From positions 1 to 64,000 of the forward strand of contig JAPLEV010000012.1 in NCBI GenBank assembly GCA_026391005.1: a stretch of DNA of 64,000 nt, read 5' to 3'. Below the pieces are notes generated by a model. The model searched no databases. It saw only the letters and a program-made list of their open reading frames with translations, and had not been told where the DNA came from. The position numbers and the translations under genes were made by a program. This DNA comes from Flavobacteriia bacterium. Lineage in GTDB: Bacteria; Bacteroidota; Bacteroidia; Flavobacteriales_D; Crocinitomicaceae. Below, piece after piece: positions 1-64,000 of this stretch (the stretch's first letter is position 1; the number at the start of each line of letters is the position of its first letter).

Positions 1-1
1 C

Positions 2-2329
2 AATGTCTTGTGTTTTGGAAATAGTACGGGTGCTATAAACGCCACTCCATCAGGCGGCTCTGCCCCTTACACCTATAGTTGGTCAAATGGTTCAACCACC
101 CAAAACCTCACGGCAATACCATCAGGAAGTTATACGGTAACTGTTACGGATGCAAATGGTTGTACAGCAACAGCAACGGTAGTAATCACACAGCCGGCAG
201 CAGCTTTATCGGCAACGACCACTCAGGTAAATATTTTATGTTTGAATGGCGTTGGTTCTGTTAACCTTACCGTAAGTGGCGGAACCCTTGGGTATACGTA
301 TTTGTGGTCAAATCAAGTAACAACAGAAGATTTAGCTAATTTACAAGCAGCCGTTTACACAGTTGTGGTAACAGATGCAAATGGCTGTACTACTACAGCA
401 TCAGCTAATATACTCCAAACGTTGAGTCAAGTGCCAGTTGCAATAAACAACTTGTCAGGAACTACGATTTTAACATGTGCTAACCCAGTTATCAATCTTC
501 AAGCAACAGGAGGAGTAACGTATACTTGGACCGGAGGATCTTCTGTAAGCACGGCAGCAAATAGTTTTACTCTGCCGGGTCAGTATACTGTAAACATGAT
601 TGATCCCAATGGTTGTCCTGTTTCTCAGAACATAACATTGACACAAAACGTTGTTTTGCCTCCGGTACAAATAACAAACAATTCAGGAGCAACGGTTATT
701 GATTGTAATAATGCCACTATAAACTTAAGCGCAAGCGGTGGCGGTCAATATGCTTGGAATAATGGTTTAGGAAGCAATGTAAATGTTAGTATTGCTACAG
801 CGGGCACATATACCGTTGTTGTTACAGCGGCAAACGGATGTGTTGATAGTTCAACAGTGATTGTAACCGTGGCCCCAACGCCATTAATCACTATTTTGGA
901 CACGGCTATTTGTTCTGGACAAAGCGTTACATTAAGCCCCACTTATTTTCCTGGAGGCGCAGGCGGCACGATAATTTGGTCTACAGCACAATCTACTCCT
1001 ACAATTACCGTAAGTCCAGCAACTACGACCACCTATAATATTTTGTATAATTACAATGGTTGTCCAGCTACAGAGGATGTTGTTGTTACTGTAAATCAAA
1101 CACCGGTTGTTACAGTTAATAATACAACGATTTGTTTAGGCGATAATGCTCAATTAACAGCCACACCAAACGCGCCAGGCGGTTCTTATTTATGGACACA
1201 AGGAGGCGAAACAACCTCCTCTATTTCGACCTCCCCAGCTTCAAGCACCAATTACAATGTGGTGTATACGTTGGCGGGATGTTCTAGTGCCCCAGCAACT
1301 GGAGCTGTAACGGTTAACCCAATTCCAACGGTGATTGTCAATTCAATAACAATTTGCCAAGGGGATGTTGATTCATTAACTGCGACGCCAAATATACCGG
1401 GAGGCACTTATTTATGGGCACAAGGTGGCCAGACGACTTCAACGATAACTGTTAATCCTCAGATCAACTCAAACTACTCTGTTGTTTATACGCTAAATGG
1501 TTGCGTAAGTACTTCTGCACAAGGAACGGTAGCCGTTAATCCACTTCCAGCAGCCATCTTTATTGCGGATACATTAAGTGGTTGCGCCCCTTTAAGTGTA
1601 CAATTTAACGCCGACACGACAAATCAATTAGCAACCTATCAATGGAGCAGTTCAAACGGGGCCTCTGGGATAGGAGATCAAGCGAATCTTACTTTTTCAA
1701 ATACAGGCTGCTACGATATTACTTTAACAGCTACCATGAACGGTTGTGTGAATTCTACGACAAGCAACGGCTATATCTGTGTTCAAGAAAATCCAACTGC
1801 GAATTTCTCCTCTTCTATAAACGATTTCACTCAACCAAATGAATCAGTAACATTTATTAACACTAGTATTGGTGCAAGTGGCTATATCTGGAATTTTGGG
1901 GATGGTAGTTTGGGCAATGTTACCAACCCAATTCACTTGTATTCAGGAACTAACAATGGTTTTACAGTCACATTAATTGCCATTACCTCTATGGGTTGTA
2001 TGGATAGTACATCAATGACGATTGGTTATGAAGAAACGGCATCGTTTTATATCCCCAACACCTTTACGCCCGATGGCGACAAGTTTAACCAAACGTTTAA
2101 GCCGATATTCTCCTCGGGAATAGATTATCAAAATTATACAATGTTGATATTTAACCGATGGGGAGAAATTGTTTTCGAAACACATGATGTAGCGATAGGA
2201 TGGGATGGTTCCTATGGCACAGAAGGCCTAGACGCTCAGCCAGGCGTGTATACCTATCAGATAACGGTCAAAATCCCTGAAACAGACGAGCGAAAAATTA
2301 TCGCGGGACATGTTAATTTGTTGAGGTAA
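2..2329 (+). CDS. Large secreted T9SS type B adhesin-like protein, 5' partial
   Basis: The frame is open from base 2, so the real start lies before the window; about 775 residues are visible. The first 140 or so residues hold two SprB-type repeats (LCFGNSTGAI..., WSNG-TT, YTVTVTDANGC). Next come several roughly 75-residue Ig-like units of the form TICxGD / TPNxPGGTYLW / VVYTLxGC, then a PKD-like domain (WNFGDGS near 1890). It ends in the gliding-associated type B sorting domain (PNTFTPDGD, FNRWGE, GWDG, GVYTY, GHVNLLR). The family is exported by the type IX system and usually acts at the cell surface in adhesion or gliding. The next gene is a paralogue. The exact ligand is unknown. Confidence 0.9.
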   Translation, partial: NVLCFGNSTGAINATPSGGSAPYTYSWSNGSTTQNLTAIPSGSYTVTVTDANGCTATATVVITQPAAALSATTTQVNILCLNGVGSVNLTVSGGTLGYTYLWSNQVTTEDLANLQAAVYTVVVTDANGCTTTASANILQTLSQVPVAINNLSGTTILTCANPVINLQATGGVTYTWTGGSSVSTAANSFTLPGQYTVNMIDPNGCPVSQNITLTQNVVLPPVQITNNSGATVIDCNNATINLSASGGGQYAWNNGLGSNVNVSIATAGTYTVVVTAANGCVDSSTVIVTVAPTPLITILDTAICSGQSVTLSPTYFPGGAGGTIIWSTAQSTPTITVSPATTTTYNILYNYNGCPATEDVVVTVNQTPVVTVNNTTICLGDNAQLTATPNAPGGSYLWTQGGETTSSISTSPASSTNYNVVYTLAGCSSAPATGAVTVNPIPTVIVNSITICQGDVDSLTATPNIPGGTYLWAQGGQTTSTITVNPQINSNYSVVYTLNGCVSTSAQGTVAVNPLPAAIFIADTLSGCAPLSVQFNADTTNQLATYQWSSSNGASGIGDQANLTFSNTGCYDITLTATMNGCVNSTTSNGYICVQENPTANFSSSINDFTQPNESVTFINTSIGASGYIWNFGDGSLGNVTNPIHLYSGTNNGFTVTLIAITSMGCMDSTSMTIGYEETASFYIPNTFTPDGDKFNQTFKPIFSSGIDYQNYTMLIFNRWGEIVFETHDVAIGWDGSYGTEGLDAQPGVYTYQITVKIPETDERKIIAGHVNLLR

Positions 2330-2436
2330 TAAGTAAAACAAGTCATTTTTCTTAACTATTAAACAACAGTTACTTCAAAGTTTTAGGTAATAAAAGTGTT
2401 TTTTTAAATGAATTTATGCCTAAAAAGCAACCATCA

Positions 2437-2469
2437 TTTGAAAATGTACGTTTAATACGCGTAACTTTG
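2437..2469 (+). promoter_or_regulatory. Bacteroidota-type promoter for the second T9SS protein
   Basis: TTTG at 2437-2440 and TAACTTTG at 2462-2469, 21 nt apart, fit the Bacteroidota -33/-7 consensus. The TTG start at 2510 lies about 40 nt downstream. Confidence 0.55.
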
Positions 2470-2509
2470 TATTCACTTATTATATGAATATTATTATTTC
2501 TTTATTATT

Positions 2510-4975
2510 TTGAAAACTGTATATAATCTCTTTTTCGTCCTATTTCTTTTTTTTGTAGGATCATCTAATGCCTTCGGTCAAGTACCAATTAGTGTTGGTA
2601 ATCAACAAAACACTTTTACTTCCATGATTCGCGGGTATCATTTTACGGCCCCCACAAACTTTACAATTTGTGGTTTGCAAGTGCCTACAGATGCAAGTAA
2701 TGGGCCACAAACAATACGAGTTGTTCGGTTTACTGCCGCTGCTCCGCCAGCTTTCCCAGGAAACACAAATGCATTTATCCAATTATTCACCATAACCAAT
2801 GCAGCAAACGGTATTGTTCCTTGTAATATTCCAGTCACGGCAGGTCAAATTATTGGTGTATACGGTGTCCGCGGGTCATGTGTAAATAGCTACGGACCAC
2901 CGAATTTTGTGACAAGCATTCTCGGATTTAACACCACATTACAAAGAAGTGGTATGCAATCTTGTCCGACTCCTGGTGGGGCACCAATGACAAATATATG
3001 GTCAGAGGTGTTTTATAATATAGGTAGAGTTACCATGTACATAAATTGTTGCGCTCCTCCAACTGGCGTTGCAACTAATTCTGGGCCAATATGTGTTGGG
3101 AATCCCCTTTCACTCACAGCCTCCCCAACTCCGGCAATCCCAATAAACGGGGTCTATACATATGCTTGGACGGGACCTAACGGTTTTACATCTAACCTGC
3201 AAAACCCATCAATTCCGAATCCCACGATCGCTGCTTCAGGAACCTATACGTGTACGATTAACTCCCCCTGTGGCTCGGTTCAGGTAACGACACAAGTTAT
3301 TGTAAACCCAAGTCCAACTGCGACGATAATCAATAATACAGGAGTAAACACAATAGATTGTAACGCGCCGGTTATTAATGTTACAGCGGGTGGAGGGACA
3401 ACATACGCTTGGGATAACGGCCTCGGCACTAACAGTACGGCCTCTATTTCTTCCGCGGGTTTATACACAGTAACGGTAACAAATGCGCAAGGATGTACAG
3501 ATACCGCCTCAATAGCTGTCTCTGTTGCGCCTACACCAACGGTTAGTTTTAATGGAGCGACAATTTGTGAAGGACAGTCTACGACTTTAAATGCTACGGT
3601 CTCGCCAGCAGGCGGAACGATTGCTTGGAATTCTGGTCAAACAGCCACCACCATAACAGTAAATCCAATTCAAACAACAACTTATACTGCGACGTATACG
3701 TGGAACGGTTGTTCGGCAGTAGATTCAGCGACAATTATCGTGAATCTTCAACCAACAGTTTCTGTTAATAGCGATACGATTTGTAATGGAGACACGACCA
3801 TGCTCACGGCAACTCCTTCGATTATTGGAGGAACGTACCAATGGTCGAACAATCAAACCCTTCAGTCTATTAATGTAAATCCAGGACTACCTGGAACCAC
3901 TTATTCAGTGGTTTACACATTGATCGGGTGTACAGCACAAGCATCTGGAACAGTAACAGTAAATCCCGTACCAGTGATTGCTATTGCACCAGTAATTATC
4001 TGTTTTGGAGAAACGGCTGCACTTACAGCGGTTCCCAACCTACCAGGAGGAACGTTTCTTTGGTCTCCAGCTGGACAAACAACGAACTCAATAAATGTCA
4101 CACCATCTGTAACAACAAACTATTCTGCGACCTATAGCTTACTAGGGTGTATTAGCCCTGTTGCTTCAGGACAAGTAACTGTAAAACCTTTGCCTTTAAT
4201 GAGTTTCATAGCAGATACGACCTATGGTTGTATTCCTTTAAATGTGACTTTTACTCCTATAGTGAGTAATCCATTAACAACTTACCAATGGAGTTCTACC
4301 AATGGTTATTCAGGTGCGGGTTCTCAAGTACAAGTATTATATACCGTTGGTGGATGTTATGACATGGCGGTTGTTGGTTTGCTCAATGGCTGTGTTGATA
4401 GTTCCACCATGATTGACTATATATGCGTACAAAACTATCCTACGGCTGAATTTAATGCATCCACCTTATTGTTTACGGAAACATCTCAATCAGTAGATTT
4501 TGAAAATAATAGCCTTGGAGCAACCACTTATTTATGGGATTTTGGTGATGGCGAATTTTCGACTGAATTTTCACCCGCTCATTTATTTATGGGGACAGGA
4601 TCCGGATTCGAAATCACGTTAATTGCGTCAACAAGTATGGGGTGTATCGATAGCACGTCTATTGCCATAGCCCCCCAACAAGGAGGAATCTATTATATAC
4701 CAAATTCATTTACACCTGATGGTGATATGTACAATCAAGTATTTAAGCCGGTTTTTACAGCGGGATATGATATTTATCAATATAACATGTTGATTTTCAA
4801 CAGATGGGGTGAAGTTGTATTTGAAACCAATAATTTAGACTTTGGTTGGGATGGTTCTTATGGATTAAGTGGCGCAGATGCTTTACCAGGATCTTATACT
4901 TATACTATTAATATTAAAGTCCCAGAAAATGATAATCGAGTTATTATAACAGGACATGTTAATTTAATTCGTTGA
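2510..4975 (+). CDS. Large secreted T9SS type B adhesin-like protein
   Basis: 821 residues from a TTG start that opens directly onto a signal peptide (hydrophobic FFVLFLFFVG, then AFGQ). Residues about 25-185 are a region not shared with the upstream gene and rich in FTICGLQV-like beta sequence. They are followed by Ig-like repeats (TICxGD / GGTYQWS / VVYTLxGC), a PKD-like stretch (LWDFGDGEF) and a gliding-associated type B sorting domain (PNSFTPDGD, FNRWGE, GWDGSYG, GHVNLIR). From about 'YQWSS.NG' to the end it aligns closely with the preceding protein, so the two are tandem paralogues. Outer surface or secreted; adhesion role inferred from the family only. Confidence 0.9.
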   Translation: MKTVYNLFFVLFLFFVGSSNAFGQVPISVGNQQNTFTSMIRGYHFTAPTNFTICGLQVPTDASNGPQTIRVVRFTAAAPPAFPGNTNAFIQLFTITNAANGIVPCNIPVTAGQIIGVYGVRGSCVNSYGPPNFVTSILGFNTTLQRSGMQSCPTPGGAPMTNIWSEVFYNIGRVTMYINCCAPPTGVATNSGPICVGNPLSLTASPTPAIPINGVYTYAWTGPNGFTSNLQNPSIPNPTIAASGTYTCTINSPCGSVQVTTQVIVNPSPTATIINNTGVNTIDCNAPVINVTAGGGTTYAWDNGLGTNSTASISSAGLYTVTVTNAQGCTDTASIAVSVAPTPTVSFNGATICEGQSTTLNATVSPAGGTIAWNSGQTATTITVNPIQTTTYTATYTWNGCSAVDSATIIVNLQPTVSVNSDTICNGDTTMLTATPSIIGGTYQWSNNQTLQSINVNPGLPGTTYSVVYTLIGCTAQASGTVTVNPVPVIAIAPVIICFGETAALTAVPNLPGGTFLWSPAGQTTNSINVTPSVTTNYSATYSLLGCISPVASGQVTVKPLPLMSFIADTTYGCIPLNVTFTPIVSNPLTTYQWSSTNGYSGAGSQVQVLYTVGGCYDMAVVGLLNGCVDSSTMIDYICVQNYPTAEFNASTLLFTETSQSVDFENNSLGATTYLWDFGDGEFSTEFSPAHLFMGTGSGFEITLIASTSMGCIDSTSIAIAPQQGGIYYIPNSFTPDGDMYNQVFKPVFTAGYDIYQYNMLIFNRWGEVVFETNNLDFGWDGSYGLSGADALPGSYTYTINIKVPENDNRVIITGHVNLIR

Positions 4976-5031
4976 CCCTTATCTGATCGTCATTTATAAT
5001 CAAATCACTTTTCTGAATTCGTAATTTTTAT

Positions 5032-5063
5032 AAGGAAAATTTGTAGCTATTTATTTCCTTTTG
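5032..5063 (+). terminator. Possible weak terminator after the T9SS tandem pair
   Basis: AAGGAAA (5032-5038) pairs with TTTCCTT (5054-5060) over a 15-nt loop and runs into a few T residues. It is AT-rich and weak, so the call is tentative. The rest of the 4976-5180 gap shows nothing else. Confidence 0.25.
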
Positions 5064-5180
5064 TTGGGTTTAAATTTTCCTGATTATTTCATACGAATAC
5101 CAATAAATTGTCGTTAACTACAACATTAAAACTAGGATGTTTTTTTTGGCAATAGTTTTATTACCTTAAGTTTTTCAAAG

Positions 5181-5660
5181 ATGGGAAATAAGCAGAGATT
5201 ATTAGCAGAGGATTATGAAAGCTCAGGTCTAGTGATACAGGAACATTTTTTGAAAAACAGTTGTTCAAACGACGACTTCACCAACGCTTTTATGATTGAA
5301 GAATTAATTGCTCGAATGAACGCTATTATTCGAAGAGGGTATAATAGTTTGCTAATAAAGAGACACACACTTTTCCTAGGAAAGTGTTTTTTCGGTTATG
5401 AATCAAGAAGTTTAATAACAGAGAGTGTTCCAAATAAACTTACTACAAAGGAAAATCTATTGCTACATTTGCTCTACAATAAACCAGTCGAAGTATTGGC
5501 CCGGAAAACGGCTCTTCTTGGTATTTTGGGAGAGGATACTTATTGCAATGGAAGAAGTATGGATGTTTACATTTCCAAATTAAGAAAACGAGTTAAAGAA
5601 GACTCTGCGCTAGAGATTATTAATGTGCGCGGCCGAGGATTTAAACTATTAATCAAATAA
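5181..5660 (+). CDS. OmpR/PhoB-family regulator with an internally truncated receiver
   Basis: 159 residues. The C-terminal part is a clear winged-helix transcriptional regulatory domain (LTTKENLLLHLL, MDVYISKLRKRV, IINVRGRGFKLLI). The N-terminus keeps only the two ends of a receiver: LLAEDYESSG (acidic pocket) and DDFTNAFMIEELIARM, which matches the usual DDYITKPF-EELLARI. About 60 central residues, including the phospho-acceptor Asp, are missing, and the conserved Lys of TKPF is replaced. Phosphorylation control therefore looks lost; it may act constitutively or be decaying. It sits 16 nt before the polysaccharide genes and could regulate them. No sensor kinase is nearby. Confidence 0.8.
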   Translation: MGNKQRLLAEDYESSGLVIQEHFLKNSCSNDDFTNAFMIEELIARMNAIIRRGYNSLLIKRHTLFLGKCFFGYESRSLITESVPNKLTTKENLLLHLLYNKPVEVLARKTALLGILGEDTYCNGRSMDVYISKLRKRVKEDSALEIINVRGRGFKLLIK

Positions 5661-5676
5661 TTATAAGAGATCATTC

Positions 5677-7143
5677 ATGCAAAGGCATTTCTTTTCCAAT
5701 TTATTCTTAAATCTCTGCCTGAATCTACTCATAAAGCCTCTTGCTATATTTGCAATTGATGCGACTGTACAAAACAGAGTTGGCCAGGAGGAGTATGGAC
5801 TTTATTTTACCCTGCTCAATTTAACAGTGATTTTCAATATTTTTCTAGATTTTGGAATTAATAATTATACGACCAAAACGATAGCTCAAAATCCAGAACA
5901 AACAAGTAATTATTTCGGAACCCTAATGTCTTTCCGTTTAGTATTGTTTCTATTATATGTCTTTATTATATTTTCATTAGCTATTCTCTTAGGGTACCAA
6001 TGGCGAGAATTTTATCTGCTTCTTTTTCTCGTTTTTAATCAACTATTGATTTTGTCTATTGCATTTTTTCGAAGTCATTTTGCCGGCCTTCATTTATTCA
6101 AAACAGATGCAATTATTTCCGTTTTAGACAGGGCGCTCCTAATCATTTTTGCAGGGGCCTTTCTTTTTGTTCTAAATGGCGATTCGAAAAATATAGAGTG
6201 GTTTATCTATACCCAGACTTTATGTTATTTTATTACGGTTTTATTCGCCGCCTTTCTTCTTCGCAATAAAATTAGCGGTCCTTTTTTATATTGGAATTTC
6301 AGGTCAAGTCTTTCAATTGTAAAGCAAAGTATACCCTACGCTTTACTAATATTACTAATGTTATTATATAATAGAATCGACGCTGTTATTCTGGAAAGAC
6401 TCCATAGTAACGGCAGGGTTGAGGTTGGGTTTTACGCACAGGGATATCGTTTATTGGATGCTGTTTATATGTTTGGGATGATATTCGCGGGATTGTTATT
6501 TCCGATGTTCTCTCGTTTATTAAAAGAATCAATAAAAGAAGTTATTTTGCTCTTGAAAACAGCGGGTAATCTTTTAATTGGGGGATCAATAGTAGTTGTT
6601 GCAATAACCACATTTAATGCCGAATGGCTATTGTCATTAATTTATATCAATGTTGAGCAAAGTGCAGTTTTCTCATTTTGTATATTAATGATATGTTTTA
6701 TTCCGATTAGTATGAACTTTATATTCGGGACACTTTTAACGGCGAATGGAAGTTTGAAAACACTGAATATAATTTCGTTTTTAGGCGTATTGCTTAATGT
6801 AACAATTAACACCCTTTTAGTGCCCGATTTGGGAGCAAAAGGGGCAGCTATATCTGCGCTAATAACCCAGTCTTTTGTTTGCGTGATACAGTTTTATTAT
6901 GCTTATACAATCATTAAATTCAAAATTTCAATAAACGAATTTTCAAAGTATTTTTTATTGATTATAGCGCTCTCCATAAGTGGTTTGTCCTCTTCATACT
7001 TTAGTATATCATCCAGCACTAGTGTTTTTATCCAACTTATATTGGGTGCCTCCTTAATGTTTTTCTTATCATTCATTGACATTAAGGAATTAAAAAAAAT
7101 AACCTTATTCAGACAGGACCCTAATAATTATCCCAGCAACTAA
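5677..7143 (+). CDS. Wzx-like polysaccharide flippase (oligosaccharide export)
   Basis: 488 residues with about 12-14 hydrophobic segments throughout. The N-terminus has the pattern of polysaccharide biosynthesis (RfbX/Wzx, MOP superfamily) proteins: VGQEEYGLYFTLLNLTVIF followed by DFGINNYTTKTIA. The family moves lipid-linked oligosaccharide repeat units across the inner membrane. It is the first of three consecutive surface-polysaccharide genes (flippase, chain-length protein, O-antigen-ligase-like), 16 nt after the receiver-eroded regulator. The substrate glycan cannot be told from sequence, and no glycosyltransferases lie in the window. Confidence 0.85.
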   Translation: MQRHFFSNLFLNLCLNLLIKPLAIFAIDATVQNRVGQEEYGLYFTLLNLTVIFNIFLDFGINNYTTKTIAQNPEQTSNYFGTLMSFRLVLFLLYVFIIFSLAILLGYQWREFYLLLFLVFNQLLILSIAFFRSHFAGLHLFKTDAIISVLDRALLIIFAGAFLFVLNGDSKNIEWFIYTQTLCYFITVLFAAFLLRNKISGPFLYWNFRSSLSIVKQSIPYALLILLMLLYNRIDAVILERLHSNGRVEVGFYAQGYRLLDAVYMFGMIFAGLLFPMFSRLLKESIKEVILLLKTAGNLLIGGSIVVVAITTFNAEWLLSLIYINVEQSAVFSFCILMICFIPISMNFIFGTLLTANGSLKTLNIISFLGVLLNVTINTLLVPDLGAKGAAISALITQSFVCVIQFYYAYTIIKFKISINEFSKYFLLIIALSISGLSSSYFSISSSTSVFIQLILGASLMFFLSFIDIKELKKITLFRQDPNNYPSN

Positions 7144-7193
7144 TTAAAACAAATCTTTAAAATAACTTAACTTCGCTTAAAATAGTTACTTCA

Positions 7194-8183
7194 ATGGAAA
7201 ATAAAAACAATGATTTAGTCAAAAGCCAAGAAACATTAATACGCTTTCTTTTAGGTAAAAAGAAGCAGATACTCATCATCACATTTATCATTTCATTGGG
7301 ATCGATTGTGGTAAGTTTATTAATAACGCCACTTTATTTATCGACGGCTATTGTTTTTCCCGCGGCAACAAGCAGCGTGTCCTTTTCGGAGCAACGTAAT
7401 GCAAAGTCAGCAGCAATGGATTTCGGTGAAGAAGAACAAACCGAGCAATTGGTACAAATTTTACAATCTTCTCGGATCCGAGATAAAATAATTAGTCAAT
7501 TTAAGTTGATGTCCCATTATGGAATAGACAATAATGATATAAACAAGTATTATAAGCTCAAGGAAGATTATAATGGTCATTTTTCATTTGAGCGAACACG
7601 ATATGGATCTATTAAAATTGATGTATTAGACGAGGACCCGGAGCTTGCGGCAAAAATGGCGAACAAAATCGTTGATTTAATTGATACAGTAAAAAATGAT
7701 ATGATTTCTGAAAGGACAATACCTGCTTTTGAAGTCAATCGCAGAAAAAAGGTTCAAATGGAAAGGGAAAGAGATTCTATTTTGTCTTGCTTAGATAGCT
7801 TAGCAAGTTTAGGCGTAATAGCTCTAGACGTTCGATCAAATCTTTTTCAAGCATATGTAGACTCAAAGAATCCTGCCGATCGTGAAGAATTAAAAAGAAA
7901 AATTGAAATTAATATGAAGTACGGGGCAAAATACGATGGCTTAGAATACATGCGTAATGAGAAAACGGTAAAACTGGAGGATTTTAGGATTTCATATGAG
8001 CAGGCGGAGTCAGACGCGAATACTAAATTCAATCATAAATTTATAGTAGAGCGGGCAGTTATTGCCGATCGAAAAGAAAAACCCAAGCGAATGATAATTG
8101 TGTTTATTGCAACGATTGCTGGTTTTGTATTATCAGTCTTTAGCTTACTCTTGTTTGAGAAGTATAAAGAGCTATCAAAATAA
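7194..8183 (+). CDS. Wzz-like polysaccharide chain-length determinant
   Basis: 329 residues with the standard Wzz layout: a cytoplasmic start, a transmembrane segment near residues 27-47 (ILIITFIISLGSIVVSLLI) followed by TPLYLSTAIVFP, a long charged periplasmic region with coiled-coil character (about 60-300), and a C-terminal transmembrane segment near 302-322 preceded by a basic PKRM. There is no fused tyrosine kinase domain. The family sets the polymer length made by Wzy. It lies 50 nt after the flippase and 5 nt before the polymerase/ligase gene, so the three are probably co-transcribed. Confidence 0.85.
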   Translation: MENKNNDLVKSQETLIRFLLGKKKQILIITFIISLGSIVVSLLITPLYLSTAIVFPAATSSVSFSEQRNAKSAAMDFGEEEQTEQLVQILQSSRIRDKIISQFKLMSHYGIDNNDINKYYKLKEDYNGHFSFERTRYGSIKIDVLDEDPELAAKMANKIVDLIDTVKNDMISERTIPAFEVNRRKKVQMERERDSILSCLDSLASLGVIALDVRSNLFQAYVDSKNPADREELKRKIEINMKYGAKYDGLEYMRNEKTVKLEDFRISYEQAESDANTKFNHKFIVERAVIADRKEKPKRMIIVFIATIAGFVLSVFSLLLFEKYKELSK

Positions 8184-8188
8184 GCACT

Positions 8189-9634
8189 TTGCAAGCGCCA
8201 ACGAATAGGAGTTTAATTTGCATTGGAGCACTATTAAGCATTGCTTTTGGGGCTTCGTTATATTACAATCTTCTTTATCTATTTATACTTCCTCCCTTTA
8301 TTGCTGCGCTCTACTTTGCTGTTTTCCAAACTGAAAAAACATTTTTAGCCCTAGCGCTTTTATTTCCTTTGTCGGTTAATATTGAGGAGTACACTAAAAA
8401 CATAGGCCTTTTCATACCAACAGAACCGATCTTATTTGGATTATTGTTATTGCTTTGCGCCACCCAAATTAAATCGCCTTTTATATCCAGAGAAACATGG
8501 AAGGAGCCAATAATTTATACTTGGTTAATTTTATTAGCTTGGATTTTTATTACGTCAGTAACGAGTTCCAACCCCCTAATTTCTTTCAAGTTTTTAGTAG
8601 CCAAAAGTTGGTTTGTAATACCCGTATTGTTTTTCGGCACTTATTTTTTTAAAAACGAAAAAAATATCTCTCGTTTTTTTGTGTTGATGACAATCGGAGT
8701 ATCTATAACAGCCCTCTATACGATTGTTAATCACGCAAGCTATGGTTTTGGCGAAAAGGAAAGCCATTGGGTAATGTTTCCTTTTTTTAAGGACCATACG
8801 ATATATGGGGCGATTATAGCTTTGTCAATCCCCATCTCTATCGCTTTATTATTAGTCGTTAAACAAAAGCCACTTAAACAATTTTTACTCTTACTTATGG
8901 CAGTTGTTTTATTTTTAGCACTTTACTTTTCATATACACGCGCGGCTTGGTTGAGTATAGCCCTAGCTGTTTTCATTGGTTTTATAATCCATATTAAATT
9001 GAAAAAACAAATCGTCATAGGGGTTGGCATTATTCTCTTATTTTTTGCTGCTTACAAATGGCAATCCATTCAGTTCGAATTGTCGCGCAATAAACAGGAG
9101 CACACAACGGAAGACTTTTCAGAACGATTGCAGAGTGCAGGTAATGTAACAACCGATGCGTCGAATCTTGAAAGAATTAACAGGTGGTCATGCGCTTTAG
9201 AAATGTTTAAGGAAAGACCCGTATTTGGATTTGGCCCGGGCACCTATTCATTTGAATATGCTAGATTCCAAACGCCTAATAACCTAACGATTATTTCTAC
9301 TAATTTTGGCGATTTAGGCAATGCTCATAGCGAATATCTGTCATTCTTATCTGAAATGGGGCTTCTGGGACTCATCTTTTTTATATCATTCGTGTTTTCT
9401 GTTTTTTATTCAGCAATTAAATTGTATTACCAAACAAATCGTCAAGAAAGAAACAAAAGAATCTTTATAATGGCAATGATTATATCGTTATCTTCTTATT
9501 TTATTCACGCCTTTTTAAATAATTTTTTAGATACCGATAAGGCTGCAATTCCTGTTTTTGCGATTTGTGCCATTATTGTTTCGCTTAAAATGAAGAGCGA
9601 TTTATCGGCTGATCCACAAAGAGGGATTGAGTGA
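8189..9634 (+). CDS. O-antigen ligase / Wzy-like polymerase
   Basis: 481 residues starting at TTG 5 nt after the Wzz-like gene. It has about 11-12 predicted membrane segments and the Wzy_C/WaaL signature in a large loop: RINRWSCALEMFKERPVFG, FGPGTYS, then GNAHSEYLSFLSEMGLLGL, where the His of NAHSEYL is typical. Such enzymes polymerise repeat units or attach polymers to lipid A core; these two roles cannot be separated by eye. Its 3' end overlaps the convergent EnvC-like gene by 33 nt (9602-9634), which is tight packing. No frameshift is visible. Confidence 0.85.
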   Translation: MQAPTNRSLICIGALLSIAFGASLYYNLLYLFILPPFIAALYFAVFQTEKTFLALALLFPLSVNIEEYTKNIGLFIPTEPILFGLLLLLCATQIKSPFISRETWKEPIIYTWLILLAWIFITSVTSSNPLISFKFLVAKSWFVIPVLFFGTYFFKNEKNISRFFVLMTIGVSITALYTIVNHASYGFGEKESHWVMFPFFKDHTIYGAIIALSIPISIALLLVVKQKPLKQFLLLLMAVVLFLALYFSYTRAAWLSIALAVFIGFIIHIKLKKQIVIGVGIILLFFAAYKWQSIQFELSRNKQEHTTEDFSERLQSAGNVTTDASNLERINRWSCALEMFKERPVFGFGPGTYSFEYARFQTPNNLTIISTNFGDLGNAHSEYLSFLSEMGLLGLIFFISFVFSVFYSAIKLYYQTNRQERNKRIFIMAMIISLSSYFIHAFLNNFLDTDKAAIPVFAICAIIVSLKMKSDLSADPQRGIE

Positions 9635-10954
9635 CTGGGTGCTTGACCCAACAATGACATGAATCTCAAAATGCAAGACAGAGTATGATCCCCCATCAAG
9701 CATAATGGTTCCTATATTTTGTTTGATACTAACCTTATCACCAACTTTTACTGATGTTTCTTCTAAATTACTATACACAGATCTATATCCGCCATGTTTA
9801 ATGATAACAACCTTTCCAGCGCCGCTGACATTTATTACAGCACTAACGACCCCTTCAAATACCGCTCTTGCTTTTGAATTCCCTGAGCATGTTATGTCAA
9901 TGCCATTATTATTCGTAAAAACACCTGCCAATGTAGGGTGAGGGTTTTTCCCATATTTTTCCGTAATACTTCCGTTAGAAACAGGGGAGGGCATTCGCCC
10001 TTTATTTCCCTCGAAATTTTTTCCAATTATAGACCCCTCTGTCGATATGGGTGCTGCGGGCGAAATTATTTTAACAGGCTCATCTTTTACCGCAGGAGTT
10101 ATAACATCTGGCGTGGGGGATTTCTTTTCTTTTCCCGATAGAGCAATTTCTTCTTTCTTTTTAGCATCTTCTTTCTTTTTAGCTTCCTCTTTCTTTTTAG
10201 CCTCTTCTTTCTTTTTTTCTATTGCTTGAGCAGCAGCGATTTCTTCCCTTATTGCGGCTGCAATTCTTGACTTTAATTCAGCTTTCTTTCTTTCATCTTC
10301 TTTTAGTAATGCAACAAGCTTTTCTTCCTCTTTTTTAAATTTTAGATAGTTCTTTTCTTTGAGCCCCTTGTCGGTCTCAATTTTTGCGCGCTCACTTTTC
10401 TTTTCATTTAAAGTAATTTCTTTTAACGTTTTTTCATCTCGAATAGAAACAATTTCATTATTAATAAGTTGTTTGTGCTGTTTAATTAACCCAACTTGTT
10501 TGCGCTGTAAATTTGCAACCTTTTTTAAATATAAATTTCTTTTCTGCGCTTCGTTATAGGAACTTGATGACAATAAGAACATTAGACGGCCTACTTTATT
10601 GCGGTTTTTATATGCAAACAAGATCATTTTTTTGTATTGGGTTTTTAAATTATCAAGCCGATTTATTAATTGTTTTATTTCATTTTCTTTTTCGATTACT
10701 TTGATTTCGGCAATCCTTACTTGGTTGTCATAAATTCGCACTAGTTCCTCCCGGTTCTTTATTTGATTGTCTAATAATTTTAATTCTGTTATGGAATTCT
10801 TGGTATTGTTTTTAACCTTGTCTAACAGGGATTTTGTCTGAGAGATTTTTTTTTCTATTACTTTTTGCTCTTTTTGTAATTTATCGCTTTTAACCTGCCC
10901 GTGAGCAAAACTAAAAAAAAAGAGGATTAAAAAAAGGCTAATTACAGGCTTCAT
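9602..10954 (-). CDS. EnvC-like murein hydrolase activator, degenerate LytM/M23
   Basis: 450 residues: signal peptide (FLILFFFSFAHGQ), a long coiled coil (about 25-270) and a C-terminal LytM/peptidase M23 domain (about 345-448: NNNGIDITC, GAGKVVIIKHGGYRSVYSNL, VGDKVSIKQNIGTIM, LHFEIHV). The first zinc-ligand His of HxxxD is Asn here and the last His-x-His is incomplete, so it fits EnvC/NlpD-type activators, which regulate amidases during cell separation, rather than an active endopeptidase. A Lys/Glu-rich repeat lies near residues 245-270. It is the last gene of the dut-to-envC operon and overlaps the DUF4292 gene by 17 nt. Confidence 0.88.
   Translation of the reverse strand: MKPVISLFLILFFFSFAHGQVKSDKLQKEQKVIEKKISQTKSLLDKVKNNTKNSITELKLLDNQIKNREELVRIYDNQVRIAEIKVIEKENEIKQLINRLDNLKTQYKKMILFAYKNRNKVGRLMFLLSSSSYNEAQKRNLYLKKVANLQRKQVGLIKQHKQLINNEIVSIRDEKTLKEITLNEKKSERAKIETDKGLKEKNYLKFKKEEEKLVALLKEDERKKAELKSRIAAAIREEIAAAQAIEKKKEEAKKKEEAKKKEDAKKKEEIALSGKEKKSPTPDVITPAVKDEPVKIISPAAPISTEGSIIGKNFEGNKGRMPSPVSNGSITEKYGKNPHPTLAGVFTNNNGIDITCSGNSKARAVFEGVVSAVINVSGAGKVVIIKHGGYRSVYSNLEETSVKVGDKVSIKQNIGTIMLDGGSYSVLHFEIHVIVGSSTQSLNPSLWISR
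10149..10220 (-). repeat. 4 x 18-bp tandem repeat encoding KKKEEA-like units
   Basis: Four 18-bp units (10149-10166, 10167-10184, 10185-10202, 10203-10220) read TCTTCTTTCTTTTTAGCA and variants on the plus strand. They encode repeated KKKEEA/KKKEDA in the EnvC-like linker, so copy number can change in frame. Confidence 0.85.
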
Positions 10955-11735
10955 ATTGCTCAGGGATTATAAAAATTAATTCAAGAGAGTTGTTTATCTC
11001 TACTTTTTCAAATACAATACGCATGATTGTTTGATTTTGTTCAGAATTTATAATCAAATTCATTTCATAGGGTACACTTATGCCATTAATATCTTGCCAT
11101 GACAAATATTGAATTTGAACAGATGTCTTATCCGAGGGGATATTTATTTCTACTTGATTTAGTTTATTATCATTAATTTTCAAGGAGTAATTTAGAAAAA
11201 TACTTCTATCTTCTTGCGGCCGTGTAACAGAAGAAGACACATTAATAAGGGAGTCAATGGTAATTGATTTTGTTCCGCATTTATCATAATATAAGGGCTT
11301 ACCCAAGAAAATCTCCTGAAGATTATTTATAGTAAGGTCAAGGCCAAGGAGTTCGTTGAAATAGTTAAGAGATTGTTTGCTGTAGCAACGGTCTCTCTTA
11401 TTTACGATTACGATAGTATCTTTAGAAATAGAAGCAAGGGCCACAGGAATATTTGCATAACTTATGATAGCATTTATTGCACTATCTGCAATCATTTTTA
11501 AACTAGTTTTAAATCTAATGTCTTGTAATGAATCAATGTAATTAACGCTTAATTTTGAATAGAACGTTTTTGGTTTAATTTGCGACAAGCTATCAAGTAT
11601 ATTTATGATTATATTTTCATTCGCTTTAACAGGAATTTCATCCATAGTGTTCTGAGATGAGACTGTTGGCACTACCAAATGTTTGGAACATGAAAATAAG
11701 CAAGCAAGGCAAAAAAGATTAATGAGTTGGCGCAT
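10938..11735 (-). CDS. DUF4292 family lipoprotein
   Basis: 265 residues with an N-terminal lipobox (LFCLACLFSC, Cys at about 16), so probably lipid-anchored in the envelope. The body matches DUF4292 as I know it from Flavobacteria: FYSKLSVNYIDS, SLKMIADSAINAIISY, LGLDLTINNLQEIFLGKPLYY, then beta-strand repeats to the end. Its fold resembles LolB/outer-membrane lipoprotein carriers. It sits between a TPR lipoprotein (17-nt overlap) and the EnvC-like gene (17-nt overlap), a conserved neighbourhood in the phylum. An envelope maintenance role is inferred from position only. Confidence 0.8.
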   Translation of the reverse strand: MRQLINLFCLACLFSCSKHLVVPTVSSQNTMDEIPVKANENIIINILDSLSQIKPKTFYSKLSVNYIDSLQDIRFKTSLKMIADSAINAIISYANIPVALASISKDTIVIVNKRDRCYSKQSLNYFNELLGLDLTINNLQEIFLGKPLYYDKCGTKSITIDSLINVSSSVTRPQEDRSIFLNYSLKINDNKLNQVEINIPSDKTSVQIQYLSWQDINGISVPYEMNLIINSEQNQTIMRIVFEKVEINNSLELIFIIPEQYEACN

Positions 11736-13419
11736 AATATATTTTATCTTTAATTTTTAGCGAAAGACTCGCATTTTTTGACCCAAGTACTTGAGCGGCT
11801 TTCCATTTTTCAACAGCAGCAACTATATTTCCGTTAAAGTAATATGCATCTCCTAACCAGTCGGCAATCTCCTTATTTTTATTGTCAGTCATTGATGCAT
11901 CTTCCAACATTTCTAATCCTTCAACATATTCTTTTTTCATTAACAATACTAGCCCTTTAATGCCCTTGAAAAAAGCACTTTTAGGCGCGTTTGAAATCGA
12001 AAAATCTATTAGTGTGATAGCGTAATCTAGTTTAATCAGATTTTTAGCGAGTTGCAAAGCATACGCAGCTTTAATAGGCGCACTATTTGGCGCTTTCACA
12101 ATCGCTCGATCATATAAATCAAAGGCTAAAGCTAAATTATTAAGGCCAAAATAAGCATCCCCCAATTGCGCAAGTATTTCCGACTCCGTTTCGTCATCTT
12201 TTACTATATATTCTAAGCCAACTTCAAGAGAATTAATTGCTCCTAAATAGTTTTTTGTTTTATTAGCAGCAATACCAGCGCAAAGGTAAGCAAATGTACT
12301 ATTGGGAAAAAGCGCGATAGTTTCTATACTGTTATTATAGAGCGAATCCCAATTTTCAGCTTGTAATTCAATTAGTAATACCTGCTTCCAAACGACAAAC
12401 AAATTTGGCTGTATTTTTAATGCCGACTTGTAGGCGATGATAGCCCCTTTAAAATCATCATTATTAACACAACAATCTCCTTTTAAGGTGTAGGATTTTT
12501 CATTTTCAGGATACCGTGTGGTCATAAAATCGACGAGCTCCATTATTTCTAACCCGCAACCTTCCGTTTTTTGCATTTGAATAAGAATATTCATTTTTTG
12601 ATCTATGGTGGGACCCTCTTTTTTGATGGCGGACTTTAAATAGTAAATGCCTTTTTGATATTCTTTTTTCTCTATGTACATCTCCCCTAGCAATAATGTT
12701 GCAAGTCCGTTTTCCGGATCTTGAACAACCAAATCATCTAATAAATCCAACGCCATATCATAGCGGCGATTTTCCATATATGTATCAACCAGTACAGCTA
12801 AAAAAACAGGGTCGTCATTAAATAATTTTCTCCCCTCTTCTAATGTTTTAATCGCTAGTTCTGTTTCATTCATTAAAACATAAAGTCTATGTTTTTCCAT
12901 TTGAAATGACGTGTTTTTCCCTTTCTGCTCAATAAGGCGATTTAAGATTTTTAGCGCTTTGGCGAACTCTTTACATTCTGCATAGTTATTTATCGCACCC
13001 ATATAGTAGTTTGCATTTGTTTTATCGGTCACTATGAGTTGCTCAAAATAAAGTGCTGCTTTTTTATATTGTTTTTGTTCTACATACATGTAGGCTAATT
13101 CTGTTTTATAATAATTATTCTTAGGGTCAAGCTTTGCTGCTAATTCACTGTGAACGCTCGCCACGTCTAGTTGCCCCTCCATTAAATATAACTGAGCCAG
13201 GGCAAAGTGTGCCGCATCATCTGAGGGGTTTATTCTTATACATGCCTCAAAGTCTTGAATGGCTTTTGCATTGTTGCCTATTATATAATTTCTTACGCCT
13301 TGGTGGAATGTTGCTTTAAAACTATTGTTGTCACTCCTAGGATTCGTAATGCTAGAGGGTTGTTTACATCCAGCTAATACAAGCAAAGAGACAAAGATTG
13401 TGAATGAGAATTTATTCAT
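11719..13419 (-). CDS. TPR-repeat lipoprotein
   Basis: 566 residues from the ATG at 13419, preferred over an upstream in-frame start (13440) because it opens directly onto a lipoprotein signal (FVSLLVLAGC). The ATG overlaps the stop of the upstream nucleotidyltransferase gene by 8 nt. The rest is a run of at least ten tetratricopeptide repeats (for example NAKAIQDFEACIRINPSDD, AAHFALAQLYLMEG, GAIIAYKSALKIQPN). TPR solenoids are protein-interaction scaffolds; as an envelope lipoprotein next to DUF4292 and EnvC-like proteins it may organise an envelope complex, which is inference. Confidence 0.87.
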   Translation of the reverse strand: MNKFSFTIFVSLLVLAGCKQPSSITNPRSDNNSFKATFHQGVRNYIIGNNAKAIQDFEACIRINPSDDAAHFALAQLYLMEGQLDVASVHSELAAKLDPKNNYYKTELAYMYVEQKQYKKAALYFEQLIVTDKTNANYYMGAINNYAECKEFAKALKILNRLIEQKGKNTSFQMEKHRLYVLMNETELAIKTLEEGRKLFNDDPVFLAVLVDTYMENRRYDMALDLLDDLVVQDPENGLATLLLGEMYIEKKEYQKGIYYLKSAIKKEGPTIDQKMNILIQMQKTEGCGLEIMELVDFMTTRYPENEKSYTLKGDCCVNNDDFKGAIIAYKSALKIQPNLFVVWKQVLLIELQAENWDSLYNNSIETIALFPNSTFAYLCAGIAANKTKNYLGAINSLEVGLEYIVKDDETESEILAQLGDAYFGLNNLALAFDLYDRAIVKAPNSAPIKAAYALQLAKNLIKLDYAITLIDFSISNAPKSAFFKGIKGLVLLMKKEYVEGLEMLEDASMTDNKNKEIADWLGDAYYFNGNIVAAVEKWKAAQVLGSKNASLSLKIKDKIYYAPTH

Positions 13420-14422
13420 TAATGGTGGAAAAATCTCCAATGCTTAGTACTGATGGAGGGTTGGAAAGAGAAACGTTTGCACCTATCATAGAGTTTGTGA
13501 TGTTCATATTACTTATTTTACAATTATTTTGTAAAATAGAATTTGAAATAATACTACTATTTATCGTTGTATTTTCTCCTATTGATGCATGCGGGCCAAC
13601 AATTGAATTTTCAATTCTTACTCCATCACCAATAAAGCAGGGTTCAATAATAATTGAATTATTGTTTATTATTTGCCGTCGCACCGGCAGCGGTGTCTTC
13701 AGTGAATCATTTATTAAAACTTGTTGATTGGTTTGCACAGTAACGTTTTTGTTACCGCAGTCCAGCCATTCATTAACCGTTCCGGGTTTAAACAAACATC
13801 CCTTTTCCGTTAAGCGCCGCAGGGCATCAGGAAGTTGGTACTCCCCACTTTTAATAATGTTGTTATCCACCAAGTATTCTAGCTCTTGTAGGAGCCGCTC
13901 ACCTTCTTTAAAATAATAAACGCCTATCATGGCAAGGTCAGAAACAAACTCTTTCGGCTTTTCAATATAGTCAATAATTTCTCCTTGCGCATTTAGCTTT
14001 ACAACTCCAAATTCACTTGGATTGTCTATTTGCTTTACCCAAAGTATCCCATCGTCTTTTGGACTTATTTTAAAGTCGGCATGAAATAATGTGTCGGCAA
14101 ATGCAACGACAACTGGCCCTTGAAGCAATTCTTTTGCGCATAGCACTGCGTGACCCGTGCCTAAGGGTGTTTCTTGATAATGAATTGAGCCTCGCGCGCC
14201 AAATTTTTCTGCTACACTAATTAATTCACGCTCGATATCTTCTCCAAAATGTCCAACGACAAAAGCAATTTCTTGTATTTCTTCACCGCAAACGGCTACA
14301 ATATCTTCGACTAATCGATACACAATAGGTTTTCCACCTACCGGAATTAGTGGCTTTGGTACAGTCAGGGTATGTGGCCTTAACCGGCTGCCCCTGCCTG
14401 CCATAGGGATTATTATATTCAT
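13412..14422 (-). CDS. Sugar-phosphate nucleotidyltransferase (NTP-transferase family)
   Basis: 336 residues from the ATG at 14422, preferred over 14458 because it begins with the family's canonical MNIIIPMAGRGSRLRPHTL, the nucleotide-binding G-x-G-x-R loop. Further signatures are KPLIPVGGKPI, TPLGTGHAVLCA, FADTLFHADF, GVVKLNAQGEI--EKP and EWLDCGNK. The last 80 residues form a left-handed beta-helix-like repeat (IENSIVGPHASIGENTTI). It makes an NDP-sugar from a sugar-1-phosphate; the sugar (glucose- or mannose-type) is not decidable here. It starts 4 nt after dut and overlaps the TPR gene. Confidence 0.87.
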   Translation of the reverse strand: MNIIIPMAGRGSRLRPHTLTVPKPLIPVGGKPIVYRLVEDIVAVCGEEIQEIAFVVGHFGEDIERELISVAEKFGARGSIHYQETPLGTGHAVLCAKELLQGPVVVAFADTLFHADFKISPKDDGILWVKQIDNPSEFGVVKLNAQGEIIDYIEKPKEFVSDLAMIGVYYFKEGERLLQELEYLVDNNIIKSGEYQLPDALRRLTEKGCLFKPGTVNEWLDCGNKNVTVQTNQQVLINDSLKTPLPVRRQIINNNSIIIEPCFIGDGVRIENSIVGPHASIGENTTINSSIISNSILQNNCKISNMNITNSMIGANVSLSNPPSVLSIGDFSTINE

Positions 14423-14426
14423 CACA

Positions 14427-14861
14427 CTAGTTTTTACCAGTACTGCCAAATCCGGCACTACCTCTATCCGTTTTATCTATTTCCTTTTTTTCATTCCATT
14501 GAACACATTCTATTTTATTAAAAACCATTTGCGCAATCCGATCTCCGGGGTTGAGGACAAATAGTTTATCCGAATGATTAATTAAGACAACACCAAGCTC
14601 TCCCCTATAATCAGAGTCAATTGTTCCAGGAGAATTTAAAACACTTATTCCATGCTTAAGCGCTAAACCGCTTCTTGGTCTAATTTGGCACTCATATCCC
14701 GGTGGAATTTCTAAGTAAAGGCCGGTGGGTATGAGTTTTCTAGCGAATGCAGCCAATTCAATCGGCTCGGAAGTATTCGCTCGAATATCCATGCCAGCAG
14801 CGCCAATCGTTTCATAAATAGGCAATTCAAATTTTGAGGTGTTTATGATGCTAACATCCAT
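14427..14861 (-). CDS. dut: dUTP diphosphatase (dUTPase)
   Basis: 144 residues, the usual length for the trimeric enzyme. All five motifs are visible: AAGMDIRAN (1), [12 protein letters not shown] (2), [14 protein letters not shown] (3), [11 protein letters not shown] (4) and the C-terminal P-loop-like arm [11 protein letters not shown] (5). It hydrolyses dUTP to dUMP and PPi, keeping uracil out of DNA and feeding thymidylate synthesis. It is the first gene of a five-gene minus-strand operon (dut, nucleotidyltransferase, TPR, DUF4292, EnvC-like). A -7 box lies about 20 nt upstream. Confidence 0.96.
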
Positions 14862-14880
14862 TATTTAAATCTTTGTGACT

Positions 14881-14888
14881 CAAAAATA
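14881..14888 (-). promoter_or_regulatory. -7 element upstream of dut
   Basis: CAAAAATA on the plus strand reads TATTTTTG on the minus strand, matching TAnnTTTG, 19 nt before the dut ATG. No clear -33 TTG is seen. Confidence 0.4.
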
Positions 14889-15016
14889 ATTAAAACCTAG
14901 GCTATCTTTTCACTTCAGCCGCCGAGTAATGAACAAAGCAATTAACAATTTATAAAAAAGCTTATTTATGTTGATAATTTCGTAATAAATACCTTATAAT
15001 TTATTCTTTTAAAGTT

Positions 15017-15024
15017 TAAATTTG
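15017..15024 (+). promoter_or_regulatory. -7 element directly before cyanophycinase gene
   Basis: TAAATTTG matches TAnnTTTG and ends 7 nt before the ATG at 15032, so the mRNA would have almost no leader. The -33 element is not clear. Confidence 0.45.
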
Positions 15025-15031
15025 TAGCATT

Positions 15032-15907
15032 ATGATGCCAAAAGGAAAATTAATTATTATCGGCGGAGCGGTTGATAAAGGAAGTTTTACAGAAAATGTA
15101 TTTGCTGAGCATGTAGATGATAACCTGAATTTTTTTGAAAAAGGCATCTTAAGACGTATAATTGACGAGTCGAAACATCGAAAAGAGTCTAGAATAGAAA
15201 TTGTGCCAACCGCATCTAAAATTCCTGCGCTAGTGGGTTCTGAGTATGCCAAAGCACTGGGCCATCTTGGCGCTGAAAATGTTGGTGTCATCAATATTGA
15301 AACGCGCGAGAAAGCCAACGACATTGAGGTTCTTGATAGAATAAAAAATGCAGATGTAATTTTTTTTACTGGTGGTGATCAACTGAGATTAACATCTATT
15401 TTTGGGGGAACGGCTATTCATGATTTATTATTAGAAAAGTACCTACAAGAGGACTTCCTTTATGTAGGCACTTCAGCAGGTGCAGCGTGCGCATCAAAAA
15501 ACATGATATATCAAGGGTCCAGTAGAGAGGCATTGTTGAAGGGAGAAATAAAAATCACTAGTGGCCTAGGTTTTATGGACAATGTCATAATTGACACTCA
15601 TTTTGTTCAGCGAGGAAGAATTGGGCGGCTTTTTCAGGCCGTTGTGGGAAATCCAAAAACATTGGGAATTGGACTTGGAGAGGACACTGGTTTATTAATC
15701 AAAAATGGTGATTCAATGGAGGCGCTTGGCTCAGGGCTTGTTATTATTGTAGACGGAAGACAGATTATTGACACCAATATAACTGATGTAGAACTAGGCG
15801 AGCCGATTTCGATAAAAAACTTGGTTGTTCATGTCATGAGTCAGGCAGACGTTTATTGTTTAGCAACAAATGACTTGACGATTAAGAACAAACCCAATTT
15901 AGTATGA
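15032..15907 (+). CDS. cphB: Cyanophycinase
   Basis: 291 residues, a serine exopeptidase of the S51 family. Visible are the glycine-rich start KLIIIGGAVDKGSF, VPTASKIPA, IFFTGGDQLRL, the nucleophile elbow GTSAGAA (Ser148) and the oxyanion/His region IIDTHFVQRGRIGRL with GIGLGEDTG. It cleaves cyanophycin (multi-L-arginyl-poly-Asp) to beta-Asp-Arg dipeptides. The next gene, overlapping by 4 nt, is an isoaspartyl peptidase that would split those dipeptides to Asp and Arg. No cyanophycin synthetase lies in this window. Cytoplasmic: no signal peptide. Confidence 0.92.
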   Translation: MMPKGKLIIIGGAVDKGSFTENVFAEHVDDNLNFFEKGILRRIIDESKHRKESRIEIVPTASKIPALVGSEYAKALGHLGAENVGVINIETREKANDIEVLDRIKNADVIFFTGGDQLRLTSIFGGTAIHDLLLEKYLQEDFLYVGTSAGAACASKNMIYQGSSREALLKGEIKITSGLGFMDNVIIDTHFVQRGRIGRLFQAVVGNPKTLGIGLGEDTGLLIKNGDSMEALGSGLVIIVDGRQIIDTNITDVELGEPISIKNLVVHVMSQADVYCLATNDLTIKNKPNLV

Positions 15908-16746
15908 AAATAATGATTCATGGCGGGTTTTTTAGTGAATCAACCCAGACGGAAAAAACAAAATCCTTAAAACAGGAAGCCCTAAAAGAGATTATACAAA
16001 AGTCCTTTAGCTATCTTAGCGATAATTCCGCTGTTGATACCGTTGTTTTTGCCGTTTCTCTTTTAGAGGACAATCCTCTTTTTAATGCCGGCACCGGTTC
16101 ACAAATACAACGTGACGGTAAAATACGAATGAGTGCCTCACTTATGAATGGAGAAACTAAAAAGTTTAGCGGCGTGATGAATGTAGAGTCAATTCAACAG
16201 CCGATTAAGCTGGCCGAGCTATTGCAAAACGAAAACGATCGGGTTTTAGGTGGAGAAGGAGCTAATTTATATGCATTAAAACGAGGGGTTCCAAATTTTA
16301 ACGTGGAAACGGAGGAGCGCTTTCAGGAATATCAACAACGGTTAAAGTCATCCGGGCAAGGAACAGTTGGTTGTGTAGTGCTCGATAAAAATGGAAAGCT
16401 TGCAGCAGCGACATCTACTGGCGGTAAGGGATTTGAACTACCTGGACGGATTTCAGATTCTGCTACCGTCGCGGGCAACTACGCGAACAACTATTGCGCA
16501 GTAAGTTGCACGGGAGTTGGAGAGGACATTGTTAGCGCAGCATTGGCCGCAAAAATTGTAACGCGAGTTACAGACGGACTCAGCCTAAAAACAGCTTTCT
16601 TAAAGTCATTTGAAGAATTAAGTGAGTTTGACGGTTTTGCTGGTGCCATTGGGATTGATGCAGTGGGTAATATTCATTTTTCTGAATCGCATCCTCAAAT
16701 TGTTTATGCTTCTTTCGATGGAATTCAACTTTCTGTCTTCCAATAA
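15904..16746 (+). CDS. iaaA: Isoaspartyl peptidase / plant-type L-asparaginase (Ntn hydrolase)
   Basis: 280 residues of the T2 N-terminal-nucleophile family. It shows the N-terminal MIHGG, NPLFNAGTGSQIQRDG, and the autocleavage site GTVGCVVLDKNG, in which Thr154 would become the new N-terminus of the beta subunit, followed by ATSTGG and CTGVGED. It hydrolyses beta-aspartyl dipeptides. The ATG overlaps the cphB stop (ATGA-type, 4 nt), so the pair is translationally coupled and probably turns cyanophycin into Asp and Arg. It is slightly shorter than the typical 300-320 residues, mostly in the linker region. Confidence 0.9.
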   Translation: MKIMIHGGFFSESTQTEKTKSLKQEALKEIIQKSFSYLSDNSAVDTVVFAVSLLEDNPLFNAGTGSQIQRDGKIRMSASLMNGETKKFSGVMNVESIQQPIKLAELLQNENDRVLGGEGANLYALKRGVPNFNVETEERFQEYQQRLKSSGQGTVGCVVLDKNGKLAAATSTGGKGFELPGRISDSATVAGNYANNYCAVSCTGVGEDIVSAALAAKIVTRVTDGLSLKTAFLKSFEELSEFDGFAGAIGIDAVGNIHFSESHPQIVYASFDGIQLSVFQ

Positions 16747-16809
16747 GGCTCTCCAATCTTTTCTCAAATAATGATGGTATTGTTGTGAATAATATCGTGT
16801 CTATTTGAT

Positions 16810-16817
16810 TAAATTTG
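16810..16817 (+). promoter_or_regulatory. -7 element upstream of serS
   Basis: TAAATTTG, 20 nt before the ATG at 16838; it lies inside the reading frame if the upstream TTG at 16805 were used, which supports the later start. Confidence 0.4.
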
Positions 16818-16837
16818 TAAAAATATATAATTGTATT

Positions 16838-18109
16838 ATGTTAGAAATTCAACGTCTGCGCTCGGATAAAGAAGGGGTTATAATTGGACTTTCAAAAAGA
16901 AATATAGATCCCACGAAAACGATCAATGATATTTTAGAAATGGATGGGCTTTGGCGCGAGAACAAAACACAGCTTGAAAACATTTCCGCAGAATTAAACC
17001 AATTATCGCGGAAAATAGGAGATTGTTTTAAAAACAATAACCATGATGAGGCACTTTTATTAAAAAATGAAACCCAAGAATTAAAAGCAAAGGAAGCAGT
17101 TTTAAAAGCCCATGTTGATGAACTCGATTCGAAAATAACAACCATGCTATATTCCTTGCCAAACGTTCCACACGTAGATGTTATTCAAGGACGTTTGCCA
17201 GATGATAATCAGTTAATTGAGTCACAAGGGGAGTTGCCCACCTTTTCTTTTACGGCTATTCCTCACTGGGATCTCGCCAAGAAATATCAACTTATCGATT
17301 TTGAATTAGGAGTAAAGGTTACTGGGGCGGGCTTTCCTTTTTATCGTGGGAAAGGGGCTAAATTGCAGCGAGCATTGATTGCATTTTTTCTTGACGAGGC
17401 CGATAAAGCTGGTTATGAAGAGTTCATTGCTCCGCTTTTAGTTAACGAGGCAAGTGGAATAGGAACGGGTCAGCTTCCCGATAAAGAAGGTCAAATGTAT
17501 TATGCACCTGAAGATGAGTTGTATTTAATACCAACAGCAGAGGTTCCACTTACCAATATTTATCGTGATGTTCTTTTGCCAAATGAAGACTTTTCCATCA
17601 AACTTACTGGATATACACCTTGTTTTAGAAGGGAGGCGGGATCTTACGGAAAGGATGTAAGGGGTTTAAACCGACTACATCAATTTGACAAGGTAGAAAT
17701 CGTTAGAATTGAACATCCTAAAAACTCAGAAAAGGCATTAAATGAAATGGTGTCTCATGTTAGAAATTTACTAATCAAACTAGAATTGCCTTTTCGCATC
17801 CTGAGACTTTGCGGCGGCGATATGGGTTTTGCCTCGGCAATGACTTTTGACTTTGAAGTTTATTCCGCAGCTCAAGATAAATGGCTGGAGGTGAGTTCTG
17901 TTTCCAGGTTTGACACCTATCAATCTAACCGTTTAAAGTTACGCTTTAAAGATGCGGATAAGAAATCAAAATTATGTCATACGCTTAATGGCTCTGCACT
18001 TGCTCTACCTAGAATTTTAGCGGCAATGTTGGAAAATAATCAAACGCCGGAAGGAATAAAAATTCCTAGTATTTTGCAACCATATACGGGATTCGCGGTT
18101 ATTAATTAA
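16838..18109 (+). CDS. serS: Seryl-tRNA synthetase
   Basis: 423 residues from the ATG at 16838, chosen because it begins MLEIQRLR like other SerRS and because the longer frame from 16805 would include the -7 box. The N-terminal long antiparallel coiled coil (about 25-105) binds the tRNA-Ser variable arm. The class II core follows: motif 2 TPCFRREAGSYGKDVRGLNRLHQF and motif 3 GSALALPRILAAMLENNQ. It charges tRNA-Ser (and tRNA-Sec where present) with serine. It is followed 9 nt later by a small lipoprotein gene. Confidence 0.97.
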   Translation: MLEIQRLRSDKEGVIIGLSKRNIDPTKTINDILEMDGLWRENKTQLENISAELNQLSRKIGDCFKNNNHDEALLLKNETQELKAKEAVLKAHVDELDSKITTMLYSLPNVPHVDVIQGRLPDDNQLIESQGELPTFSFTAIPHWDLAKKYQLIDFELGVKVTGAGFPFYRGKGAKLQRALIAFFLDEADKAGYEEFIAPLLVNEASGIGTGQLPDKEGQMYYAPEDELYLIPTAEVPLTNIYRDVLLPNEDFSIKLTGYTPCFRREAGSYGKDVRGLNRLHQFDKVEIVRIEHPKNSEKALNEMVSHVRNLLIKLELPFRILRLCGGDMGFASAMTFDFEVYSAAQDKWLEVSSVSRFDTYQSNRLKLRFKDADKKSKLCHTLNGSALALPRILAAMLENNQTPEGIKIPSILQPYTGFAVIN

Positions 18110-18118
18110 TTTAGTATA

Positions 18119-18655
18119 ATGATAAAATATATACTTTTATTTTTACTTTTTACCTTGTTTTCTTGTTCAGATTTTCATAAAAAAGAACAACTAGAAAAAA
18201 TTCAGCTTTCTCAAAGAAATCTGTCTGATATAGAAAAAGAACTTAAAATCAATAAAATAGACACAATATCTAAAATTAGATTAGCCACAAATGAAGTTGA
18301 ATTACGCATCAAAAATAATTTAGTTTTAGATACGATTAATTTGGTTTTAGGAAAAAAAATGGATGATTACAAACGAATGCGAAAATCATTTGACCCTTTA
18401 GGAAGGTCTTATGGGAATTTAATAATAGGAATTGGTGAGGAGCGGATGGCTTTAAATAATTTAGCCGCGGATATTCAAAACGGAGAGGGCGAGCGCAATA
18501 AGTACGACACTTATATTATTTATGAAAACAACAAAATCAAACAATTAAAAATCTTATTGAATTCATATATATCGTTTAAAAATAAAACGATGGAAACATT
18601 TTTTCGTCTTCATGATGAACTCGATTCTTTATCACGGACATTGATAAAAGTATAA
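18119..18655 (+). CDS. Small helical lipoprotein of unknown function
   Basis: 178 residues. The start MIKYILLFLLFTLFSC gives a lipoprotein signal with Cys16. The rest is charged and almost wholly alpha-helical, with coiled-coil-like heptads (EQLEKIQLSQRNLSDIEKEL). No family recognised. It lies 9 nt after serS and 1 nt before a secreted TPR protein, so it may work with that protein in the envelope. This is inference from position. Confidence 0.75.
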   Translation: MIKYILLFLLFTLFSCSDFHKKEQLEKIQLSQRNLSDIEKELKINKIDTISKIRLATNEVELRIKNNLVLDTINLVLGKKMDDYKRMRKSFDPLGRSYGNLIIGIGEERMALNNLAADIQNGEGERNKYDTYIIYENNKIKQLKILLNSYISFKNKTMETFFRLHDELDSLSRTLIKV

Positions 18656-18656
18656 A

Positions 18657-20486
18657 ATGCCTAAAAGGTTCTTATTTTATTTATTTTTATTTTACAGTGC
18701 TTCTTTCTGTTTTTCGCAGACGGAAAGCGACATGAAATTAGCGCTATATTATTATGAAAATAGTGAATATGATAAAGCCCTTATTTATTACAAAAAGATT
18801 TATGAGGGAGACCAAAGTAAAATAATTTACACCCGATATTTTGATTGTCTCATTCAATTAAAGGATTATAAAGCGGCAGAAAAGACAATTAAAAAACAAA
18901 TTTCACTTAGTCCGAAAGATTTGCTACTTCAATTAGAGTTGGGATTTTTTTATGAGTTGATTGATGAAGCAGGAAAGGCCAAAAAAGCCTTTGAAGAGGT
19001 CATGCAGATAGCTGAAAAAAACCCGGCTCGTGCTTCGGAAGTTTTTCATGTTTTTCTCAACAAAAGTAAATTAGATTTAGCAAAAGAGACACTCGTTAAG
19101 GCTGAAAAAAACACACCGGATTATCCGTTTCAACTTTTGTACGCCGAACTGTACCAAAAAACAGGGGAACAGAAAAAAATGTTTGATGCTTACTTTGATT
19201 TACTAGATAAATACCCAGAATACAAAGAGGCCGTGCAGTTAACACTAAGTTCTTCATTTGATTTTACTGAAAATAATGCTGATTTTAGCATGCTAAAATC
19301 AGCATTCTTAGCAAAAATCCAAAAGCCATCGAGTAATTTAGTGTTTACCGAGATGTTGATTTGGTTATTTATAGAAAGCAAAAATTTTGCTTCGGCTTTC
19401 GTACAAGTAGTAGCCCTTGACAAACAGTTTCAAAGTTTTGGGGGAAAGGTTATGGAATTCGGCAAAATATGCGTTGAAAATGAATCCTTTGAAGTCGCAA
19501 GAAAATGTTTTAATTACGTGATTTCAATTGGCCCAGCATCTCCTTATTATAACGAGTCTGAAAATGCCTTATTAAATACACGGTATATTGAAATTACCCA
19601 ATATAGCATATATTCAAAGGATGAATTAGAGTCGACCTTAAAAGAATATAGGTCAGTTATCGATAAAAATGCCAACCCGAGAAAGTCAATCAACATCATT
19701 TTAGAATATACTAAAATCATGGCTTTTTATGCCGGCAACAAAACAGATGCAATTGAATTTCTTGAGCAATTTATAAACACAGTCGGATTATCGAGCTTAC
19801 AACAGGCAAGTGTAAAAATGCTTCTTGCTGATATTTATGTTTTATCAGCTAGGATTTGGGATGCATCAATTCTTTATATGCAAATAGATAATGACTTTAA
19901 ATTTGATGTTATTGGAAATGAGGCAAAATATAAAAATGCGCGTGTTTTTTACTTTGATGGTGAATTTGATTATGCGCAGTCTCAATTAAATGTATTGAAA
20001 GAATCAACGTCTAAATTAATAGCAAATGATGCCATGCAATTATCTGTTGCAATTACAGATAATTTTGGTTTAGATAGTAATTACCAGGCAATGATTTGGT
20101 TTGCTACTGCCGAATTATTCATTGAACAAAATCAAATAGATAGCGCCTTTCGTCTTTTCGACAGTATTCAAGTAAACTACCCTTTCCATTCTCTAAATGA
20201 CGAGTTGCTTTTTAAAAAAGGACAAGCGATGGAACGGGAAAAGAAATGGAATCAGGCAATCGCTTTTTATGAAAAGATTGCAGCAAAATATTCAATGGAT
20301 ATTTTGGCCGACGATGCGGTTTTTCGCCTAGCCAAAATTAATGAGTTATTCATAAAAGATAAAGAAAAATCACTGAGCTATTACAAGGAAATTCTTTTCA
20401 AGTACCCTGGTAGTTTGTACTCCGATGAGTCAAGAAAAAAGGTTCGGGAATTACGCGGGGACAAAGTAATTTCGGATGAAGAATAG
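18657..20486 (+). CDS. Secreted TPR-repeat protein
   Basis: 609 residues with a signal peptide (FLFYLFLFYSASFCFSQ) and TPR-like helical repeats from residue 25 on (MKLALYYYENSEYDKALIYYKKIYEG, AIAFYEKIAAKYSMD near the C-terminus). The final repeats resemble YbgF/BamD-type outer membrane assembly scaffolds. It is 1 nt after the small lipoprotein gene and likely co-transcribed with it. A perfect 32-bp palindrome is embedded in the gene near residue 212. It converges with the acyl-CoA dehydrogenase gene, 2 nt away. Function is not known. Confidence 0.82.
   Translation: MPKRFLFYLFLFYSASFCFSQTESDMKLALYYYENSEYDKALIYYKKIYEGDQSKIIYTRYFDCLIQLKDYKAAEKTIKKQISLSPKDLLLQLELGFFYELIDEAGKAKKAFEEVMQIAEKNPARASEVFHVFLNKSKLDLAKETLVKAEKNTPDYPFQLLYAELYQKTGEQKKMFDAYFDLLDKYPEYKEAVQLTLSSSFDFTENNADFSMLKSAFLAKIQKPSSNLVFTEMLIWLFIESKNFASAFVQVVALDKQFQSFGGKVMEFGKICVENESFEVARKCFNYVISIGPASPYYNESENALLNTRYIEITQYSIYSKDELESTLKEYRSVIDKNANPRKSINIILEYTKIMAFYAGNKTDAIEFLEQFINTVGLSSLQQASVKMLLADIYVLSARIWDASILYMQIDNDFKFDVIGNEAKYKNARVFYFDGEFDYAQSQLNVLKESTSKLIANDAMQLSVAITDNFGLDSNYQAMIWFATAELFIEQNQIDSAFRLFDSIQVNYPFHSLNDELLFKKGQAMEREKKWNQAIAFYEKIAAKYSMDILADDAVFRLAKINELFIKDKEKSLSYYKEILFKYPGSLYSDESRKKVRELRGDKVISDEE
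19275..19306. repeat. Perfect 32-bp palindrome inside a TPR gene
   Basis: The left half AATGCTGATTTTAGCA is followed immediately by its exact reverse complement, with no spacer. It stays in frame and encodes NADFSMLKSAF. No second copy is seen in the window. Confidence 0.95.
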
Positions 20487-20488
20487 TA

Positions 20489-21682
20489 TTATAATAGACT
20501 CTCCCTTGTAAACGCAGGAATGCCCGTTATGTCCATTCCAGTTATCAATAAGTGTATATCGTGCGTTCCTTCATAAGTAAGTACCGATTCAAGATTTGCC
20601 ATGTGTCGCATCATGGAATACTCACTGGTAATTCCCATTCCGCCATGTATTTGACGGGCTTCCCGAGCTACATTAACTGCAATTTCAACATTATTTCTTT
20701 TCGCCATTGATATTTGGGCCGTTGTTGCTTTTCCATCATTCCGCAATTGTCCGAGACGGTAGGTAAGCAGTTGGGCCTTTGTTATTTCGGTTAACATTTC
20801 CGCTAGTTTTTTCTGAACTAATTGAAACGACGCTATTGGCACACCAAATTGAATTCTTTCTTTGGAATACCTTAATGCTTGATCATAACAGTCCATTGCC
20901 GCACCCAAAGCCCCCCAGGCAATTCCGTATCGGGCAGAGTCTAGACAACTTAAGGGCGCTCCTAGTCCAGAACGATTGGGTAAGATATTACTTTTCGGCA
21001 CCCGGACATTTTCAAAAATCAATTCGCCGGTTGAAGATGCCCGTAAGGATAGTTTGCCATGCATTTCAGGTGTGGAAAAACCCTCCATTCCTCTTTCCAA
21101 AATTAATCCGTGGATGCGTCCGCTTTCATCTTTTGCCCAAACAACGGCTATATTTGCAAATGGCGCATTAGAAATCCACATTTTAGACCCGTTGAGAATA
21201 ACATTGTCACCATCATCTTTAAAATTGGAAAGCATACCACTCGGGTTAGAACCATAATCAGCTTCCGTTAAACCAAAACAACCCATCATCTCGCCTGTTG
21301 CAAGTTTGGGTAAAAACCTCATTTTTTGTTCTTCTGAACCATATTTCCATATAGGATACATCACCAAGGACGATTGAACAGATGCGGTAGAACGCAATCC
21401 CGAGTCACAGCGCTCCAATTCTTGCATGATAATGCCGTATGAAATTTGATCAAGACCAGAACCGCCATATTCTACAGGAATATATGGGCCAAATGCCCCA
21501 ATTTCTCCAAGCCCTTTTAATAGGTGCATGGGAAAAGTTGCCTTTTCATAGTGTTCATCAATAATGGGAGAAACTTCTTTTTTTACCCACTGTCGAGCAA
21601 CATCTCTTATAAGTTTGTGTTCGTCGGAGTAGAGATCGTCTAAATTGTAGTAGTCTGGATGCTTATATTGATCGGTTTTCAT
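20489..21682 (-). CDS. gcdH: Acyl-CoA dehydrogenase, glutaryl-CoA dehydrogenase-like
   Basis: 397 residues from the ATG at 21682, preferred to 21703 because it begins MKTDQYKHPDYYNLDDL and a -7 box lies just upstream. Typical ACAD signatures: CFGLTEADYGSNPSGM, WISNAPFANI, RIQFGVPIASFQLVQ, ARQIHGGMGITSEY and the catalytic Glu in LTYEGTHDIH. SGLRSTASVQSSLVM carries the Arg that binds the gamma-carboxylate in glutaryl-CoA dehydrogenases. It would oxidatively decarboxylate glutaryl-CoA to crotonyl-CoA in Lys/Trp breakdown; a tryptophan 2,3-dioxygenase gene lies 21 kb away. FAD-dependent, cytoplasmic. Confidence 0.9.
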   Translation of the reverse strand: MKTDQYKHPDYYNLDDLYSDEHKLIRDVARQWVKKEVSPIIDEHYEKATFPMHLLKGLGEIGAFGPYIPVEYGGSGLDQISYGIIMQELERCDSGLRSTASVQSSLVMYPIWKYGSEEQKMRFLPKLATGEMMGCFGLTEADYGSNPSGMLSNFKDDGDNVILNGSKMWISNAPFANIAVVWAKDESGRIHGLILERGMEGFSTPEMHGKLSLRASSTGELIFENVRVPKSNILPNRSGLGAPLSCLDSARYGIAWGALGAAMDCYDQALRYSKERIQFGVPIASFQLVQKKLAEMLTEITKAQLLTYRLGQLRNDGKATTAQISMAKRNNVEIAVNVAREARQIHGGMGITSEYSMMRHMANLESVLTYEGTHDIHLLITGMDITGIPAFTRESLL

Positions 21683-21700
21683 ACAATGAAAATTAGGGTA

Positions 21701-21708
21701 CAAAAGTA
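21701..21708 (-). promoter_or_regulatory. -7 element upstream of gcdH-like gene
   Basis: CAAAAGTA reads TACTTTTG on the minus strand (TAnnTTTG), 18 nt before the ATG. It is divergent from the DUF4271 promoter. Confidence 0.4.
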
Positions 21709-21744
21709 ATCAATAAATAAACTTAATTTAAACGACTTTCTATT

Positions 21745-21752
21745 TAATTTTG
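21745..21752 (+). promoter_or_regulatory. -7 element upstream of DUF4271 gene
   Basis: TAATTTTG matches TAnnTTTG and ends 22 nt before the ATG at 21775. Confidence 0.4.
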
Positions 21753-21774
21753 TGGTGAAACAAATTCAAAGTGA

Positions 21775-22449
21775 ATGGTTGAATCTTTAACGCTCCACCT
21801 TCGTGAACATCAACTATCTATTGGCTGGCTTTTAACCTGCTTTACTTGCTTGATTCTTATTGCCGTGGCTTCCCTGAGACAAGAGCGTTTAATTTCGCTT
21901 GTTTTTCTAGGATACTATAAAATACAAAAAGAAGATTCCTTTAATAATGATGCTGAGCGAATGGGGTTAAGCACCTTCGTCATTTTAACACTAAATTATC
22001 TTCTTGCCGCCTCTTTGGCACTTTCTTTACTCATGTTAAGTAAGGATTTCGATACAAAATCAAGCTTAATGGTTGTGTTTATTCCAATAATTATCGTTTT
22101 ATATTGGAAAGCAGGTCAGTGGTTAATTTTTGCAATGGTAGGAAAACATCCAATTATTAAACAATTAAAATATCACCTTCGTTTTGCAATTTGTACAGGC
22201 GGATTTTTCTTTTTATCAAGTGCAATTATCATTTCTTTGAATAAATCATTGGTAGAAACTACCCTGTTCCTTATTTTTATCGGATTTTTACTTATGTATT
22301 TAAATAGAATATATAAGGGCGTAATAGCATCAATACTAATGGGCATTAGGTGGTATTACATTTTATTGTACCTTTGTACAGTTGAGGTTTTACCTTTAGT
22401 AGCTTTTTTTTTATTTTACTATGATAAAACAGCAACATTTGTTAAGTAG
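21775..22449 (+). CDS. DUF4271 family membrane protein
   Basis: 224 residues with six to seven predicted membrane segments. Its position 21 nt before uroporphyrinogen-III synthase is the arrangement I know for DUF4271 proteins in Flavobacteria. The sequence between the first two helices (ERLISLVFLGYYKIQKEDSFNNDAERMGLSTF) also fits that family. No catalytic motif is visible and no biochemical role is established. Inner-membrane location follows from the hydrophobic pattern. Confidence 0.78.
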   Translation: MVESLTLHLREHQLSIGWLLTCFTCLILIAVASLRQERLISLVFLGYYKIQKEDSFNNDAERMGLSTFVILTLNYLLAASLALSLLMLSKDFDTKSSLMVVFIPIIIVLYWKAGQWLIFAMVGKHPIIKQLKYHLRFAICTGGFFFLSSAIIISLNKSLVETTLFLIFIGFLLMYLNRIYKGVIASILMGIRWYYILLYLCTVEVLPLVAFFLFYYDKTATFVK

Positions 22450-22470
22450 CGAAAATTAAAACGGTAATCC

Positions 22471-23220
22471 TTGGCGATAAAAACAATACTTGTTTCTCAG
22501 CCCCAACCTGAAGGCACTGTCTCTCCTTATTTTGACTTAGCAAAAAAGTATAAAATAAAGATCGACTTCAGGCCTTTTATTAAGGTTGAAGGAATAACGG
22601 TGAAAGAATTTCGTTCTCAAAAAATTAATTTGGTGGAATTCACAGCCATCATTATTACATCTAAAGTCGCCGTCGATCATTTTTTTAGAATTGCGGAAGA
22701 AGCAAGGTTTAGTGTCCCCGAGGACATGAAGTATTTTTGCATATCGGAAGCAGTTTCACTTTATTTACAAAAATATGTGCCTTACCGAAAGCGAAAAATA
22801 TTTTTTGGAAAGCAAACGATTGAGGAGCTCGTTGAGGTAATGAAAAAGCATAAATCCGAAAATTTTCTACTGCCGTGCACGGATATTTTAAGAGATAATA
22901 TTCCGAAAACGTTAGAGCAATGTAAAATTCGTTTCTCAAAAACAATTCTTTACCGAACAGTCGCATCGGATCTTTCCGATTTAGAAAATGTATACTACGA
23001 TTTATTAGTCTTTTTTAGCCCTGGAGGGATAGAATCACTGTTTGTAAACTTCCCCGATTTCAAACAAAACACCACTGCGATAGCCGCTTTTGGACCCACA
23101 ACGGCAATGGCAGTAGAAAAGCATAAATTACGTCTTGATGTTCAGGCTCCTCATCCCAAGGCTCCATCGATGGTTGGTGCAATTGAACTTTTTATCTTAG
23201 AACAACTCAAGAAAAAATAA
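22471..23220 (+). CDS. hemD: Uroporphyrinogen-III synthase
   Basis: 249 residues from a TTG start (MAIKTILVSQPQPEG), the N-terminus usual for Bacteroidota HemD. Further family features are SPYFDLAKKYKIKIDFRPFIKVEG, AIIITSKVAVDHFF, KYFCISEAVSLYLQKYV and the C-terminal LLVFFSPGGIESLF ... IAAFGPTTAMAVEKHKL. It cyclises hydroxymethylbilane to uroporphyrinogen III in haem and sirohaem synthesis. It probably forms an operon with the DUF4271 gene 21 nt upstream. Confidence 0.9.
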   Translation: MAIKTILVSQPQPEGTVSPYFDLAKKYKIKIDFRPFIKVEGITVKEFRSQKINLVEFTAIIITSKVAVDHFFRIAEEARFSVPEDMKYFCISEAVSLYLQKYVPYRKRKIFFGKQTIEELVEVMKKHKSENFLLPCTDILRDNIPKTLEQCKIRFSKTILYRTVASDLSDLENVYYDLLVFFSPGGIESLFVNFPDFKQNTTAIAAFGPTTAMAVEKHKLRLDVQAPHPKAPSMVGAIELFILEQLKKK

Positions 23221-23285
23221 TCGCCCTGCTTTTGAACCGAAAATCGGTATTCTTTCCGACAAACGCTCATATTTTTTTATTTTAG

Positions 23286-23316
23286 TTTTGAGTTGTTTAA
23301 AAAAACATTAAATTTA
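23286..23316 (+). promoter_or_regulatory. Promoter upstream of redoxin-like T9SS gene
   Basis: TTTTG (23286-23290), 18 nt, then TAAATTTA (23309-23316), close to the consensus except for the last base. An alternative -7 box is TAGTTTTG at 23283-23290. Confidence 0.4.
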
Positions 23317-23338
23317 CATCAACTTAAAAATTCTTAAA

Positions 23339-24859
23339 ATGAAAAAACTTTTACTATCAGCCTTGTTGCTTTCTGCAACATCCGCTACAACTTTTGCACA
23401 GTTGGCGCCTGGAAGCCTTGCTCCAGACTTCACGGTAAGTGCTTATCAGCCTTGGTTGTCTGCCGCTGGAATGACAAACAATGGTTCTTATAAATTGTAT
23501 GACTATCTTGATGCTGGTTATACGGTTATTTTAGACGTTTCAGCAACTTGGTGCGGACCATGTTGGAATTATCATTTATCAGGTGCATTAGAAGACGCTT
23601 ATGCTGCACACGGACCGGCAGGTGCTCCTGGTGTTTCTGCAAATACAACAGATGACCTTATGGTTATTTGGATAGAGGGCGATGGTGCAACTGCAGATGC
23701 TACGATGTTAGACGGATCAGGTGCTATTGGCGACTGGACAAATCCTAATGCTGCAGGACAAATACAATTCCCAATGGCGAATCCAATTACGGCTACAGCA
23801 AATACTATCAACACAAACTTTGGCATTGCTTATTTTCCAACAATCTACAAAATCTGTCCTAATCGGATAGTTTCAGAAATAGGACAAGCAACAGCAGCGG
23901 CAATATATACTTCAATTGGTTCTTGTCCTCCTCCAGCTTCAAGTCCTGCAGACGTAGCAGCACTTTCTTATACTGGATCTTTAGTTCATTGCCAGGGTGC
24001 TTATACACCAACGGTGAAGATTCAAAACAATGGTACGAGCCCTTTAACTGCTGCAACGGTTACTGTAACGCAAGGAGGAACAACAGTTTCAACTGGAACA
24101 TATTCAGGAAGTTTAGCTACTTATGGTGTTGCAACAGTTACTTGTACACCAATTGCAAGTTTTATGGGCGGCGCTTTGGTTGTTACGGTTGCTACTGCAG
24201 CTGATGCAAACGCGGCAAACAACGGTGTTAATGCAACGGTTTCTACTGCATTAGTTGCTTCAAACCAATATGTAACAGTAAATCTTACTACAGATGCATA
24301 TGCAGATGAGACTTCTTGGACAATTAAAAACAGCGCGGGTACAACGGTTGCTTCGGGTGGTGGTTATGGTCCAAATTTAGGAGCTGCAGGTCAAACAGTT
24401 GAAACACCAGTTCAGGCTAATTTAACGCCAAACACGTGTTATACATTTGAAATCCTTGACGTTTATGGAGATGGAATTTGCTGTCAATATGGTGATGGTG
24501 GATACACGATTATTGATGCATCAGGTGCTACTTTAGCTTCTGGAGGAACATTTGGAGATAGTGAGCAAAAAGTATTCAAAACAGGTGTTGCAGGTTTAAA
24601 TGAAATGGAAACAATCGCATTGAATGTATTTCCTAACCCAGCGTCTGATTTAGTTAATGTTTCTTTTGAAGCAAACAACAATGATTTTTCAGTATCATTA
24701 GTTGATATTCAAGGAAGAACAATCGCTACAAAATCATTTACAAATTTAGTAGGTTCTCAATTGGTATCTTTCTCAACAGAAGGTATTGCTAAAGGAAGCT
24801 ACATCGTTACTGTTACTTCAAATGGAGCGACAACTACAAAGAATGTTGTTGTTAGATAA
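23339..24859 (+). CDS. Secreted thioredoxin-fold protein with T9SS type A sorting domain
   Basis: 506 residues. Signal peptide (LLLSALLLSATSATTFAQ), then a redoxin domain (about 20-200: LAPDFTV, VSATWCGPCWNYH with the CxxC pair), a CARDB-like beta domain (about 205-300: VKIQNNGTSPLTAATVTVTQ), a lectin-like domain (about 308-415: DAYADETSWTIKNSAG, DVYGDGICCQYGDGGY) and a type A Por sorting domain (NVFPNPASDLVNVSFE to KNVVVR). It would be exported to the surface by the type IX system. Its role may be redox or disulfide chemistry outside the cell, which is inference. A strong terminator follows. Confidence 0.9.
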   Translation: MKKLLLSALLLSATSATTFAQLAPGSLAPDFTVSAYQPWLSAAGMTNNGSYKLYDYLDAGYTVILDVSATWCGPCWNYHLSGALEDAYAAHGPAGAPGVSANTTDDLMVIWIEGDGATADATMLDGSGAIGDWTNPNAAGQIQFPMANPITATANTINTNFGIAYFPTIYKICPNRIVSEIGQATAAAIYTSIGSCPPPASSPADVAALSYTGSLVHCQGAYTPTVKIQNNGTSPLTAATVTVTQGGTTVSTGTYSGSLATYGVATVTCTPIASFMGGALVVTVATAADANAANNGVNATVSTALVASNQYVTVNLTTDAYADETSWTIKNSAGTTVASGGGYGPNLGAAGQTVETPVQANLTPNTCYTFEILDVYGDGICCQYGDGGYTIIDASGATLASGGTFGDSEQKVFKTGVAGLNEMETIALNVFPNPASDLVNVSFEANNNDFSVSLVDIQGRTIATKSFTNLVGSQLVSFSTEGIAKGSYIVTVTSNGATTTKNVVVR

Positions 24860-24878
24860 GCTAACAATTAATGCATTG

Positions 24879-24906
24879 AAAAAGGGGAGCTTGCTCCCCT
24901 TTTTTT
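24879..24906 (+). terminator. Strong intrinsic terminator after the redoxin-like T9SS gene
   Basis: AAAAAGGGGAGC pairs with GCTCCCCTTTTT over a 2-nt loop and ends in a T-run. It lies between convergent genes and may serve both strands. Confidence 0.92.
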
Positions 24907-24928
24907 ATTTAATACGATTCGGGTTTTA

Positions 24929-26116
24929 TTAATATAGGAAATTACTATACGGGTAGCGTATGCTAAAAATCGATTTTACTTCTTCATAAATTACAGATTT
25001 TAACTCTTCTATATTTTCTTTTTCAGTTGCAGAAATAAAAACACATGTTGTTTTTTGCATTTTAGCCATCCATGTTTTTTTAAGAACTTCGATGCTATTA
25101 ACAGTCTCGTCTTCATCACCATCTAGTTCTTTTGGTGAATAAGCATCAACTTTATTAAAGACGAGTATACTGGGTTTTTCCGTTTTATCAATTTCCTGTA
25201 ACGTTTCCTTAACAACAAGAAATTGCTCTTCAAAGTTGGGATGTGATAAATCCAAAACATGAATAAGAATATCCGCTTCTCTCACTTCGTCTAATGTAGA
25301 TTTAAAAGACTCGACTAACTGTTGTGGTAATTTACGAATGAAACCAACCGTATCGGTGAGTAAGAAGGGTAGATTTTCTATCACCACTTTTCTTACCGTC
25401 GTGTCTAAGGTTGCAAAGAGTTTATTTTCTGCAAACACATCTGATTTTGCCAATAAATTCATCAAGGTACTTTTACCAACATTGGTATATCCAACAAGAG
25501 CTACACGCACCAGTTGCCCACGATTTCCTCGCTGAATAGTCATTTGCTTATCAATATCTTGAAGCCGTTCTTTCATTAACGAAATCCGCATTTGAATAAT
25601 TCTTCTATCTGTTTCAATTTGTGACTCACCTGGTCCCCGAAGTCCAATACCACCTTTTTGCCGTTCGAGGTGTGTCCACATGCGTGTTAATCGTGGAAGC
25701 ATGTATTGAAGTTGGGCTAATTCCACCTGTGTTTTTGAATGGAAACTACTGGCTCTACTTGCGAAAATATCAAGAATTAGGATAGGCCGATCCAGCACTT
25801 TGCATTCTAATTCCCGCTCTATGTTGCGCAATTGAGAGGGAGATAATTCATCGTCGAAGATTACTAATTCAATCTCGCATGCTTTGATGTATTCTCTGAT
25901 TTCCTCTAATTTTCCTTTTCCAACGTATGTTTTTGGATTAGGAAAAGGCAGGCGTTGCATGAATGTACGTTGTGAGGTAGCGCCAGCAGTTTCGGCCAAG
26001 AAGGCAAGCTCGTCTAAATATTCTATCGCAATCGCTTCGGTGATATCTGCGCTGATCACACCAACCAAAACACAGGCCTCTTCATTTGGCACAGTCGTGT
26101 CATATCCTTCTGTCAA
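24929..26116 (-). CDS. hflX: GTPase HflX
   Basis: 395 residues. The N-terminal nucleotide-binding domain has TYVGKGKLEEI and FDDELSPSQLRNIE; a helical linker carries KGGIGLRGPGESQIETDRR; the G domain has VGYTNVGKSTLMN (G1), DTVGFIRKLPQQLVESFKST (G3) and FNKVD (G4). HflX binds the ribosome and splits stalled or stressed 70S ribosomes. It is the last gene of the lepA - cytochrome-b-like - cytochrome c - hflX operon; its start overlaps the cytochrome c stop by 4 nt. Confidence 0.95.
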   Translation of the reverse strand: MTEGYDTTVPNEEACVLVGVISADITEAIAIEYLDELAFLAETAGATSQRTFMQRLPFPNPKTYVGKGKLEEIREYIKACEIELVIFDDELSPSQLRNIERELECKVLDRPILILDIFASRASSFHSKTQVELAQLQYMLPRLTRMWTHLERQKGGIGLRGPGESQIETDRRIIQMRISLMKERLQDIDKQMTIQRGNRGQLVRVALVGYTNVGKSTLMNLLAKSDVFAENKLFATLDTTVRKVVIENLPFLLTDTVGFIRKLPQQLVESFKSTLDEVREADILIHVLDLSHPNFEEQFLVVKETLQEIDKTEKPSILVFNKVDAYSPKELDGDEDETVNSIEVLKKTWMAKMQKTTCVFISATEKENIEELKSVIYEEVKSIFSIRYPYSNFLY

Positions 26117-26442
26117 TGTCTTAATTTTTTAACATGATTAATAACCAACTGTATGTTTTCGTTATTTCCAAGTAATTCTTTCATTGGCGGCATTCCATTT
26201 TTTCCTTCTTTAATTATTTTAGCGAGTGCAGCATCATCTAATCTTGACGCGTTTAAATTTTTTGCTCCCGAAGCTCCTAATTTTCCGTCATCGCCATGGC
26301 AAGCTGCGCAATGCATAATGAATAAATTTTCGCCTACTACTTCTGGGGCCTCAGGTGGCTCAGGTTTAACATTATCTCCAGATGAAGAGCAACTTACCAC
26401 TAAAAGTAAGCAAGAGCAGAAATAAATAATCCTTAGAACCAT
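26113..26442 (-). CDS. Mono-haem cytochrome c lipoprotein
   Basis: 109 residues. A lipoprotein signal (CSCLLLVVSC, Cys18) is followed by an acidic Pro-rich linker (KPEPPEAPE) and a class I cytochrome c domain: haem-binding CAACH (FIMHCAACHGDDGK) and the axial Met in KNGMPPM. It is membrane-anchored and should carry electrons on the periplasmic side. It overlaps the cytochrome-b-like gene by 10 nt and hflX by 4 nt, so it is co-expressed with two ribosome GTPases. Confidence 0.9.
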   Translation of the reverse strand: MVLRIIYFCSCLLLVVSCSSSGDNVKPEPPEAPEVVGENLFIMHCAACHGDDGKLGASGAKNLNASRLDDAALAKIIKEGKNGMPPMKELLGNNENIQLVINHVKKLRH

Positions 26443-26861
26443 CCCCCACCAAGATTTGTCCTAAATGGCCAAGGAATAGATAAAAGAATAATGATTAATC
26501 CTATCGAATAAAATAAGCGGATTACTTTAAATTTATCCGCATCATTTTCTTTTCTTTTCGCTTTGCTATATCCGATAGTTATTAAAATAATTGCCAATAA
26601 CATGCCGGTTAAATGTTCCATGCCATAAAAACGTAGCAATGGTTCTTTCATCCATCCCGTGGTAAATTGCACTTTCGCGGAGGTGAAGTATTGAATCAAT
26701 CCGATTACCAATTGAATGTGTAGGGTCACCATGGCAAATAGATTAACCATTTTATGCTTTTTTTCAAAGCGTTTAGCGGAAAATGCATTGACAATAGCCC
26801 AAATTAGTAAGACTAACGCAACCCACCTTAATCCTGAGTGCAAGTGATTGATAATTTCCAT
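26433..26861 (-). CDS. Small four-helix membrane protein, cytochrome-b-like
   Basis: 142 residues with four predicted transmembrane helices. Conserved-looking His residues lie at the ends of helices (IINHLHSGLRWVAL, MVTLHIQLVIGLIQYF, YGMEHLTGMLLAI), as in the Bacteroidota family usually annotated 'cytochrome B'. Haem binding is therefore plausible but not shown. It begins 4 nt after lepA and overlaps the cytochrome c gene, and could pass electrons to it. Confidence 0.75.
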   Translation of the reverse strand: MEIINHLHSGLRWVALVLLIWAIVNAFSAKRFEKKHKMVNLFAMVTLHIQLVIGLIQYFTSAKVQFTTGWMKEPLLRFYGMEHLTGMLLAIILITIGYSKAKRKENDADKFKVIRLFYSIGLIIILLSIPWPFRTNLGGGWF

Positions 26862-26865
26862 ACGT

Positions 26866-28662
26866 TTAATCGTTAAGTTTTAATACTGCTAGAAAAGCTT
26901 CTTGAGGAACTTCTACTCGTCCCACTTGTCGCATTCTTTTTTTACCTTCTTTTTGTTTCTCTAATAATTTTCTTTTTCTAGAGATGTCTCCACCATAACA
27001 CTTAGCGGTTACATCCTTTCTAAGCGCCTTTATAGTTTCACGTGCAATTATTTTGGCCCCAATAGCTGCTTGAATCGGAATTTCGAACTGTTGGCGAGGA
27101 ATCAACTCTTTTAATTTTATGCAGATTCTTTTTCCTAAATCAAAGGCATTACTCCTATGTACTAATGCAGAAAGCGCATCAACCTGCTCCGCATTTAACA
27201 TTAAATCTAATTTAATTAAATCAGATTCTCGGTAGCCAATTGGATGATAATCAAAGGAGGCATAGCCACGAGATACAGACTTAAGTCGATCATAAAAATC
27301 GAATACAATTTCAGCCAAGGGCATTTCAAATGAAATTTCAACTCGATCTTGGGTTAAATACACTTGGTTTTTTAACTCGCCTCGTTTTTCTATACAAAGC
27401 GTCATTATTGACCCAACGTATTCTGTTTTGGTAATTACTTGAGCTGAAATATAGGGTTCTTCAATACGATCCATCCCAGATGGGTCTGGCAATTCAGATG
27501 GATTATTAACAATCATCATTTTGTCGGGATCCTTTTTCATATAGGACTTGTAGGAAACATTCGGAACAGTTGTTATTACTGTCATATTGAATTCTCTTTC
27601 AAGGCGCTCTTGAATAATTTCCATGTGCAACATTCCCAAAAATCCACATCGAAACCCAAAGCCAAGGGCTTGGGAAGATTCAGGTTCAAAAATCAAGGAG
27701 GAATCATTAAGCTGTAATTTTTCCATGGAATACCTTAGTTCTTCATAATCTTCTGTATCCACAGGATAAATACCAGCAAAAACCATTGGTTTAACGTCTT
27801 CAAATCCTTTTATAGCGATTTCACAAGGGTTATCAGATCCGGTAATGGTGTCGCCAACTTTAACTTCATTCGCCTGTTTGATGCCAGATATAATATAACC
27901 AACATCTCCAGCACGGACTTCTTTCCGTGGAGATAAGTCCATTTTAAGAATTCCAATTTCATCCGCATTGTAATCTCTACCAGAATTCATAAAGCGAATC
28001 TTTTGTCCTTTTTTGATAACGCCGTTTCTTATTCTATAATACGCAATAATCCCCCGGAAAGAATTAAATACAGAATCAAAAATCATGGCTTGAAGTGGCG
28101 CATTTTCATCACCTTTGGGTGCGGGTATCCGATTAATCACAGCGTCAAGTATGGCATCCACCCCTAATCCAGTTTTTCCCGATGCTTGAATTATTTCACT
28201 AATATCACAGCCGATTAATTCTATAATTTGATCAGAAACTTCTTCTGGCATTGCCCCAGGCAAATCCATTTTATTTAAAATGGGGATAATTTCTAAGTCG
28301 TGTTCTAATGCTAAATATAAATTAGAAATTGTTTGAGCTTCAATTCCTTGTGATGCATCAACAATTAAGAGCGCTCCTTCGCATGCTGCAATTGATCTAG
28401 AAACTTCGTATGAAAAATCAACGTGCCCTGGGGTATCAATTAAATTAAGAATGTAATCAACGCCATCTTTTGAATAATTCATTTGGATTGCATGACTCTT
28501 AATGGTAATTCCGCGCTCTCTCTCCAAATCCATATCATCAAGGGCTTGAGCCTTCATGTCCCTGTCGGAAATGGTCCCAGTTGTTTGAAGAAGCCGATCT
28601 GCTAGGGTGCTTTTTCCGTGATCAATATGTGCAATAATGCAAAAATTTCGAATATTTTTCAT
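26866..28662 (-). CDS. lepA: Elongation factor 4 (LepA)
   Basis: 598 residues, the standard length. G domain motifs are [15 protein letters not shown] (G1), DTPGHVDF (G3) and LNKMDLPGA (G4); the effector region is [10 protein letters not shown]. The LepA-specific C-terminal domain ends with [23 protein letters not shown]. It is a ribosome-binding GTPase linked to initiation and back-translocation. It is the first gene of a four-gene operon, with a well-formed promoter whose -7 box ends 7 nt before the ATG. Confidence 0.98.
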
Positions 28663-28669
28663 ACGGATG

Positions 28670-28699
28670 CAAAATTACGCTAAAAGCGACAAAGGGCAA
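28670..28699 (-). promoter_or_regulatory. lepA operon promoter, near-leaderless
   Basis: On the minus strand TTG (28697-28699), 19 nt, then TAATTTTG (28670-28677). The start codon at 28662 is 7 nt past the -7 box, so little or no leader is expected. Confidence 0.65.
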
Positions 28700-28705
28700 C
28701 TTGCT

Positions 28706-31096
28706 TCATCGAATAATATTAACATGTCCTGTCATTAACAACTCTTGCCGATTATTGGGCCTATAAAAAAGCTTCCAGGTAAACACCCCACTTTGACAAT
28801 CCGCACCCTGGTATTTTCCATCCCAGGCAAAATTTAAATCTTCTGATTCGAAGACCAATTCCCCCCAGCGATTAAAAATCTCAATCTTTATCCATTCCAC
28901 CCCTACAAATGAACCCGAAAAATAGTCGTTTATCCTATTTTCGTCGGGGATAAATGTGTTGGGAATATAAATGTATAATTCCTCTTGAATGAAGATGGGC
29001 ATTGTTATGCTGTCTTTGCACCCGTAAATATCTGTAGCATATAAAGTGACAAGGTAGGTTCCATCGCTTGGATAGGTATGAACTGGATGTATATCATATG
29101 ATGTTCCTCCATCTCCAAAAAACCAGGTGTAGCCGTAGCCATTTTGGGTTTGGTTTAGAAATGAAATGGGCAGCCCCTCTATAATTGATTGACTATTGAC
29201 ACTAAAATCTGCAATTGGCTTGACAACCATTACTTGGCTAAATCCACTAACAGTGAACGATTGACATTCATCGGAAACAATGACCTGATATACCGAGTTT
29301 GCAGTTGGATGCACCCAAATACCGGTCGTAGTTTCGCCTGTGGTAGGCCATAAAAAATAATAATTTCCATATCCACCGCTTGCACTTGCGGAAATATAGG
29401 CGCTATCTCCTGGACAAATCTGTATTACAGGACTGTTACTTACTAAAAGAGGCGGACTTGTTATCGTGTATGAAACGGTGTCCGAAACGGTGTTTCCACA
29501 ATTATCCGTAACAGAAACAATATAATTGGTAGATGCAGAGGGACTTACAATTACGCTATCGGAGGAGCCAATTATGGTATTGCCTTGCGTCCAAGAATAA
29601 AGATAAACACCACTTCCGCCGTTTACGTTCGCATAAATTGTTTGAGGAATATAAGGGCAGATCTCTGTAATGTCATTTGAAACAACTAAGCTTAATGGCG
29701 GATATAATGGTACACTTATCGTGGCCGAATCGGTAACAGATTGTCCTGAACAATTATCACTTACCGTAAGAAATATAGTGCTGTTTGTATTGGCAATTAC
29801 TGAAATTGAAGTAGTAGTTGCCCCATTACTCCAAAGGTATGAATAAGGAGGAACACCTCCAGAGAGTGTGGGTACAATTGATAATGAAGCCCCGGGACAC
29901 AAAACACTTGTGTCGGGAATTGTTAGTATAAGTGGCGCAACATCTTGAATATTAATTGTCAATGGGATTGGTGTAATGTTTCCGCAGGGATCCGTGACGC
30001 TAAAATTCATAATTATACTTTCTAAGCCCTCCACCAAAGCATCTGGCAAAGAGGTTATTATGAAAGAGGTTGTGTTTTGGCCAACGGGAAATGTTATACT
30101 GTTAGGAACCCCAGCATAATCGAGGACATTTTGTGCAGTACCACTTGTTTGAATAGGAATAGTTAAACTGCTATTTAGGTTGTTATTTCTTTGTAATGTA
30201 ACAGTAGCAGTAACACAACCCTCTGCCATCCAAGATGGATCTGGATAAGCTTGTTGTGATAAAGCATAAGAAACGGTAACAGGGGTAAGGGAACTTAAAC
30301 TATTTGCTTCAAGGAATATTCCGGAGTCCCAGCTTCCATCTCCGACATCTGCAACAGCTAAAATTAAATGATAAGTTTGTCCGCATTGAACCTGTGAAAT
30401 TGCTTCCAAAACATCGGTGAATCCATCATATTGAATATAAAAAGGCGACGAATTGTAGGGCGCCATGTTGCCGTCTCCATTAGCATTAAAATATTGAGGG
30501 TTGGTGATTGCATTCACATTGTTAATGGAAACGATGCCGCCATTATTAGGAAGTTGGGCAATATTTTGCATTCCAACGATTCCGGGTCCAGAAATAAAAA
30601 ACCCGAACACATCATTAAATCCAGAATTATTAGGAGGAGCGAATTCTGGGTATTCATCGGACCCAAAAACGTATTTAAATTTTACAGTATCGGAATAAGG
30701 GATAAAATCAAATTCCAAAATCGCTGCGTTATAGGTTTGTGTCCCCCCAATTAAATTATTTGATAGCAAGCCAGACCCACCGATATTATTATCCATCCCA
30801 CAACTTGGAAGATTGTTGGGCCCCTGTGGACCAGACCCATTATTTAGGATAGTACCTGTTGTCATAATAATACCCTGATCAATCCCTAGATTTGTTCCTG
30901 TACCCGAAAACGAACCAATTGCTGCATTACTGCCGTTAAACATTATGTTTGAAACAATGACCCCCGGCCCCAATAATACATTTTGTACCAGGCTTTGTGG
31001 CGATTGACCCGCATTCGTTACTAGTTGACTATCTGCCCTCGAAAAGAACAGCGTAAATAGGAACGTTAATAAATAGTATTGAAAATTAAAATACAT
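28706..31096 (-). CDS. Choice-of-anchor L domain protein with T9SS type B sorting domain
   Basis: 796 residues. Signal peptide (LLTFLFTLFFSRADSQ), then a choice-of-anchor L domain (about 25-265: SLVQNVLLGPGVIVSNI, GIDQGIIMTTG, FKYVFGSDEYPEF, DVFGFFISGPG). A Calx-beta-like region follows (about 275-385: CVTATVTLQRNN), then Ig-like repeats (SYLWSNGATTTSI, ICPGDSAYISA), a PKD domain (WFFGDGGTS) and a gliding-associated type B sorting domain (PNTFIPDENRIND, FNRWGELVFES, GHVNIIR). A secreted or surface protein of unknown ligand. It is transcribed in the same direction as lepA but 43 nt upstream of it. Confidence 0.9.
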   Translation of the reverse strand: MYFNFQYYLLTFLFTLFFSRADSQLVTNAGQSPQSLVQNVLLGPGVIVSNIMFNGSNAAIGSFSGTGTNLGIDQGIIMTTGTILNNGSGPQGPNNLPSCGMDNNIGGSGLLSNNLIGGTQTYNAAILEFDFIPYSDTVKFKYVFGSDEYPEFAPPNNSGFNDVFGFFISGPGIVGMQNIAQLPNNGGIVSINNVNAITNPQYFNANGDGNMAPYNSSPFYIQYDGFTDVLEAISQVQCGQTYHLILAVADVGDGSWDSGIFLEANSLSSLTPVTVSYALSQQAYPDPSWMAEGCVTATVTLQRNNNLNSSLTIPIQTSGTAQNVLDYAGVPNSITFPVGQNTTSFIITSLPDALVEGLESIIMNFSVTDPCGNITPIPLTINIQDVAPLILTIPDTSVLCPGASLSIVPTLSGGVPPYSYLWSNGATTTSISVIANTNSTIFLTVSDNCSGQSVTDSATISVPLYPPLSLVVSNDITEICPYIPQTIYANVNGGSGVYLYSWTQGNTIIGSSDSVIVSPSASTNYIVSVTDNCGNTVSDTVSYTITSPPLLVSNSPVIQICPGDSAYISASASGGYGNYYFLWPTTGETTTGIWVHPTANSVYQVIVSDECQSFTVSGFSQVMVVKPIADFSVNSQSIIEGLPISFLNQTQNGYGYTWFFGDGGTSYDIHPVHTYPSDGTYLVTLYATDIYGCKDSITMPIFIQEELYIYIPNTFIPDENRINDYFSGSFVGVEWIKIEIFNRWGELVFESEDLNFAWDGKYQGADCQSGVFTWKLFYRPNNRQELLMTGHVNIIR

Positions 31097-31160
31097 ATAT
31101 AAATAATAACGTATTTACGAGCAAAACGTTGTGATTTTAACTACATTTTGTACGATTGAT

Positions 31161-32999
31161 TTAGTTTATTCCTTGTAAGGCACAAAATTTAGAATAAAAA
31201 CCATTCTGCTTTAGTAACTCAATGTGGTTCCCCCGCTCTACAATCTCCCCTTTTGATAAGACAATTATTTGTTCCGCTTTTATGATGGTACTTAATCTAT
31301 GTGCAATAATAAAAGTTGTTTTTCCAATCATGATTTTTTCCAATGCCGCCTGAACTAATAATTCGGACTCCGTATCCAAAGCAGAGGTCGCCTCATCTAA
31401 AATTAATATTTTCGGGTCTAAATAAATTGCCCTTGCGATACTTAATCGTTGTTTTTGTCCGCCAGACAACTTATTCCCTCGCTCCCCAATTATCGTGTCA
31501 AATCCGCTTTCTAGCTCCATAATAAAGTCATATGCATTAGCATTTTTGGCGGCTTGAATCACTTTTTCAAGGGAAGGGTTTTCGTCACCAAAGGCTATGT
31601 TTGCTATAATACTTGTATTAAAGAGAATTGATTCCTGTGAAACAATACCAATCAAACTTCTTAATGAATTAATAGTTACATCTTTCAAGTTGACTCCGTC
31701 AATAGATATTTCACCAGATTCTACATCGTAAAATCGAGGTAGTAAGTCCATCATGGTAGATTTTCCGCTACCTGATTCGCCAACCAATGCAATTGAACTA
31801 CCTTTTTTAACAGATAGATTAATTGATTTTAAGATGCTCTCTTGTCCATATCGGAATCCTACGTTTTTGTATTCAATACAGTCTTTAAAATCAACTAATG
31901 ATTTTGCATTTTCCTTTTCAATTATTTTTTCATCTTCTTGAAGAATATCATTGATTCTATCTAATGAAACTTTTGCTTTTGTCATATTTGCAATGGAGGA
32001 AGATATTCCTTGAATAGGCCTAAGTAACTGAGAAAAAACAATAATAAATGTCATAAAAACTTCTCCAGTTAACCCATTTGCTTTGTTTTCTAAAATAAGC
32101 CCACCGCCAAACCAAACCAAGCAAAGCATAACCATAGCCCCTAAAGTTTCATTGAGTAGTGGGGAAAGGTCTTTTTTTCGAAAAGTTTTTGTTATAAGTT
32201 TTTGGTGAGTCAGATTAATTTTTTGGAATCCCTTTAATATAAAACCATTTGCATTAAAGGCCTTAATAATTCGTATTCCAGACAAAGCCTCTTCCATGGC
32301 AGAGAAAAGAAGTCCGGTTTGTTCCTGCCCTGCTTTTGCGGTTCTCTTCAAACTTTTTCCGATTCTAGAAATAACAAATGCTGATATTGGCAATAGAAAC
32401 AATGAAATTAAAGTCAACTCAGGGCTTAGGTAAACTAAAGAAACAATGTTTATTGCAACAGCAATTGGCTCTCGAAACAAAAGCTCTAACATACTCACAA
32501 CCGCAACTTCCACTTCCCCAACGTCAGAATTCATCCTGGCCATCAAATCGCCTTTTCGCTCATTAGAATAATAAGACAAAGGTAAAATGAGAATTTTTTC
32601 AAATAATTTATCTCGCACATCCCGCACAACCGCCATTCTTAATTGCGATTGAAAATAAACCGCTCCGTAACGGAACAAATTCTTAAAGAAAAAGGCCATC
32701 ATTACAGTAATACAGACAAATAAAAGTGCCTCTTTTGGATTTTGAGAAACTAAGTCATACATGGTAAAATTATACCAGTCTTTTATGTAGTTAAATAAGC
32801 CGCCGAAAGAACTGTCCCATTGGGGCGGGCTTACCGGAATAATTTCTTCTGCCTTTCTGAAAATTAATTGAAGTATTGGTATAAATAAAACAAGTGATAA
32901 TAAATTGAAGACGACAAATAATAAATTGCACAACACCACAAGAAGTGCGACGCCTTTATACCTGAAGGTATACCGATATATTTGTTTTAAAGCAGACAA
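31161..32999 (-). CDS. MsbA-like ABC exporter (TMD-NBD fusion)
   Basis: 612 residues from a TTG start at 32999 (MSALKQIYRYTFRYKG). I prefer it to the ATG at 33047 because a perfect promoter lies between them. The N-terminal ABC type 1 transmembrane domain has six helices (about 20-320); the nucleotide-binding domain has Walker A GESGSGKSTMMD, Q-loop IVSQESILF, signature LSGGQKQRLSIARAI, Walker B ILILDEATSALD and switch His IIAHRLS. Homodimeric lipid or drug exporter; lipid A core flipping is possible. It is divergent from rbfA. Confidence 0.92.
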   Translation of the reverse strand: MSALKQIYRYTFRYKGVALLVVLCNLLFVVFNLLSLVLFIPILQLIFRKAEEIIPVSPPQWDSSFGGLFNYIKDWYNFTMYDLVSQNPKEALLFVCITVMMAFFFKNLFRYGAVYFQSQLRMAVVRDVRDKLFEKILILPLSYYSNERKGDLMARMNSDVGEVEVAVVSMLELLFREPIAVAINIVSLVYLSPELTLISLFLLPISAFVISRIGKSLKRTAKAGQEQTGLLFSAMEEALSGIRIIKAFNANGFILKGFQKINLTHQKLITKTFRKKDLSPLLNETLGAMVMLCLVWFGGGLILENKANGLTGEVFMTFIIVFSQLLRPIQGISSSIANMTKAKVSLDRINDILQEDEKIIEKENAKSLVDFKDCIEYKNVGFRYGQESILKSINLSVKKGSSIALVGESGSGKSTMMDLLPRFYDVESGEISIDGVNLKDVTINSLRSLIGIVSQESILFNTSIIANIAFGDENPSLEKVIQAAKNANAYDFIMELESGFDTIIGERGNKLSGGQKQRLSIARAIYLDPKILILDEATSALDTESELLVQAALEKIMIGKTTFIIAHRLSTIIKAEQIIVLSKGEIVERGNHIELLKQNGFYSKFCALQGIN

Positions 33000-33007
33000 T
33001 TTAACAG

Positions 33008-33037
33008 CAAAGATACATTTGTATACGTGTTTTTCAA
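33008..33037 (-). promoter_or_regulatory. Promoter of the MsbA-like gene
   Basis: On the minus strand TTG (33035-33037), 19 nt, TATCTTTG (33008-33015). The TTG start at 32999 is 8 nt downstream, which sets the start and implies a leader of almost zero length. Confidence 0.65.
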
Positions 33038-33057
33038 TTAGTAGCACCGAAGTTTCT

Positions 33058-33065
33058 TAACTTTG
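33058..33065 (+). promoter_or_regulatory. -7 element of rbfA, leaderless
   Basis: TAACTTTG ends 4 nt before the rbfA ATG at 33070. It is arranged back to back with the MsbA-like promoter. Confidence 0.5.
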
Positions 33066-33069
33066 CTTT

Positions 33070-33405
33070 ATGAGTAGTGTAAGACAACAAAAAATCGAAG
33101 CCGCAATTCAAGGAGAATTAGGCGTTCTATTACAGAAATTATCCCCTGAAATATGCCTAGGCGCAATGGTGTCTGTTACCGTGGTCAGAATTTCCACAGA
33201 CCTATCTGTAGCGAGGTGCTACCTCAGTGTTTACGCGCACCCAAGTCCGACAGAGGTGCTAAAGTCGATTCAAATCAATCAAGGAAAAATACGCGGACAA
33301 ATCGGGATAAGATTAAAAAACCTGCGTAAAATACCTTCCCTCAGTTTTTTTATTGATGATTCGTTGGAATATGCAAGTAAAATAGAAGAACTCTTAAAAA
33401 AATAA
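33070..33405 (+). CDS. rbfA: Ribosome-binding factor A
   Basis: 111 residues of the RbfA KH-fold: QQKIEAAIQGELGVLLQ, MVSVTVVRISTDLSVARCYLSVY, then the C-terminal LRKIPSLSFFIDDSLEYASKIEELL, the conserved family ending. It binds the 30S subunit and helps 16S rRNA 5'-end maturation, notably in cold. Its stop overlaps a possible non-canonical start of the next gene. Confidence 0.95.
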   Translation: MSSVRQQKIEAAIQGELGVLLQKLSPEICLGAMVSVTVVRISTDLSVARCYLSVYAHPSPTEVLKSIQINQGKIRGQIGIRLKNLRKIPSLSFFIDDSLEYASKIEELLKK

Positions 33406-33440
33406 AAATCAACGTTCCATTATACATAGCACGTAGGTAT

Positions 33441-34625
33441 TTGTTTTCTAAAAACAAGCGGCAAGCAGTAACAATAATTACGCGAATTTCTGTAATTGGC
33501 GTGATGGTTATATCTGCAGCATTGATTATAGTTATGTCCTCTTTTAACGGGATTGAGTCTATGATTAGCGGGCTTTACACGGAATTTGATCAGGGGGTTA
33601 TAATTACCCCTGCCAAGGGGAAGACAATTTTTGAAAGTCAAGTCCCCTGGAAAAGGTTATCTAAAATAGAAGGTATCTCAAGAATGTCAAAAGGAATTGA
33701 AGAAACAGTAATTCTTCGAAAAGAGGAAAAATGGGTTAACGCTAGGATTATAGGCGTTGAAAGACAATTTTTAGAAATGATTAATATCCATAAAAAAGAT
33801 CATTTGATTTCTGGGCGGGCCGCCCTTCCATTGAATAACGAATCTAATAATGATTTCGGGCTCATTGGTGTAGGATTGGCAAATGTTTTGAGCCTTAGAA
33901 ATATCAATGCCGAGCCGGAGAACATTATTATTTATGCCCCTAAAAACAATATGAAATTAAAATTTGGAAAAAACCCGTTTTTCCAAACGTCTTTTAAATT
34001 GGCAGGAATAATTAATTATAATAAAGAAACGAATGATGCATTTGTTATTGCCAACCTAAATTTCGTTAAAACGTTGCTTAACCTGGAGGACCAGCTCACT
34101 CACATTTACATTCAGCCCAATGAAAATTATAACAATGAGGAAATAAAACTAAAGGTCCAAGCAATCGTCGGAGCGAATTTCGTAGTTAAAACAAATGCGC
34201 AAAAAAATGAGTTGATTTACAAAACCAGCAAAAGTGAAAAGCTTATTGTTTTAATTATTCTTTTATTTATTTTTCTTTTAGCAATATTCAATTTAGTAGC
34301 ATCGATTACGATGATATATTTAGAAAAGAAGGAGGGAATTAGCGCTTTGAAGGGTATGGGGTTCTCTAAAACAAAGGTATTCAACGTCTTTTTTTTAGAA
34401 GGCATTTTAATTTCCGGAACAGGAATTTTATTAGGGTTATTCCTTGGCCTAGGAATTTGCTTATTGCAAGTGAATTATACCATTATTTCTATTCCAGGAG
34501 CGGGCATTCCTTTTCCTGTCGAGCTTAAACTAGGAGAAGTTTCAGCTGCTTTACTTATTTTAATGCTCACAGCCACAATTTTTTCTTTTTTAACGGCTAA
34601 ATTTCTCGTGAAGGAAACGGAATAA
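33441..34625 (+). CDS. FtsX/LolE-like ABC transporter permease, start uncertain
   Basis: 394 residues from the first usual start codon (TTG 33441). It has four membrane segments: one at the N-terminus (about 13-35) and three at the C-terminus (about 265-385), around a large periplasmic MacB_PCD-like domain. That is the lipoprotein-releasing (LolC/E) or FtsX-type permease layout. The family's conserved N-terminus (NVPLYIARRYLFSKNKR) continues in frame upstream of 33441, but no ATG, GTG or TTG precedes it; an ATA at 33402 overlaps the rbfA stop. Either an unusual start or an ATG-to-ATA change is likely. The ATPase partner is not in the window. Confidence 0.85.
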   Translation: MFSKNKRQAVTIITRISVIGVMVISAALIIVMSSFNGIESMISGLYTEFDQGVIITPAKGKTIFESQVPWKRLSKIEGISRMSKGIEETVILRKEEKWVNARIIGVERQFLEMINIHKKDHLISGRAALPLNNESNNDFGLIGVGLANVLSLRNINAEPENIIIYAPKNNMKLKFGKNPFFQTSFKLAGIINYNKETNDAFVIANLNFVKTLLNLEDQLTHIYIQPNENYNNEEIKLKVQAIVGANFVVKTNAQKNELIYKTSKSEKLIVLIILLFIFLLAIFNLVASITMIYLEKKEGISALKGMGFSKTKVFNVFFLEGILISGTGILLGLFLGLGICLLQVNYTIISIPGAGIPFPVELKLGEVSAALLILMLTATIFSFLTAKFLVKETE

Positions 34626-34675
34626 AAAATCGCAACAATTTTTCGGCCTTTTTCTGAGCGTTTAATCAAATATAA

Positions 34676-36214
<1,539 letters not shown>

Positions 36215-36223
36215 TTTACAGTA

Positions 36224-36502
36224 ATGATACTTGAAATATTTACACCAGAGGCAATTATTTTTAAAGGAGAAGTGCTATCTGTTTCATTACCCGGATTGAG
36301 TGGCGATTTTCAGCTGCTTAATAACCACACACCATTAATTTCTGCCCTTAGAAAAGGTCAGATTAGATTCAAAAATTCTGGAGAATCAAGTGATTTAGGA
36401 GAACTTCTTACCGACCCGTCAGATAAGACAATTGGTGTTTTTGAAATTAAAGGTGGTGTATTAGAAATGGTAGATAATAAAGCAATAATATTAGCAGAGT
36501 AA
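36224..36502 (+). CDS. atpC: F1 ATP synthase subunit epsilon
   Basis: 92 residues: only the N-terminal beta-sandwich of epsilon (LEIFTPEAIIFKGEVLSVSLPGLSGDFQLLNNHTPLISALRKG). The C-terminal helical hairpin that inhibits ATP hydrolysis in longer epsilons is absent, which is common in this phylum. It is co-transcribed with atpD. Confidence 0.96.
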   Translation: MILEIFTPEAIIFKGEVLSVSLPGLSGDFQLLNNHTPLISALRKGQIRFKNSGESSDLGELLTDPSDKTIGVFEIKGGVLEMVDNKAIILAE

Positions 36503-36601
36503 CGAATATTAAAAATTGCTAGTGTCCAAGTTTTCTACTCCAATTTGATTTTTTTAGCGCGAATAGTTTTCTTATTTTAGCAACTTAAAAAACAGTTTAA
36601 A

Positions 36602-37336
36602 ATGCTTTCTTTAGATTTGCTCAAGATACCAAACCACATAGCCGTTATTATGGACGGTAATGGGCGTTGGGCGAAATCTCAAGGTAAAGATCGCCTATTC
36701 GGACACGCAGCGGGAGTAGAGGCCGTGCGCGATACCCTCAAAGCTGCAAAAGAATTTGGGGTAAAATACCTTACTCTTTACGCTTTTTCTACAGAAAATT
36801 GGTCACGTCCTCAAGCAGAAATCGATGGTCTAATGGACTTATTAATTGATGCAATAACATCTGAATTAGATAGTTTAGAAAATAATGGCGTTAGATTATT
36901 AACCATTGGTGATATTAACGGCCTTCCGGAGAATTGTCGAAAAGGGATGGAAAACGCAATTGAGAAAACCAAAGAAAACAAAGGAATAACCCTTATTCTT
37001 GCGCTAAACTATAGCGCACGAATTGAGATCACAAAAGCCGTTCAATCTATTCTTCTTAATGAAAAAAATATAAGCATAGAATCGATCACTCCTGAATTGA
37101 TTTCGAAACATTTATTTACCAAGAATATACCCGATCCGGAATTGTTGATTAGAACAAGCGGAGAGAATCGAGTAAGTAACTTTATGCTTTGGCAAATTGC
37201 ATATACCGAACTTCATTTTGCTAGAATTTATTGGCCTGAATTCAGAAGAGAACACTTTATCGCTGCCATTGAAGATTATCAAAATAGAGAAAGACGATTC
37301 GGAAAAATTTCCGAGCAAATTCATCCAATTATATGA
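36602..37336 (+). CDS. uppS: Undecaprenyl diphosphate synthase
   Basis: 244 residues. Cis-prenyltransferase motifs: HIAVIMDGNGRWAKSQG with the catalytic Asp, GHAAGVEAVRD, YLTLYAFSTENWSRP, LALNYSARIEIT, and DPELLIRTSGENRVSNFMLWQIAYTELHF ending in YWPEFRREHF. It makes the C55 carrier for peptidoglycan and surface glycans. It overlaps bamA by 4 nt, forming an envelope-biogenesis operon (uppS, bamA, two skp). Confidence 0.97.
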   Translation: MLSLDLLKIPNHIAVIMDGNGRWAKSQGKDRLFGHAAGVEAVRDTLKAAKEFGVKYLTLYAFSTENWSRPQAEIDGLMDLLIDAITSELDSLENNGVRLLTIGDINGLPENCRKGMENAIEKTKENKGITLILALNYSARIEITKAVQSILLNEKNISIESITPELISKHLFTKNIPDPELLIRTSGENRVSNFMLWQIAYTELHFARIYWPEFRREHFIAAIEDYQNRERRFGKISEQIHPII

Positions 37337-39888
37337 GGCAAATAACAATTTTATTATTCTGTTTTTTGTGCCTGAATTCTTTTTCTCAAAAAGATCCATT
37401 AACTATAGGAGAACTAAATTTTAACTATTCCACCCCAGTAGAGTACGAAATAGGTCCAATTCGTGTTATCGGGGCTGATAATTACGATCATCAAGGAATA
37501 AAATTGATCGCTGGTTTAAGACAAGGACAAAAAATAACCTTGCCAAGCGATCAAATTCGTGTGGCCATTCGTAAGCTTTGGGATGAAGGATTATTCTCAA
37601 ATATTGCTATTTATGCTGAAAAAGAAGTGGCAGGGGTCATTTATCTTGTAATAGAACTAGAGCCAAGACCAAAATTATCGCGATTCAAATTTATTGGCAT
37701 TTCAAAACGTGAGGCAGATAAGGTTCGTGAAGAAATAGCATTGTTTTCGGGTAAAACCATTACGGAAAATCTTGTTTTTCAAACAAAAAGTAAGATAAAC
37801 GGGTATTTTAGAGAAAAGTCTTTTTATGGGGTAAGTGTCGATATCAAACGGATAAAAGATACAATGATTAATGAATCAGAAATATTTATCATACAAATTA
37901 ACAAGGGAGAGAGAATTGGAATTAAGCCATTAACGATATCCGGAAACAAGAGTGTCCCAACATGGAAATTAAAATTGGCGATGAAAGATACAAAGCAAAA
38001 GTCTATTTTGAGAATTTTTAAACGGTCAAAATTTACTGAGTCTACTTATGAGAAAGATAAGCAAGCAATTCTCGGAAAATTTAATGCCGCTGGCTTGCGC
38101 GATGCAACTATAATTTATGATACTGTATTTAAATTAGACGATAAGAACCTTAGAATTGATATCGTCATAAATGAGGGGGAGAAGTATTTGTTTGGAGATA
38201 TTGATTGGATTGGAAATTCAAAATATAGATCTAGTTTTCTTGACACGGTTTTGGGAATTAAAAATGGCGATGTATTTAACAAGGAATTACTTGACCAACG
38301 CTTAAAGGGAAATGGAGACGGGAGAGATATTTCTTCGCTTTACATGGACAAGGGCTACCTGTTCTTTCAGGTTATTCCTGTAGAGACAAATGTTACGAAT
38401 AATAAAATAAGTTATCAAATAAGAATTATTGAAGGTAAAGAGGCGCGAATTGGCGAAATCACCTTAAGAGGAAATAATAAGACTAATGATTATGTTATTT
38501 TAAGAGAAATAAGAACGAAACCGGGAGATCTTTTTAATAAAGCAGACATAATAAGGACGCAAAGGGAGCTTTCTCAATTGGGATTTTTCAATGAACAAGG
38601 ATTTCAGGTTAATCCAATTCCTGATCCAGCAAAAGGAACGGTGGATATTGAGTATGTTGTCGAAGAAAAATCTTCCGATCAAATTGAGTTGTCGGGAGGC
38701 TACGGTGGAGCTGGGCCTACTTCATCAGGACGGATTATTGGAACACTTGGGTTAACATTTAATAATTTTTCCGTCAAAAATATTTTCAATAAAGAGGCTT
38801 GGACTCCACTTCCTTCAGGAGATGGTCAGCGACTTTCTATTCGCGCACAATCGAATGGGCGTTTTTACCAAGGCTATAATTTTTCATTTACAGAACCTTG
38901 GTTGGGAGGGAAGAAACCCAATTCATTATCTTTTTGGGTGAATAACACGGCGTTATCCTCAAATGGTTTAATTCGATCAAATCCCGACTATACAGGTTTG
39001 TCCATAACTGGAACGGGTGTTGGATTGCAACGAAGAAAAAAGTGGCCGGATGATTATTTTACTGCTTATTACGAATTGAGTTACCAATACTATGATGTAG
39101 TAAAAGATTTTAGGTTTCCTCTTTTTCCGCAAGGATATGCTAACGATATAGCGTTGAAATATGTTTTGCAGCGTAGTTCAGTTAGTGCTCCGATTTATCC
39201 ACAAAGTGGTTCAAACTTTAGTTTTACAGCCAAAGCAACAGCTCCATATTCTCTTTTTGTTGGAGATAAAGACTATAGCTCAATGTCTGCAAAAGATCGA
39301 TACCACTATTTAGAGTATTATAGGTTTAAATTTACGGGAGAATGGTACATGCCACTTACCCCAGATAAAAAATTAATACTCATGCCAAGGTTTGGCTTCG
39401 GTTATATTGGAGCATATAACGCTTCTAAGGGCGTTACGCCTTTTGAAAGATACTCAGTAGGCGGCAGCGGTCTCTCGGGGGTTAATCAGTTGGGAGGAAG
39501 GGAAATTATTGCATTGCGTGGTTATGAGGATCAGTCTGTCTCTTCTACTGGTGGCGATCCTATTGTTGCAAAATATACACTAGAACTTCGTTATCCTATT
39601 TCGCTAAACCCGCAAGCGACCTTTTATGCTTTAGCATTCATAGAAGCGGGGAATTCTTATCCAACATTTGAAAAATTTAATCCATTTAATGTAAAAAGAA
39701 CTGCCGGTGTTGGAATTCGGGTTTTCTTGCCCATGTTCGGAATGTTAGGATTAGATTATGGTTTAGGATTTGACAAGCTTGATAATTGGTCAACAGGCCT
39801 TGGAGGGGCATCTGACCAGTCCATACAGCAAAAAGGATTTAATCCCAAATTAAGCTTTACTATTGGAATGAACCTAGGTGAATTATGA
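37333..39888 (+). CDS. bamA: Outer membrane protein assembly factor BamA
   Basis: 851 residues. Signal peptide (ILLFCFLCLNSFSQ), POTRA repeats (about 40-440; for example IRVIGADNYDHQGIKL, EARIGEITLRGNNKTNDYVIL) and a C-terminal Omp85 barrel (about 450-851) with the conserved loop 6 region near VGGSGLSG / GREIIALRGYED (the RGY of VRGF type) and a final beta strand FTIGMNLGEL. It inserts beta-barrel proteins into the outer membrane. It begins within the uppS stop and is followed by two periplasmic chaperone genes. Confidence 0.96.
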   Translation: MRQITILLFCFLCLNSFSQKDPLTIGELNFNYSTPVEYEIGPIRVIGADNYDHQGIKLIAGLRQGQKITLPSDQIRVAIRKLWDEGLFSNIAIYAEKEVAGVIYLVIELEPRPKLSRFKFIGISKREADKVREEIALFSGKTITENLVFQTKSKINGYFREKSFYGVSVDIKRIKDTMINESEIFIIQINKGERIGIKPLTISGNKSVPTWKLKLAMKDTKQKSILRIFKRSKFTESTYEKDKQAILGKFNAAGLRDATIIYDTVFKLDDKNLRIDIVINEGEKYLFGDIDWIGNSKYRSSFLDTVLGIKNGDVFNKELLDQRLKGNGDGRDISSLYMDKGYLFFQVIPVETNVTNNKISYQIRIIEGKEARIGEITLRGNNKTNDYVILREIRTKPGDLFNKADIIRTQRELSQLGFFNEQGFQVNPIPDPAKGTVDIEYVVEEKSSDQIELSGGYGGAGPTSSGRIIGTLGLTFNNFSVKNIFNKEAWTPLPSGDGQRLSIRAQSNGRFYQGYNFSFTEPWLGGKKPNSLSFWVNNTALSSNGLIRSNPDYTGLSITGTGVGLQRRKKWPDDYFTAYYELSYQYYDVVKDFRFPLFPQGYANDIALKYVLQRSSVSAPIYPQSGSNFSFTAKATAPYSLFVGDKDYSSMSAKDRYHYLEYYRFKFTGEWYMPLTPDKKLILMPRFGFGYIGAYNASKGVTPFERYSVGGSGLSGVNQLGGREIIALRGYEDQSVSSTGGDPIVAKYTLELRYPISLNPQATFYALAFIEAGNSYPTFEKFNPFNVKRTAGVGIRVFLPMFGMLGLDYGLGFDKLDNWSTGLGGASDQSIQQKGFNPKLSFTIGMNLGEL

Positions 39889-39944
39889 TGATACTTGGCA
39901 ATAATTTTTTATCTTCGCCGTTCAAAAGCCCCCAAAATGCTTTT

Positions 39945-40460
39945 ATGAAAAGACTTTTTTATACACTCTTGTTTTTCTTTGGCATAGGTTTTGCCTCGGC
40001 GCAATCGTATGCATTTATTGATTCCGATTATATTATGAAAAGTATACCAGAGTATATCGAGGCAAAAGAAAAAATAGATAAGTTGGCTGTTAAATGGACT
40101 AAAGAAGTTGAGGATCGTTATGCTTTTATAAAAATTAAAAAAGATAATTTTAATAAGGAAGAAGTTCTTTTACCAAGCGAGGAAAAAGAAAAAAGAAGGG
40201 GTGAAATAGCAAATTTGGAAAAAGAGACAATTGAACTACAAAGCCAATATTTTGGTGATAATGGGGAGTATTTTTTGAAAAGACAAGAGCTCGTTCAACC
40301 AATTCAAGACCGCGTTTTTACCGCAATGAAAAAGATTGCAAAACGCGAAGGCTATGCTTTTGTTTTTGATAAAGCGAACCAAAGCAATTTGGTATATGCA
40401 GAAAAAGAATACGATATTAGTAATACTGTTTTGGAAGAAATGGGAATTAGTTCAGAGTAA
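39945..40460 (+). CDS. OmpH/Skp family periplasmic chaperone (first copy)
   Basis: 171 residues from the ATG at 39945, chosen because it begins a signal peptide (MKRLFYTLLFFFGIGFASAQ); the frame opens earlier at 39885 inside the bamA end but that stretch does not look like a signal. The mature part matches OmpH: YAFIDSDYIMKSIPEY, long charged helices (about 45-130), and KIAKREGYAFVFDKANQSNLVY. Skp-like proteins hold unfolded outer membrane proteins for BamA, the gene just upstream. The second copy follows 28 nt later. Confidence 0.92.
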   Translation: MKRLFYTLLFFFGIGFASAQSYAFIDSDYIMKSIPEYIEAKEKIDKLAVKWTKEVEDRYAFIKIKKDNFNKEEVLLPSEEKEKRRGEIANLEKETIELQSQYFGDNGEYFLKRQELVQPIQDRVFTAMKKIAKREGYAFVFDKANQSNLVYAEKEYDISNTVLEEMGISSE

Positions 40461-40488
40461 CAGATAATTTAATCAATATATAGTCAAA

Positions 40489-41004
40489 ATGAAAAAAACA
40501 ATCCTTTTTATCGCCTTAATGTTCTCTGCGCTTAGCGCAAGTGCCCAAATGAAATTAGCACACGTTAATTCGCAACAACTATTAGATACCATGCCCTCTC
40601 GTAAAGATGCTTTAGAGAAACTGAGAAAATTCGAACAAGATGGATATCTAGAACTGCAAGAAATTCAGAAAGATTTAGAGTCAGCATATAAGCGTTATGA
40701 GCAAAATAAAGGAGCTATGTCTCCTGTTATTTTGAAGATTGAAGAAGAAAAAATAATGAAAAAGCAACAAGGGCTTGAAGATAGGCAAACAGCGCTTCAG
40801 CAAGAATTGCAAATCTATAATCAAGAATTAAATAAGCCGATTCTAGCACGCGTCCAAAAAGCAGTTGAAATTGTATCGGACAGAAAAAAGATAAATTATG
40901 TTTTGGATGAATCCTCAACATTATACTTCAAAGGCGGAATGGATATTACAGCTGAGGTGTTAGTTGAATTACTAATATTGGATGTTGCGGCAATGAAAAA
41001 GTAA
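40489..41004 (+). CDS. OmpH/Skp family periplasmic chaperone (second copy)
   Basis: 171 residues. Signal peptide (ILFIALMFSALSASAQ), then the OmpH fold: LAHVNSQQLLDTMPSRKDALEKL, helical tentacles rich in Glu/Lys/Gln, and RKKINYVLDESSTLYFKGGMDIT. A diverged tandem paralogue of the previous gene, as is typical in Bacteroidota. A terminator closes this operon. Confidence 0.92.
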   Translation: MKKTILFIALMFSALSASAQMKLAHVNSQQLLDTMPSRKDALEKLRKFEQDGYLELQEIQKDLESAYKRYEQNKGAMSPVILKIEEEKIMKKQQGLEDRQTALQQELQIYNQELNKPILARVQKAVEIVSDRKKINYVLDESSTLYFKGGMDITAEVLVELLILDVAAMKK

Positions 41005-41023
41005 TACCTTTTATAAATTCTTG

Positions 41024-41051
41024 AAGGGCGGTCAATGATTGCCCTTTTTTT
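41024..41051 (+). terminator. Intrinsic terminator after the bamA-skp operon
   Basis: GGGCGGTC (41026-41033) pairs with GATTGCCC (41037-41044) over a short AAT loop, with two G-T pairs, then a run of seven T. It abuts the murI promoter. Confidence 0.85.
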
Positions 41052-41054
41052 ATG

Positions 41055-41062
41055 TAGTTTTG
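41055..41062 (+). promoter_or_regulatory. -7 element of murI, leaderless
   Basis: TAGTTTTG matches TAnnTTTG, immediately after the terminator T-run and 4 nt before the murI ATG. Confidence 0.45.
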
Positions 41063-41066
41063 ATTT

Positions 41067-41888
41067 ATGAAAAAAGTCCCTATTGGTGTTTTTGATTCCG
41101 GTTATGGTGGCCTAACGATCTTATCTGAATTATTAGAAAAACTACCAAGCTACGACTATATTTATTTTGGGGATAATGCAAGGGCACCATATGGAAACCG
41201 ATCTTTTGATGTCGTCTATTCTTACACTTTAGAAGCAGTAGACTTTTTGTTCAGTCAGGGCTGTGAGTTAATTATAATTGCATGCAATACTGCCTCAGCA
41301 AAAGCGCTTAGAACAATTCAGCAAAACGACTTAAAAAAGTATGGTTCTCAAAAGCGTATATTAGGCGTTATTAGGCCGTGTACGGAATACATTAGTTGTA
41401 TTACCTCGACAAATTGTGTCGGCTTACTGGCTACGCAAGGTACGGTCAATTCAAATTCGTATGGTATTGAGTTGAAAAAATTTGCGCCAAATGTCACTTT
41501 AGTTCAGCATGCATGCCCAATGTGGGTGCCTCTAATTGAAAATAATATGCATAATACTGATGTCGGAAAAATGATTATTAAAGCGGATATTGAAAAATTA
41601 TTATCTCAAAATACGGTTATTGATACTATTGTTTTGGCCTGCACACATTATCCGGTTATTCAAAATTATATTAAAGAAATCGCAGGAAAAGAGATAGAAG
41701 TCCTAGCTCAAGGCCCTTTAGTTGCCGAGAAATTAATCGATTACTTGTCTAGGCATAAAGAGCTAGACAATGTCCTTTCTAAGGACGCAAGCGTCGTTTA
41801 TTTTACTTCTGAAAATAGCGACTTTTTTGATGAGGCAGCATCTAAGTTTATGAAAAGGACGATACGATCAACGCATATTGCAATCTAA
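41067..41888 (+). CDS. murI: Glutamate racemase
   Basis: 273 residues. The two catalytic Cys motifs are present: GVFDSGYGGLTIL / IIACNTASAKALR and VLACTHYPVIQNYI; the substrate region is YFGDNARAPYGNRS. It makes D-Glu for peptidoglycan. It overlaps the convergent bestrophin gene by 4 nt. Cytoplasmic. Confidence 0.97.
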   Translation: MKKVPIGVFDSGYGGLTILSELLEKLPSYDYIYFGDNARAPYGNRSFDVVYSYTLEAVDFLFSQGCELIIIACNTASAKALRTIQQNDLKKYGSQKRILGVIRPCTEYISCITSTNCVGLLATQGTVNSNSYGIELKKFAPNVTLVQHACPMWVPLIENNMHNTDVGKMIIKADIEKLLSQNTVIDTIVLACTHYPVIQNYIKEIAGKEIEVLAQGPLVAEKLIDYLSRHKELDNVLSKDASVVYFTSENSDFFDEAASKFMKRTIRSTHIAI

Positions 41889-42751
41889 TTTTCTGTAATG
41901 TTTTTAAGGTCTTGATCAATTATCTGACAGATTTGGTCTAAGGGAAGGTCATTGGCATCGGTTCCAAACGGGTCTTCAATTTCTTCCGCAAGTACTTCCA
42001 TACTGACTAATGCGTAAAATACAAATGAGGTAATCAGAATGGCCCAATAGTCAAAATGGAAAAAGACAATGGGTAAGGTGATTACATATAAAAAGATAAA
42101 TTTCTTAATAAATATACTATACGAAAACGGTATTGGTGTATTTTTAATGCGTTGACAACCACCTAAGGAAGCTATTAAGCCATTTAAATTAACATCGATT
42201 TGGATAAGATCACCCTCGTTTAATTCTCCTCGCTTTTTTAATTCACTTAATTTAATGTAAATTAATTTCATTACCCTAACAGGACTATTGTCTTTAGAAG
42301 GATTTTCAAAATTTTCATACACTAAATTTTTTTTATTTGCCCTTAAATTATTCTTTACATTGTAAATATAAAGGCTAAATAAATGAGCAAATTCCTTTTT
42401 ATCTTCTTCGCTACTTATTCGAGTTGAGATTTTCAAGAAGGCACTTCGGCAGTCATTAACAATGGCGCCCCAAAGCTTTCTTCCTTCCCACCAGCGATCA
42501 TAGGCTCCGTTTGTACGAAAAAGAAGCAATAAGGACATTACAAATCCAATCAATGAATAGATTGCCGTTAACTCTTTAGTATACCCACTTAATTTTATCT
42601 GTAAATTACCCGGAATAAGATGTAACAGCGTAATAATTAAGAATGCAATTAATGAAATAAACACTAATTGCTTCCAAAGAATACGAATGGTATCACTTTT
42701 ATTCAACGAAAATATTAGACTTAACCAATTTTTAGGATTGTAAATTATCAT
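41885..42751 (-). CDS. Bestrophin-family (UPF0187) membrane protein
   Basis: 288 residues with four hydrophobic segments. The family signature RTNGAYDRWWEGRKLWGAIVNDCRS follows the second helix; the C-terminal EVLAEEIEDPFGTDANDLPL is the conserved acidic motif of bestrophins. Members are pentameric anion or cation channels. A -7 box on the minus strand (42772-42779, TACTTTTG) lies about 20 nt before the start. Confidence 0.93.
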   Translation of the reverse strand: MIIYNPKNWLSLIFSLNKSDTIRILWKQLVFISLIAFLIITLLHLIPGNLQIKLSGYTKELTAIYSLIGFVMSLLLLFRTNGAYDRWWEGRKLWGAIVNDCRSAFLKISTRISSEEDKKEFAHLFSLYIYNVKNNLRANKKNLVYENFENPSKDNSPVRVMKLIYIKLSELKKRGELNEGDLIQIDVNLNGLIASLGGCQRIKNTPIPFSYSIFIKKFIFLYVITLPIVFFHFDYWAILITSFVFYALVSMEVLAEEIEDPFGTDANDLPLDQICQIIDQDLKNITEN

Positions 42752-42771
42752 AATGAGAAATTTATTTGAGA

Positions 42772-42779
42772 CAAAAGTA
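42772..42779 (-). promoter_or_regulatory. -7 element upstream of bestrophin gene
   Basis: CAAAAGTA reads TACTTTTG on the minus strand, 20 nt before the ATG. Confidence 0.35.
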
Positions 42780-42843
42780 ATTTTTTGTTCTGACTCAGCT
42801 AAATATTTTTACTAATTTCGATACATTAATACAAAAGCTGACA

Positions 42844-43794
42844 ATGCAACTTACCCCTGAAATTGAGAAAAAACTAGAACAATTAAACGAAAAGTACGCC
42901 GAAATGGGGCAGGATTTATCATCTTATTTGGATGGTTTGCTTTACGCTGACGTAACAACTTATTGGGACTATATAGAGTTGGAAACTTTATTAAGTTTAC
43001 AAAAGCCAAAAACGAGTTTTCCAGATGAAAAAATTTTTATTATTTATCATCAAATTACAGAGCTGTATTTTAAGTTAGCGCTGCACGAATTTGAACAGTT
43101 GGGAGACAAATTAGTCATAGATACTCGCTTTTTTATAGATCGTGTTACGCGAATAAATCGGTATTTCGAAGCGTTGATTATGAGCTTTGATGTAATGGCA
43201 AGCGGAATGGAGAAAGAACAGTTTCTTAAGTTTAGAATGTCGCTGCTTCCTGCGAGTGGTTTTCAATCAGCACAATACCGTGAGATTGAATTTTATAGTA
43301 CCGACATTATTAATTTGGTGGATAAAACGAAACGCGAATCCCTGAAAAACGAAAGCGATATAGCTAATTTATTTGAGCATATTTATTGGAAAGAAGGGGC
43401 CACAGAAGAAAAGTCTGGAAAAAAGACCTTAACATTAACACAATTCGAGGCCAAATATAAAACCCAATTTATAGCATTGGCAAATCAATGCAAACAGAAT
43501 AATTTATGGCAGGTTTATTTGAGACTTTCAGATGAAGATAAATTGAACCCGGAAGTTATTAAATCGCTACGTACAAATGATCTTAACGTCAATGTGTATT
43601 GGCCTTTGGCACATTATAAATCAGCCGTTCGCTATTTAAACAAAGAAAATACGGACATCTCTGCTACAGGAGGAACAAATTGGCAAAAATACCTTCCCCC
43701 ACGTTTTCAAAAGAGAATTTTTTATCCGACATTGTGGTCCCAAGATGAAATAGACAATTGGGGCAGGCAATGGGTAACAGACGCATTAACTTAA
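42844..43794 (+). CDS. kynA: Tryptophan 2,3-dioxygenase
   Basis: 316 residues, all-helical haem enzyme. Family motifs: TTYWDYIELETLLSLQ, IFIIYHQITELYFKLALHEFEQL with the proximal His region, FEALIMSFDVMASGMEKEQFLKFR, LLPASGFQSAQYREIEFYS. It opens the indole ring of L-Trp to N-formylkynurenine, the first step of the kynurenine route. No other kyn genes adjoin it, but the glutaryl-CoA dehydrogenase-like gene in this window acts late in the same breakdown pathway. Its stop abuts the next, convergent gene. Confidence 0.95.
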   Translation: MQLTPEIEKKLEQLNEKYAEMGQDLSSYLDGLLYADVTTYWDYIELETLLSLQKPKTSFPDEKIFIIYHQITELYFKLALHEFEQLGDKLVIDTRFFIDRVTRINRYFEALIMSFDVMASGMEKEQFLKFRMSLLPASGFQSAQYREIEFYSTDIINLVDKTKRESLKNESDIANLFEHIYWKEGATEEKSGKKTLTLTQFEAKYKTQFIALANQCKQNNLWQVYLRLSDEDKLNPEVIKSLRTNDLNVNVYWPLAHYKSAVRYLNKENTDISATGGTNWQKYLPPRFQKRIFYPTLWSQDEIDNWGRQWVTDALT

Positions 43795-45501
43795 CTATTC
43801 GATTTCTTTAATGTAGACATCTGTAAAATCAACAATGCCTAATGAGCTAAGTTTAAAATTACGAACACGTAGATTAATAATGGCTACAAAATCTTCAATT
43901 AATATCGGTAAAAGGACAGCTTCGCTTTTTATTATTGAGTCACATTTATTAAACAAATCATTTCTTTTGTCATTGTTTTTCTCCAATGTAGCTAAATAAT
44001 AATAACCATTATACTGATTTGAAGAAAGTAAGGGGAAAAGATTTTTTAGTGATGAATAAGACGATTTGTTTTTCACATAGAACAGTCCAAAATACCCTTC
44101 GGGATCAGGATAGTCTGCTACCCATCCAACGTTCCAAGCGTCTACCTCATTATTGGCTATGGCCTTTTCTCTGTCCGTAAACGAACCAGTTACAATTTCA
44201 GTAGTAATTCCAAGGTGATTTTTTAACGCTTCGCAAATATATGTCCCCCACAAATAGGCATTACCTTCTTTACCTCCTGTGATGAAGAATTTTATTGCGG
44301 GAACAGGGCCCTTAGATTTTTGGTAGATTTTTAAAAGTCTTTTAGCTTCGGGGATATTATATTCACGCTCACTAATCTTTGTATTATTGTAATACTGTGA
44401 TGGGGGCGCAAATCCTTTGCTTGATGGGGTTCCATCTCCATTTAGCACATTGTTACATAATTCAAGGCGATTGATAACATAATCGACAGCTTTACGAAGA
44501 TTTACATCTGTAAACGGCCCTTGTTTCAGATTGAAAGCAATATTGGATACGCTCGTTCCGGGCGAGACTAAAACTCGATGCATAACGGTAGCTCCTTTCT
44601 GCGCATCTTGAACACTACCTAATAGATATCCCAAAGATTCTGATGGCACTTCGAATACAACATCGCATTTTTTTTTCCTGAAGAGTTGGAATTCTTCTTT
44701 TTTGCTATTTCCATTCCGAATAATAATGGCATTTAAATAGGGCAATTTATTTCCCAATTCATCATTTTTCCAATACTTGGGATTATAACGCAGCAGGATA
44801 TTTTCCTTGGTCCGTTTTTCAACAATAAATGGTCCTGTTCCAATAGGATGTTTTAGAATGTCTTTGCCGTAATAGTCAAATGCATGTTTAGAAAATATTC
44901 CATAACTAGGGCTAGTTAGTAATTTTTGAAAATTGACATACGGTTCTTTCAAACTTATTTCTAGCGAATAATCATCGATGACCTTTATCCCCGAAACACT
45001 TTGCGGACCCTTATTTTTACTGGCGTTATAACAGTCTTCTCCACCATTAATTTTCTCGCTTAATACCGTTCCACTATTATTAATTGGATTATGTGAACAA
45101 GCAAAATCCAAAGAGAATTTCACATCAAATGCAGTCATTTTATTCGATTTGTTTTGAAAACAGGGATCCTCATGAAAAAAGACATCGTCTCGTAGTGATA
45201 ATTTGATTGTCTTGTTATCGCTACTTGTTTCTATTTTTTTAACAAGATTTACGACTATTTGACTATTGTCAGGATTTAGTTTTAAGAGCGTTTCGAATAC
45301 TTGTGACCCCACTCTATGGCTATAGATATCGTTGGAGTATAAGGGAAAAAGATCACCAATTGCACTTGCCGTAAAGAAGGAAAGAGTATCGCCATAGCGG
45401 ACATTACCTTTCGCGATTTTATCGCTACCTGATTGACGACCGCATCTGCCAAACAATATAATAAGTACCGATAAAGAAATAACAATAAGGGACTTATTCA
45501 T
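43795..45501 (-). CDS. Family 5 (peptide) ABC substrate-binding lipoprotein
   Basis: 568 residues with a lipoprotein signal (VLIILFGRC, Cys20). The body matches the SBP family 5 (OppA/DppA) pattern: SQVFETLLKLNPDNSQIVVNL, IKLSLRDDVFFHEDP, KMTAFDVKFSLDFAC, LKHPIGTGPFIVEK, LRKAVDYVINRLELC, and VGWVADYPDPEGYFGLFY. It probably binds peptides or other small solutes outside the inner membrane. Its start overlaps the upstream FG-GAP gene stop by 8 nt, an unusual partner. No Opp permease is in the window. Confidence 0.88.
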   Translation of the reverse strand: MNKSLIVISLSVLIILFGRCGRQSGSDKIAKGNVRYGDTLSFFTASAIGDLFPLYSNDIYSHRVGSQVFETLLKLNPDNSQIVVNLVKKIETSSDNKTIKLSLRDDVFFHEDPCFQNKSNKMTAFDVKFSLDFACSHNPINNSGTVLSEKINGGEDCYNASKNKGPQSVSGIKVIDDYSLEISLKEPYVNFQKLLTSPSYGIFSKHAFDYYGKDILKHPIGTGPFIVEKRTKENILLRYNPKYWKNDELGNKLPYLNAIIIRNGNSKKEEFQLFRKKKCDVVFEVPSESLGYLLGSVQDAQKGATVMHRVLVSPGTSVSNIAFNLKQGPFTDVNLRKAVDYVINRLELCNNVLNGDGTPSSKGFAPPSQYYNNTKISEREYNIPEAKRLLKIYQKSKGPVPAIKFFITGGKEGNAYLWGTYICEALKNHLGITTEIVTGSFTDREKAIANNEVDAWNVGWVADYPDPEGYFGLFYVKNKSSYSSLKNLFPLLSSNQYNGYYYLATLEKNNDKRNDLFNKCDSIIKSEAVLLPILIEDFVAIINLRVRNFKLSSLGIVDFTDVYIKEIE

Positions 45502-48334
45502 TTAGTTTAACTAAGCGCATTATCGATGCCCTTTCATTGTTAATTAAATGTAGGGTATAAATACCGCCAGTCAAATGGGCAACATTAATTATAGATTTAT
45601 TTTTGTCCTCCAGTACTAAGGCCCCTCTTGAATCAAAGAGATAAACCTTTTCACTTTCGCTACTAAAAGTTAATTGGTCTTTTACTGGATTAGGATAAGC
45701 AGAAATTTCATTCTCTAACAGGTTATTTAAATTTAACATTCCTACATAGATAGAGTCTGTAATAACACAGCCATTCGAATCATTAACGACGACTGTATAC
45801 CATCCTTCAATTAAAGATGTGATTAATACCCCGCTTTGCTGATTGCTCCATGAAATTGTATAAGGCGCTGTTCCTCCTGATACGCTTGCGCTGGCGGTAC
45901 CATCATAACTATTTACGGCACTCTCTGGTGAGGAGTTTAAATTTAAGAGTAAGGGCTGTGGTTGAGTAATAATAACTGTTTGAGCAGTGGAGGAGCATCC
46001 TAATACATCACTAACATAAAGAGTATATTGACCCGAGGATAACTGATTAAATAAAGGTATTAAACTTGAAATACTATCTAAATGATAGGCATATCCACCG
46101 TTTCCTCCGCTCGGCACGAATTCTAAAACCCCAGAAGAGTCTCCAAAACAAAGTACATTTTGTGTTATGATTTGTGCAACCAATCCTGTTGGCTCGTCAA
46201 TAGAAAATTGTAAAGTGTCCGTGCATGGCCTCATATCCGTAATGATTACTTGGTAAGTGCCTGGCGAAAGGCTGTCTAAAGGGTTGCTCGTATCTCCATT
46301 TGACCAATTGTATGAAATTAATGATGCCGGAATAGAAGAAAATATCGTTATGATGCCATCATCATATCCTTCACATGTGACATTCACGATTTGCGAAGAG
46401 TCATATAGTGCAGGACTCAAGGGAATCAGCACTGAGTCTAATACGACACAGCCATTTGGATGCGTAATTTGTACAGAATTCCATCCCTCTATTAAATTAT
46501 TATTAGGCTTTGTGGTCACTCCGTTTTCCCAAAGAAATGTACAGGTGCTAAACATACAAGGACATCCTGACGAATTGAGCGTGGCCATGCCATTAGTTCC
46601 TCCAGGACATGTTGGTGCCGCTATTCCGCCAAATGTAATTAAGTATGGATCCGAAAGGGTGAATGTAGCAATCTCATAACACCCTTGGTTATTTGTTACC
46701 TGAACGGAATACAAACCGTCACCGACATTATTTATTTGTGATGTGGTGGCACCATTTGACCAAAGATATGTAGCAGAAACATTTGCAATAGCGCCAGGCA
46801 TAATGGCAATTGACCCATCGTTCAAACCATTACAACTGGGCTGAACAATAGAAGTCTGGTTAATTACGCTTGATTGACCGCAATTAACGGCATCGTAGTT
46901 ATAAATACCGTCATACTTACTTCCTAAATAACTTCCCCAAGCAATTCCAGCATTTGGAATTATTGAACTTGTTTCATGCCTTGTTGCATAAACACCTTTC
47001 CAACCGACAGGATTTACGCTATCTTTTTTCACTAAATATACAATGTCTAATTGGTTATCATTATCCAAATCGGTAATCAAGGGAGTGGAGCCAATATTGA
47101 CACCCGCTTTGGTTGTATTAATTTGCTGTATAGTATTGTTTTGGAAGTCTATTTTTTGTAATCGGTTTTTATAGTGATTATTTTCAAAATAATTGAGTGA
47201 AATTAAGGCCTCATCTCTACCATCGTTATTTAAATCAACCGCATTTGCGGATGCATAATGCATCGACCCTAAACTATCTTTAAACATCACTGCCCCATTT
47301 GTGCCATCAAGCATTACTTGATAAAAATCAGTGTACGAAGGAGCAATACCCTTGAACAAAACTAAAAAGACATCTGGCGAAATATTTCCTGTAAAATTAC
47401 CAAGAACCGGCTCTGCACTACTTTCTGTTCCTGGTAATTGGTAAGTCCAACTAGTAGAAAAATCAAAGCCTTTAATTTTAGTTACTTTTCCACCGAAAGA
47501 TTGAATAATGATGTCATATTGGTTAGATAGGGTCTTATAAATTGCTGCAGGCGCGATAAATCCTTTCTGAGTGTCTGTTACTAAAGCGATAGACGGTGCT
47601 AGTGTATTAAGCAACAAATTTGCCAATGGACAGGCCCAAAAGGAACCTCCAAGGTTTTCCCCACCCGTGCCGTAAAGTACCCACTTAACGCCATTGTTTT
47701 GAATATCAGCAACAATCGCAGAACAATATATCTCGGCGCTATCTGGCACAACAGCTTTTGATATTAATTGACCTGTTAATGAATTAACAACCATTAAATG
47801 TCCGGGGGGGCGATTAGTATCCCAAGCAGGAGCAGTATGATCTCCGCCGTTTGCTACTAATATATCTGGTTTGCCGTCGCCATTCACATCATCGATAAAC
47901 TGTGGATTATAAAAATTATACAATCCGCTATCTCCTGGATTGACATTGTAAGGAAAATAGTCCCATAATAACGCGCCTGTAGCGCCATTTATCGCCAAAA
48001 GTTGCGCCTGCCGCCCTGAAATAAATACGTCGCTGATTCCGTCATTGGTAATATCCATAAAAAGAGCACTTCCAAAGACCTCATTTCTAGAAGGTCTTTT
48101 CCAAAGCAAGCTTCCATTAGCTCCATTTATTGCAATTATTCCATTATTGCTAGCTACACCATCAGTTCCCCCACCGTATATAATGTCTTTAATGCCATCT
48201 TGATTCAAATCTCTTGCTCTTGGGGAAGAGAGCGTTGGAATAGAGTCTATGAATGATACCCAATTATTCGCTTGAGAATATATCCCAAATGATTGAAAAA
48301 AAAAGAACAAGAAAACTAATTTAATTAAGTTCAT
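45494..48334 (-). CDS. FG-GAP/VCBS and SprB-repeat protein with T9SS type A sorting domain
   Basis: 946 residues. Signal peptide (LVFLFFFFQSFGIYSQ); the N-terminal half (about 25-500) is an integrin-like beta-propeller of FG-GAP/VCBS repeats with Ca-binding loops (DLNQDGIKDIIYGGG, DITNDGISDVFISG, DVNGDGKPDILVANGG, DLNNDGRDEALISL, DLDNDNQLDIVYL). From about 520 to 860 come SprB-type repeats (PSCNGLNDGSIAI, YLWSNGATTSQI, GLYSVQVTNNQGC). The end is a type A sorting domain (SAYPNPVKDQLTFSSE, GIYTLHLI). Probably a secreted or surface adhesin. Confidence 0.9.
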   Translation of the reverse strand: MNLIKLVFLFFFFQSFGIYSQANNWVSFIDSIPTLSSPRARDLNQDGIKDIIYGGGTDGVASNNGIIAINGANGSLLWKRPSRNEVFGSALFMDITNDGISDVFISGRQAQLLAINGATGALLWDYFPYNVNPGDSGLYNFYNPQFIDDVNGDGKPDILVANGGDHTAPAWDTNRPPGHLMVVNSLTGQLISKAVVPDSAEIYCSAIVADIQNNGVKWVLYGTGGENLGGSFWACPLANLLLNTLAPSIALVTDTQKGFIAPAAIYKTLSNQYDIIIQSFGGKVTKIKGFDFSTSWTYQLPGTESSAEPVLGNFTGNISPDVFLVLFKGIAPSYTDFYQVMLDGTNGAVMFKDSLGSMHYASANAVDLNNDGRDEALISLNYFENNHYKNRLQKIDFQNNTIQQINTTKAGVNIGSTPLITDLDNDNQLDIVYLVKKDSVNPVGWKGVYATRHETSSIIPNAGIAWGSYLGSKYDGIYNYDAVNCGQSSVINQTSIVQPSCNGLNDGSIAIMPGAIANVSATYLWSNGATTSQINNVGDGLYSVQVTNNQGCYEIATFTLSDPYLITFGGIAAPTCPGGTNGMATLNSSGCPCMFSTCTFLWENGVTTKPNNNLIEGWNSVQITHPNGCVVLDSVLIPLSPALYDSSQIVNVTCEGYDDGIITIFSSIPASLISYNWSNGDTSNPLDSLSPGTYQVIITDMRPCTDTLQFSIDEPTGLVAQIITQNVLCFGDSSGVLEFVPSGGNGGYAYHLDSISSLIPLFNQLSSGQYTLYVSDVLGCSSTAQTVIITQPQPLLLNLNSSPESAVNSYDGTASASVSGGTAPYTISWSNQQSGVLITSLIEGWYTVVVNDSNGCVITDSIYVGMLNLNNLLENEISAYPNPVKDQLTFSSESEKVYLFDSRGALVLEDKNKSIINVAHLTGGIYTLHLINNERASIMRLVKLNE

Positions 48335-48407
48335 GGTGAATTATTTGGGTATAAAGTTAAGTTAATTAAAATTTTTCAGCAAGATTTATTTCGTTTAATT
48401 CAATGGC

Positions 48408-48438
48408 TTGTAGAATTGAATAGTTCGCACTACATTTG
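48408..48438 (+). promoter_or_regulatory. tRNA-Arg promoter
   Basis: TTG (48408-48410), 20 nt, TACATTTG (48431-48438); the tRNA begins 11 nt downstream. Confidence 0.6.
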
Positions 48439-48449
48439 CCCTAAAGTAA

Positions 48450-48523
48450 GGCTCCGTGGCGCAACTGTATAGCGCATCAGATTTCGGCTCTGAGGGTTGG
48501 GGGTTAGAATCCCTCCGGGGTCA
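48450..48523 (+). tRNA. tRNA-Arg (anticodon TCG), unusual T19/A56
   Basis: 74 nt folding as a complete cloverleaf: acceptor GGCTCCG/CGGGGTC (with G2-T71 and T4-G69 wobbles) and discriminator A73, D stem GCGC/GCGC, anticodon stem TCAGA/TCTGA with loop TTTCGGC (anticodon TCG), T stem GGGGG/CCCTC. CCA is not encoded. The D-loop AACTGTATA has G18 but T19, and the T-loop TTAGAAT has A56, replacing the near-universal G19-C56 pair with what could be U19-A56. A15-T48 is intact. A terminator follows, so the gene looks expressed. Confidence 0.93.
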
Positions 48524-48531
48524 CAAAAGGC

Positions 48532-48562
48532 GCCCGCTTCATAGAATGAAGCGGGCTTTTTT
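48532..48562 (+). terminator. Terminator after tRNA-Arg
   Basis: GCCCGCTTCAT pairs perfectly with ATGAAGCGGGC over a 3-nt loop (AGA), followed by six T. Confidence 0.93.
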
Positions 48563-48625
48563 ATTTAGAATAGCGTCAGAAAACATTTCTGAAAGCTACG
48601 AGAAATGAAAAAGACAAGACAATGC

Positions 48626-48687
48626 AACGCATTGACGGGCGCTATGCTTGGAATGCCCAATGCGTTTGGGATCATGCGCAGCATAAT
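48626..48687. repeat. Intergenic inverted-repeat element, related to one at 52.7 kb
   Basis: AACGCATTG (48626-48634) and CAATGCGTT (48658-48666) form a 9-bp inverted repeat. Then GGGATCATGCGCAGCATAAT (48668-48687) matches 52691-52710 at 18 of 20 positions. GCGCTATGCT (48639-48648) recurs at 52745. The two elements flank the two-protease genes. The rest of the 48.56-48.99 kb gap holds only a doubtful small frame. Confidence 0.5.
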
Positions 48688-48713
48688 ACCTCTGGGGTCC
48701 CTCTAGGGAAGAT

Positions 48714-48905
48714 TTAGTCAATTTTGATTGAATCTCCGGTTTTTATTTCTAAAAAAACAGCTAATATTGAACTGATTAGGTCGAAAAACACAATTGTTTT
48801 AAAAGTTAGAAATTGCTTCTTTTCCTTGTTATCAGTAAATCCTTCTGGAAACAAGAGGCTTGCAGAACGTTGAACTTTTGATAATATAGATGCCAATATT
48901 CGCAA
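48714..48905 (-). CDS. Doubtful small hypothetical protein
   Basis: 63 residues in a gene-poor stretch: MRILASILSKVQRSASLLF, then one hydrophobic segment (TIVFFDLISSILAVFL) and a charged end. No family is recognised and no promoter or ribosome site stands out. It may be a remnant or chance frame. Confidence 0.22.
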   Translation of the reverse strand: MRILASILSKVQRSASLLFPEGFTDNKEKKQFLTFKTIVFFDLISSILAVFLEIKTGDSIKID

Positions 48906-48990
48906 TCAAGAGGATTAATTTAATATCTTTATCGGTAATCTGTTTTTTTCACTTACTGAATAAGAAGATATTCTCAGAAAAATTGCGCTT

Positions 48991-51210
48991 ATGAAAATAC
49001 GTTTATTATTGTTTTATTTAGGCGTTCACCTTTCACTGAGTTTTGTGGTGAACTCTCAAGCAGAAATGCTAATGGTGTATAGAAAATCTAATGAAGCACA
49101 AAATATATTCAGCTCTGAAATTTTTCCAAAGGATGAAATTAAAGCGGCATACTCGGAAAACAAGCGATTTATTGATGAGGTCAGCTACGATGGTAGGGAA
49201 TGGTTTATTGTAACCAGTAAATTGGATTACACTGGACAGACGTATATTTTGAGTAAAGATTTACCCACAGAATGGGTAAAGACGAACTGGAATAAAGGGT
49301 ATCATATTACTAATTTTGTATTTGGGGATGAATACTGGCTTGTCGTTATGTCTGGAGGAACTGGATTTACAGGCCAACGGTTCTTCAGCGAATCGAATGC
49401 AACGGTGATCAGCACGAAGATAAAGGAAGCCTGGGATGAAAAATTCCGCATTACGGCTGCCGCTTTTGGTAATAATACTAGCGTGTTTGTTATGACGGCG
49501 GGATCTGTTTTAAAGGGTCAATCTTATAATTTTTCAGATGAACCTCCAAACGATTGGCTGCAGTCTTTTTACGATAAAAAATATAACGTTACCTGTGTTG
49601 GGCATACGGGTGAAAAATGGTTTACAGTTGTATCAACTTACAGCAGCCAAGAGGCCGAAAAATTTCAGAAATACACATCCATTGATTATGATAAAATCAA
49701 TGAAGAATATGAGGCGGGTTACTGGATTTATAAATTTTGTTTCAAACAATTGAGTAAGGAAGAACAAGCGTATTCGAAGAATTTGAAAAAAGCGCTTGCG
49801 GCAACCGATGAAGAGGCTGCCATCTTCTATTACACCGAAGCGCTTAAAATTGTCCCGAATGATGCTTTGTGCTTAAACAATCGCGCTTGGGCAAAATTTA
49901 AATTGGGACAATGTGATGGTGCTGTAGATGATATCGATAAATCACTTGTCGCTAAAAAAACAGCCTATTCGCTGCATACGAAAGCCTCCATCTTGGTTTG
50001 TCAAAAAAGGTACCATGAAGCCATAGGGTATTTTGATCAAGCTCTTGTTTTGTTGGAAGAGCCCGATGGGCAATTTTACTATGATCGTGGAAAGGCAAAA
50101 GAAATGATGGGGGATAAAAAAGGAGCAAAACTCGATTTTGAAAAAGGGATTGAAATTGATCCGACCAATGTGGACTATAAAGTACATTATGAATTGTTGA
50201 AGCAGAAAAGTGAGGTGCCAGTCATTACGTGGGATGCACCATTTAAAAGCTATTCAGCTGTTCCTAAAGACCTTTGCCGCATTAAAGTTTGCGTGAATTC
50301 AACTTCTCAACTTGAGGATATGAAAATTTACATCAACAATATGCTTTTTGAGTCCAGAGGGATTACCATTACTGATGAATGTAGTCAAGGTGTTGACCAA
50401 GAAATAAAATTACAATCGGGAAAAAATGAAGTTTACGTCCAGTTTAGTTTGAATGGCCAAATTTTTAAATCCGAAATCAGAACGATTGAATACAATCCTA
50501 ACAAGAAGTCGAGTAATTACCATGCATTGTTAATTGCTGTTCAAGATTACAATGATTTGGGAATTAAGGACCTTTCAAAACCTATTCAAGATGCTAAGTT
50601 ATTGAGGAATGTGCTTTTAAAAGAATATACGTTCGACAGCAGTTCGGTGACATTATTGTCCAATCCCACTAAGGAAACGATTATCAATGAAATGATTAAG
50701 TTGCAAGGTGAACTCGGCGAAAATGACAATTTATTGATTTATTATTCAGGACATGGAATTAACAAAAATGAAGTAGGTTATTGGCTTCCAAGTAACGCCA
50801 TGTTTGAAAATCGATCCAACTGGTTGTCAAATAGCGAATTTCGAGATTACCTCAATGGCATAAAAACAGAGCATACCTTGGTTATCGCAGATGCATGTTT
50901 TAGTGGCTCCATCTTCAACGGCGAATTTCGAGACATTGGGTCTTTTCCCTGTGAGGAAATGGCTAAAGTGAAGAGTAGAAGAGCAATGACTAGCGGCGCA
51001 AATACTGTTGTTCCCGACGAAAGTGTTTTTTTAAAGTACATCTGTACGATTTTATCAAATAATGAGCAAAGTTGCTTGTCTGCAGAGGAATTGTACAGTC
51101 GGATTAAACCTTCCGTAATTAGCAACAGTCCGAACAACCAAATTCCTCAGTTTGGTATTTTGCCGCAAGTAGGTGATGAAGGCGGAAATTTTGTGTTTAG
51201 AAAAAGATAA
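48991..51210 (+). CDS. Caspase-family protease with N-terminal beta repeats and TPRs
   Basis: 739 residues. Signal peptide (LLFYLGVHLSLSFVVNSQ), then four beta repeats (about 30-250) of the form W-..Y.IT...GD..W.VVMS.G..F.GQ.., resembling the domain I recall as DUF7477 at the end of plant CK1-like kinases. TPRs follow at about 255-400, a short beta domain (about 405-500), and a C14/CHAT-like caspase domain (about 505-735): ALLIAVQDYNDLG, catalytic His588 in YYSGHGIN and Cys636 in IADACFSGSIF, so it should be active. It is exported, so a periplasmic or surface role is likely. A papain-like protease follows 5 nt later. Confidence 0.87.
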   Translation: MKIRLLLFYLGVHLSLSFVVNSQAEMLMVYRKSNEAQNIFSSEIFPKDEIKAAYSENKRFIDEVSYDGREWFIVTSKLDYTGQTYILSKDLPTEWVKTNWNKGYHITNFVFGDEYWLVVMSGGTGFTGQRFFSESNATVISTKIKEAWDEKFRITAAAFGNNTSVFVMTAGSVLKGQSYNFSDEPPNDWLQSFYDKKYNVTCVGHTGEKWFTVVSTYSSQEAEKFQKYTSIDYDKINEEYEAGYWIYKFCFKQLSKEEQAYSKNLKKALAATDEEAAIFYYTEALKIVPNDALCLNNRAWAKFKLGQCDGAVDDIDKSLVAKKTAYSLHTKASILVCQKRYHEAIGYFDQALVLLEEPDGQFYYDRGKAKEMMGDKKGAKLDFEKGIEIDPTNVDYKVHYELLKQKSEVPVITWDAPFKSYSAVPKDLCRIKVCVNSTSQLEDMKIYINNMLFESRGITITDECSQGVDQEIKLQSGKNEVYVQFSLNGQIFKSEIRTIEYNPNKKSSNYHALLIAVQDYNDLGIKDLSKPIQDAKLLRNVLLKEYTFDSSSVTLLSNPTKETIINEMIKLQGELGENDNLLIYYSGHGINKNEVGYWLPSNAMFENRSNWLSNSEFRDYLNGIKTEHTLVIADACFSGSIFNGEFRDIGSFPCEEMAKVKSRRAMTSGANTVVPDESVFLKYICTILSNNEQSCLSAEELYSRIKPSVISNSPNNQIPQFGILPQVGDEGGNFVFRKR

Positions 51211-51215
51211 AGGCT

Positions 51216-52637
51216 ATGCATATTAAGATACACTACGCGATAGCTATTGCGGCTTTCTTTTCAAATGGGTCAACGATGGCTCAAACGTATTATACAGGAA
51301 TACCAGAGGGACGTGACACATTGTACGATCAAGTCGACAAAAAAGCGATCTTAAAAGAATCCAATTATCGAGATGTAGGATCGAGATTTTCAATAAAGGA
51401 GTATGCCCCGATTCCCGGAGATCAAGGGCAATATGGGACCTGCGCAGCATGGGCAACAACCTATTGTGCAAGAACAATACTAGAATCTGTAGCTTTTGAA
51501 GAGAAGGATAAAGAAAAAATTACAAAGAATGCCTATTCTCCCGGTTTCGTTTATAGGCTTGCCTCTTCGAACGCCAATTGTTCAGGTTCATTTCCCACAA
51601 AATGTGCGGAACAGATGATCGAATATGGCGCTCCTAAATTTGCAAATCACAGTGAGCTTTGTCCTATAGACTTAAGTGAGGATTTGTTCGAACTGGCGAA
51701 AGAAAATAAAATTAAAGCATATGCTAAGTTATTTGAAAATTCAGATTTTTATGCGGTTAGTGACAAGGAAAAGGTTCAGCGTGTAAAAAAGAGTATTTCC
51801 GAAAAATATCCTGTAGTCATTAGTATATTTTGTCCCAATTCATTTAGGGATTGTAAAGGAGAACTTTGGCAGCCCACTGAAAGTGTGGATAGCGAAATCA
51901 ATCATCAACATGGCCGTCATGCCTTGTGTGTGGTGGGGTATGATGATGAAAAGTATGGGGGCGCTTTTGAAATCCAAAATAGTTGGGGAACCAAATGGAG
52001 CAATAATGGCTACGTTTGGGTGTCATACAGTGACTTTGCAAAATTTACTTATCAGGCCATTGAAATGATCGGGAATGAGAATTATTTAAATCAAGAATCT
52101 TTAATTTCTGGGGGATTAAAAGTTCTGCTCTCTGATGGAATCCCAATGACAGCCACCATCAACAAGGAGGGTGTTTTTGTTCTAGATGAAGCCATGCACT
52201 CAGGTCAACGATTTAGACTGTATTTAAACAGTTCTGCACCCACGTATTTGTATGCATTGAATATCGATGATAAAGGAGAAATTGATCAACTTTTCCCTTT
52301 TGAAGAAGGTGTAAGTCCTCTATTGAATTACCAGAATAACGATGTCCCAATTCCTTCGGAGAACAAGCAAATGCGACTAGATGGAGAAACTGGAAAAGAG
52401 TATTTATGTCTGATGTATTCAAAGAAAGCTATTGATTTTGATGTATTAACAAAGCAATTGGGAAGTCAATCAAAAGCCATGTCAATTTATCAGCGTTTTC
52501 AAGCGTGTTTTGGGAACCGTCTCGTGTTGCCTTCAAATATAAATTTTTTGAATGAAGATAAATCCATTGAATTTGAAGTTGTTACCAATTACACCGATGT
52601 TGTTGTTATTGTATTGGAGATAAGGCATTTGGATTAA
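51216..52637 (+). CDS. Papain-like (C1) cysteine protease with DUF4384-like C-terminus
   Basis: 473 residues; weak signal peptide (IAIAAFFSNGSTMAQ). The papain-like domain (about 60-285) has the oxyanion Gln and catalytic Cys76 (DQGQYGTCAAWATTYCA), His235 (GRHALCVVGYDD) and Asn255 (FEIQNSWGTKWSNNGY). Residues about 295-410 resemble DUF4384 (FRLYLNSSAPTYLYALNID, GEIDQLFP, LDGETGKEYLCLMYSKKAID), a domain often found beside caspase-like modules. It is 5 nt after the caspase gene, so the two proteases are co-expressed. Substrates are unknown; neither toxin nor immune function is shown. Confidence 0.87.
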   Translation: MHIKIHYAIAIAAFFSNGSTMAQTYYTGIPEGRDTLYDQVDKKAILKESNYRDVGSRFSIKEYAPIPGDQGQYGTCAAWATTYCARTILESVAFEEKDKEKITKNAYSPGFVYRLASSNANCSGSFPTKCAEQMIEYGAPKFANHSELCPIDLSEDLFELAKENKIKAYAKLFENSDFYAVSDKEKVQRVKKSISEKYPVVISIFCPNSFRDCKGELWQPTESVDSEINHQHGRHALCVVGYDDEKYGGAFEIQNSWGTKWSNNGYVWVSYSDFAKFTYQAIEMIGNENYLNQESLISGGLKVLLSDGIPMTATINKEGVFVLDEAMHSGQRFRLYLNSSAPTYLYALNIDDKGEIDQLFPFEEGVSPLLNYQNNDVPIPSENKQMRLDGETGKEYLCLMYSKKAIDFDVLTKQLGSQSKAMSIYQRFQACFGNRLVLPSNINFLNEDKSIEFEVVTNYTDVVVIVLEIRHLD

Positions 52638-52690
52638 AATTTTAAATTCAATTTATTAGAGAATTTGTGTGTCTTTATTTCTCATTCCAA

Positions 52691-52798
52691 GGGATCATGC
52701 CCAGCAGAATCCCGCAAAAAAAGCTGCAATTGCAAAGCATTTGTGCGCTATGCTAGGGCAGAAATAAAAGATATCCAAGATTCAATGCCATGACGGCG
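52691..52798. repeat. Second intergenic element, related to 48.6 kb
   Basis: GGGATCATGCCCAGCAGAAT (52691-52710) and GCGCTATGCT (52745-52754) repeat motifs found at 48.6-48.7 kb in the same orientation but opposite order. CCATG...CATGG near 52788 adds a short inverted repeat. Confidence 0.45.
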
Positions 52799-52814
52799 CC
52801 ATGGCGACCAATAC

Positions 52815-52845
52815 TTTGATATCAAGTTAAAATTTCTTAAATTTG
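52815..52845 (+). promoter_or_regulatory. Consensus promoter of the NRPS gene cluster
   Basis: TTTG (52815-52818), exactly 19 nt, TAAATTTG (52838-52845): a perfect Bacteroidota consensus. The first NRPS start is 73 nt after the -7 box. No other promoter is evident between the cluster genes. Confidence 0.7.
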
Positions 52846-52918
52846 TTTAAGACTAGAAATAGTTTTATTAAAAAGAATGATTTCATTGTTTTAACGATTA
52901 ATTGATGTTTTTTTTTGA

Positions 52919-55627
52919 ATGCTAGTACAGCCTTTTCAGAATCTTTTTATTCAGAAGGAATTAACTTCTGGCTCGGCGGGGAATAGCACTCTTAATGGCA
53001 GGGCAATTTTTGATCAAATTGATTTCTTTAAATTCTCTCGTTGTCTTAATAATTTCATTACAAATTCACAATGGGCTTATTTACATTTAAGCGAGTGTTT
53101 TACATTTTGGATAATAAAAGACCATTTCGGCGGCTGTTTAAACATAGATGAACAGACTTCTCCATCAAAGATTTCTCTTACTTGTTTATGGGAAATTTCA
53201 TTTTTTAAAAATGGAGATGGAGCAATTCTAGATGTAGCTATGCACCATGCTTTTGCAGACGCTCATACTTTTCAGCTTTTTTGGACGGGGGTAATAAGTG
53301 AATATAACGAAAAAAAACACCTCATAATAAACCCTCATTATCCAATCAATTCTTTTCAGGCGCTATATATTCCAAATATCAAGTTAATCGAAAATAATGG
53401 CCTCGGTCCAATCGAAAGAAAAACAATTAGCTTTTCTGCCTTTAGAAAAAATCAATTTCAAAAAATGGCCAACGCCAAAGCTATTTTACTTTCTACAGCA
53501 CTTATTAGTGTTCTTCAAGCCGAATTGGATTATGTTGAAAAATATCTTGGGCTGAATTTACAAGCGGGTTTTGCGCTTAGAAATAGATCAGGAAGAAATG
53601 CGCGAGCTTCATTTTTGACGGCAGTTAATTTTCTTCCAGTAACCCATTACCCAATTACCAAAATCAAAGATTTAGAAGCCCACATTAAGCAATTGTTTCG
53701 ACACCAAGACTATCCATTGATTCAATGGCTAAGTGATAATAATCGCTCTATGGCATTTAATGTATTGTTTTCCTATCAAAAACAGGAATATGATGCAGAG
53801 CAGGGAGCAGAATTAATTTTTTTACCAGCTCCCGAGGACGAAACGATTTTAGGTGTACATGTACTTGATTTCGGAGATGGAGACATCAAAATATCATTTG
53901 ATTTTCGAACTGATATAGCAGACCAATCATTTTGGAGGGCATTTATTGTACAATACCTTAATGCTATTAGCCTATTTCTTAATGATTCGGCTTTAAATTT
54001 TGAATTTAAGAAATCAAGCTTACTGCCTAAATATACACATAAGTCACTTTGGTCCAATTTTGATATTGCACCCTCGGAGCGAAAAGCATTAATTTGTAAT
54101 GGCGCAACAATAACGTTTGGAGAATTAAGAGCCACCTTGGAGGCAATGCCTTGCCCTGCAGATCCGATTATTTTTATTGAGCCTGATCGATCACTAAACA
54201 GCATTCTTTTAATTCTTAAGGCATGGAAGGAAAATAAGATCGTTGCTTTTTCTCCGTCAAAAGAGGTGATCATACCGGAGGGGGACTTTTTGTATTTAGC
54301 TCAAACCTCAGGAAGTACTGGAGAGCCGAAAACTATCTTTATTTCGCGAGCTGGTATAGAGTCAATGTTGGATGGTTGGCAAAAGCAATTGAATATATCA
54401 CCATCTTCCGTTCATCTATCAACAGCTGACCAGCGGTTTGATGTGTTCTTTGGGGACTTATTTAGAAGCATTTTTTTGGGGACAACGATGGTTCTAGCAT
54501 CAAAAGAAGAACAATTTTCCCCCATTTCCATTTCTGATTTATTAGTTAAAAACAGCGTTACCCACTATGAATCAACACCTTCCCTTCTTCTTTTATTAAC
54601 ATCTAAGCTTACTGCATTATCTTATTTAAAAGCCCTAATTATCGGATCAGAACCTCTTACATATCAATTACTTGTTCTGATTAAAAAAATATCAAACACT
54701 GGATTAAAGGTTTTTAATAGTTATGGTTTAACTGAGGTTAGTATTGATTCCGCCTTAGCCGAAATCAATACTTCGATTACCGACTATTTCCCTGTAGGAT
54801 TTCCGCTTGGCGACCAATGCTTTAAAATCATAAACATTCAATCCGAAATAGTTCCCATTGGTATTTGGGGTGAATTAGTTATCAAAGGAAAGTGTGTTGG
54901 GAGGATTTTAGGCAGCGATCAAAAGAATCTTTCAAATGGATCTGATTCTGAATTTTTTACAGGCGATCGAGCAATGATTCATCCAAATTTTGGATTAATT
55001 GTAAATGGAAGATTGAATAATGATTTTATAAAGGTACATGGAAAAAGAATACCTACTAGTGCTTTAGAGACCTTCATTTTAATGAATACCGATGCAACAA
55101 ATTGTTTCGTTTTTGAAAAGAAAGGTCTTGTAATATTGTCTCATAACGCCAAGACGGAAGATCAGGTATCTATTAATAAACTTGCAACTAAATTCCAAAG
55201 ACATCAAATTCCTGACATAATTTTAAAAATAGATGATTGGCAACTAAATAAAAATGGAAAAGTCGATAAAGAAAAGATCAAGGATACAATCGTATTGCCA
55301 ATTAACAATGGTATTAAATGGCGCCCGTCTAGTGAAAAAAATGATGTAGCTATTGCCAATATATTTAATAAAACAGGAAAGGATTGGGGAGATAAAGAGG
55401 AGTCCTTATATTTTTATGGGTGGAATAGTATTGATTTATTATCTTTCTGTAATGAACTATTAGTTCAAGGATATTCAATAAGCGCTGCCGTTATTTTGAG
55501 GGACCCGACAATAGCCACAATCTTACAACAAATAAAACAAAAAACGAATGACGCAAAAAAAATTACGCCAAGTATTTCCGTCAGTGGAAATGATTTGGAT
55601 GAGATTCTTAAAATACTAAACGGGTAA
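52919..55627 (+). CDS. Non-ribosomal peptide synthetase, C-A-T module, predicted Orn-activating
   Basis: 902 residues. Condensation domain about 1-360 with HHAFADA (His109-110, Asp114; the usual Gly is Ala). Adenylation about 375-790: A3 SGSTGEPK (464-471), FDVFFGD (507-513), NSYGLTE (600-606), FFTGDR, NGKVDK with Lys781. Binding-pocket residues D508 V509 G512 E551 I574 G576 S601 I609 D610 K781 read DVGEIGSIDK, which I know as an L-ornithine code. Carrier domain Ser837 in GWNSIDLL. It would open the assembly line; the N-terminal C domain suggests acylation by a fatty acid or upstream peptide. The A domain is compact. No thioesterase. Confidence 0.9.
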   Translation: MLVQPFQNLFIQKELTSGSAGNSTLNGRAIFDQIDFFKFSRCLNNFITNSQWAYLHLSECFTFWIIKDHFGGCLNIDEQTSPSKISLTCLWEISFFKNGDGAILDVAMHHAFADAHTFQLFWTGVISEYNEKKHLIINPHYPINSFQALYIPNIKLIENNGLGPIERKTISFSAFRKNQFQKMANAKAILLSTALISVLQAELDYVEKYLGLNLQAGFALRNRSGRNARASFLTAVNFLPVTHYPITKIKDLEAHIKQLFRHQDYPLIQWLSDNNRSMAFNVLFSYQKQEYDAEQGAELIFLPAPEDETILGVHVLDFGDGDIKISFDFRTDIADQSFWRAFIVQYLNAISLFLNDSALNFEFKKSSLLPKYTHKSLWSNFDIAPSERKALICNGATITFGELRATLEAMPCPADPIIFIEPDRSLNSILLILKAWKENKIVAFSPSKEVIIPEGDFLYLAQTSGSTGEPKTIFISRAGIESMLDGWQKQLNISPSSVHLSTADQRFDVFFGDLFRSIFLGTTMVLASKEEQFSPISISDLLVKNSVTHYESTPSLLLLLTSKLTALSYLKALIIGSEPLTYQLLVLIKKISNTGLKVFNSYGLTEVSIDSALAEINTSITDYFPVGFPLGDQCFKIINIQSEIVPIGIWGELVIKGKCVGRILGSDQKNLSNGSDSEFFTGDRAMIHPNFGLIVNGRLNNDFIKVHGKRIPTSALETFILMNTDATNCFVFEKKGLVILSHNAKTEDQVSINKLATKFQRHQIPDIILKIDDWQLNKNGKVDKEKIKDTIVLPINNGIKWRPSSEKNDVAIANIFNKTGKDWGDKEESLYFYGWNSIDLLSFCNELLVQGYSISAAVILRDPTIATILQQIKQKTNDAKKITPSISVSGNDLDEILKILNG

Positions 55628-55679
55628 TAATACCACAATGAAGGTTGATGGAAGTATATTACGTGTAAAAAAATAGCCA

Positions 55680-56759
55680 ATGGATAGCATACAATTTTTG
55701 AATAATCTTGCTGAAACAAAAGCCAAATACAATTTAGGCGCCGGTGTTCCTCCTTTGGAGCTATATCCGCAGTTATTTCCCGACGAATTAATGACGTTGT
55801 TTGTTAAAGAAACGGGAGCCGATTTAATGCCTTATCATAGAACAGAAGGGATTCTTGGCGAATTTGCCCGAACGACAATCCTATTGAATGAAAACATTCG
55901 TGTAGAAGAAAATCAGGTAGTATTAACGAATGGTGTACAAGAAGCCATTTTTCTCACCCTTCAACTATTTAAGGGGAATAAAGTTGCTTGTTTAGACCCA
56001 TATTATCCGGGTTTTGTTGATGCAGCTCGAATAGTCGGGTGTGAGCTTGAGATCATTAAAGAAGAGAATTTCCTTCTCGGCTTGAATTCTTTGAAAAAAG
56101 GAGACCTCTTTTATATTTCGGCAGATAATAGTAATCCTAGCGGCAAAACATTGACCCAACAGGAGCGAGAAACATTGGTGGAAATTGCTTCTGAGCGCGG
56201 CTTTTTCCTTTTTGATGACTCAACTTACCGTGAATTTAACCTTGAATCGAAATTACCGACATTATTTTCGATTAATCCGAAATGCGTTATTCACGCATTA
56301 TCATTTTCAAAAATTCTAGCCCCAGGACTTAGAACTGCTTTTTTATATCTCCCCGAAGCCTTGCGCAAATCGTTGTTAAAACTAAAGTCAAGTGTAAGTT
56401 TAAATAATTCGGGATTCACGCAAGGAATAGTCGGCGGTTGGCTACTCAAAAATGAGTTCATACTTTCCAATCATTTGGGGATTATCAAAAACCGACTTAG
56501 AGAAAATCAAAAGGTTTTAGTCAAATTTGGTGTGGAATATTCAGGAGGATTCTTTATTTTATTTAAACCGAAGAACCAATTTTATAATATGAAATTATGC
56601 AATTCTTTGTTGCTCAATCAGGGTATATCGACCTGTCCTCTTTCTTTGTTTTCTCCCCATGAAAATGGTCATTTACGCTTATGTATCGCCAACATTAATG
56701 AGCAGCAACTTCAAAAAGTTTTAGATATTATTATTAACTTTGATTATCATGAATATTAA
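55680..56759 (+). CDS. PLP aminotransferase, candidate HpgT-like arylglycine transaminase
   Basis: 359 residues, fold type I class I/II aminotransferase. Visible: NGVQEAIFLTLQLF, DPYYPGFVDAARIVGCE, SADNSNPSGKTL, FLFDDSTYREF, and the PLP lysine K211 in SFSKILAPGLRTAF, which groups it with MocR/HpgT-like enzymes. The neighbours suggest it amines 4-hydroxyphenylglyoxylate to 4-hydroxyphenylglycine, with Tyr as donor giving back hydroxyphenylpyruvate. This is inference; alone it could transaminate other aromatic acids. It overlaps the next gene by 11 nt. Confidence 0.85.
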   Translation: MDSIQFLNNLAETKAKYNLGAGVPPLELYPQLFPDELMTLFVKETGADLMPYHRTEGILGEFARTTILLNENIRVEENQVVLTNGVQEAIFLTLQLFKGNKVACLDPYYPGFVDAARIVGCELEIIKEENFLLGLNSLKKGDLFYISADNSNPSGKTLTQQERETLVEIASERGFFLFDDSTYREFNLESKLPTLFSINPKCVIHALSFSKILAPGLRTAFLYLPEALRKSLLKLKSSVSLNNSGFTQGIVGGWLLKNEFILSNHLGIIKNRLRENQKVLVKFGVEYSGGFFILFKPKNQFYNMKLCNSLLLNQGISTCPLSLFSPHENGHLRLCIANINEQQLQKVLDIIINFDYHEY

Positions 56760-57834
56760 ACCGGAAATATTTTTTATTGAGATTTTTGTTGGCATGGGGA
56801 AGATTGTTTCTTGGTGGCATGAATATGCATTAGGTTTCGAACTCAAAGGTAAGCGCGAATCAATTGGCCAAAAAGGCAGGCAATTAACGTATTGGCTGCA
56901 ACTTGGGGAGTGTAATTTACTGATAACATCAGCATTAGAGCCTTCGGCAACAGACATTGTGTCGTTTGTTGATCGGCATGGCAATTCAATAAAATCCTTT
57001 GCTGTTGAGATAGACGATATAAATGCTGTGTATCTTGAATTAAAAGAAAAAAAGGCCATTATGCTTAATAAGGAGATTGAATGGCTGGAGATCAATGGTG
57101 AAAAATCAGGTACAATTCGTTGTAAGCTTTTTGACGACAATGAAATTAATTTTATACAACGAATTAATTGTAAAAACATACTTCCTGGCTTTGCCGAAAC
57201 TTCTGAAAAAACGGACAAAGAAGTTGCTCTTCCAAAAGGTAATGTCTTACGATTTGATCACCTTGCATCTGTTGTTCGCACTAACGAAGCAAATTTCTGG
57301 AATGAATATTTGATCAGAATTTTTTCGTTGAAGGAAATTTATACAGTTGGCGAAGAATTTTTTGCAGGTCTTTCAACGGGAATGCAAATGCATGTTTTAG
57401 CATCTGAAAATGGTCGGTTTAATAAAGTAATTGTTGAGCCACTTTTGGAAAAAGAAAAAAAATCTCAGGTTGATATTTTTATACAGCACCACCTGGGTAA
57501 CGGAATTCAGCATATTGCATTTGAAGTAGATGACCTCACCGCAATCATTTCTGGGTTTAAGGAAAGAGGAGTGAAGTTTACCACTATCCCTGAAAAGTAT
57601 TATGTTGATTTAGCCAAGGAGCATCCCGAATTACCAATTGAGGAATTGAAAAAAGCAAATATATTGTGTGAAATTGATGGTTCTAAATTACTGCTTCAGG
57701 TTTTTACCGAGCCAATAGGTGATAGGCCAACCTTATTTTATGAATTTATTCAGAGAATTAATTCTTTTAGTGGTTTCGGCACCAATAATATCAAGCAACT
57801 ATTCAAATCGTTAGAAGCACAACTTAATGGATGA
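56749..57834 (+). CDS. hmaS: Two-domain HPPD-family dioxygenase, candidate 4-hydroxymandelate synthase
   Basis: 361 residues from ATG 56749 (an earlier in-frame TTG at 56740 is less likely). Two vicinal-oxygen-chelate halves; iron ligands His171 (RFDHLASVV), His255 (GIQHIAFEVDD) and Glu332 (LFYEFIQR), and the C-terminal GFGTNNIKQLF are all present. HPPD and HMS share this fold; HPPD has PLNEP or PINEP, whereas the actinomycete HMS I recall reads TLIEP. Here it is VIVEP (Val229 in place of Asn), favouring HMS. It would turn 4-hydroxyphenylpyruvate into 4-hydroxymandelate. Placed between the aminotransferase and an oxidase, as an Hpg pathway needs. Confidence 0.82.
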   Translation: MNIKPEIFFIEIFVGMGKIVSWWHEYALGFELKGKRESIGQKGRQLTYWLQLGECNLLITSALEPSATDIVSFVDRHGNSIKSFAVEIDDINAVYLELKEKKAIMLNKEIEWLEINGEKSGTIRCKLFDDNEINFIQRINCKNILPGFAETSEKTDKEVALPKGNVLRFDHLASVVRTNEANFWNEYLIRIFSLKEIYTVGEEFFAGLSTGMQMHVLASENGRFNKVIVEPLLEKEKKSQVDIFIQHHLGNGIQHIAFEVDDLTAIISGFKERGVKFTTIPEKYYVDLAKEHPELPIEELKKANILCEIDGSKLLLQVFTEPIGDRPTLFYEFIQRINSFSGFGTNNIKQLFKSLEAQLNG

Positions 57835-59017
57835 AATTAGAATCGCGGACCATTCCGGGCTTTCATATACGACTACTTGCTACTTTTTTCCCAAAAAAAC
57901 AGAGGAACTACAACTTTTCCTTGTTAATAATCCTTTAAAAAAAATCCGCATAGGTGGCGGCTTAACCGGAGTTAGCGGAGGAGCAGTCCCTTCAGAAGAT
58001 GAGTGTTTTATTAGTCCTACTTTTTTAAATAATTTGGCTTGGATTGATCAAGATTCGGGCATTTTGGAGGCTGATTCAGGAGTGACAATGCATGAAATAG
58101 ATGTTTTTTTAAAACAAACAAATTGGTTCTTCCCTTCCATGCCAGGAATGCCAAAAGCGACGGTTGGAGGAATGGTTGCCAACAACGGCGGCGGGCCCTA
58201 TTCGTTGAAATACGGCAAGATTTCTAGTGCTATTTTATCCATTCAGGTTGTTTTAGCAAATGGTCAAAAATGTGAATTTGGTGGAACGGCAACAAAAATT
58301 TCCGAAGGAATTGATTTTAAAGCAATTTTTATTGGATCTGAGGGTACTTTGGGCATTATAACAAAAGTCATATTTCGTTGCCAAGCAAAAATTAAACACA
58401 CGTATTTTTACAGATTTGTTTTTGAAGATTTTTCAGAATTACTTTCTTCAGTACCAGTACTCTTAACTTATGATGCCCTATTGCTTGAAGCCGCGGAGCA
58501 GGATGCTCTTCATTTTTCTTCAAACAAAAATGAGCATGTTATTTGGTTAGCAACTTCGCTAGAATTGCCCAAAGACGCAAGTAATTATTTTTCTTTTTCT
58601 AGAGAAAATGAAACAATTATGGAAGAGCGTTTTGCTATTGGTAAAAATCTTCAAACGTATAAACCCTTCATTGATCTTGACGTTTCTTTTGGCTTAAATA
58701 CTGCTAAATCAGCTATTATAGCGTTAAAGGAACTTTTGACCCAGCACAATTTTGAGAATATATTTTTTGGTCATGCCGGCGATGGAAACTGGCATATTCA
58801 TGTTTTTTTTAATGATGATCGGGCTAAATGGGATACATGTTTAACTAAATTTGATTTAATCGTTCGACAACATCAGGGGTTTATAAGCGGCGAGCATGGA
58901 ATCGGCCGAATACATACTAATCGTTTTAGAAAAGGATCTAGCCCTACAGATCAGGCGCTTTATAAATCGATTAAACAGACTCTTGATCCTAATCATCAAT
59001 TACCCTCTTTTTATTAG
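57827..59017 (+). CDS. GlcD-like FAD-linked oxidase, candidate hydroxymandelate oxidase
   Basis: 396 residues of the VAO/PCMH flavin family: KIRIGGGLTGVSGGAV, MPGMPKATVGGMVANNGGG, FIGSEGTLGIITKV, and C-terminal FFGHAGDGNWHIH and SGEHGIGR, as in D-lactate, glycolate and D-2-hydroxyacid dehydrogenases. In actinomycete Hpg clusters the step from hydroxymandelate to hydroxyphenylglyoxylate uses an unrelated FMN alpha-hydroxyacid oxidase (Hmo). Here this flavin enzyme could do it, perhaps on the D-enantiomer. It overlaps hmaS by 8 nt. It is shorter than GlcD (about 460-500), mostly in the middle. Confidence 0.85.
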   Translation: MDEIRIADHSGLSYTTTCYFFPKKTEELQLFLVNNPLKKIRIGGGLTGVSGGAVPSEDECFISPTFLNNLAWIDQDSGILEADSGVTMHEIDVFLKQTNWFFPSMPGMPKATVGGMVANNGGGPYSLKYGKISSAILSIQVVLANGQKCEFGGTATKISEGIDFKAIFIGSEGTLGIITKVIFRCQAKIKHTYFYRFVFEDFSELLSSVPVLLTYDALLLEAAEQDALHFSSNKNEHVIWLATSLELPKDASNYFSFSRENETIMEERFAIGKNLQTYKPFIDLDVSFGLNTAKSAIIALKELLTQHNFENIFFGHAGDGNWHIHVFFNDDRAKWDTCLTKFDLIVRQHQGFISGEHGIGRIHTNRFRKGSSPTDQALYKSIKQTLDPNHQLPSFY

Positions 59018-59019
59018 CG

Positions 59020-60399
59020 TTGAAAAATATAGAAATCTCCATAGTTCATATTGATAATTGTGAAAATGATTTGTCTTTTTATGAGGACGCCTATACAATA
59101 AAATTTAAAGATGAAAAAAGGAAAAGAGAGTCGTTGGTTGCCCGATTACAACTTGATTTATTATGCATTAAAATTTACAAAAAAAACCTATCGGAATTAG
59201 GTTTCTCAAAGGACGATTTCGGAAGGCCATTCTTTCTTTTTGACTCAACTATTCATTGCTCTATTACTCATTCTTTCGGCTGGGTAATTGTTGCTCTGTC
59301 AAATGCCCCAATAGGTATTGACTTTGAAAAGATTATTCCCGAGCAAAAAGAAGACCTTAAATTAGCCTTTACTGAAAATGAATGGCGGAAAGTCGCCAAC
59401 GATTCTAATCTTGTGTTCACTCTTTTCTCTATGAAGGAATCGTATTCAAAATTGATAGGAAAAGGATTTTCAATCGATCCAAGATTCATTTCCATTAGTC
59501 CGGAAAGCTATTCTTATAGCCGATTAATTACGTTTAATTCAAAAGATTTTTTTATATTTACATTAATTTGTTTGCAAAAAATAAACAGTATTAAGTTTGA
59601 TAAATATCTAGCTGTGGAAGAATTGAATGAAATACAAAAATATCAGAAATACGCAGAGGAATATAATAAAACCGGGGTTCTATTTCTAAAAGAGATTCTT
59701 TCTCAAAGCAAACTCCCTAATTACGAGAAGATGATGGGCTTTGAAGAGGTACTTTTTTACGAGAAAGACGGCGTAACTCTTCGTTCTGTTTATGCCTTAC
59801 ATACAGGACAATACTTTAGGGATTGGCTATCTAAACAGCGGTGGATTTATGATTTATGCAAACCCATTTTGGGGGAAGATTTTTATGTGCACCAAAGTAA
59901 AATAAACATTAAAAACAAGCAGGATAGCTCAATATGGCCTTATCACAGAGACTATTCTTTTTGGAGAAACTTTGATAATATTGTCGAGAATAAAATGCTG
60001 AATTTTATTGTCTATTTAGATGATGTTACGAAAGGATCTGGCGAATTAAATATTATTCCATATAGTCATCTTGATTTTCTTCCGCATGAGAGTCAAAATT
60101 TTAAACAAGAATACTCAATTGATGGAAGCGCCTCAAGTGATTTGTTGTTTGGTTTTTCCGAGGATGATTTGGCGTATTTCGTTTCTCGATATTCTGTAGA
60201 GACCAACGAAGGGGGAAAAGGTTCTGTTTTACTCTTTAACCCTGATTGCATTCATGGTTCCGGGTCTTCTAATATCGATTTCGGAAGGAAAATGCTCATT
60301 ATTACCTTTAATAGTTGCGATAATTTACCAGTAAAAAAATCAGACAGGCCCGAATATCTTTCTTCAACAAATTTTAATCCGTTAAAATGGACAAAATAA
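59020..60399 (+). CDS. Fusion: Sfp-type phosphopantetheinyl transferase plus PhyH-type Fe/2OG dioxygenase
   Basis: 459 residues from a TTG start 2 nt after the oxidase stop. Residues about 1-195 are an Sfp-type PPTase: CSITHSFGWVIVALS, IGIDFEK (98-104), FSMKESYSKLIGKG (Lys139-Glu140). Residues about 205-459 form a phytanoyl-CoA-hydroxylase-like Fe(II)/2OG dioxygenase: HRD (309-311), LNFIVYLDDVTKGSGELNII, FNPDCIHGSGS (His412), Arg423. The frame is continuous with no stop. The PPTase would arm the NRPS carrier domains; the dioxygenase could hydroxylate a carrier-bound or free amino acid. I know no such fusion. It overlaps the next gene by 13 nt. Confidence 0.88.
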   Translation: MKNIEISIVHIDNCENDLSFYEDAYTIKFKDEKRKRESLVARLQLDLLCIKIYKKNLSELGFSKDDFGRPFFLFDSTIHCSITHSFGWVIVALSNAPIGIDFEKIIPEQKEDLKLAFTENEWRKVANDSNLVFTLFSMKESYSKLIGKGFSIDPRFISISPESYSYSRLITFNSKDFFIFTLICLQKINSIKFDKYLAVEELNEIQKYQKYAEEYNKTGVLFLKEILSQSKLPNYEKMMGFEEVLFYEKDGVTLRSVYALHTGQYFRDWLSKQRWIYDLCKPILGEDFYVHQSKINIKNKQDSSIWPYHRDYSFWRNFDNIVENKMLNFIVYLDDVTKGSGELNIIPYSHLDFLPHESQNFKQEYSIDGSASSDLLFGFSEDDLAYFVSRYSVETNEGGKGSVLLFNPDCIHGSGSSNIDFGRKMLIITFNSCDNLPVKKSDRPEYLSSTNFNPLKWTK

Positions 60400-61085
60400 A
60401 TGAGCCTATCTTCCATCTGGAGCGATTAAAAGAAAATATTTTATTTCTTAACGATTTCTTTACTCAAAAAGAATTAGCGTGGACATTTGTCATTAAGGCC
60501 TTTTGCAACTATTCGCCAGAATTTATTAGCGAATTAGTAAAACTCCCCATAAATAGTGTAGCTAGCGACAACGAGCAACATTTGAAGTTATTTAAAGGAG
60601 GCAAAACGGATATTGAAACGTGGCACCTTAATTATAGCGGTACAAATGTCGATTATAATTGGGTAGATGTTGAGTTGACACACTCGTTACTTAATATCCA
60701 AAAGAAAACTTGTTTAATGCTAGCATTAGATAATGATCGTTATGGCTCACAAATTACGGATCCTACAAATAATATTTTTAAAAACTGCTGTTCTCGTGTT
60801 GGTGCATACTTAAATTGTGAGAAAATGCCCACAAGGTCATTTTTTAAAAAATGGAGTTCATTTAACTTTCCGGCAGAATTTACTCAGAGCCTAGGCACAT
60901 CGGTAACGTTTGAACACGCAACTTATCTTCAGGATAATCGCGTAAATCATTTCCGAATCGGAGAGATTGCTCTTACTGGGAGGTTAATAGGTAGTAATAA
61001 TAAAATTAAAGGAATGAGGCATGATGTATTCACTTCTACACAGCCAGTGAGTTATCACTTTCTTTCAAACTTAAAAAATAAATAA
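60387..61085 (+). CDS. Shortened alanine-racemase-N-fold PLP protein
   Basis: 232 residues. It resembles the N-terminal barrel of alanine/ornithine-racemase-like (Orr, YggS-related) enzymes: FVIKAFCNYSPEFISELV with the PLP-lysine candidate Lys37, DNEQHLKLF, and NHFRIGEIALTG, matching LRIGEAILLG of Orr-type proteins. Full Orr enzymes are about 350 residues, so the C-terminal domain and parts of the barrel are missing. It may be an unusual racemase giving a D-residue (perhaps D-Orn, as the NRPS lacks an epimerase here), or non-catalytic. It overlaps the next gene by one base. Confidence 0.65.
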   Translation: MDKINEPIFHLERLKENILFLNDFFTQKELAWTFVIKAFCNYSPEFISELVKLPINSVASDNEQHLKLFKGGKTDIETWHLNYSGTNVDYNWVDVELTHSLLNIQKKTCLMLALDNDRYGSQITDPTNNIFKNCCSRVGAYLNCEKMPTRSFFKKWSSFNFPAEFTQSLGTSVTFEHATYLQDNRVNHFRIGEIALTGRLIGSNNKIKGMRHDVFTSTQPVSYHFLSNLKNK

Positions 61086-61600
61086 TGCGGATAATAAATT
61101 CATTTATCGACACCGATTTTATTGATGAAATTGCTGAGGAAAATAAGGAGCTATTGTATTCTAGTTGCTGGAAATCTAGCCTTGGTTGGCAGGAAGAAAT
61201 CATTTCGCCTGTAGGCTCGGTTTTAATTCGGGATCTTAACGATACTCAAAAAGAGACCTTGATCACGGCACTCGAAAAGAGAAATATTATTGATAGAACC
61301 AAAATATATGAATTTGAGGCGCAAGCTTATTTATGGCAGCGCTTGAGCTTCATCCCATGGCATAATGATAAAGAAGAAGATGATTGCGTTCGTTTTGCCG
61401 CGTCCCTTTATCTTAATAAGGAATGGAAAGAAGATTGGGGGGGCTTATTCCTTTACAATAATAGCGGATCAATTTATGCAGAGGTCCCTTCCTATAATAA
61501 ATTTGTGCTGAATGATAATAATTTTGCACACGCAACTACAATAATATCCACTGAGGCGCCCTTGCGCCAATCAATTCAATTATTTTGGAAACAAAAATAA
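61085..61600 (+). CDS. Prolyl-4-hydroxylase-like Fe(II)/2OG oxygenase
   Basis: 171 residues. Iron ligands His93 and Asp95 (IPWHNDKEEDD) and His149 (NNFAHATTII), with the 2OG-binding Arg161 (RQSIQLFWK). RFAASLYLNKEWKEDWGG-FLY is typical of P4Hc-type oxygenases. It would hydroxylate a free or carrier-bound residue, possibly ornithine or an aromatic side chain, next to the PhyH-type domain encoded two genes upstream. Its stop overlaps the methyltransferase start by 16 nt. Confidence 0.85.
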   Translation: MRIINSFIDTDFIDEIAEENKELLYSSCWKSSLGWQEEIISPVGSVLIRDLNDTQKETLITALEKRNIIDRTKIYEFEAQAYLWQRLSFIPWHNDKEEDDCVRFAASLYLNKEWKEDWGGLFLYNNSGSIYAEVPSYNKFVLNDNNFAHATTIISTEAPLRQSIQLFWKQK

Positions 61601-62385
61601 ATCAACATTTAAATTTATTCGGACTAAAAGCAGATCAGGATGCTTTTGGCAATAATATCTACGAAACGTATATTTCAGGCAAGTTTTATAGCGGCTATGA
61701 AATTGGAGAACGCAGTGATGGATACTTTACTTTGTATGGAGATAGCAATGCCTATTTTGAGCCATTTGAAGAATGGTCATCGATTCAAAAAGAACTTTCA
61801 AGCGACATTAATGGCGTTATATTGGATATCGGTTGTGGAGGTGGAAAACACGCCTTGTATTTTCAAGATAAAGGGCAAAAAGTATATGCAATGGATAATT
61901 CTCCAAAAGCTATTGATACATGTAAACTTAGAGGAATAGAGAATACAATAATATGTGATGTTGAACATTTCCATTTAGTGGATACAGCCATTAAGTTTGA
62001 TAGCATATTATTTTGGGGAAATAATGTCGGGTTACTTCAGAATAAATCCTTTTTTGTTTATTTTTTAAATTTATTAGAGAATTATACCAACAATAATTCA
62101 ACACTCTATCTTGAAACGATGAATCCTTACGAAGAAGGATTTTTGGATGAAGACACCGTTAGCTATGTAGAAAATAATCTTTTGCAAAAAAAATTAGGTG
62201 GACAAATGTCCGTGAGGGTTAGATATAAAAAATATGCAACGCCCTGGAATGACTATCTCTTTATCTCAACGGATGAATTGGAGCAACTTCTTACAGAAAC
62301 TAATTGGCGAACAGAAAAGATTTTAAAGGATTTTGAGACAAATCAGTTTATTGCTGTATTAAAGAAAAAAAATCGTTCGGATTGA
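61585..62385 (+). CDS. Class I SAM-dependent methyltransferase
   Basis: 266 residues from a TTG that overlaps the upstream gene. Rossmann motif I DIGCGGG (81-87, VILDIGCGGGKHALYF), acidic end of strand 2 AMDNSPKAID, and FDSILFWGNNVGLLQN at motif post I. The N-terminal 70 residues are a separate cap-like part. It likely methylates the peptide or a building block in this cluster; N, O or C cannot be told. A second NRPS gene begins 13 nt later. Confidence 0.85.
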   Translation: METKINQHLNLFGLKADQDAFGNNIYETYISGKFYSGYEIGERSDGYFTLYGDSNAYFEPFEEWSSIQKELSSDINGVILDIGCGGGKHALYFQDKGQKVYAMDNSPKAIDTCKLRGIENTIICDVEHFHLVDTAIKFDSILFWGNNVGLLQNKSFFVYFLNLLENYTNNNSTLYLETMNPYEEGFLDEDTVSYVENNLLQKKLGGQMSVRVRYKKYATPWNDYLFISTDELEQLLTETNWRTEKILKDFETNQFIAVLKKKNRSD

Positions 62386-62398
62386 AACAAGGTTAAGT

Positions 62399-64000
62399 AT
62401 GTTAAGCAGAGATTACTGGACGAATTATTACAAGAACATTAAATTAGGGAAATCTATTGAAGGTGTTTTTACAAATGATGTTGAATTTGATTTTCATCTT
62501 CCAGAGCAATTAAATACATGGAGTAAAGGCAATTTAAATAACGCAAAGATTTTATTGCTCAGCATAATTCGCGAGATATTTTTTGAACATGAGTTACCGT
62601 TTTCTCTTTCCTTAAGTATTGATAGTCAATGTTTGCCAATTGACACATGCGGTAATGGTGACTTTCGTGTTGGCGCGAAAAAATTACTAGAAGATTTTCG
62701 TTCTCATTTATTGCACATTGATTCTTTCTTTTTAATTGAAAGCAGGGGGTTGTTAGTAACAGATGAATCTTCTAAAACGAACGGAAAAGAAACGATTGTA
62801 TTCACCATTTCGGATAATTTAAATACGTTAAAAGTATTTTGCAGAAATGAGTTACAGCAATTCGTTCGGGCGTTGGCCCAAATAATTGTTTCCAAGATTA
62901 ATTCAGATGCTATAATTGATAGCACTGATTTTAGTATTTATGTATCGGAATTGCTATCGGTTTCGGCGGATGTTGCTTCAAAACGCAGAATATTAGTTGA
63001 ACAAACTTGGCAGGAAATTTTTCAGAAACCAATTGAATGGCAAAAAAATTATTATTCGAATGGTGGCGACTCTATTCAAGCAATTAGACTCCTTTCAAAA
63101 TTAAAAGAAAAAAATGCCATTGTTGATCTTTCGGGCTTACTAAATGCTTATTCATTGGAATATTGGGTGTTTGAAAGTGGCGGAAATCGCTTGTCATCAA
63201 ATTCGGACAAGAATTTCTCCCCAAAACGTTATCCCCTTTCGGATATGCAAGTGAAGGTATGGAATCACTATCAGTCATTTAAGACGCATGGAGCATATCA
63301 CGAGCAATTTTTATTTGAAATAAAACGGTTCTCTGGAGTTGAAATAATCAGAGAGTGTATTGATGCAATATGGAAAAGTTACGATCAATTAAGGGTAAGA
63401 ATTGACGACAAAGATGGCGTCCTTTATCAAGAAATTATGGATGATATTCCAGTTTCTTTTATTGAGGCGTCATTTGAAAATATAAACGAAGCCATTGAGG
63501 CTGATCTTTCTACGTATTTTGAAAACACGCTGCTTAGGGTTACGATTTTCACTGTCCAAAATAAAACGTATTTATTATGGTCCCATCACCATGTGATTTT
63601 AGATGGATGGAGTGTCGGAATACTTATTAGAGAATTTGTCCAAAGAATATCAGTCCGTAATCAAACGGTGATTCAACAGCCAAATTATCAATACAGATTG
63701 TTGGAATATGAAAAGGGACTATCTTCAAGTGATATAAACAAAGAGGTATTAAATCCATATCTTTTCCCATTATACCAATATCAACTGCCGGCAACATTTC
63801 AAACCATCTCATATGATCGATTAGATGTTGATTTTTCAAAGGAAGCAGCATTAATTAACAATCTTCAAATTACAAGGCAATTACTTTGTTGTGGATTAAT
63901 AGGATTGGTTATTGGCGCTGTCAATTCTGAAAAAAAATTCTATTTTAATGGGATTTCTTCTGGTCGAGATTTTCTAGAAGGAGAAATTGATAGTGCTGTC
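62399..64000 (+). CDS. Second NRPS, partial: C-lobe remnant, T, C domains
   Basis: 534 codons open to the window edge with no stop, from ATG 62399. Residues about 1-185 look like only the C-terminal lobe of a condensation domain (DYWTNYYKNIK; TIVFTISDNLNTLKVFCRNE) with no HHxxxDG. A carrier domain follows with Ser225 in NGGDSIQAIRLLSKL, then a condensation domain from about 270 with HHVILDG (His397-398, Asp402). No A domain is seen yet; it may lie beyond the window. The product is predicted to extend the ornithine-activating module. Confidence 0.88.
   Translation, partial: MLSRDYWTNYYKNIKLGKSIEGVFTNDVEFDFHLPEQLNTWSKGNLNNAKILLLSIIREIFFEHELPFSLSLSIDSQCLPIDTCGNGDFRVGAKKLLEDFRSHLLHIDSFFLIESRGLLVTDESSKTNGKETIVFTISDNLNTLKVFCRNELQQFVRALAQIIVSKINSDAIIDSTDFSIYVSELLSVSADVASKRRILVEQTWQEIFQKPIEWQKNYYSNGGDSIQAIRLLSKLKEKNAIVDLSGLLNAYSLEYWVFESGGNRLSSNSDKNFSPKRYPLSDMQVKVWNHYQSFKTHGAYHEQFLFEIKRFSGVEIIRECIDAIWKSYDQLRVRIDDKDGVLYQEIMDDIPVSFIEASFENINEAIEADLSTYFENTLLRVTIFTVQNKTYLLWSHHHVILDGWSVGILIREFVQRISVRNQTVIQQPNYQYRLLEYEKGLSSSDINKEVLNPYLFPLYQYQLPATFQTISYDRLDVDFSKEAALINNLQITRQLLCCGLIGLVIGAVNSEKKFYFNGISSGRDFLEGEIDSAV

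Follow-up and report, generated by a model that had tools for sequence, protein, structure and literature searches.

The NRPS gene cluster described here, from an uncultured member of the Bacteroidota, very probably directs the synthesis of a small peptide that contains ornithine (Orn) and hydroxyphenylglycine (Hpg), the latter being a rare amino acid and a building block of important antibiotics such as teicoplanin and ramoplanin. As predicted from the sequence, the product is quite likely a short modified peptide of about six residues (Orn, Thr, a further residue, an Asn-like residue, an Hpg-type residue and Orn), with an arylglycine supply of its own through a HmaS, a GlcD-type oxidase and an aminotransferase. 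The cluster lies at 52919-84418 of contig C43 (117,941 bases), the first 64,000 bases of which are the whole stretch of DNA analysed (hereafter, the window); the source genome comprises 2.64 Mb in 56 contigs, with a completeness of 95.3%. An earlier note on the window had proposed the combination of ornithine with an arylglycine, and this main idea holds in substance, with its Hmo homology and its promoter corrected. Beyond it, the cluster points to an alternative Hpg supply that apparently evolved independently.

Gene content and proposed pathway

Nine genes of the cluster fall in the window, all on the plus strand between 52919 and 64000, overlapping or separated by gaps of at most about 50 bases, and the cluster continues beyond the window up to an M28 peptidase gene. 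In cluster order, the genes are:

52919-55627, plus strand: NRPS1, degenerate C (HHAFADA)-A-T, A code DVGEIGSIDK, read as ornithine (Pfam, motifs, code)
55680-56759, plus strand: PLP aminotransferase of fold type I, proposed arylglycine transaminase (PF00155, E 7.8e-26)
56740-57834, plus strand: HmaS-like dioxygenase, proposed 4-hydroxymandelate synthase (TIGR01263, 225.5 bits; HmaS-type residues; fold)
57827-59017, plus strand: GlcD/VAO-type FAD oxidase, proposed 4-hydroxymandelate oxidase (PF01565, E 3.8e-21; PF02913, E 1.6e-22)
59020-60399, plus strand: Sfp-type phosphopantetheinyl transferase (PPTase) and PhyH dioxygenase in a single ORF (PF01648, ACPS; PF05721)
60387-61085, plus strand: short protein resembling only the N-terminal domain of ornithine racemase (Orr; sub-threshold match, E 7e-4)
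61085-61600, plus strand: small 2OG-Fe(II) oxygenase (PF13640, E 1.9e-6)
61585-62385, plus strand: SAM-dependent methyltransferase (PF13649, E 6.6e-8)
62399-64000, plus strand: start of NRPS2, which runs on to 69016, N-terminal stretch-T-C-...A...T-E (Pfam, motifs, A code)
Contig 69022-76788, beyond the window: NRPS3, C-A-T-C-A-T-C-T-TE (domain order from Pfam stretches and motifs)
Contig 76853-83578, beyond the window: NRPS4, C-A-T-C-A-T-C (domain order from Pfam stretches and motifs)
Contig 83579-84418, beyond the window: M28 peptidase

The same-strand, mostly overlapping run of genes described in the earlier note is present, with the domains that it had listed, apart from the racemase-like protein, for which we obtained only a sub-threshold Orr match and no match in the Pfam search. 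The terminal modules had been expected beyond the window, and the cluster does reach 84418 and includes the TE-bearing NRPS3. Moreover, with C, A, T and TE domains and a PPTase, the cluster contains the elements of a modular NRPS. The claim of a single consensus promoter was rejected, because promoter-like sites are no more frequent in the region (45 found) than in shuffled sequence (44.4 ± 7.0); the stretch 52816-52843 matches at 9/12 positions.

Upstream of the cluster are caspase-like and papain-family genes, namely, at 48991-52637 of the window, a protein with TPR-like and EACC1-type caspase matches and, next to it, a papain-family protease that contains DUF4384. Downstream, on the opposite strand, are TPR, peptidase, transporter and ExbB/ExbD/TonB-like genes, named by eye from their translations.

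From the gene content, domain order, HmaS-type residues, A codes and their conservation, all of them read directly in the sequence, we infer the following catalytic steps. The HPPD-derived HmaS would convert 4-hydroxyphenylpyruvate to 4-hydroxymandelate, the GlcD-type FAD oxidase would oxidise this to 4-hydroxyphenylglyoxylate, and the aminotransferase would yield Hpg, to be loaded by the first A domain of NRPS3. The PPTase would prime the carrier domains, the E domain of NRPS2 would epimerise one residue, the PhyH and 2OG oxygenases together with the methyltransferase would act in tailoring, and the TE of NRPS3 would release the product. The modules probably act in the order NRPS1-NRPS4-NRPS2-NRPS3.

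Several accessory genes recur in related clusters. Homologues of the Orr-like protein (228-231 aa) are found in loci L044, L045 and L046, those of the small 2OG oxygenase in L044 and L046, and those of the methyltransferase in L044-L046 and also in the L047 and L048 clusters. PPTase and PhyH are separate genes in 5/5 relatives in which both were read (L044-L048), and their single ORF in the window (59020-60399) may be a true fusion or result from a small assembly indel.

The dioxygenase is predicted to be of the HmaS kind

The dioxygenase scores 225.5 bits against TIGR01263, the HPPD cut-off being 277. The genome holds a separate HPPD above that cut-off (441 bits), located beside an HmgA-like ORF that scores below its own family cut-off. 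In a signature alignment of 61 rows (27 HmaS-type and 34 HPPD), the Fe(II) ligands of the window protein (H174, H258 and E335) are the same in all rows. At the diagnostic sites of the pocket, the HPPD residues are replaced: the window protein carries A176, V178, V230, V232 and I351, and the 34 HPPD rows have, in the same order, V (33 rows) or T (one row), N, P, N and F. All 27 HmaS-type rows share A at site 176; they have V, I, L or S at site 232 and I or V at site 351, against N and F, respectively, in 34/34 HPPD rows. At site 230, Bacteroidota and Acidobacteriota HmaS have V and actinomycete HmaS have T, with P in 34/34 HPPD rows. A passage of PMC3720870 places Ser221, Val223 and Ile355 of the Streptomyces coelicolor Hms along a substrate-side gate; by our own reading, these residues would correspond to alignment sites 230, 232 and 351.

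An AlphaFold2 model of the dioxygenase (mean pLDDT 82.9, 18 sequences) adopts the fold of HPPD and HmaS. The structure search gave Z 40.3 for 3isq, an HPPD and the best match, and 37.9 for 2r5v; as HPPD and HmaS are matched about equally, the fold cannot decide between them. Overall, the window protein resembles HPPD in fold, in metal triad and in an identity of approximately 34% with its closest HPPDs from Bacteroidota, and differs from it at the replaced sites. We propose that it is of the HmaS kind rather than an HPPD, and predict that it produces 4-hydroxymandelate.

Distribution and gene cassette in relatives

A scan of genome contigs returned 22 HmaS loci. MAGs from Flavobacteriales/Bacteroidota, one of which carries the label Saprospira grandis, hold HmaS at 59-62% identity, plus two cut loci; Flavobacterium, Kordia, other Flavobacteriaceae, Chitinophagaceae and Microscillaceae hold HmaS at 37-40%, and two Acidobacteriota loci at 35-36%. 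L064 and L065, in which HmaS is cut, were excluded, leaving 20 loci for the counts. In the order of the source genome, 4/199 genomes have a HmaS match at E 1e-50, own included, and three of these four are among the 22 same-genus genomes listed, again own included; two of the same-genus matches share coordinates with L045 and L048. Across the phylum, 210/395 genomes match at E 1e-20, and only the source genome and G245 do so above HPPD level, the signature sites having been read in the returned loci and the own HPPD (31 rows). The G245 contig is that of L052, Flavobacterium tructae CCUG 60100, with proteins 100% identical.

Many loci have flanks of no more than about 10 kb. A GlcD-type oxidase was found in the cluster at 20/20 complete-HmaS loci, directly downstream of HmaS in 18/20; in the two Acidobacteriota loci it lies more than 40 kb away, beyond NRPS genes. 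An aminotransferase is present in 17/20 loci, directly upstream of HmaS in 16/20, and was absent from the stretch read at L044, L049 and G402. The FMN-oxidase motif (SNHGGRQ-type), which was searched for as a motif, occurs in 0/20 loci in the stretches read. In Kordia periserrulae DSM 25731 (G399; L054 and L055), the aminotransferase-HmaS-oxidase trio is found twice, on two contigs, with nearly identical HmaS.

Outside these groups, a plasmid of Candidatus Bandiella numerosa (Rickettsiales; NZ_CP104165.1 40000-85000, L129) carries at locus 15378-17566 an hppD-annotated gene with HmaS-type motifs (DHLA, FGKNNI), which adjoins a PLP aminotransferase and SbnA/SbnB; genes for MbtH and a PPTase lie in the vicinity.

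Origin of the HmaS

HmaS/HPPD trees were built with 43, 39 and 44 rows, the last including 2r5v and 7yvv. The HmaS of L051, L053 and L062 were left out as near copies, and L052 was represented by its G245 copy. Not included in the 43-row tree were L046, L055, L059, L063, 14 HPPD rows from Bacteroidota and, for its long branch, Candidatus Bandiella (L097). The 39- and 44-row trees were built without Azospirillum (L096), and the 39-row tree also without the actinomycete rows L085, L088 and L089. In all three, Bacteroidota and Acidobacteriota HmaS form one group (support 100/99 or better). In the two trees drawn, those of 43 and 44 rows, the sister of this group is a set of seven Bacteroidota HPPDs, joined to it at 100/98 and 100/99, respectively, apart from actinomycete HmaS. 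A single HmaS clade was rejected by the AU test (p 0.0145 with 43 rows, 0.009 with 39 and 0.003 with 44), placing the window HmaS outside the actinomycete clade of 2r5v and 7yvv, and 0/200 bootstrap trees set HPPD and HmaS on opposite sides of one branch. The signature columns were kept in the alignment, which should favour one HmaS clade.

These results suggest that HmaS arose a second time from HPPD, independently of actinomycete HmaS, with caution called for by the long stems (about 1.5 for actinomycete HmaS and about 1.6-1.7 for the window's group) and by the uneven composition of several, mostly actinomycete, rows. The same features would be expected if HmaS had a single origin and the apparent second one were a long-branch or composition artefact, and both groups show the same kind of replacement at sites 176, 232 and 351; in addition, actinomycete sampling is thin (nine rows from plasmid records and two from PDB). 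We consider a single origin rather unlikely, in view of the AU and bootstrap results and of sites 230 and 355, which are V and F in the window's group and T and Y in actinomycete HmaS, F at site 355 being the HPPD state kept in Bacteroidota. The more comprehensive reading, to which we give slightly less than an even chance, is that a second HmaS arose from a Bacteroidota-type HPPD through replacements of the same kind and would make (R)-4-hydroxymandelate, that members of the D-2-hydroxyacid (GlcD) oxidase family were recruited in Bacteroidota and Acidobacteriota to complete Hpg, and that a hidden reservoir of Hpg peptides may exist outside actinomycetes.

Oxidase, aminotransferase and predicted stereochemistry

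The earlier note had matched the enzyme set to HmaS, Hmo and HpgT. The HmaS part was supported, the transaminase has the right fold type and may or may not be an orthologue of HpgT, and the Hmo part was not supported. According to a passage of PMC6677016, Hmo is an FMN-dependent alpha-hydroxyacid oxidase; in the Pfam search, the window oxidase has no FMN_dh match and carries FAD_binding_4 and FAD-oxidase_C instead, and its PDB relatives are LctD and the D-2-hydroxyglutarate and D-lactate dehydrogenases. Homology to Hmo was rejected on these FAD domains and GlcD-type relatives, and on the FMN motif being found in none of the 20 related loci in the stretches read. The window aminotransferase is 27% identical to that of Flavobacterium and 25-28% identical to those beside actinomycete HmaS; for the Flavobacterium enzyme, the latter value is 33-35%.

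Among eight actinomycete plasmid loci, the FMN motif was found in 4/8, a GlcD-type oxidase in 3/8 and neither within 20 kb in 1/8; in a ninth, from S. angustmyceticus, an annotated alpha-hydroxy acid oxidase lies directly downstream of HmaS. An H-x-G A code (e.g., DAFHLGLLCK) occurs in 5/8 of these plasmid loci. Three Streptomyces plasmids (L081, L083 and L086) hold HmaS, a GlcD-type FAD oxidase, an aminotransferase and NRPS genes together, and L081 and L083 also an annotated Asp/Glu racemase-family gene. The idea of an FAD oxidase confined to Bacteroidota was rejected, since in these three plasmids, too, HmaS is accompanied by an oxidase of the GlcD type. In a quick oxidase tree (48 rows), which has long branches and background rows from Bacteroidota and none from actinomycetes, a limit that bears on any single recruitment of the oxidase, the window-type, Flavobacterium-type, Acidobacteriota and Streptomyces oxidases form four separate groups among Bacteroidota GlcD-like proteins.

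The title of PDB entry 7yvv reads 'AcmP1, R-4-hydroxymandelate synthase'; no literature on this enzyme was found among the best 20 of 35 matches. AcmP1 groups (99/92) with the HmaS of L081, L083 and L086, whose loci have a GlcD-type oxidase, and with that of L085, which has no oxidase in the stretch read, so that in its clade GlcD-type oxidases accompany HmaS in 3/3 plasmid loci with an oxidase found. 2r5v, of the S-type clade, groups with the FMN-motif loci L087-L090 at a support of only 89/77, and the HmaS of L094, the locus with an annotated alpha-hydroxy acid oxidase, falls outside both actinomycete clades. The window protein shares with AcmP1 the HPPD fold and the FGxxNI motif, and differs in being only about 26% identical and in a different clade. 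Since the AcmP1 clade goes with GlcD oxidases, Hmo oxidises (S)-mandelate (in a passage of PMC6677016) and the PDB relatives of the window oxidase include D-lactate and D-2-hydroxyglutarate dehydrogenases, we predict that the window pathway runs via (R)-4-hydroxymandelate. The prediction is drawn from few loci, and those of S. finlayi and NBC_00887 also contain an Asp/Glu racemase-family gene.

Adenylation codes and the predicted residues

A codes were read by alignment to GrsA numbering, with a GrsA reference segment; the first A domain of NRPS3 can be aligned with residues 183-524 of PDB 1amu. The codes are DVGEIGSIDK for NRPS1, DFTKIGEVGK for NRPS2, DIAHMGFVLK and DVGEIGSIDK for NRPS3, and DFWNIGMVHK and DAHWVTYVVK for NRPS4. 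We read them as Orn twice, Thr, an Asn-like residue and, for DIAHMGFVLK, an Hpg-like residue. The classical Hpg code is DIFHLGLLCK, with which DIAHMGFVLK agrees at only 5/10 positions. For the others, a passage of PMC3992020 gives DVGEIGSIDK as ornithine; this code, in two A domains (NRPS1 and NRPS3), supports the ornithine predicted in the earlier note. PMC12283262 lists DFWNIGMVHK under Thr and, under Asp/Asn/Glu/Gln, DLTKIGEVGK, which differs from the NRPS2 code by one residue; DILHLGCTFK is reported there to accommodate Hpg.

The arylglycine claim had been made to depend on an arylglycine-type A domain downstream of the window, and an Hpg-like code was found there, in the first A domain of NRPS3. 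Together with the HmaS-type residues and the separate genomic HPPD with its HmgA-like neighbour, it supports the claim. Among related loci with any A domain read, 12/15 contain Hpg-like codes (D-I-x-H-x-G), which are DIAHMGFVLK in the window's relatives, DIFH[FY]G[LF][IV][FV]K in Flavobacteriaceae and Chitinophagaceae (DIFHFGLIFK in Flavobacterium), and DILHFG[WL][VI]IK with DIFHFGLVIK in Acidobacteriota; none was seen among the readable A domains of L053, L059 and L062, whose flanks are short and partial. A search with the first A domain of NRPS3 at E 1e-40 matched its own genome only, so the Flavobacterium Hpg-type A domain became the control query. Of the 30 control loci, L106 yielded no A domain that could be read, and one of the other 29 belongs to the genome of the query itself; in the remaining 28 A domains, each the best match of another genome of the phylum without a HmaS-level match, the pattern D[IVA]xH[FYLM]G, fixed after the window and related-locus codes had been seen, occurred in 0/28, and three carry H278 and G301, as DAAHNGTITK.

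The pathway could also end in phenylglycine, another arylglycine or free 4-hydroxymandelate or 4-hydroxyphenylglyoxylate. A passage of PMC3720870 describes substrate promiscuity of Hms, naming p-fluoro- and p-nitro-phenylpyruvate, and DIAHMGFVLK departs from the Flavobacterium code. We regard such an outcome as improbable, as each of the four NRPS3 homologues has the H278 and G301 of the Hpg-type code (4/4 carry DIAHMGFVLK, window included, identical in three relatives) and D235 is retained, for which an amino acid, not a hydroxy acid, is expected; Hpg rather than Phg is the residue that we infer. Still more remote is the view that these three enzymes (dioxygenase, oxidase and aminotransferase) serve to degrade tyrosine, lie beside NRPS genes by chance and make no arylglycine: tyrosine catabolism likewise uses an HPPD-fold enzyme and an aminotransferase, and the best structural match is an HPPD, but the genome has its own HPPD, the window protein has HmaS-type residues, and HmaS is clustered with a GlcD-type oxidase in two phyla, with Hpg-like A domains in most loci read.

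NRPS2 departs from its relatives in another respect. In three relatives its homologue has the code DLFNHAWTYK instead of DFTKIGEVGK, and the other five codes are identical or show 1-2 changes, wherever the domain was read. By BLAST, the start of NRPS2 is 29.6-30.4% identical to the relatives over 658-693 residues and its end 34.6-41.7% over 480-621, and the A domain between these conserved ends is only 25-28% identical. Residues 664-930 and 1388-1740, searched alone, had no match at E ≤ 0.1 in the sequence pool, and the alignments of the T-E end extend back to 1606-1629 in two relatives. This pattern suggests an A-domain exchange in NRPS2 (contig C43 62399-69016).

Relation to known systems and significance

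The proposed route has the same three steps as the glycopeptide HmaS-Hmo-HpgT route to L-Hpg (as given in part of PMC6677016), and likewise relies on a HmaS with the HPPD fold, an oxidase for hydroxymandelate and a transaminase. It differs in its FAD oxidase of the GlcD/VAO type, in place of the FMN-dependent Hmo, and in a HmaS outside the actinomycete clade. No cross-linking P450 (Oxy), a glycopeptide trait, was found among the 12 cluster proteins scanned against Pfam. Formadicins, from Flexibacter, have Hpg-type, nocardicin-like residues. They are a Bacteroidetes product (PMC9248904, in the part available), and the likeness to the present cluster is drawn by origin and product. Hydroxyphenylglycine or Hpg is absent from the main text of PMC9248904, a survey of Bacteroidetes clusters, and from the available text of PMC8841776, which describes NRPS and PKS clusters in Acanthopleuribacter pedis. 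Among the literature matches listed, as titles and abstract beginnings from few subscription journals, none reports a HmaS pathway in Bacteroidota or Acidobacteriota.

The apparent second HmaS offers a test of how often, and via which residues, HPPD becomes HmaS, and the window HmaS, as a putative (R)-4-hydroxymandelate synthase from nature, is a candidate for use in biocatalysis. Moreover, a predicted Hpg pathway with an apparently independent HmaS and another type of oxidase, shared by uncultured Flavobacteriales, the culturable genera Flavobacterium and Kordia, and Acidobacteriota, would widen the search space for Hpg peptides.
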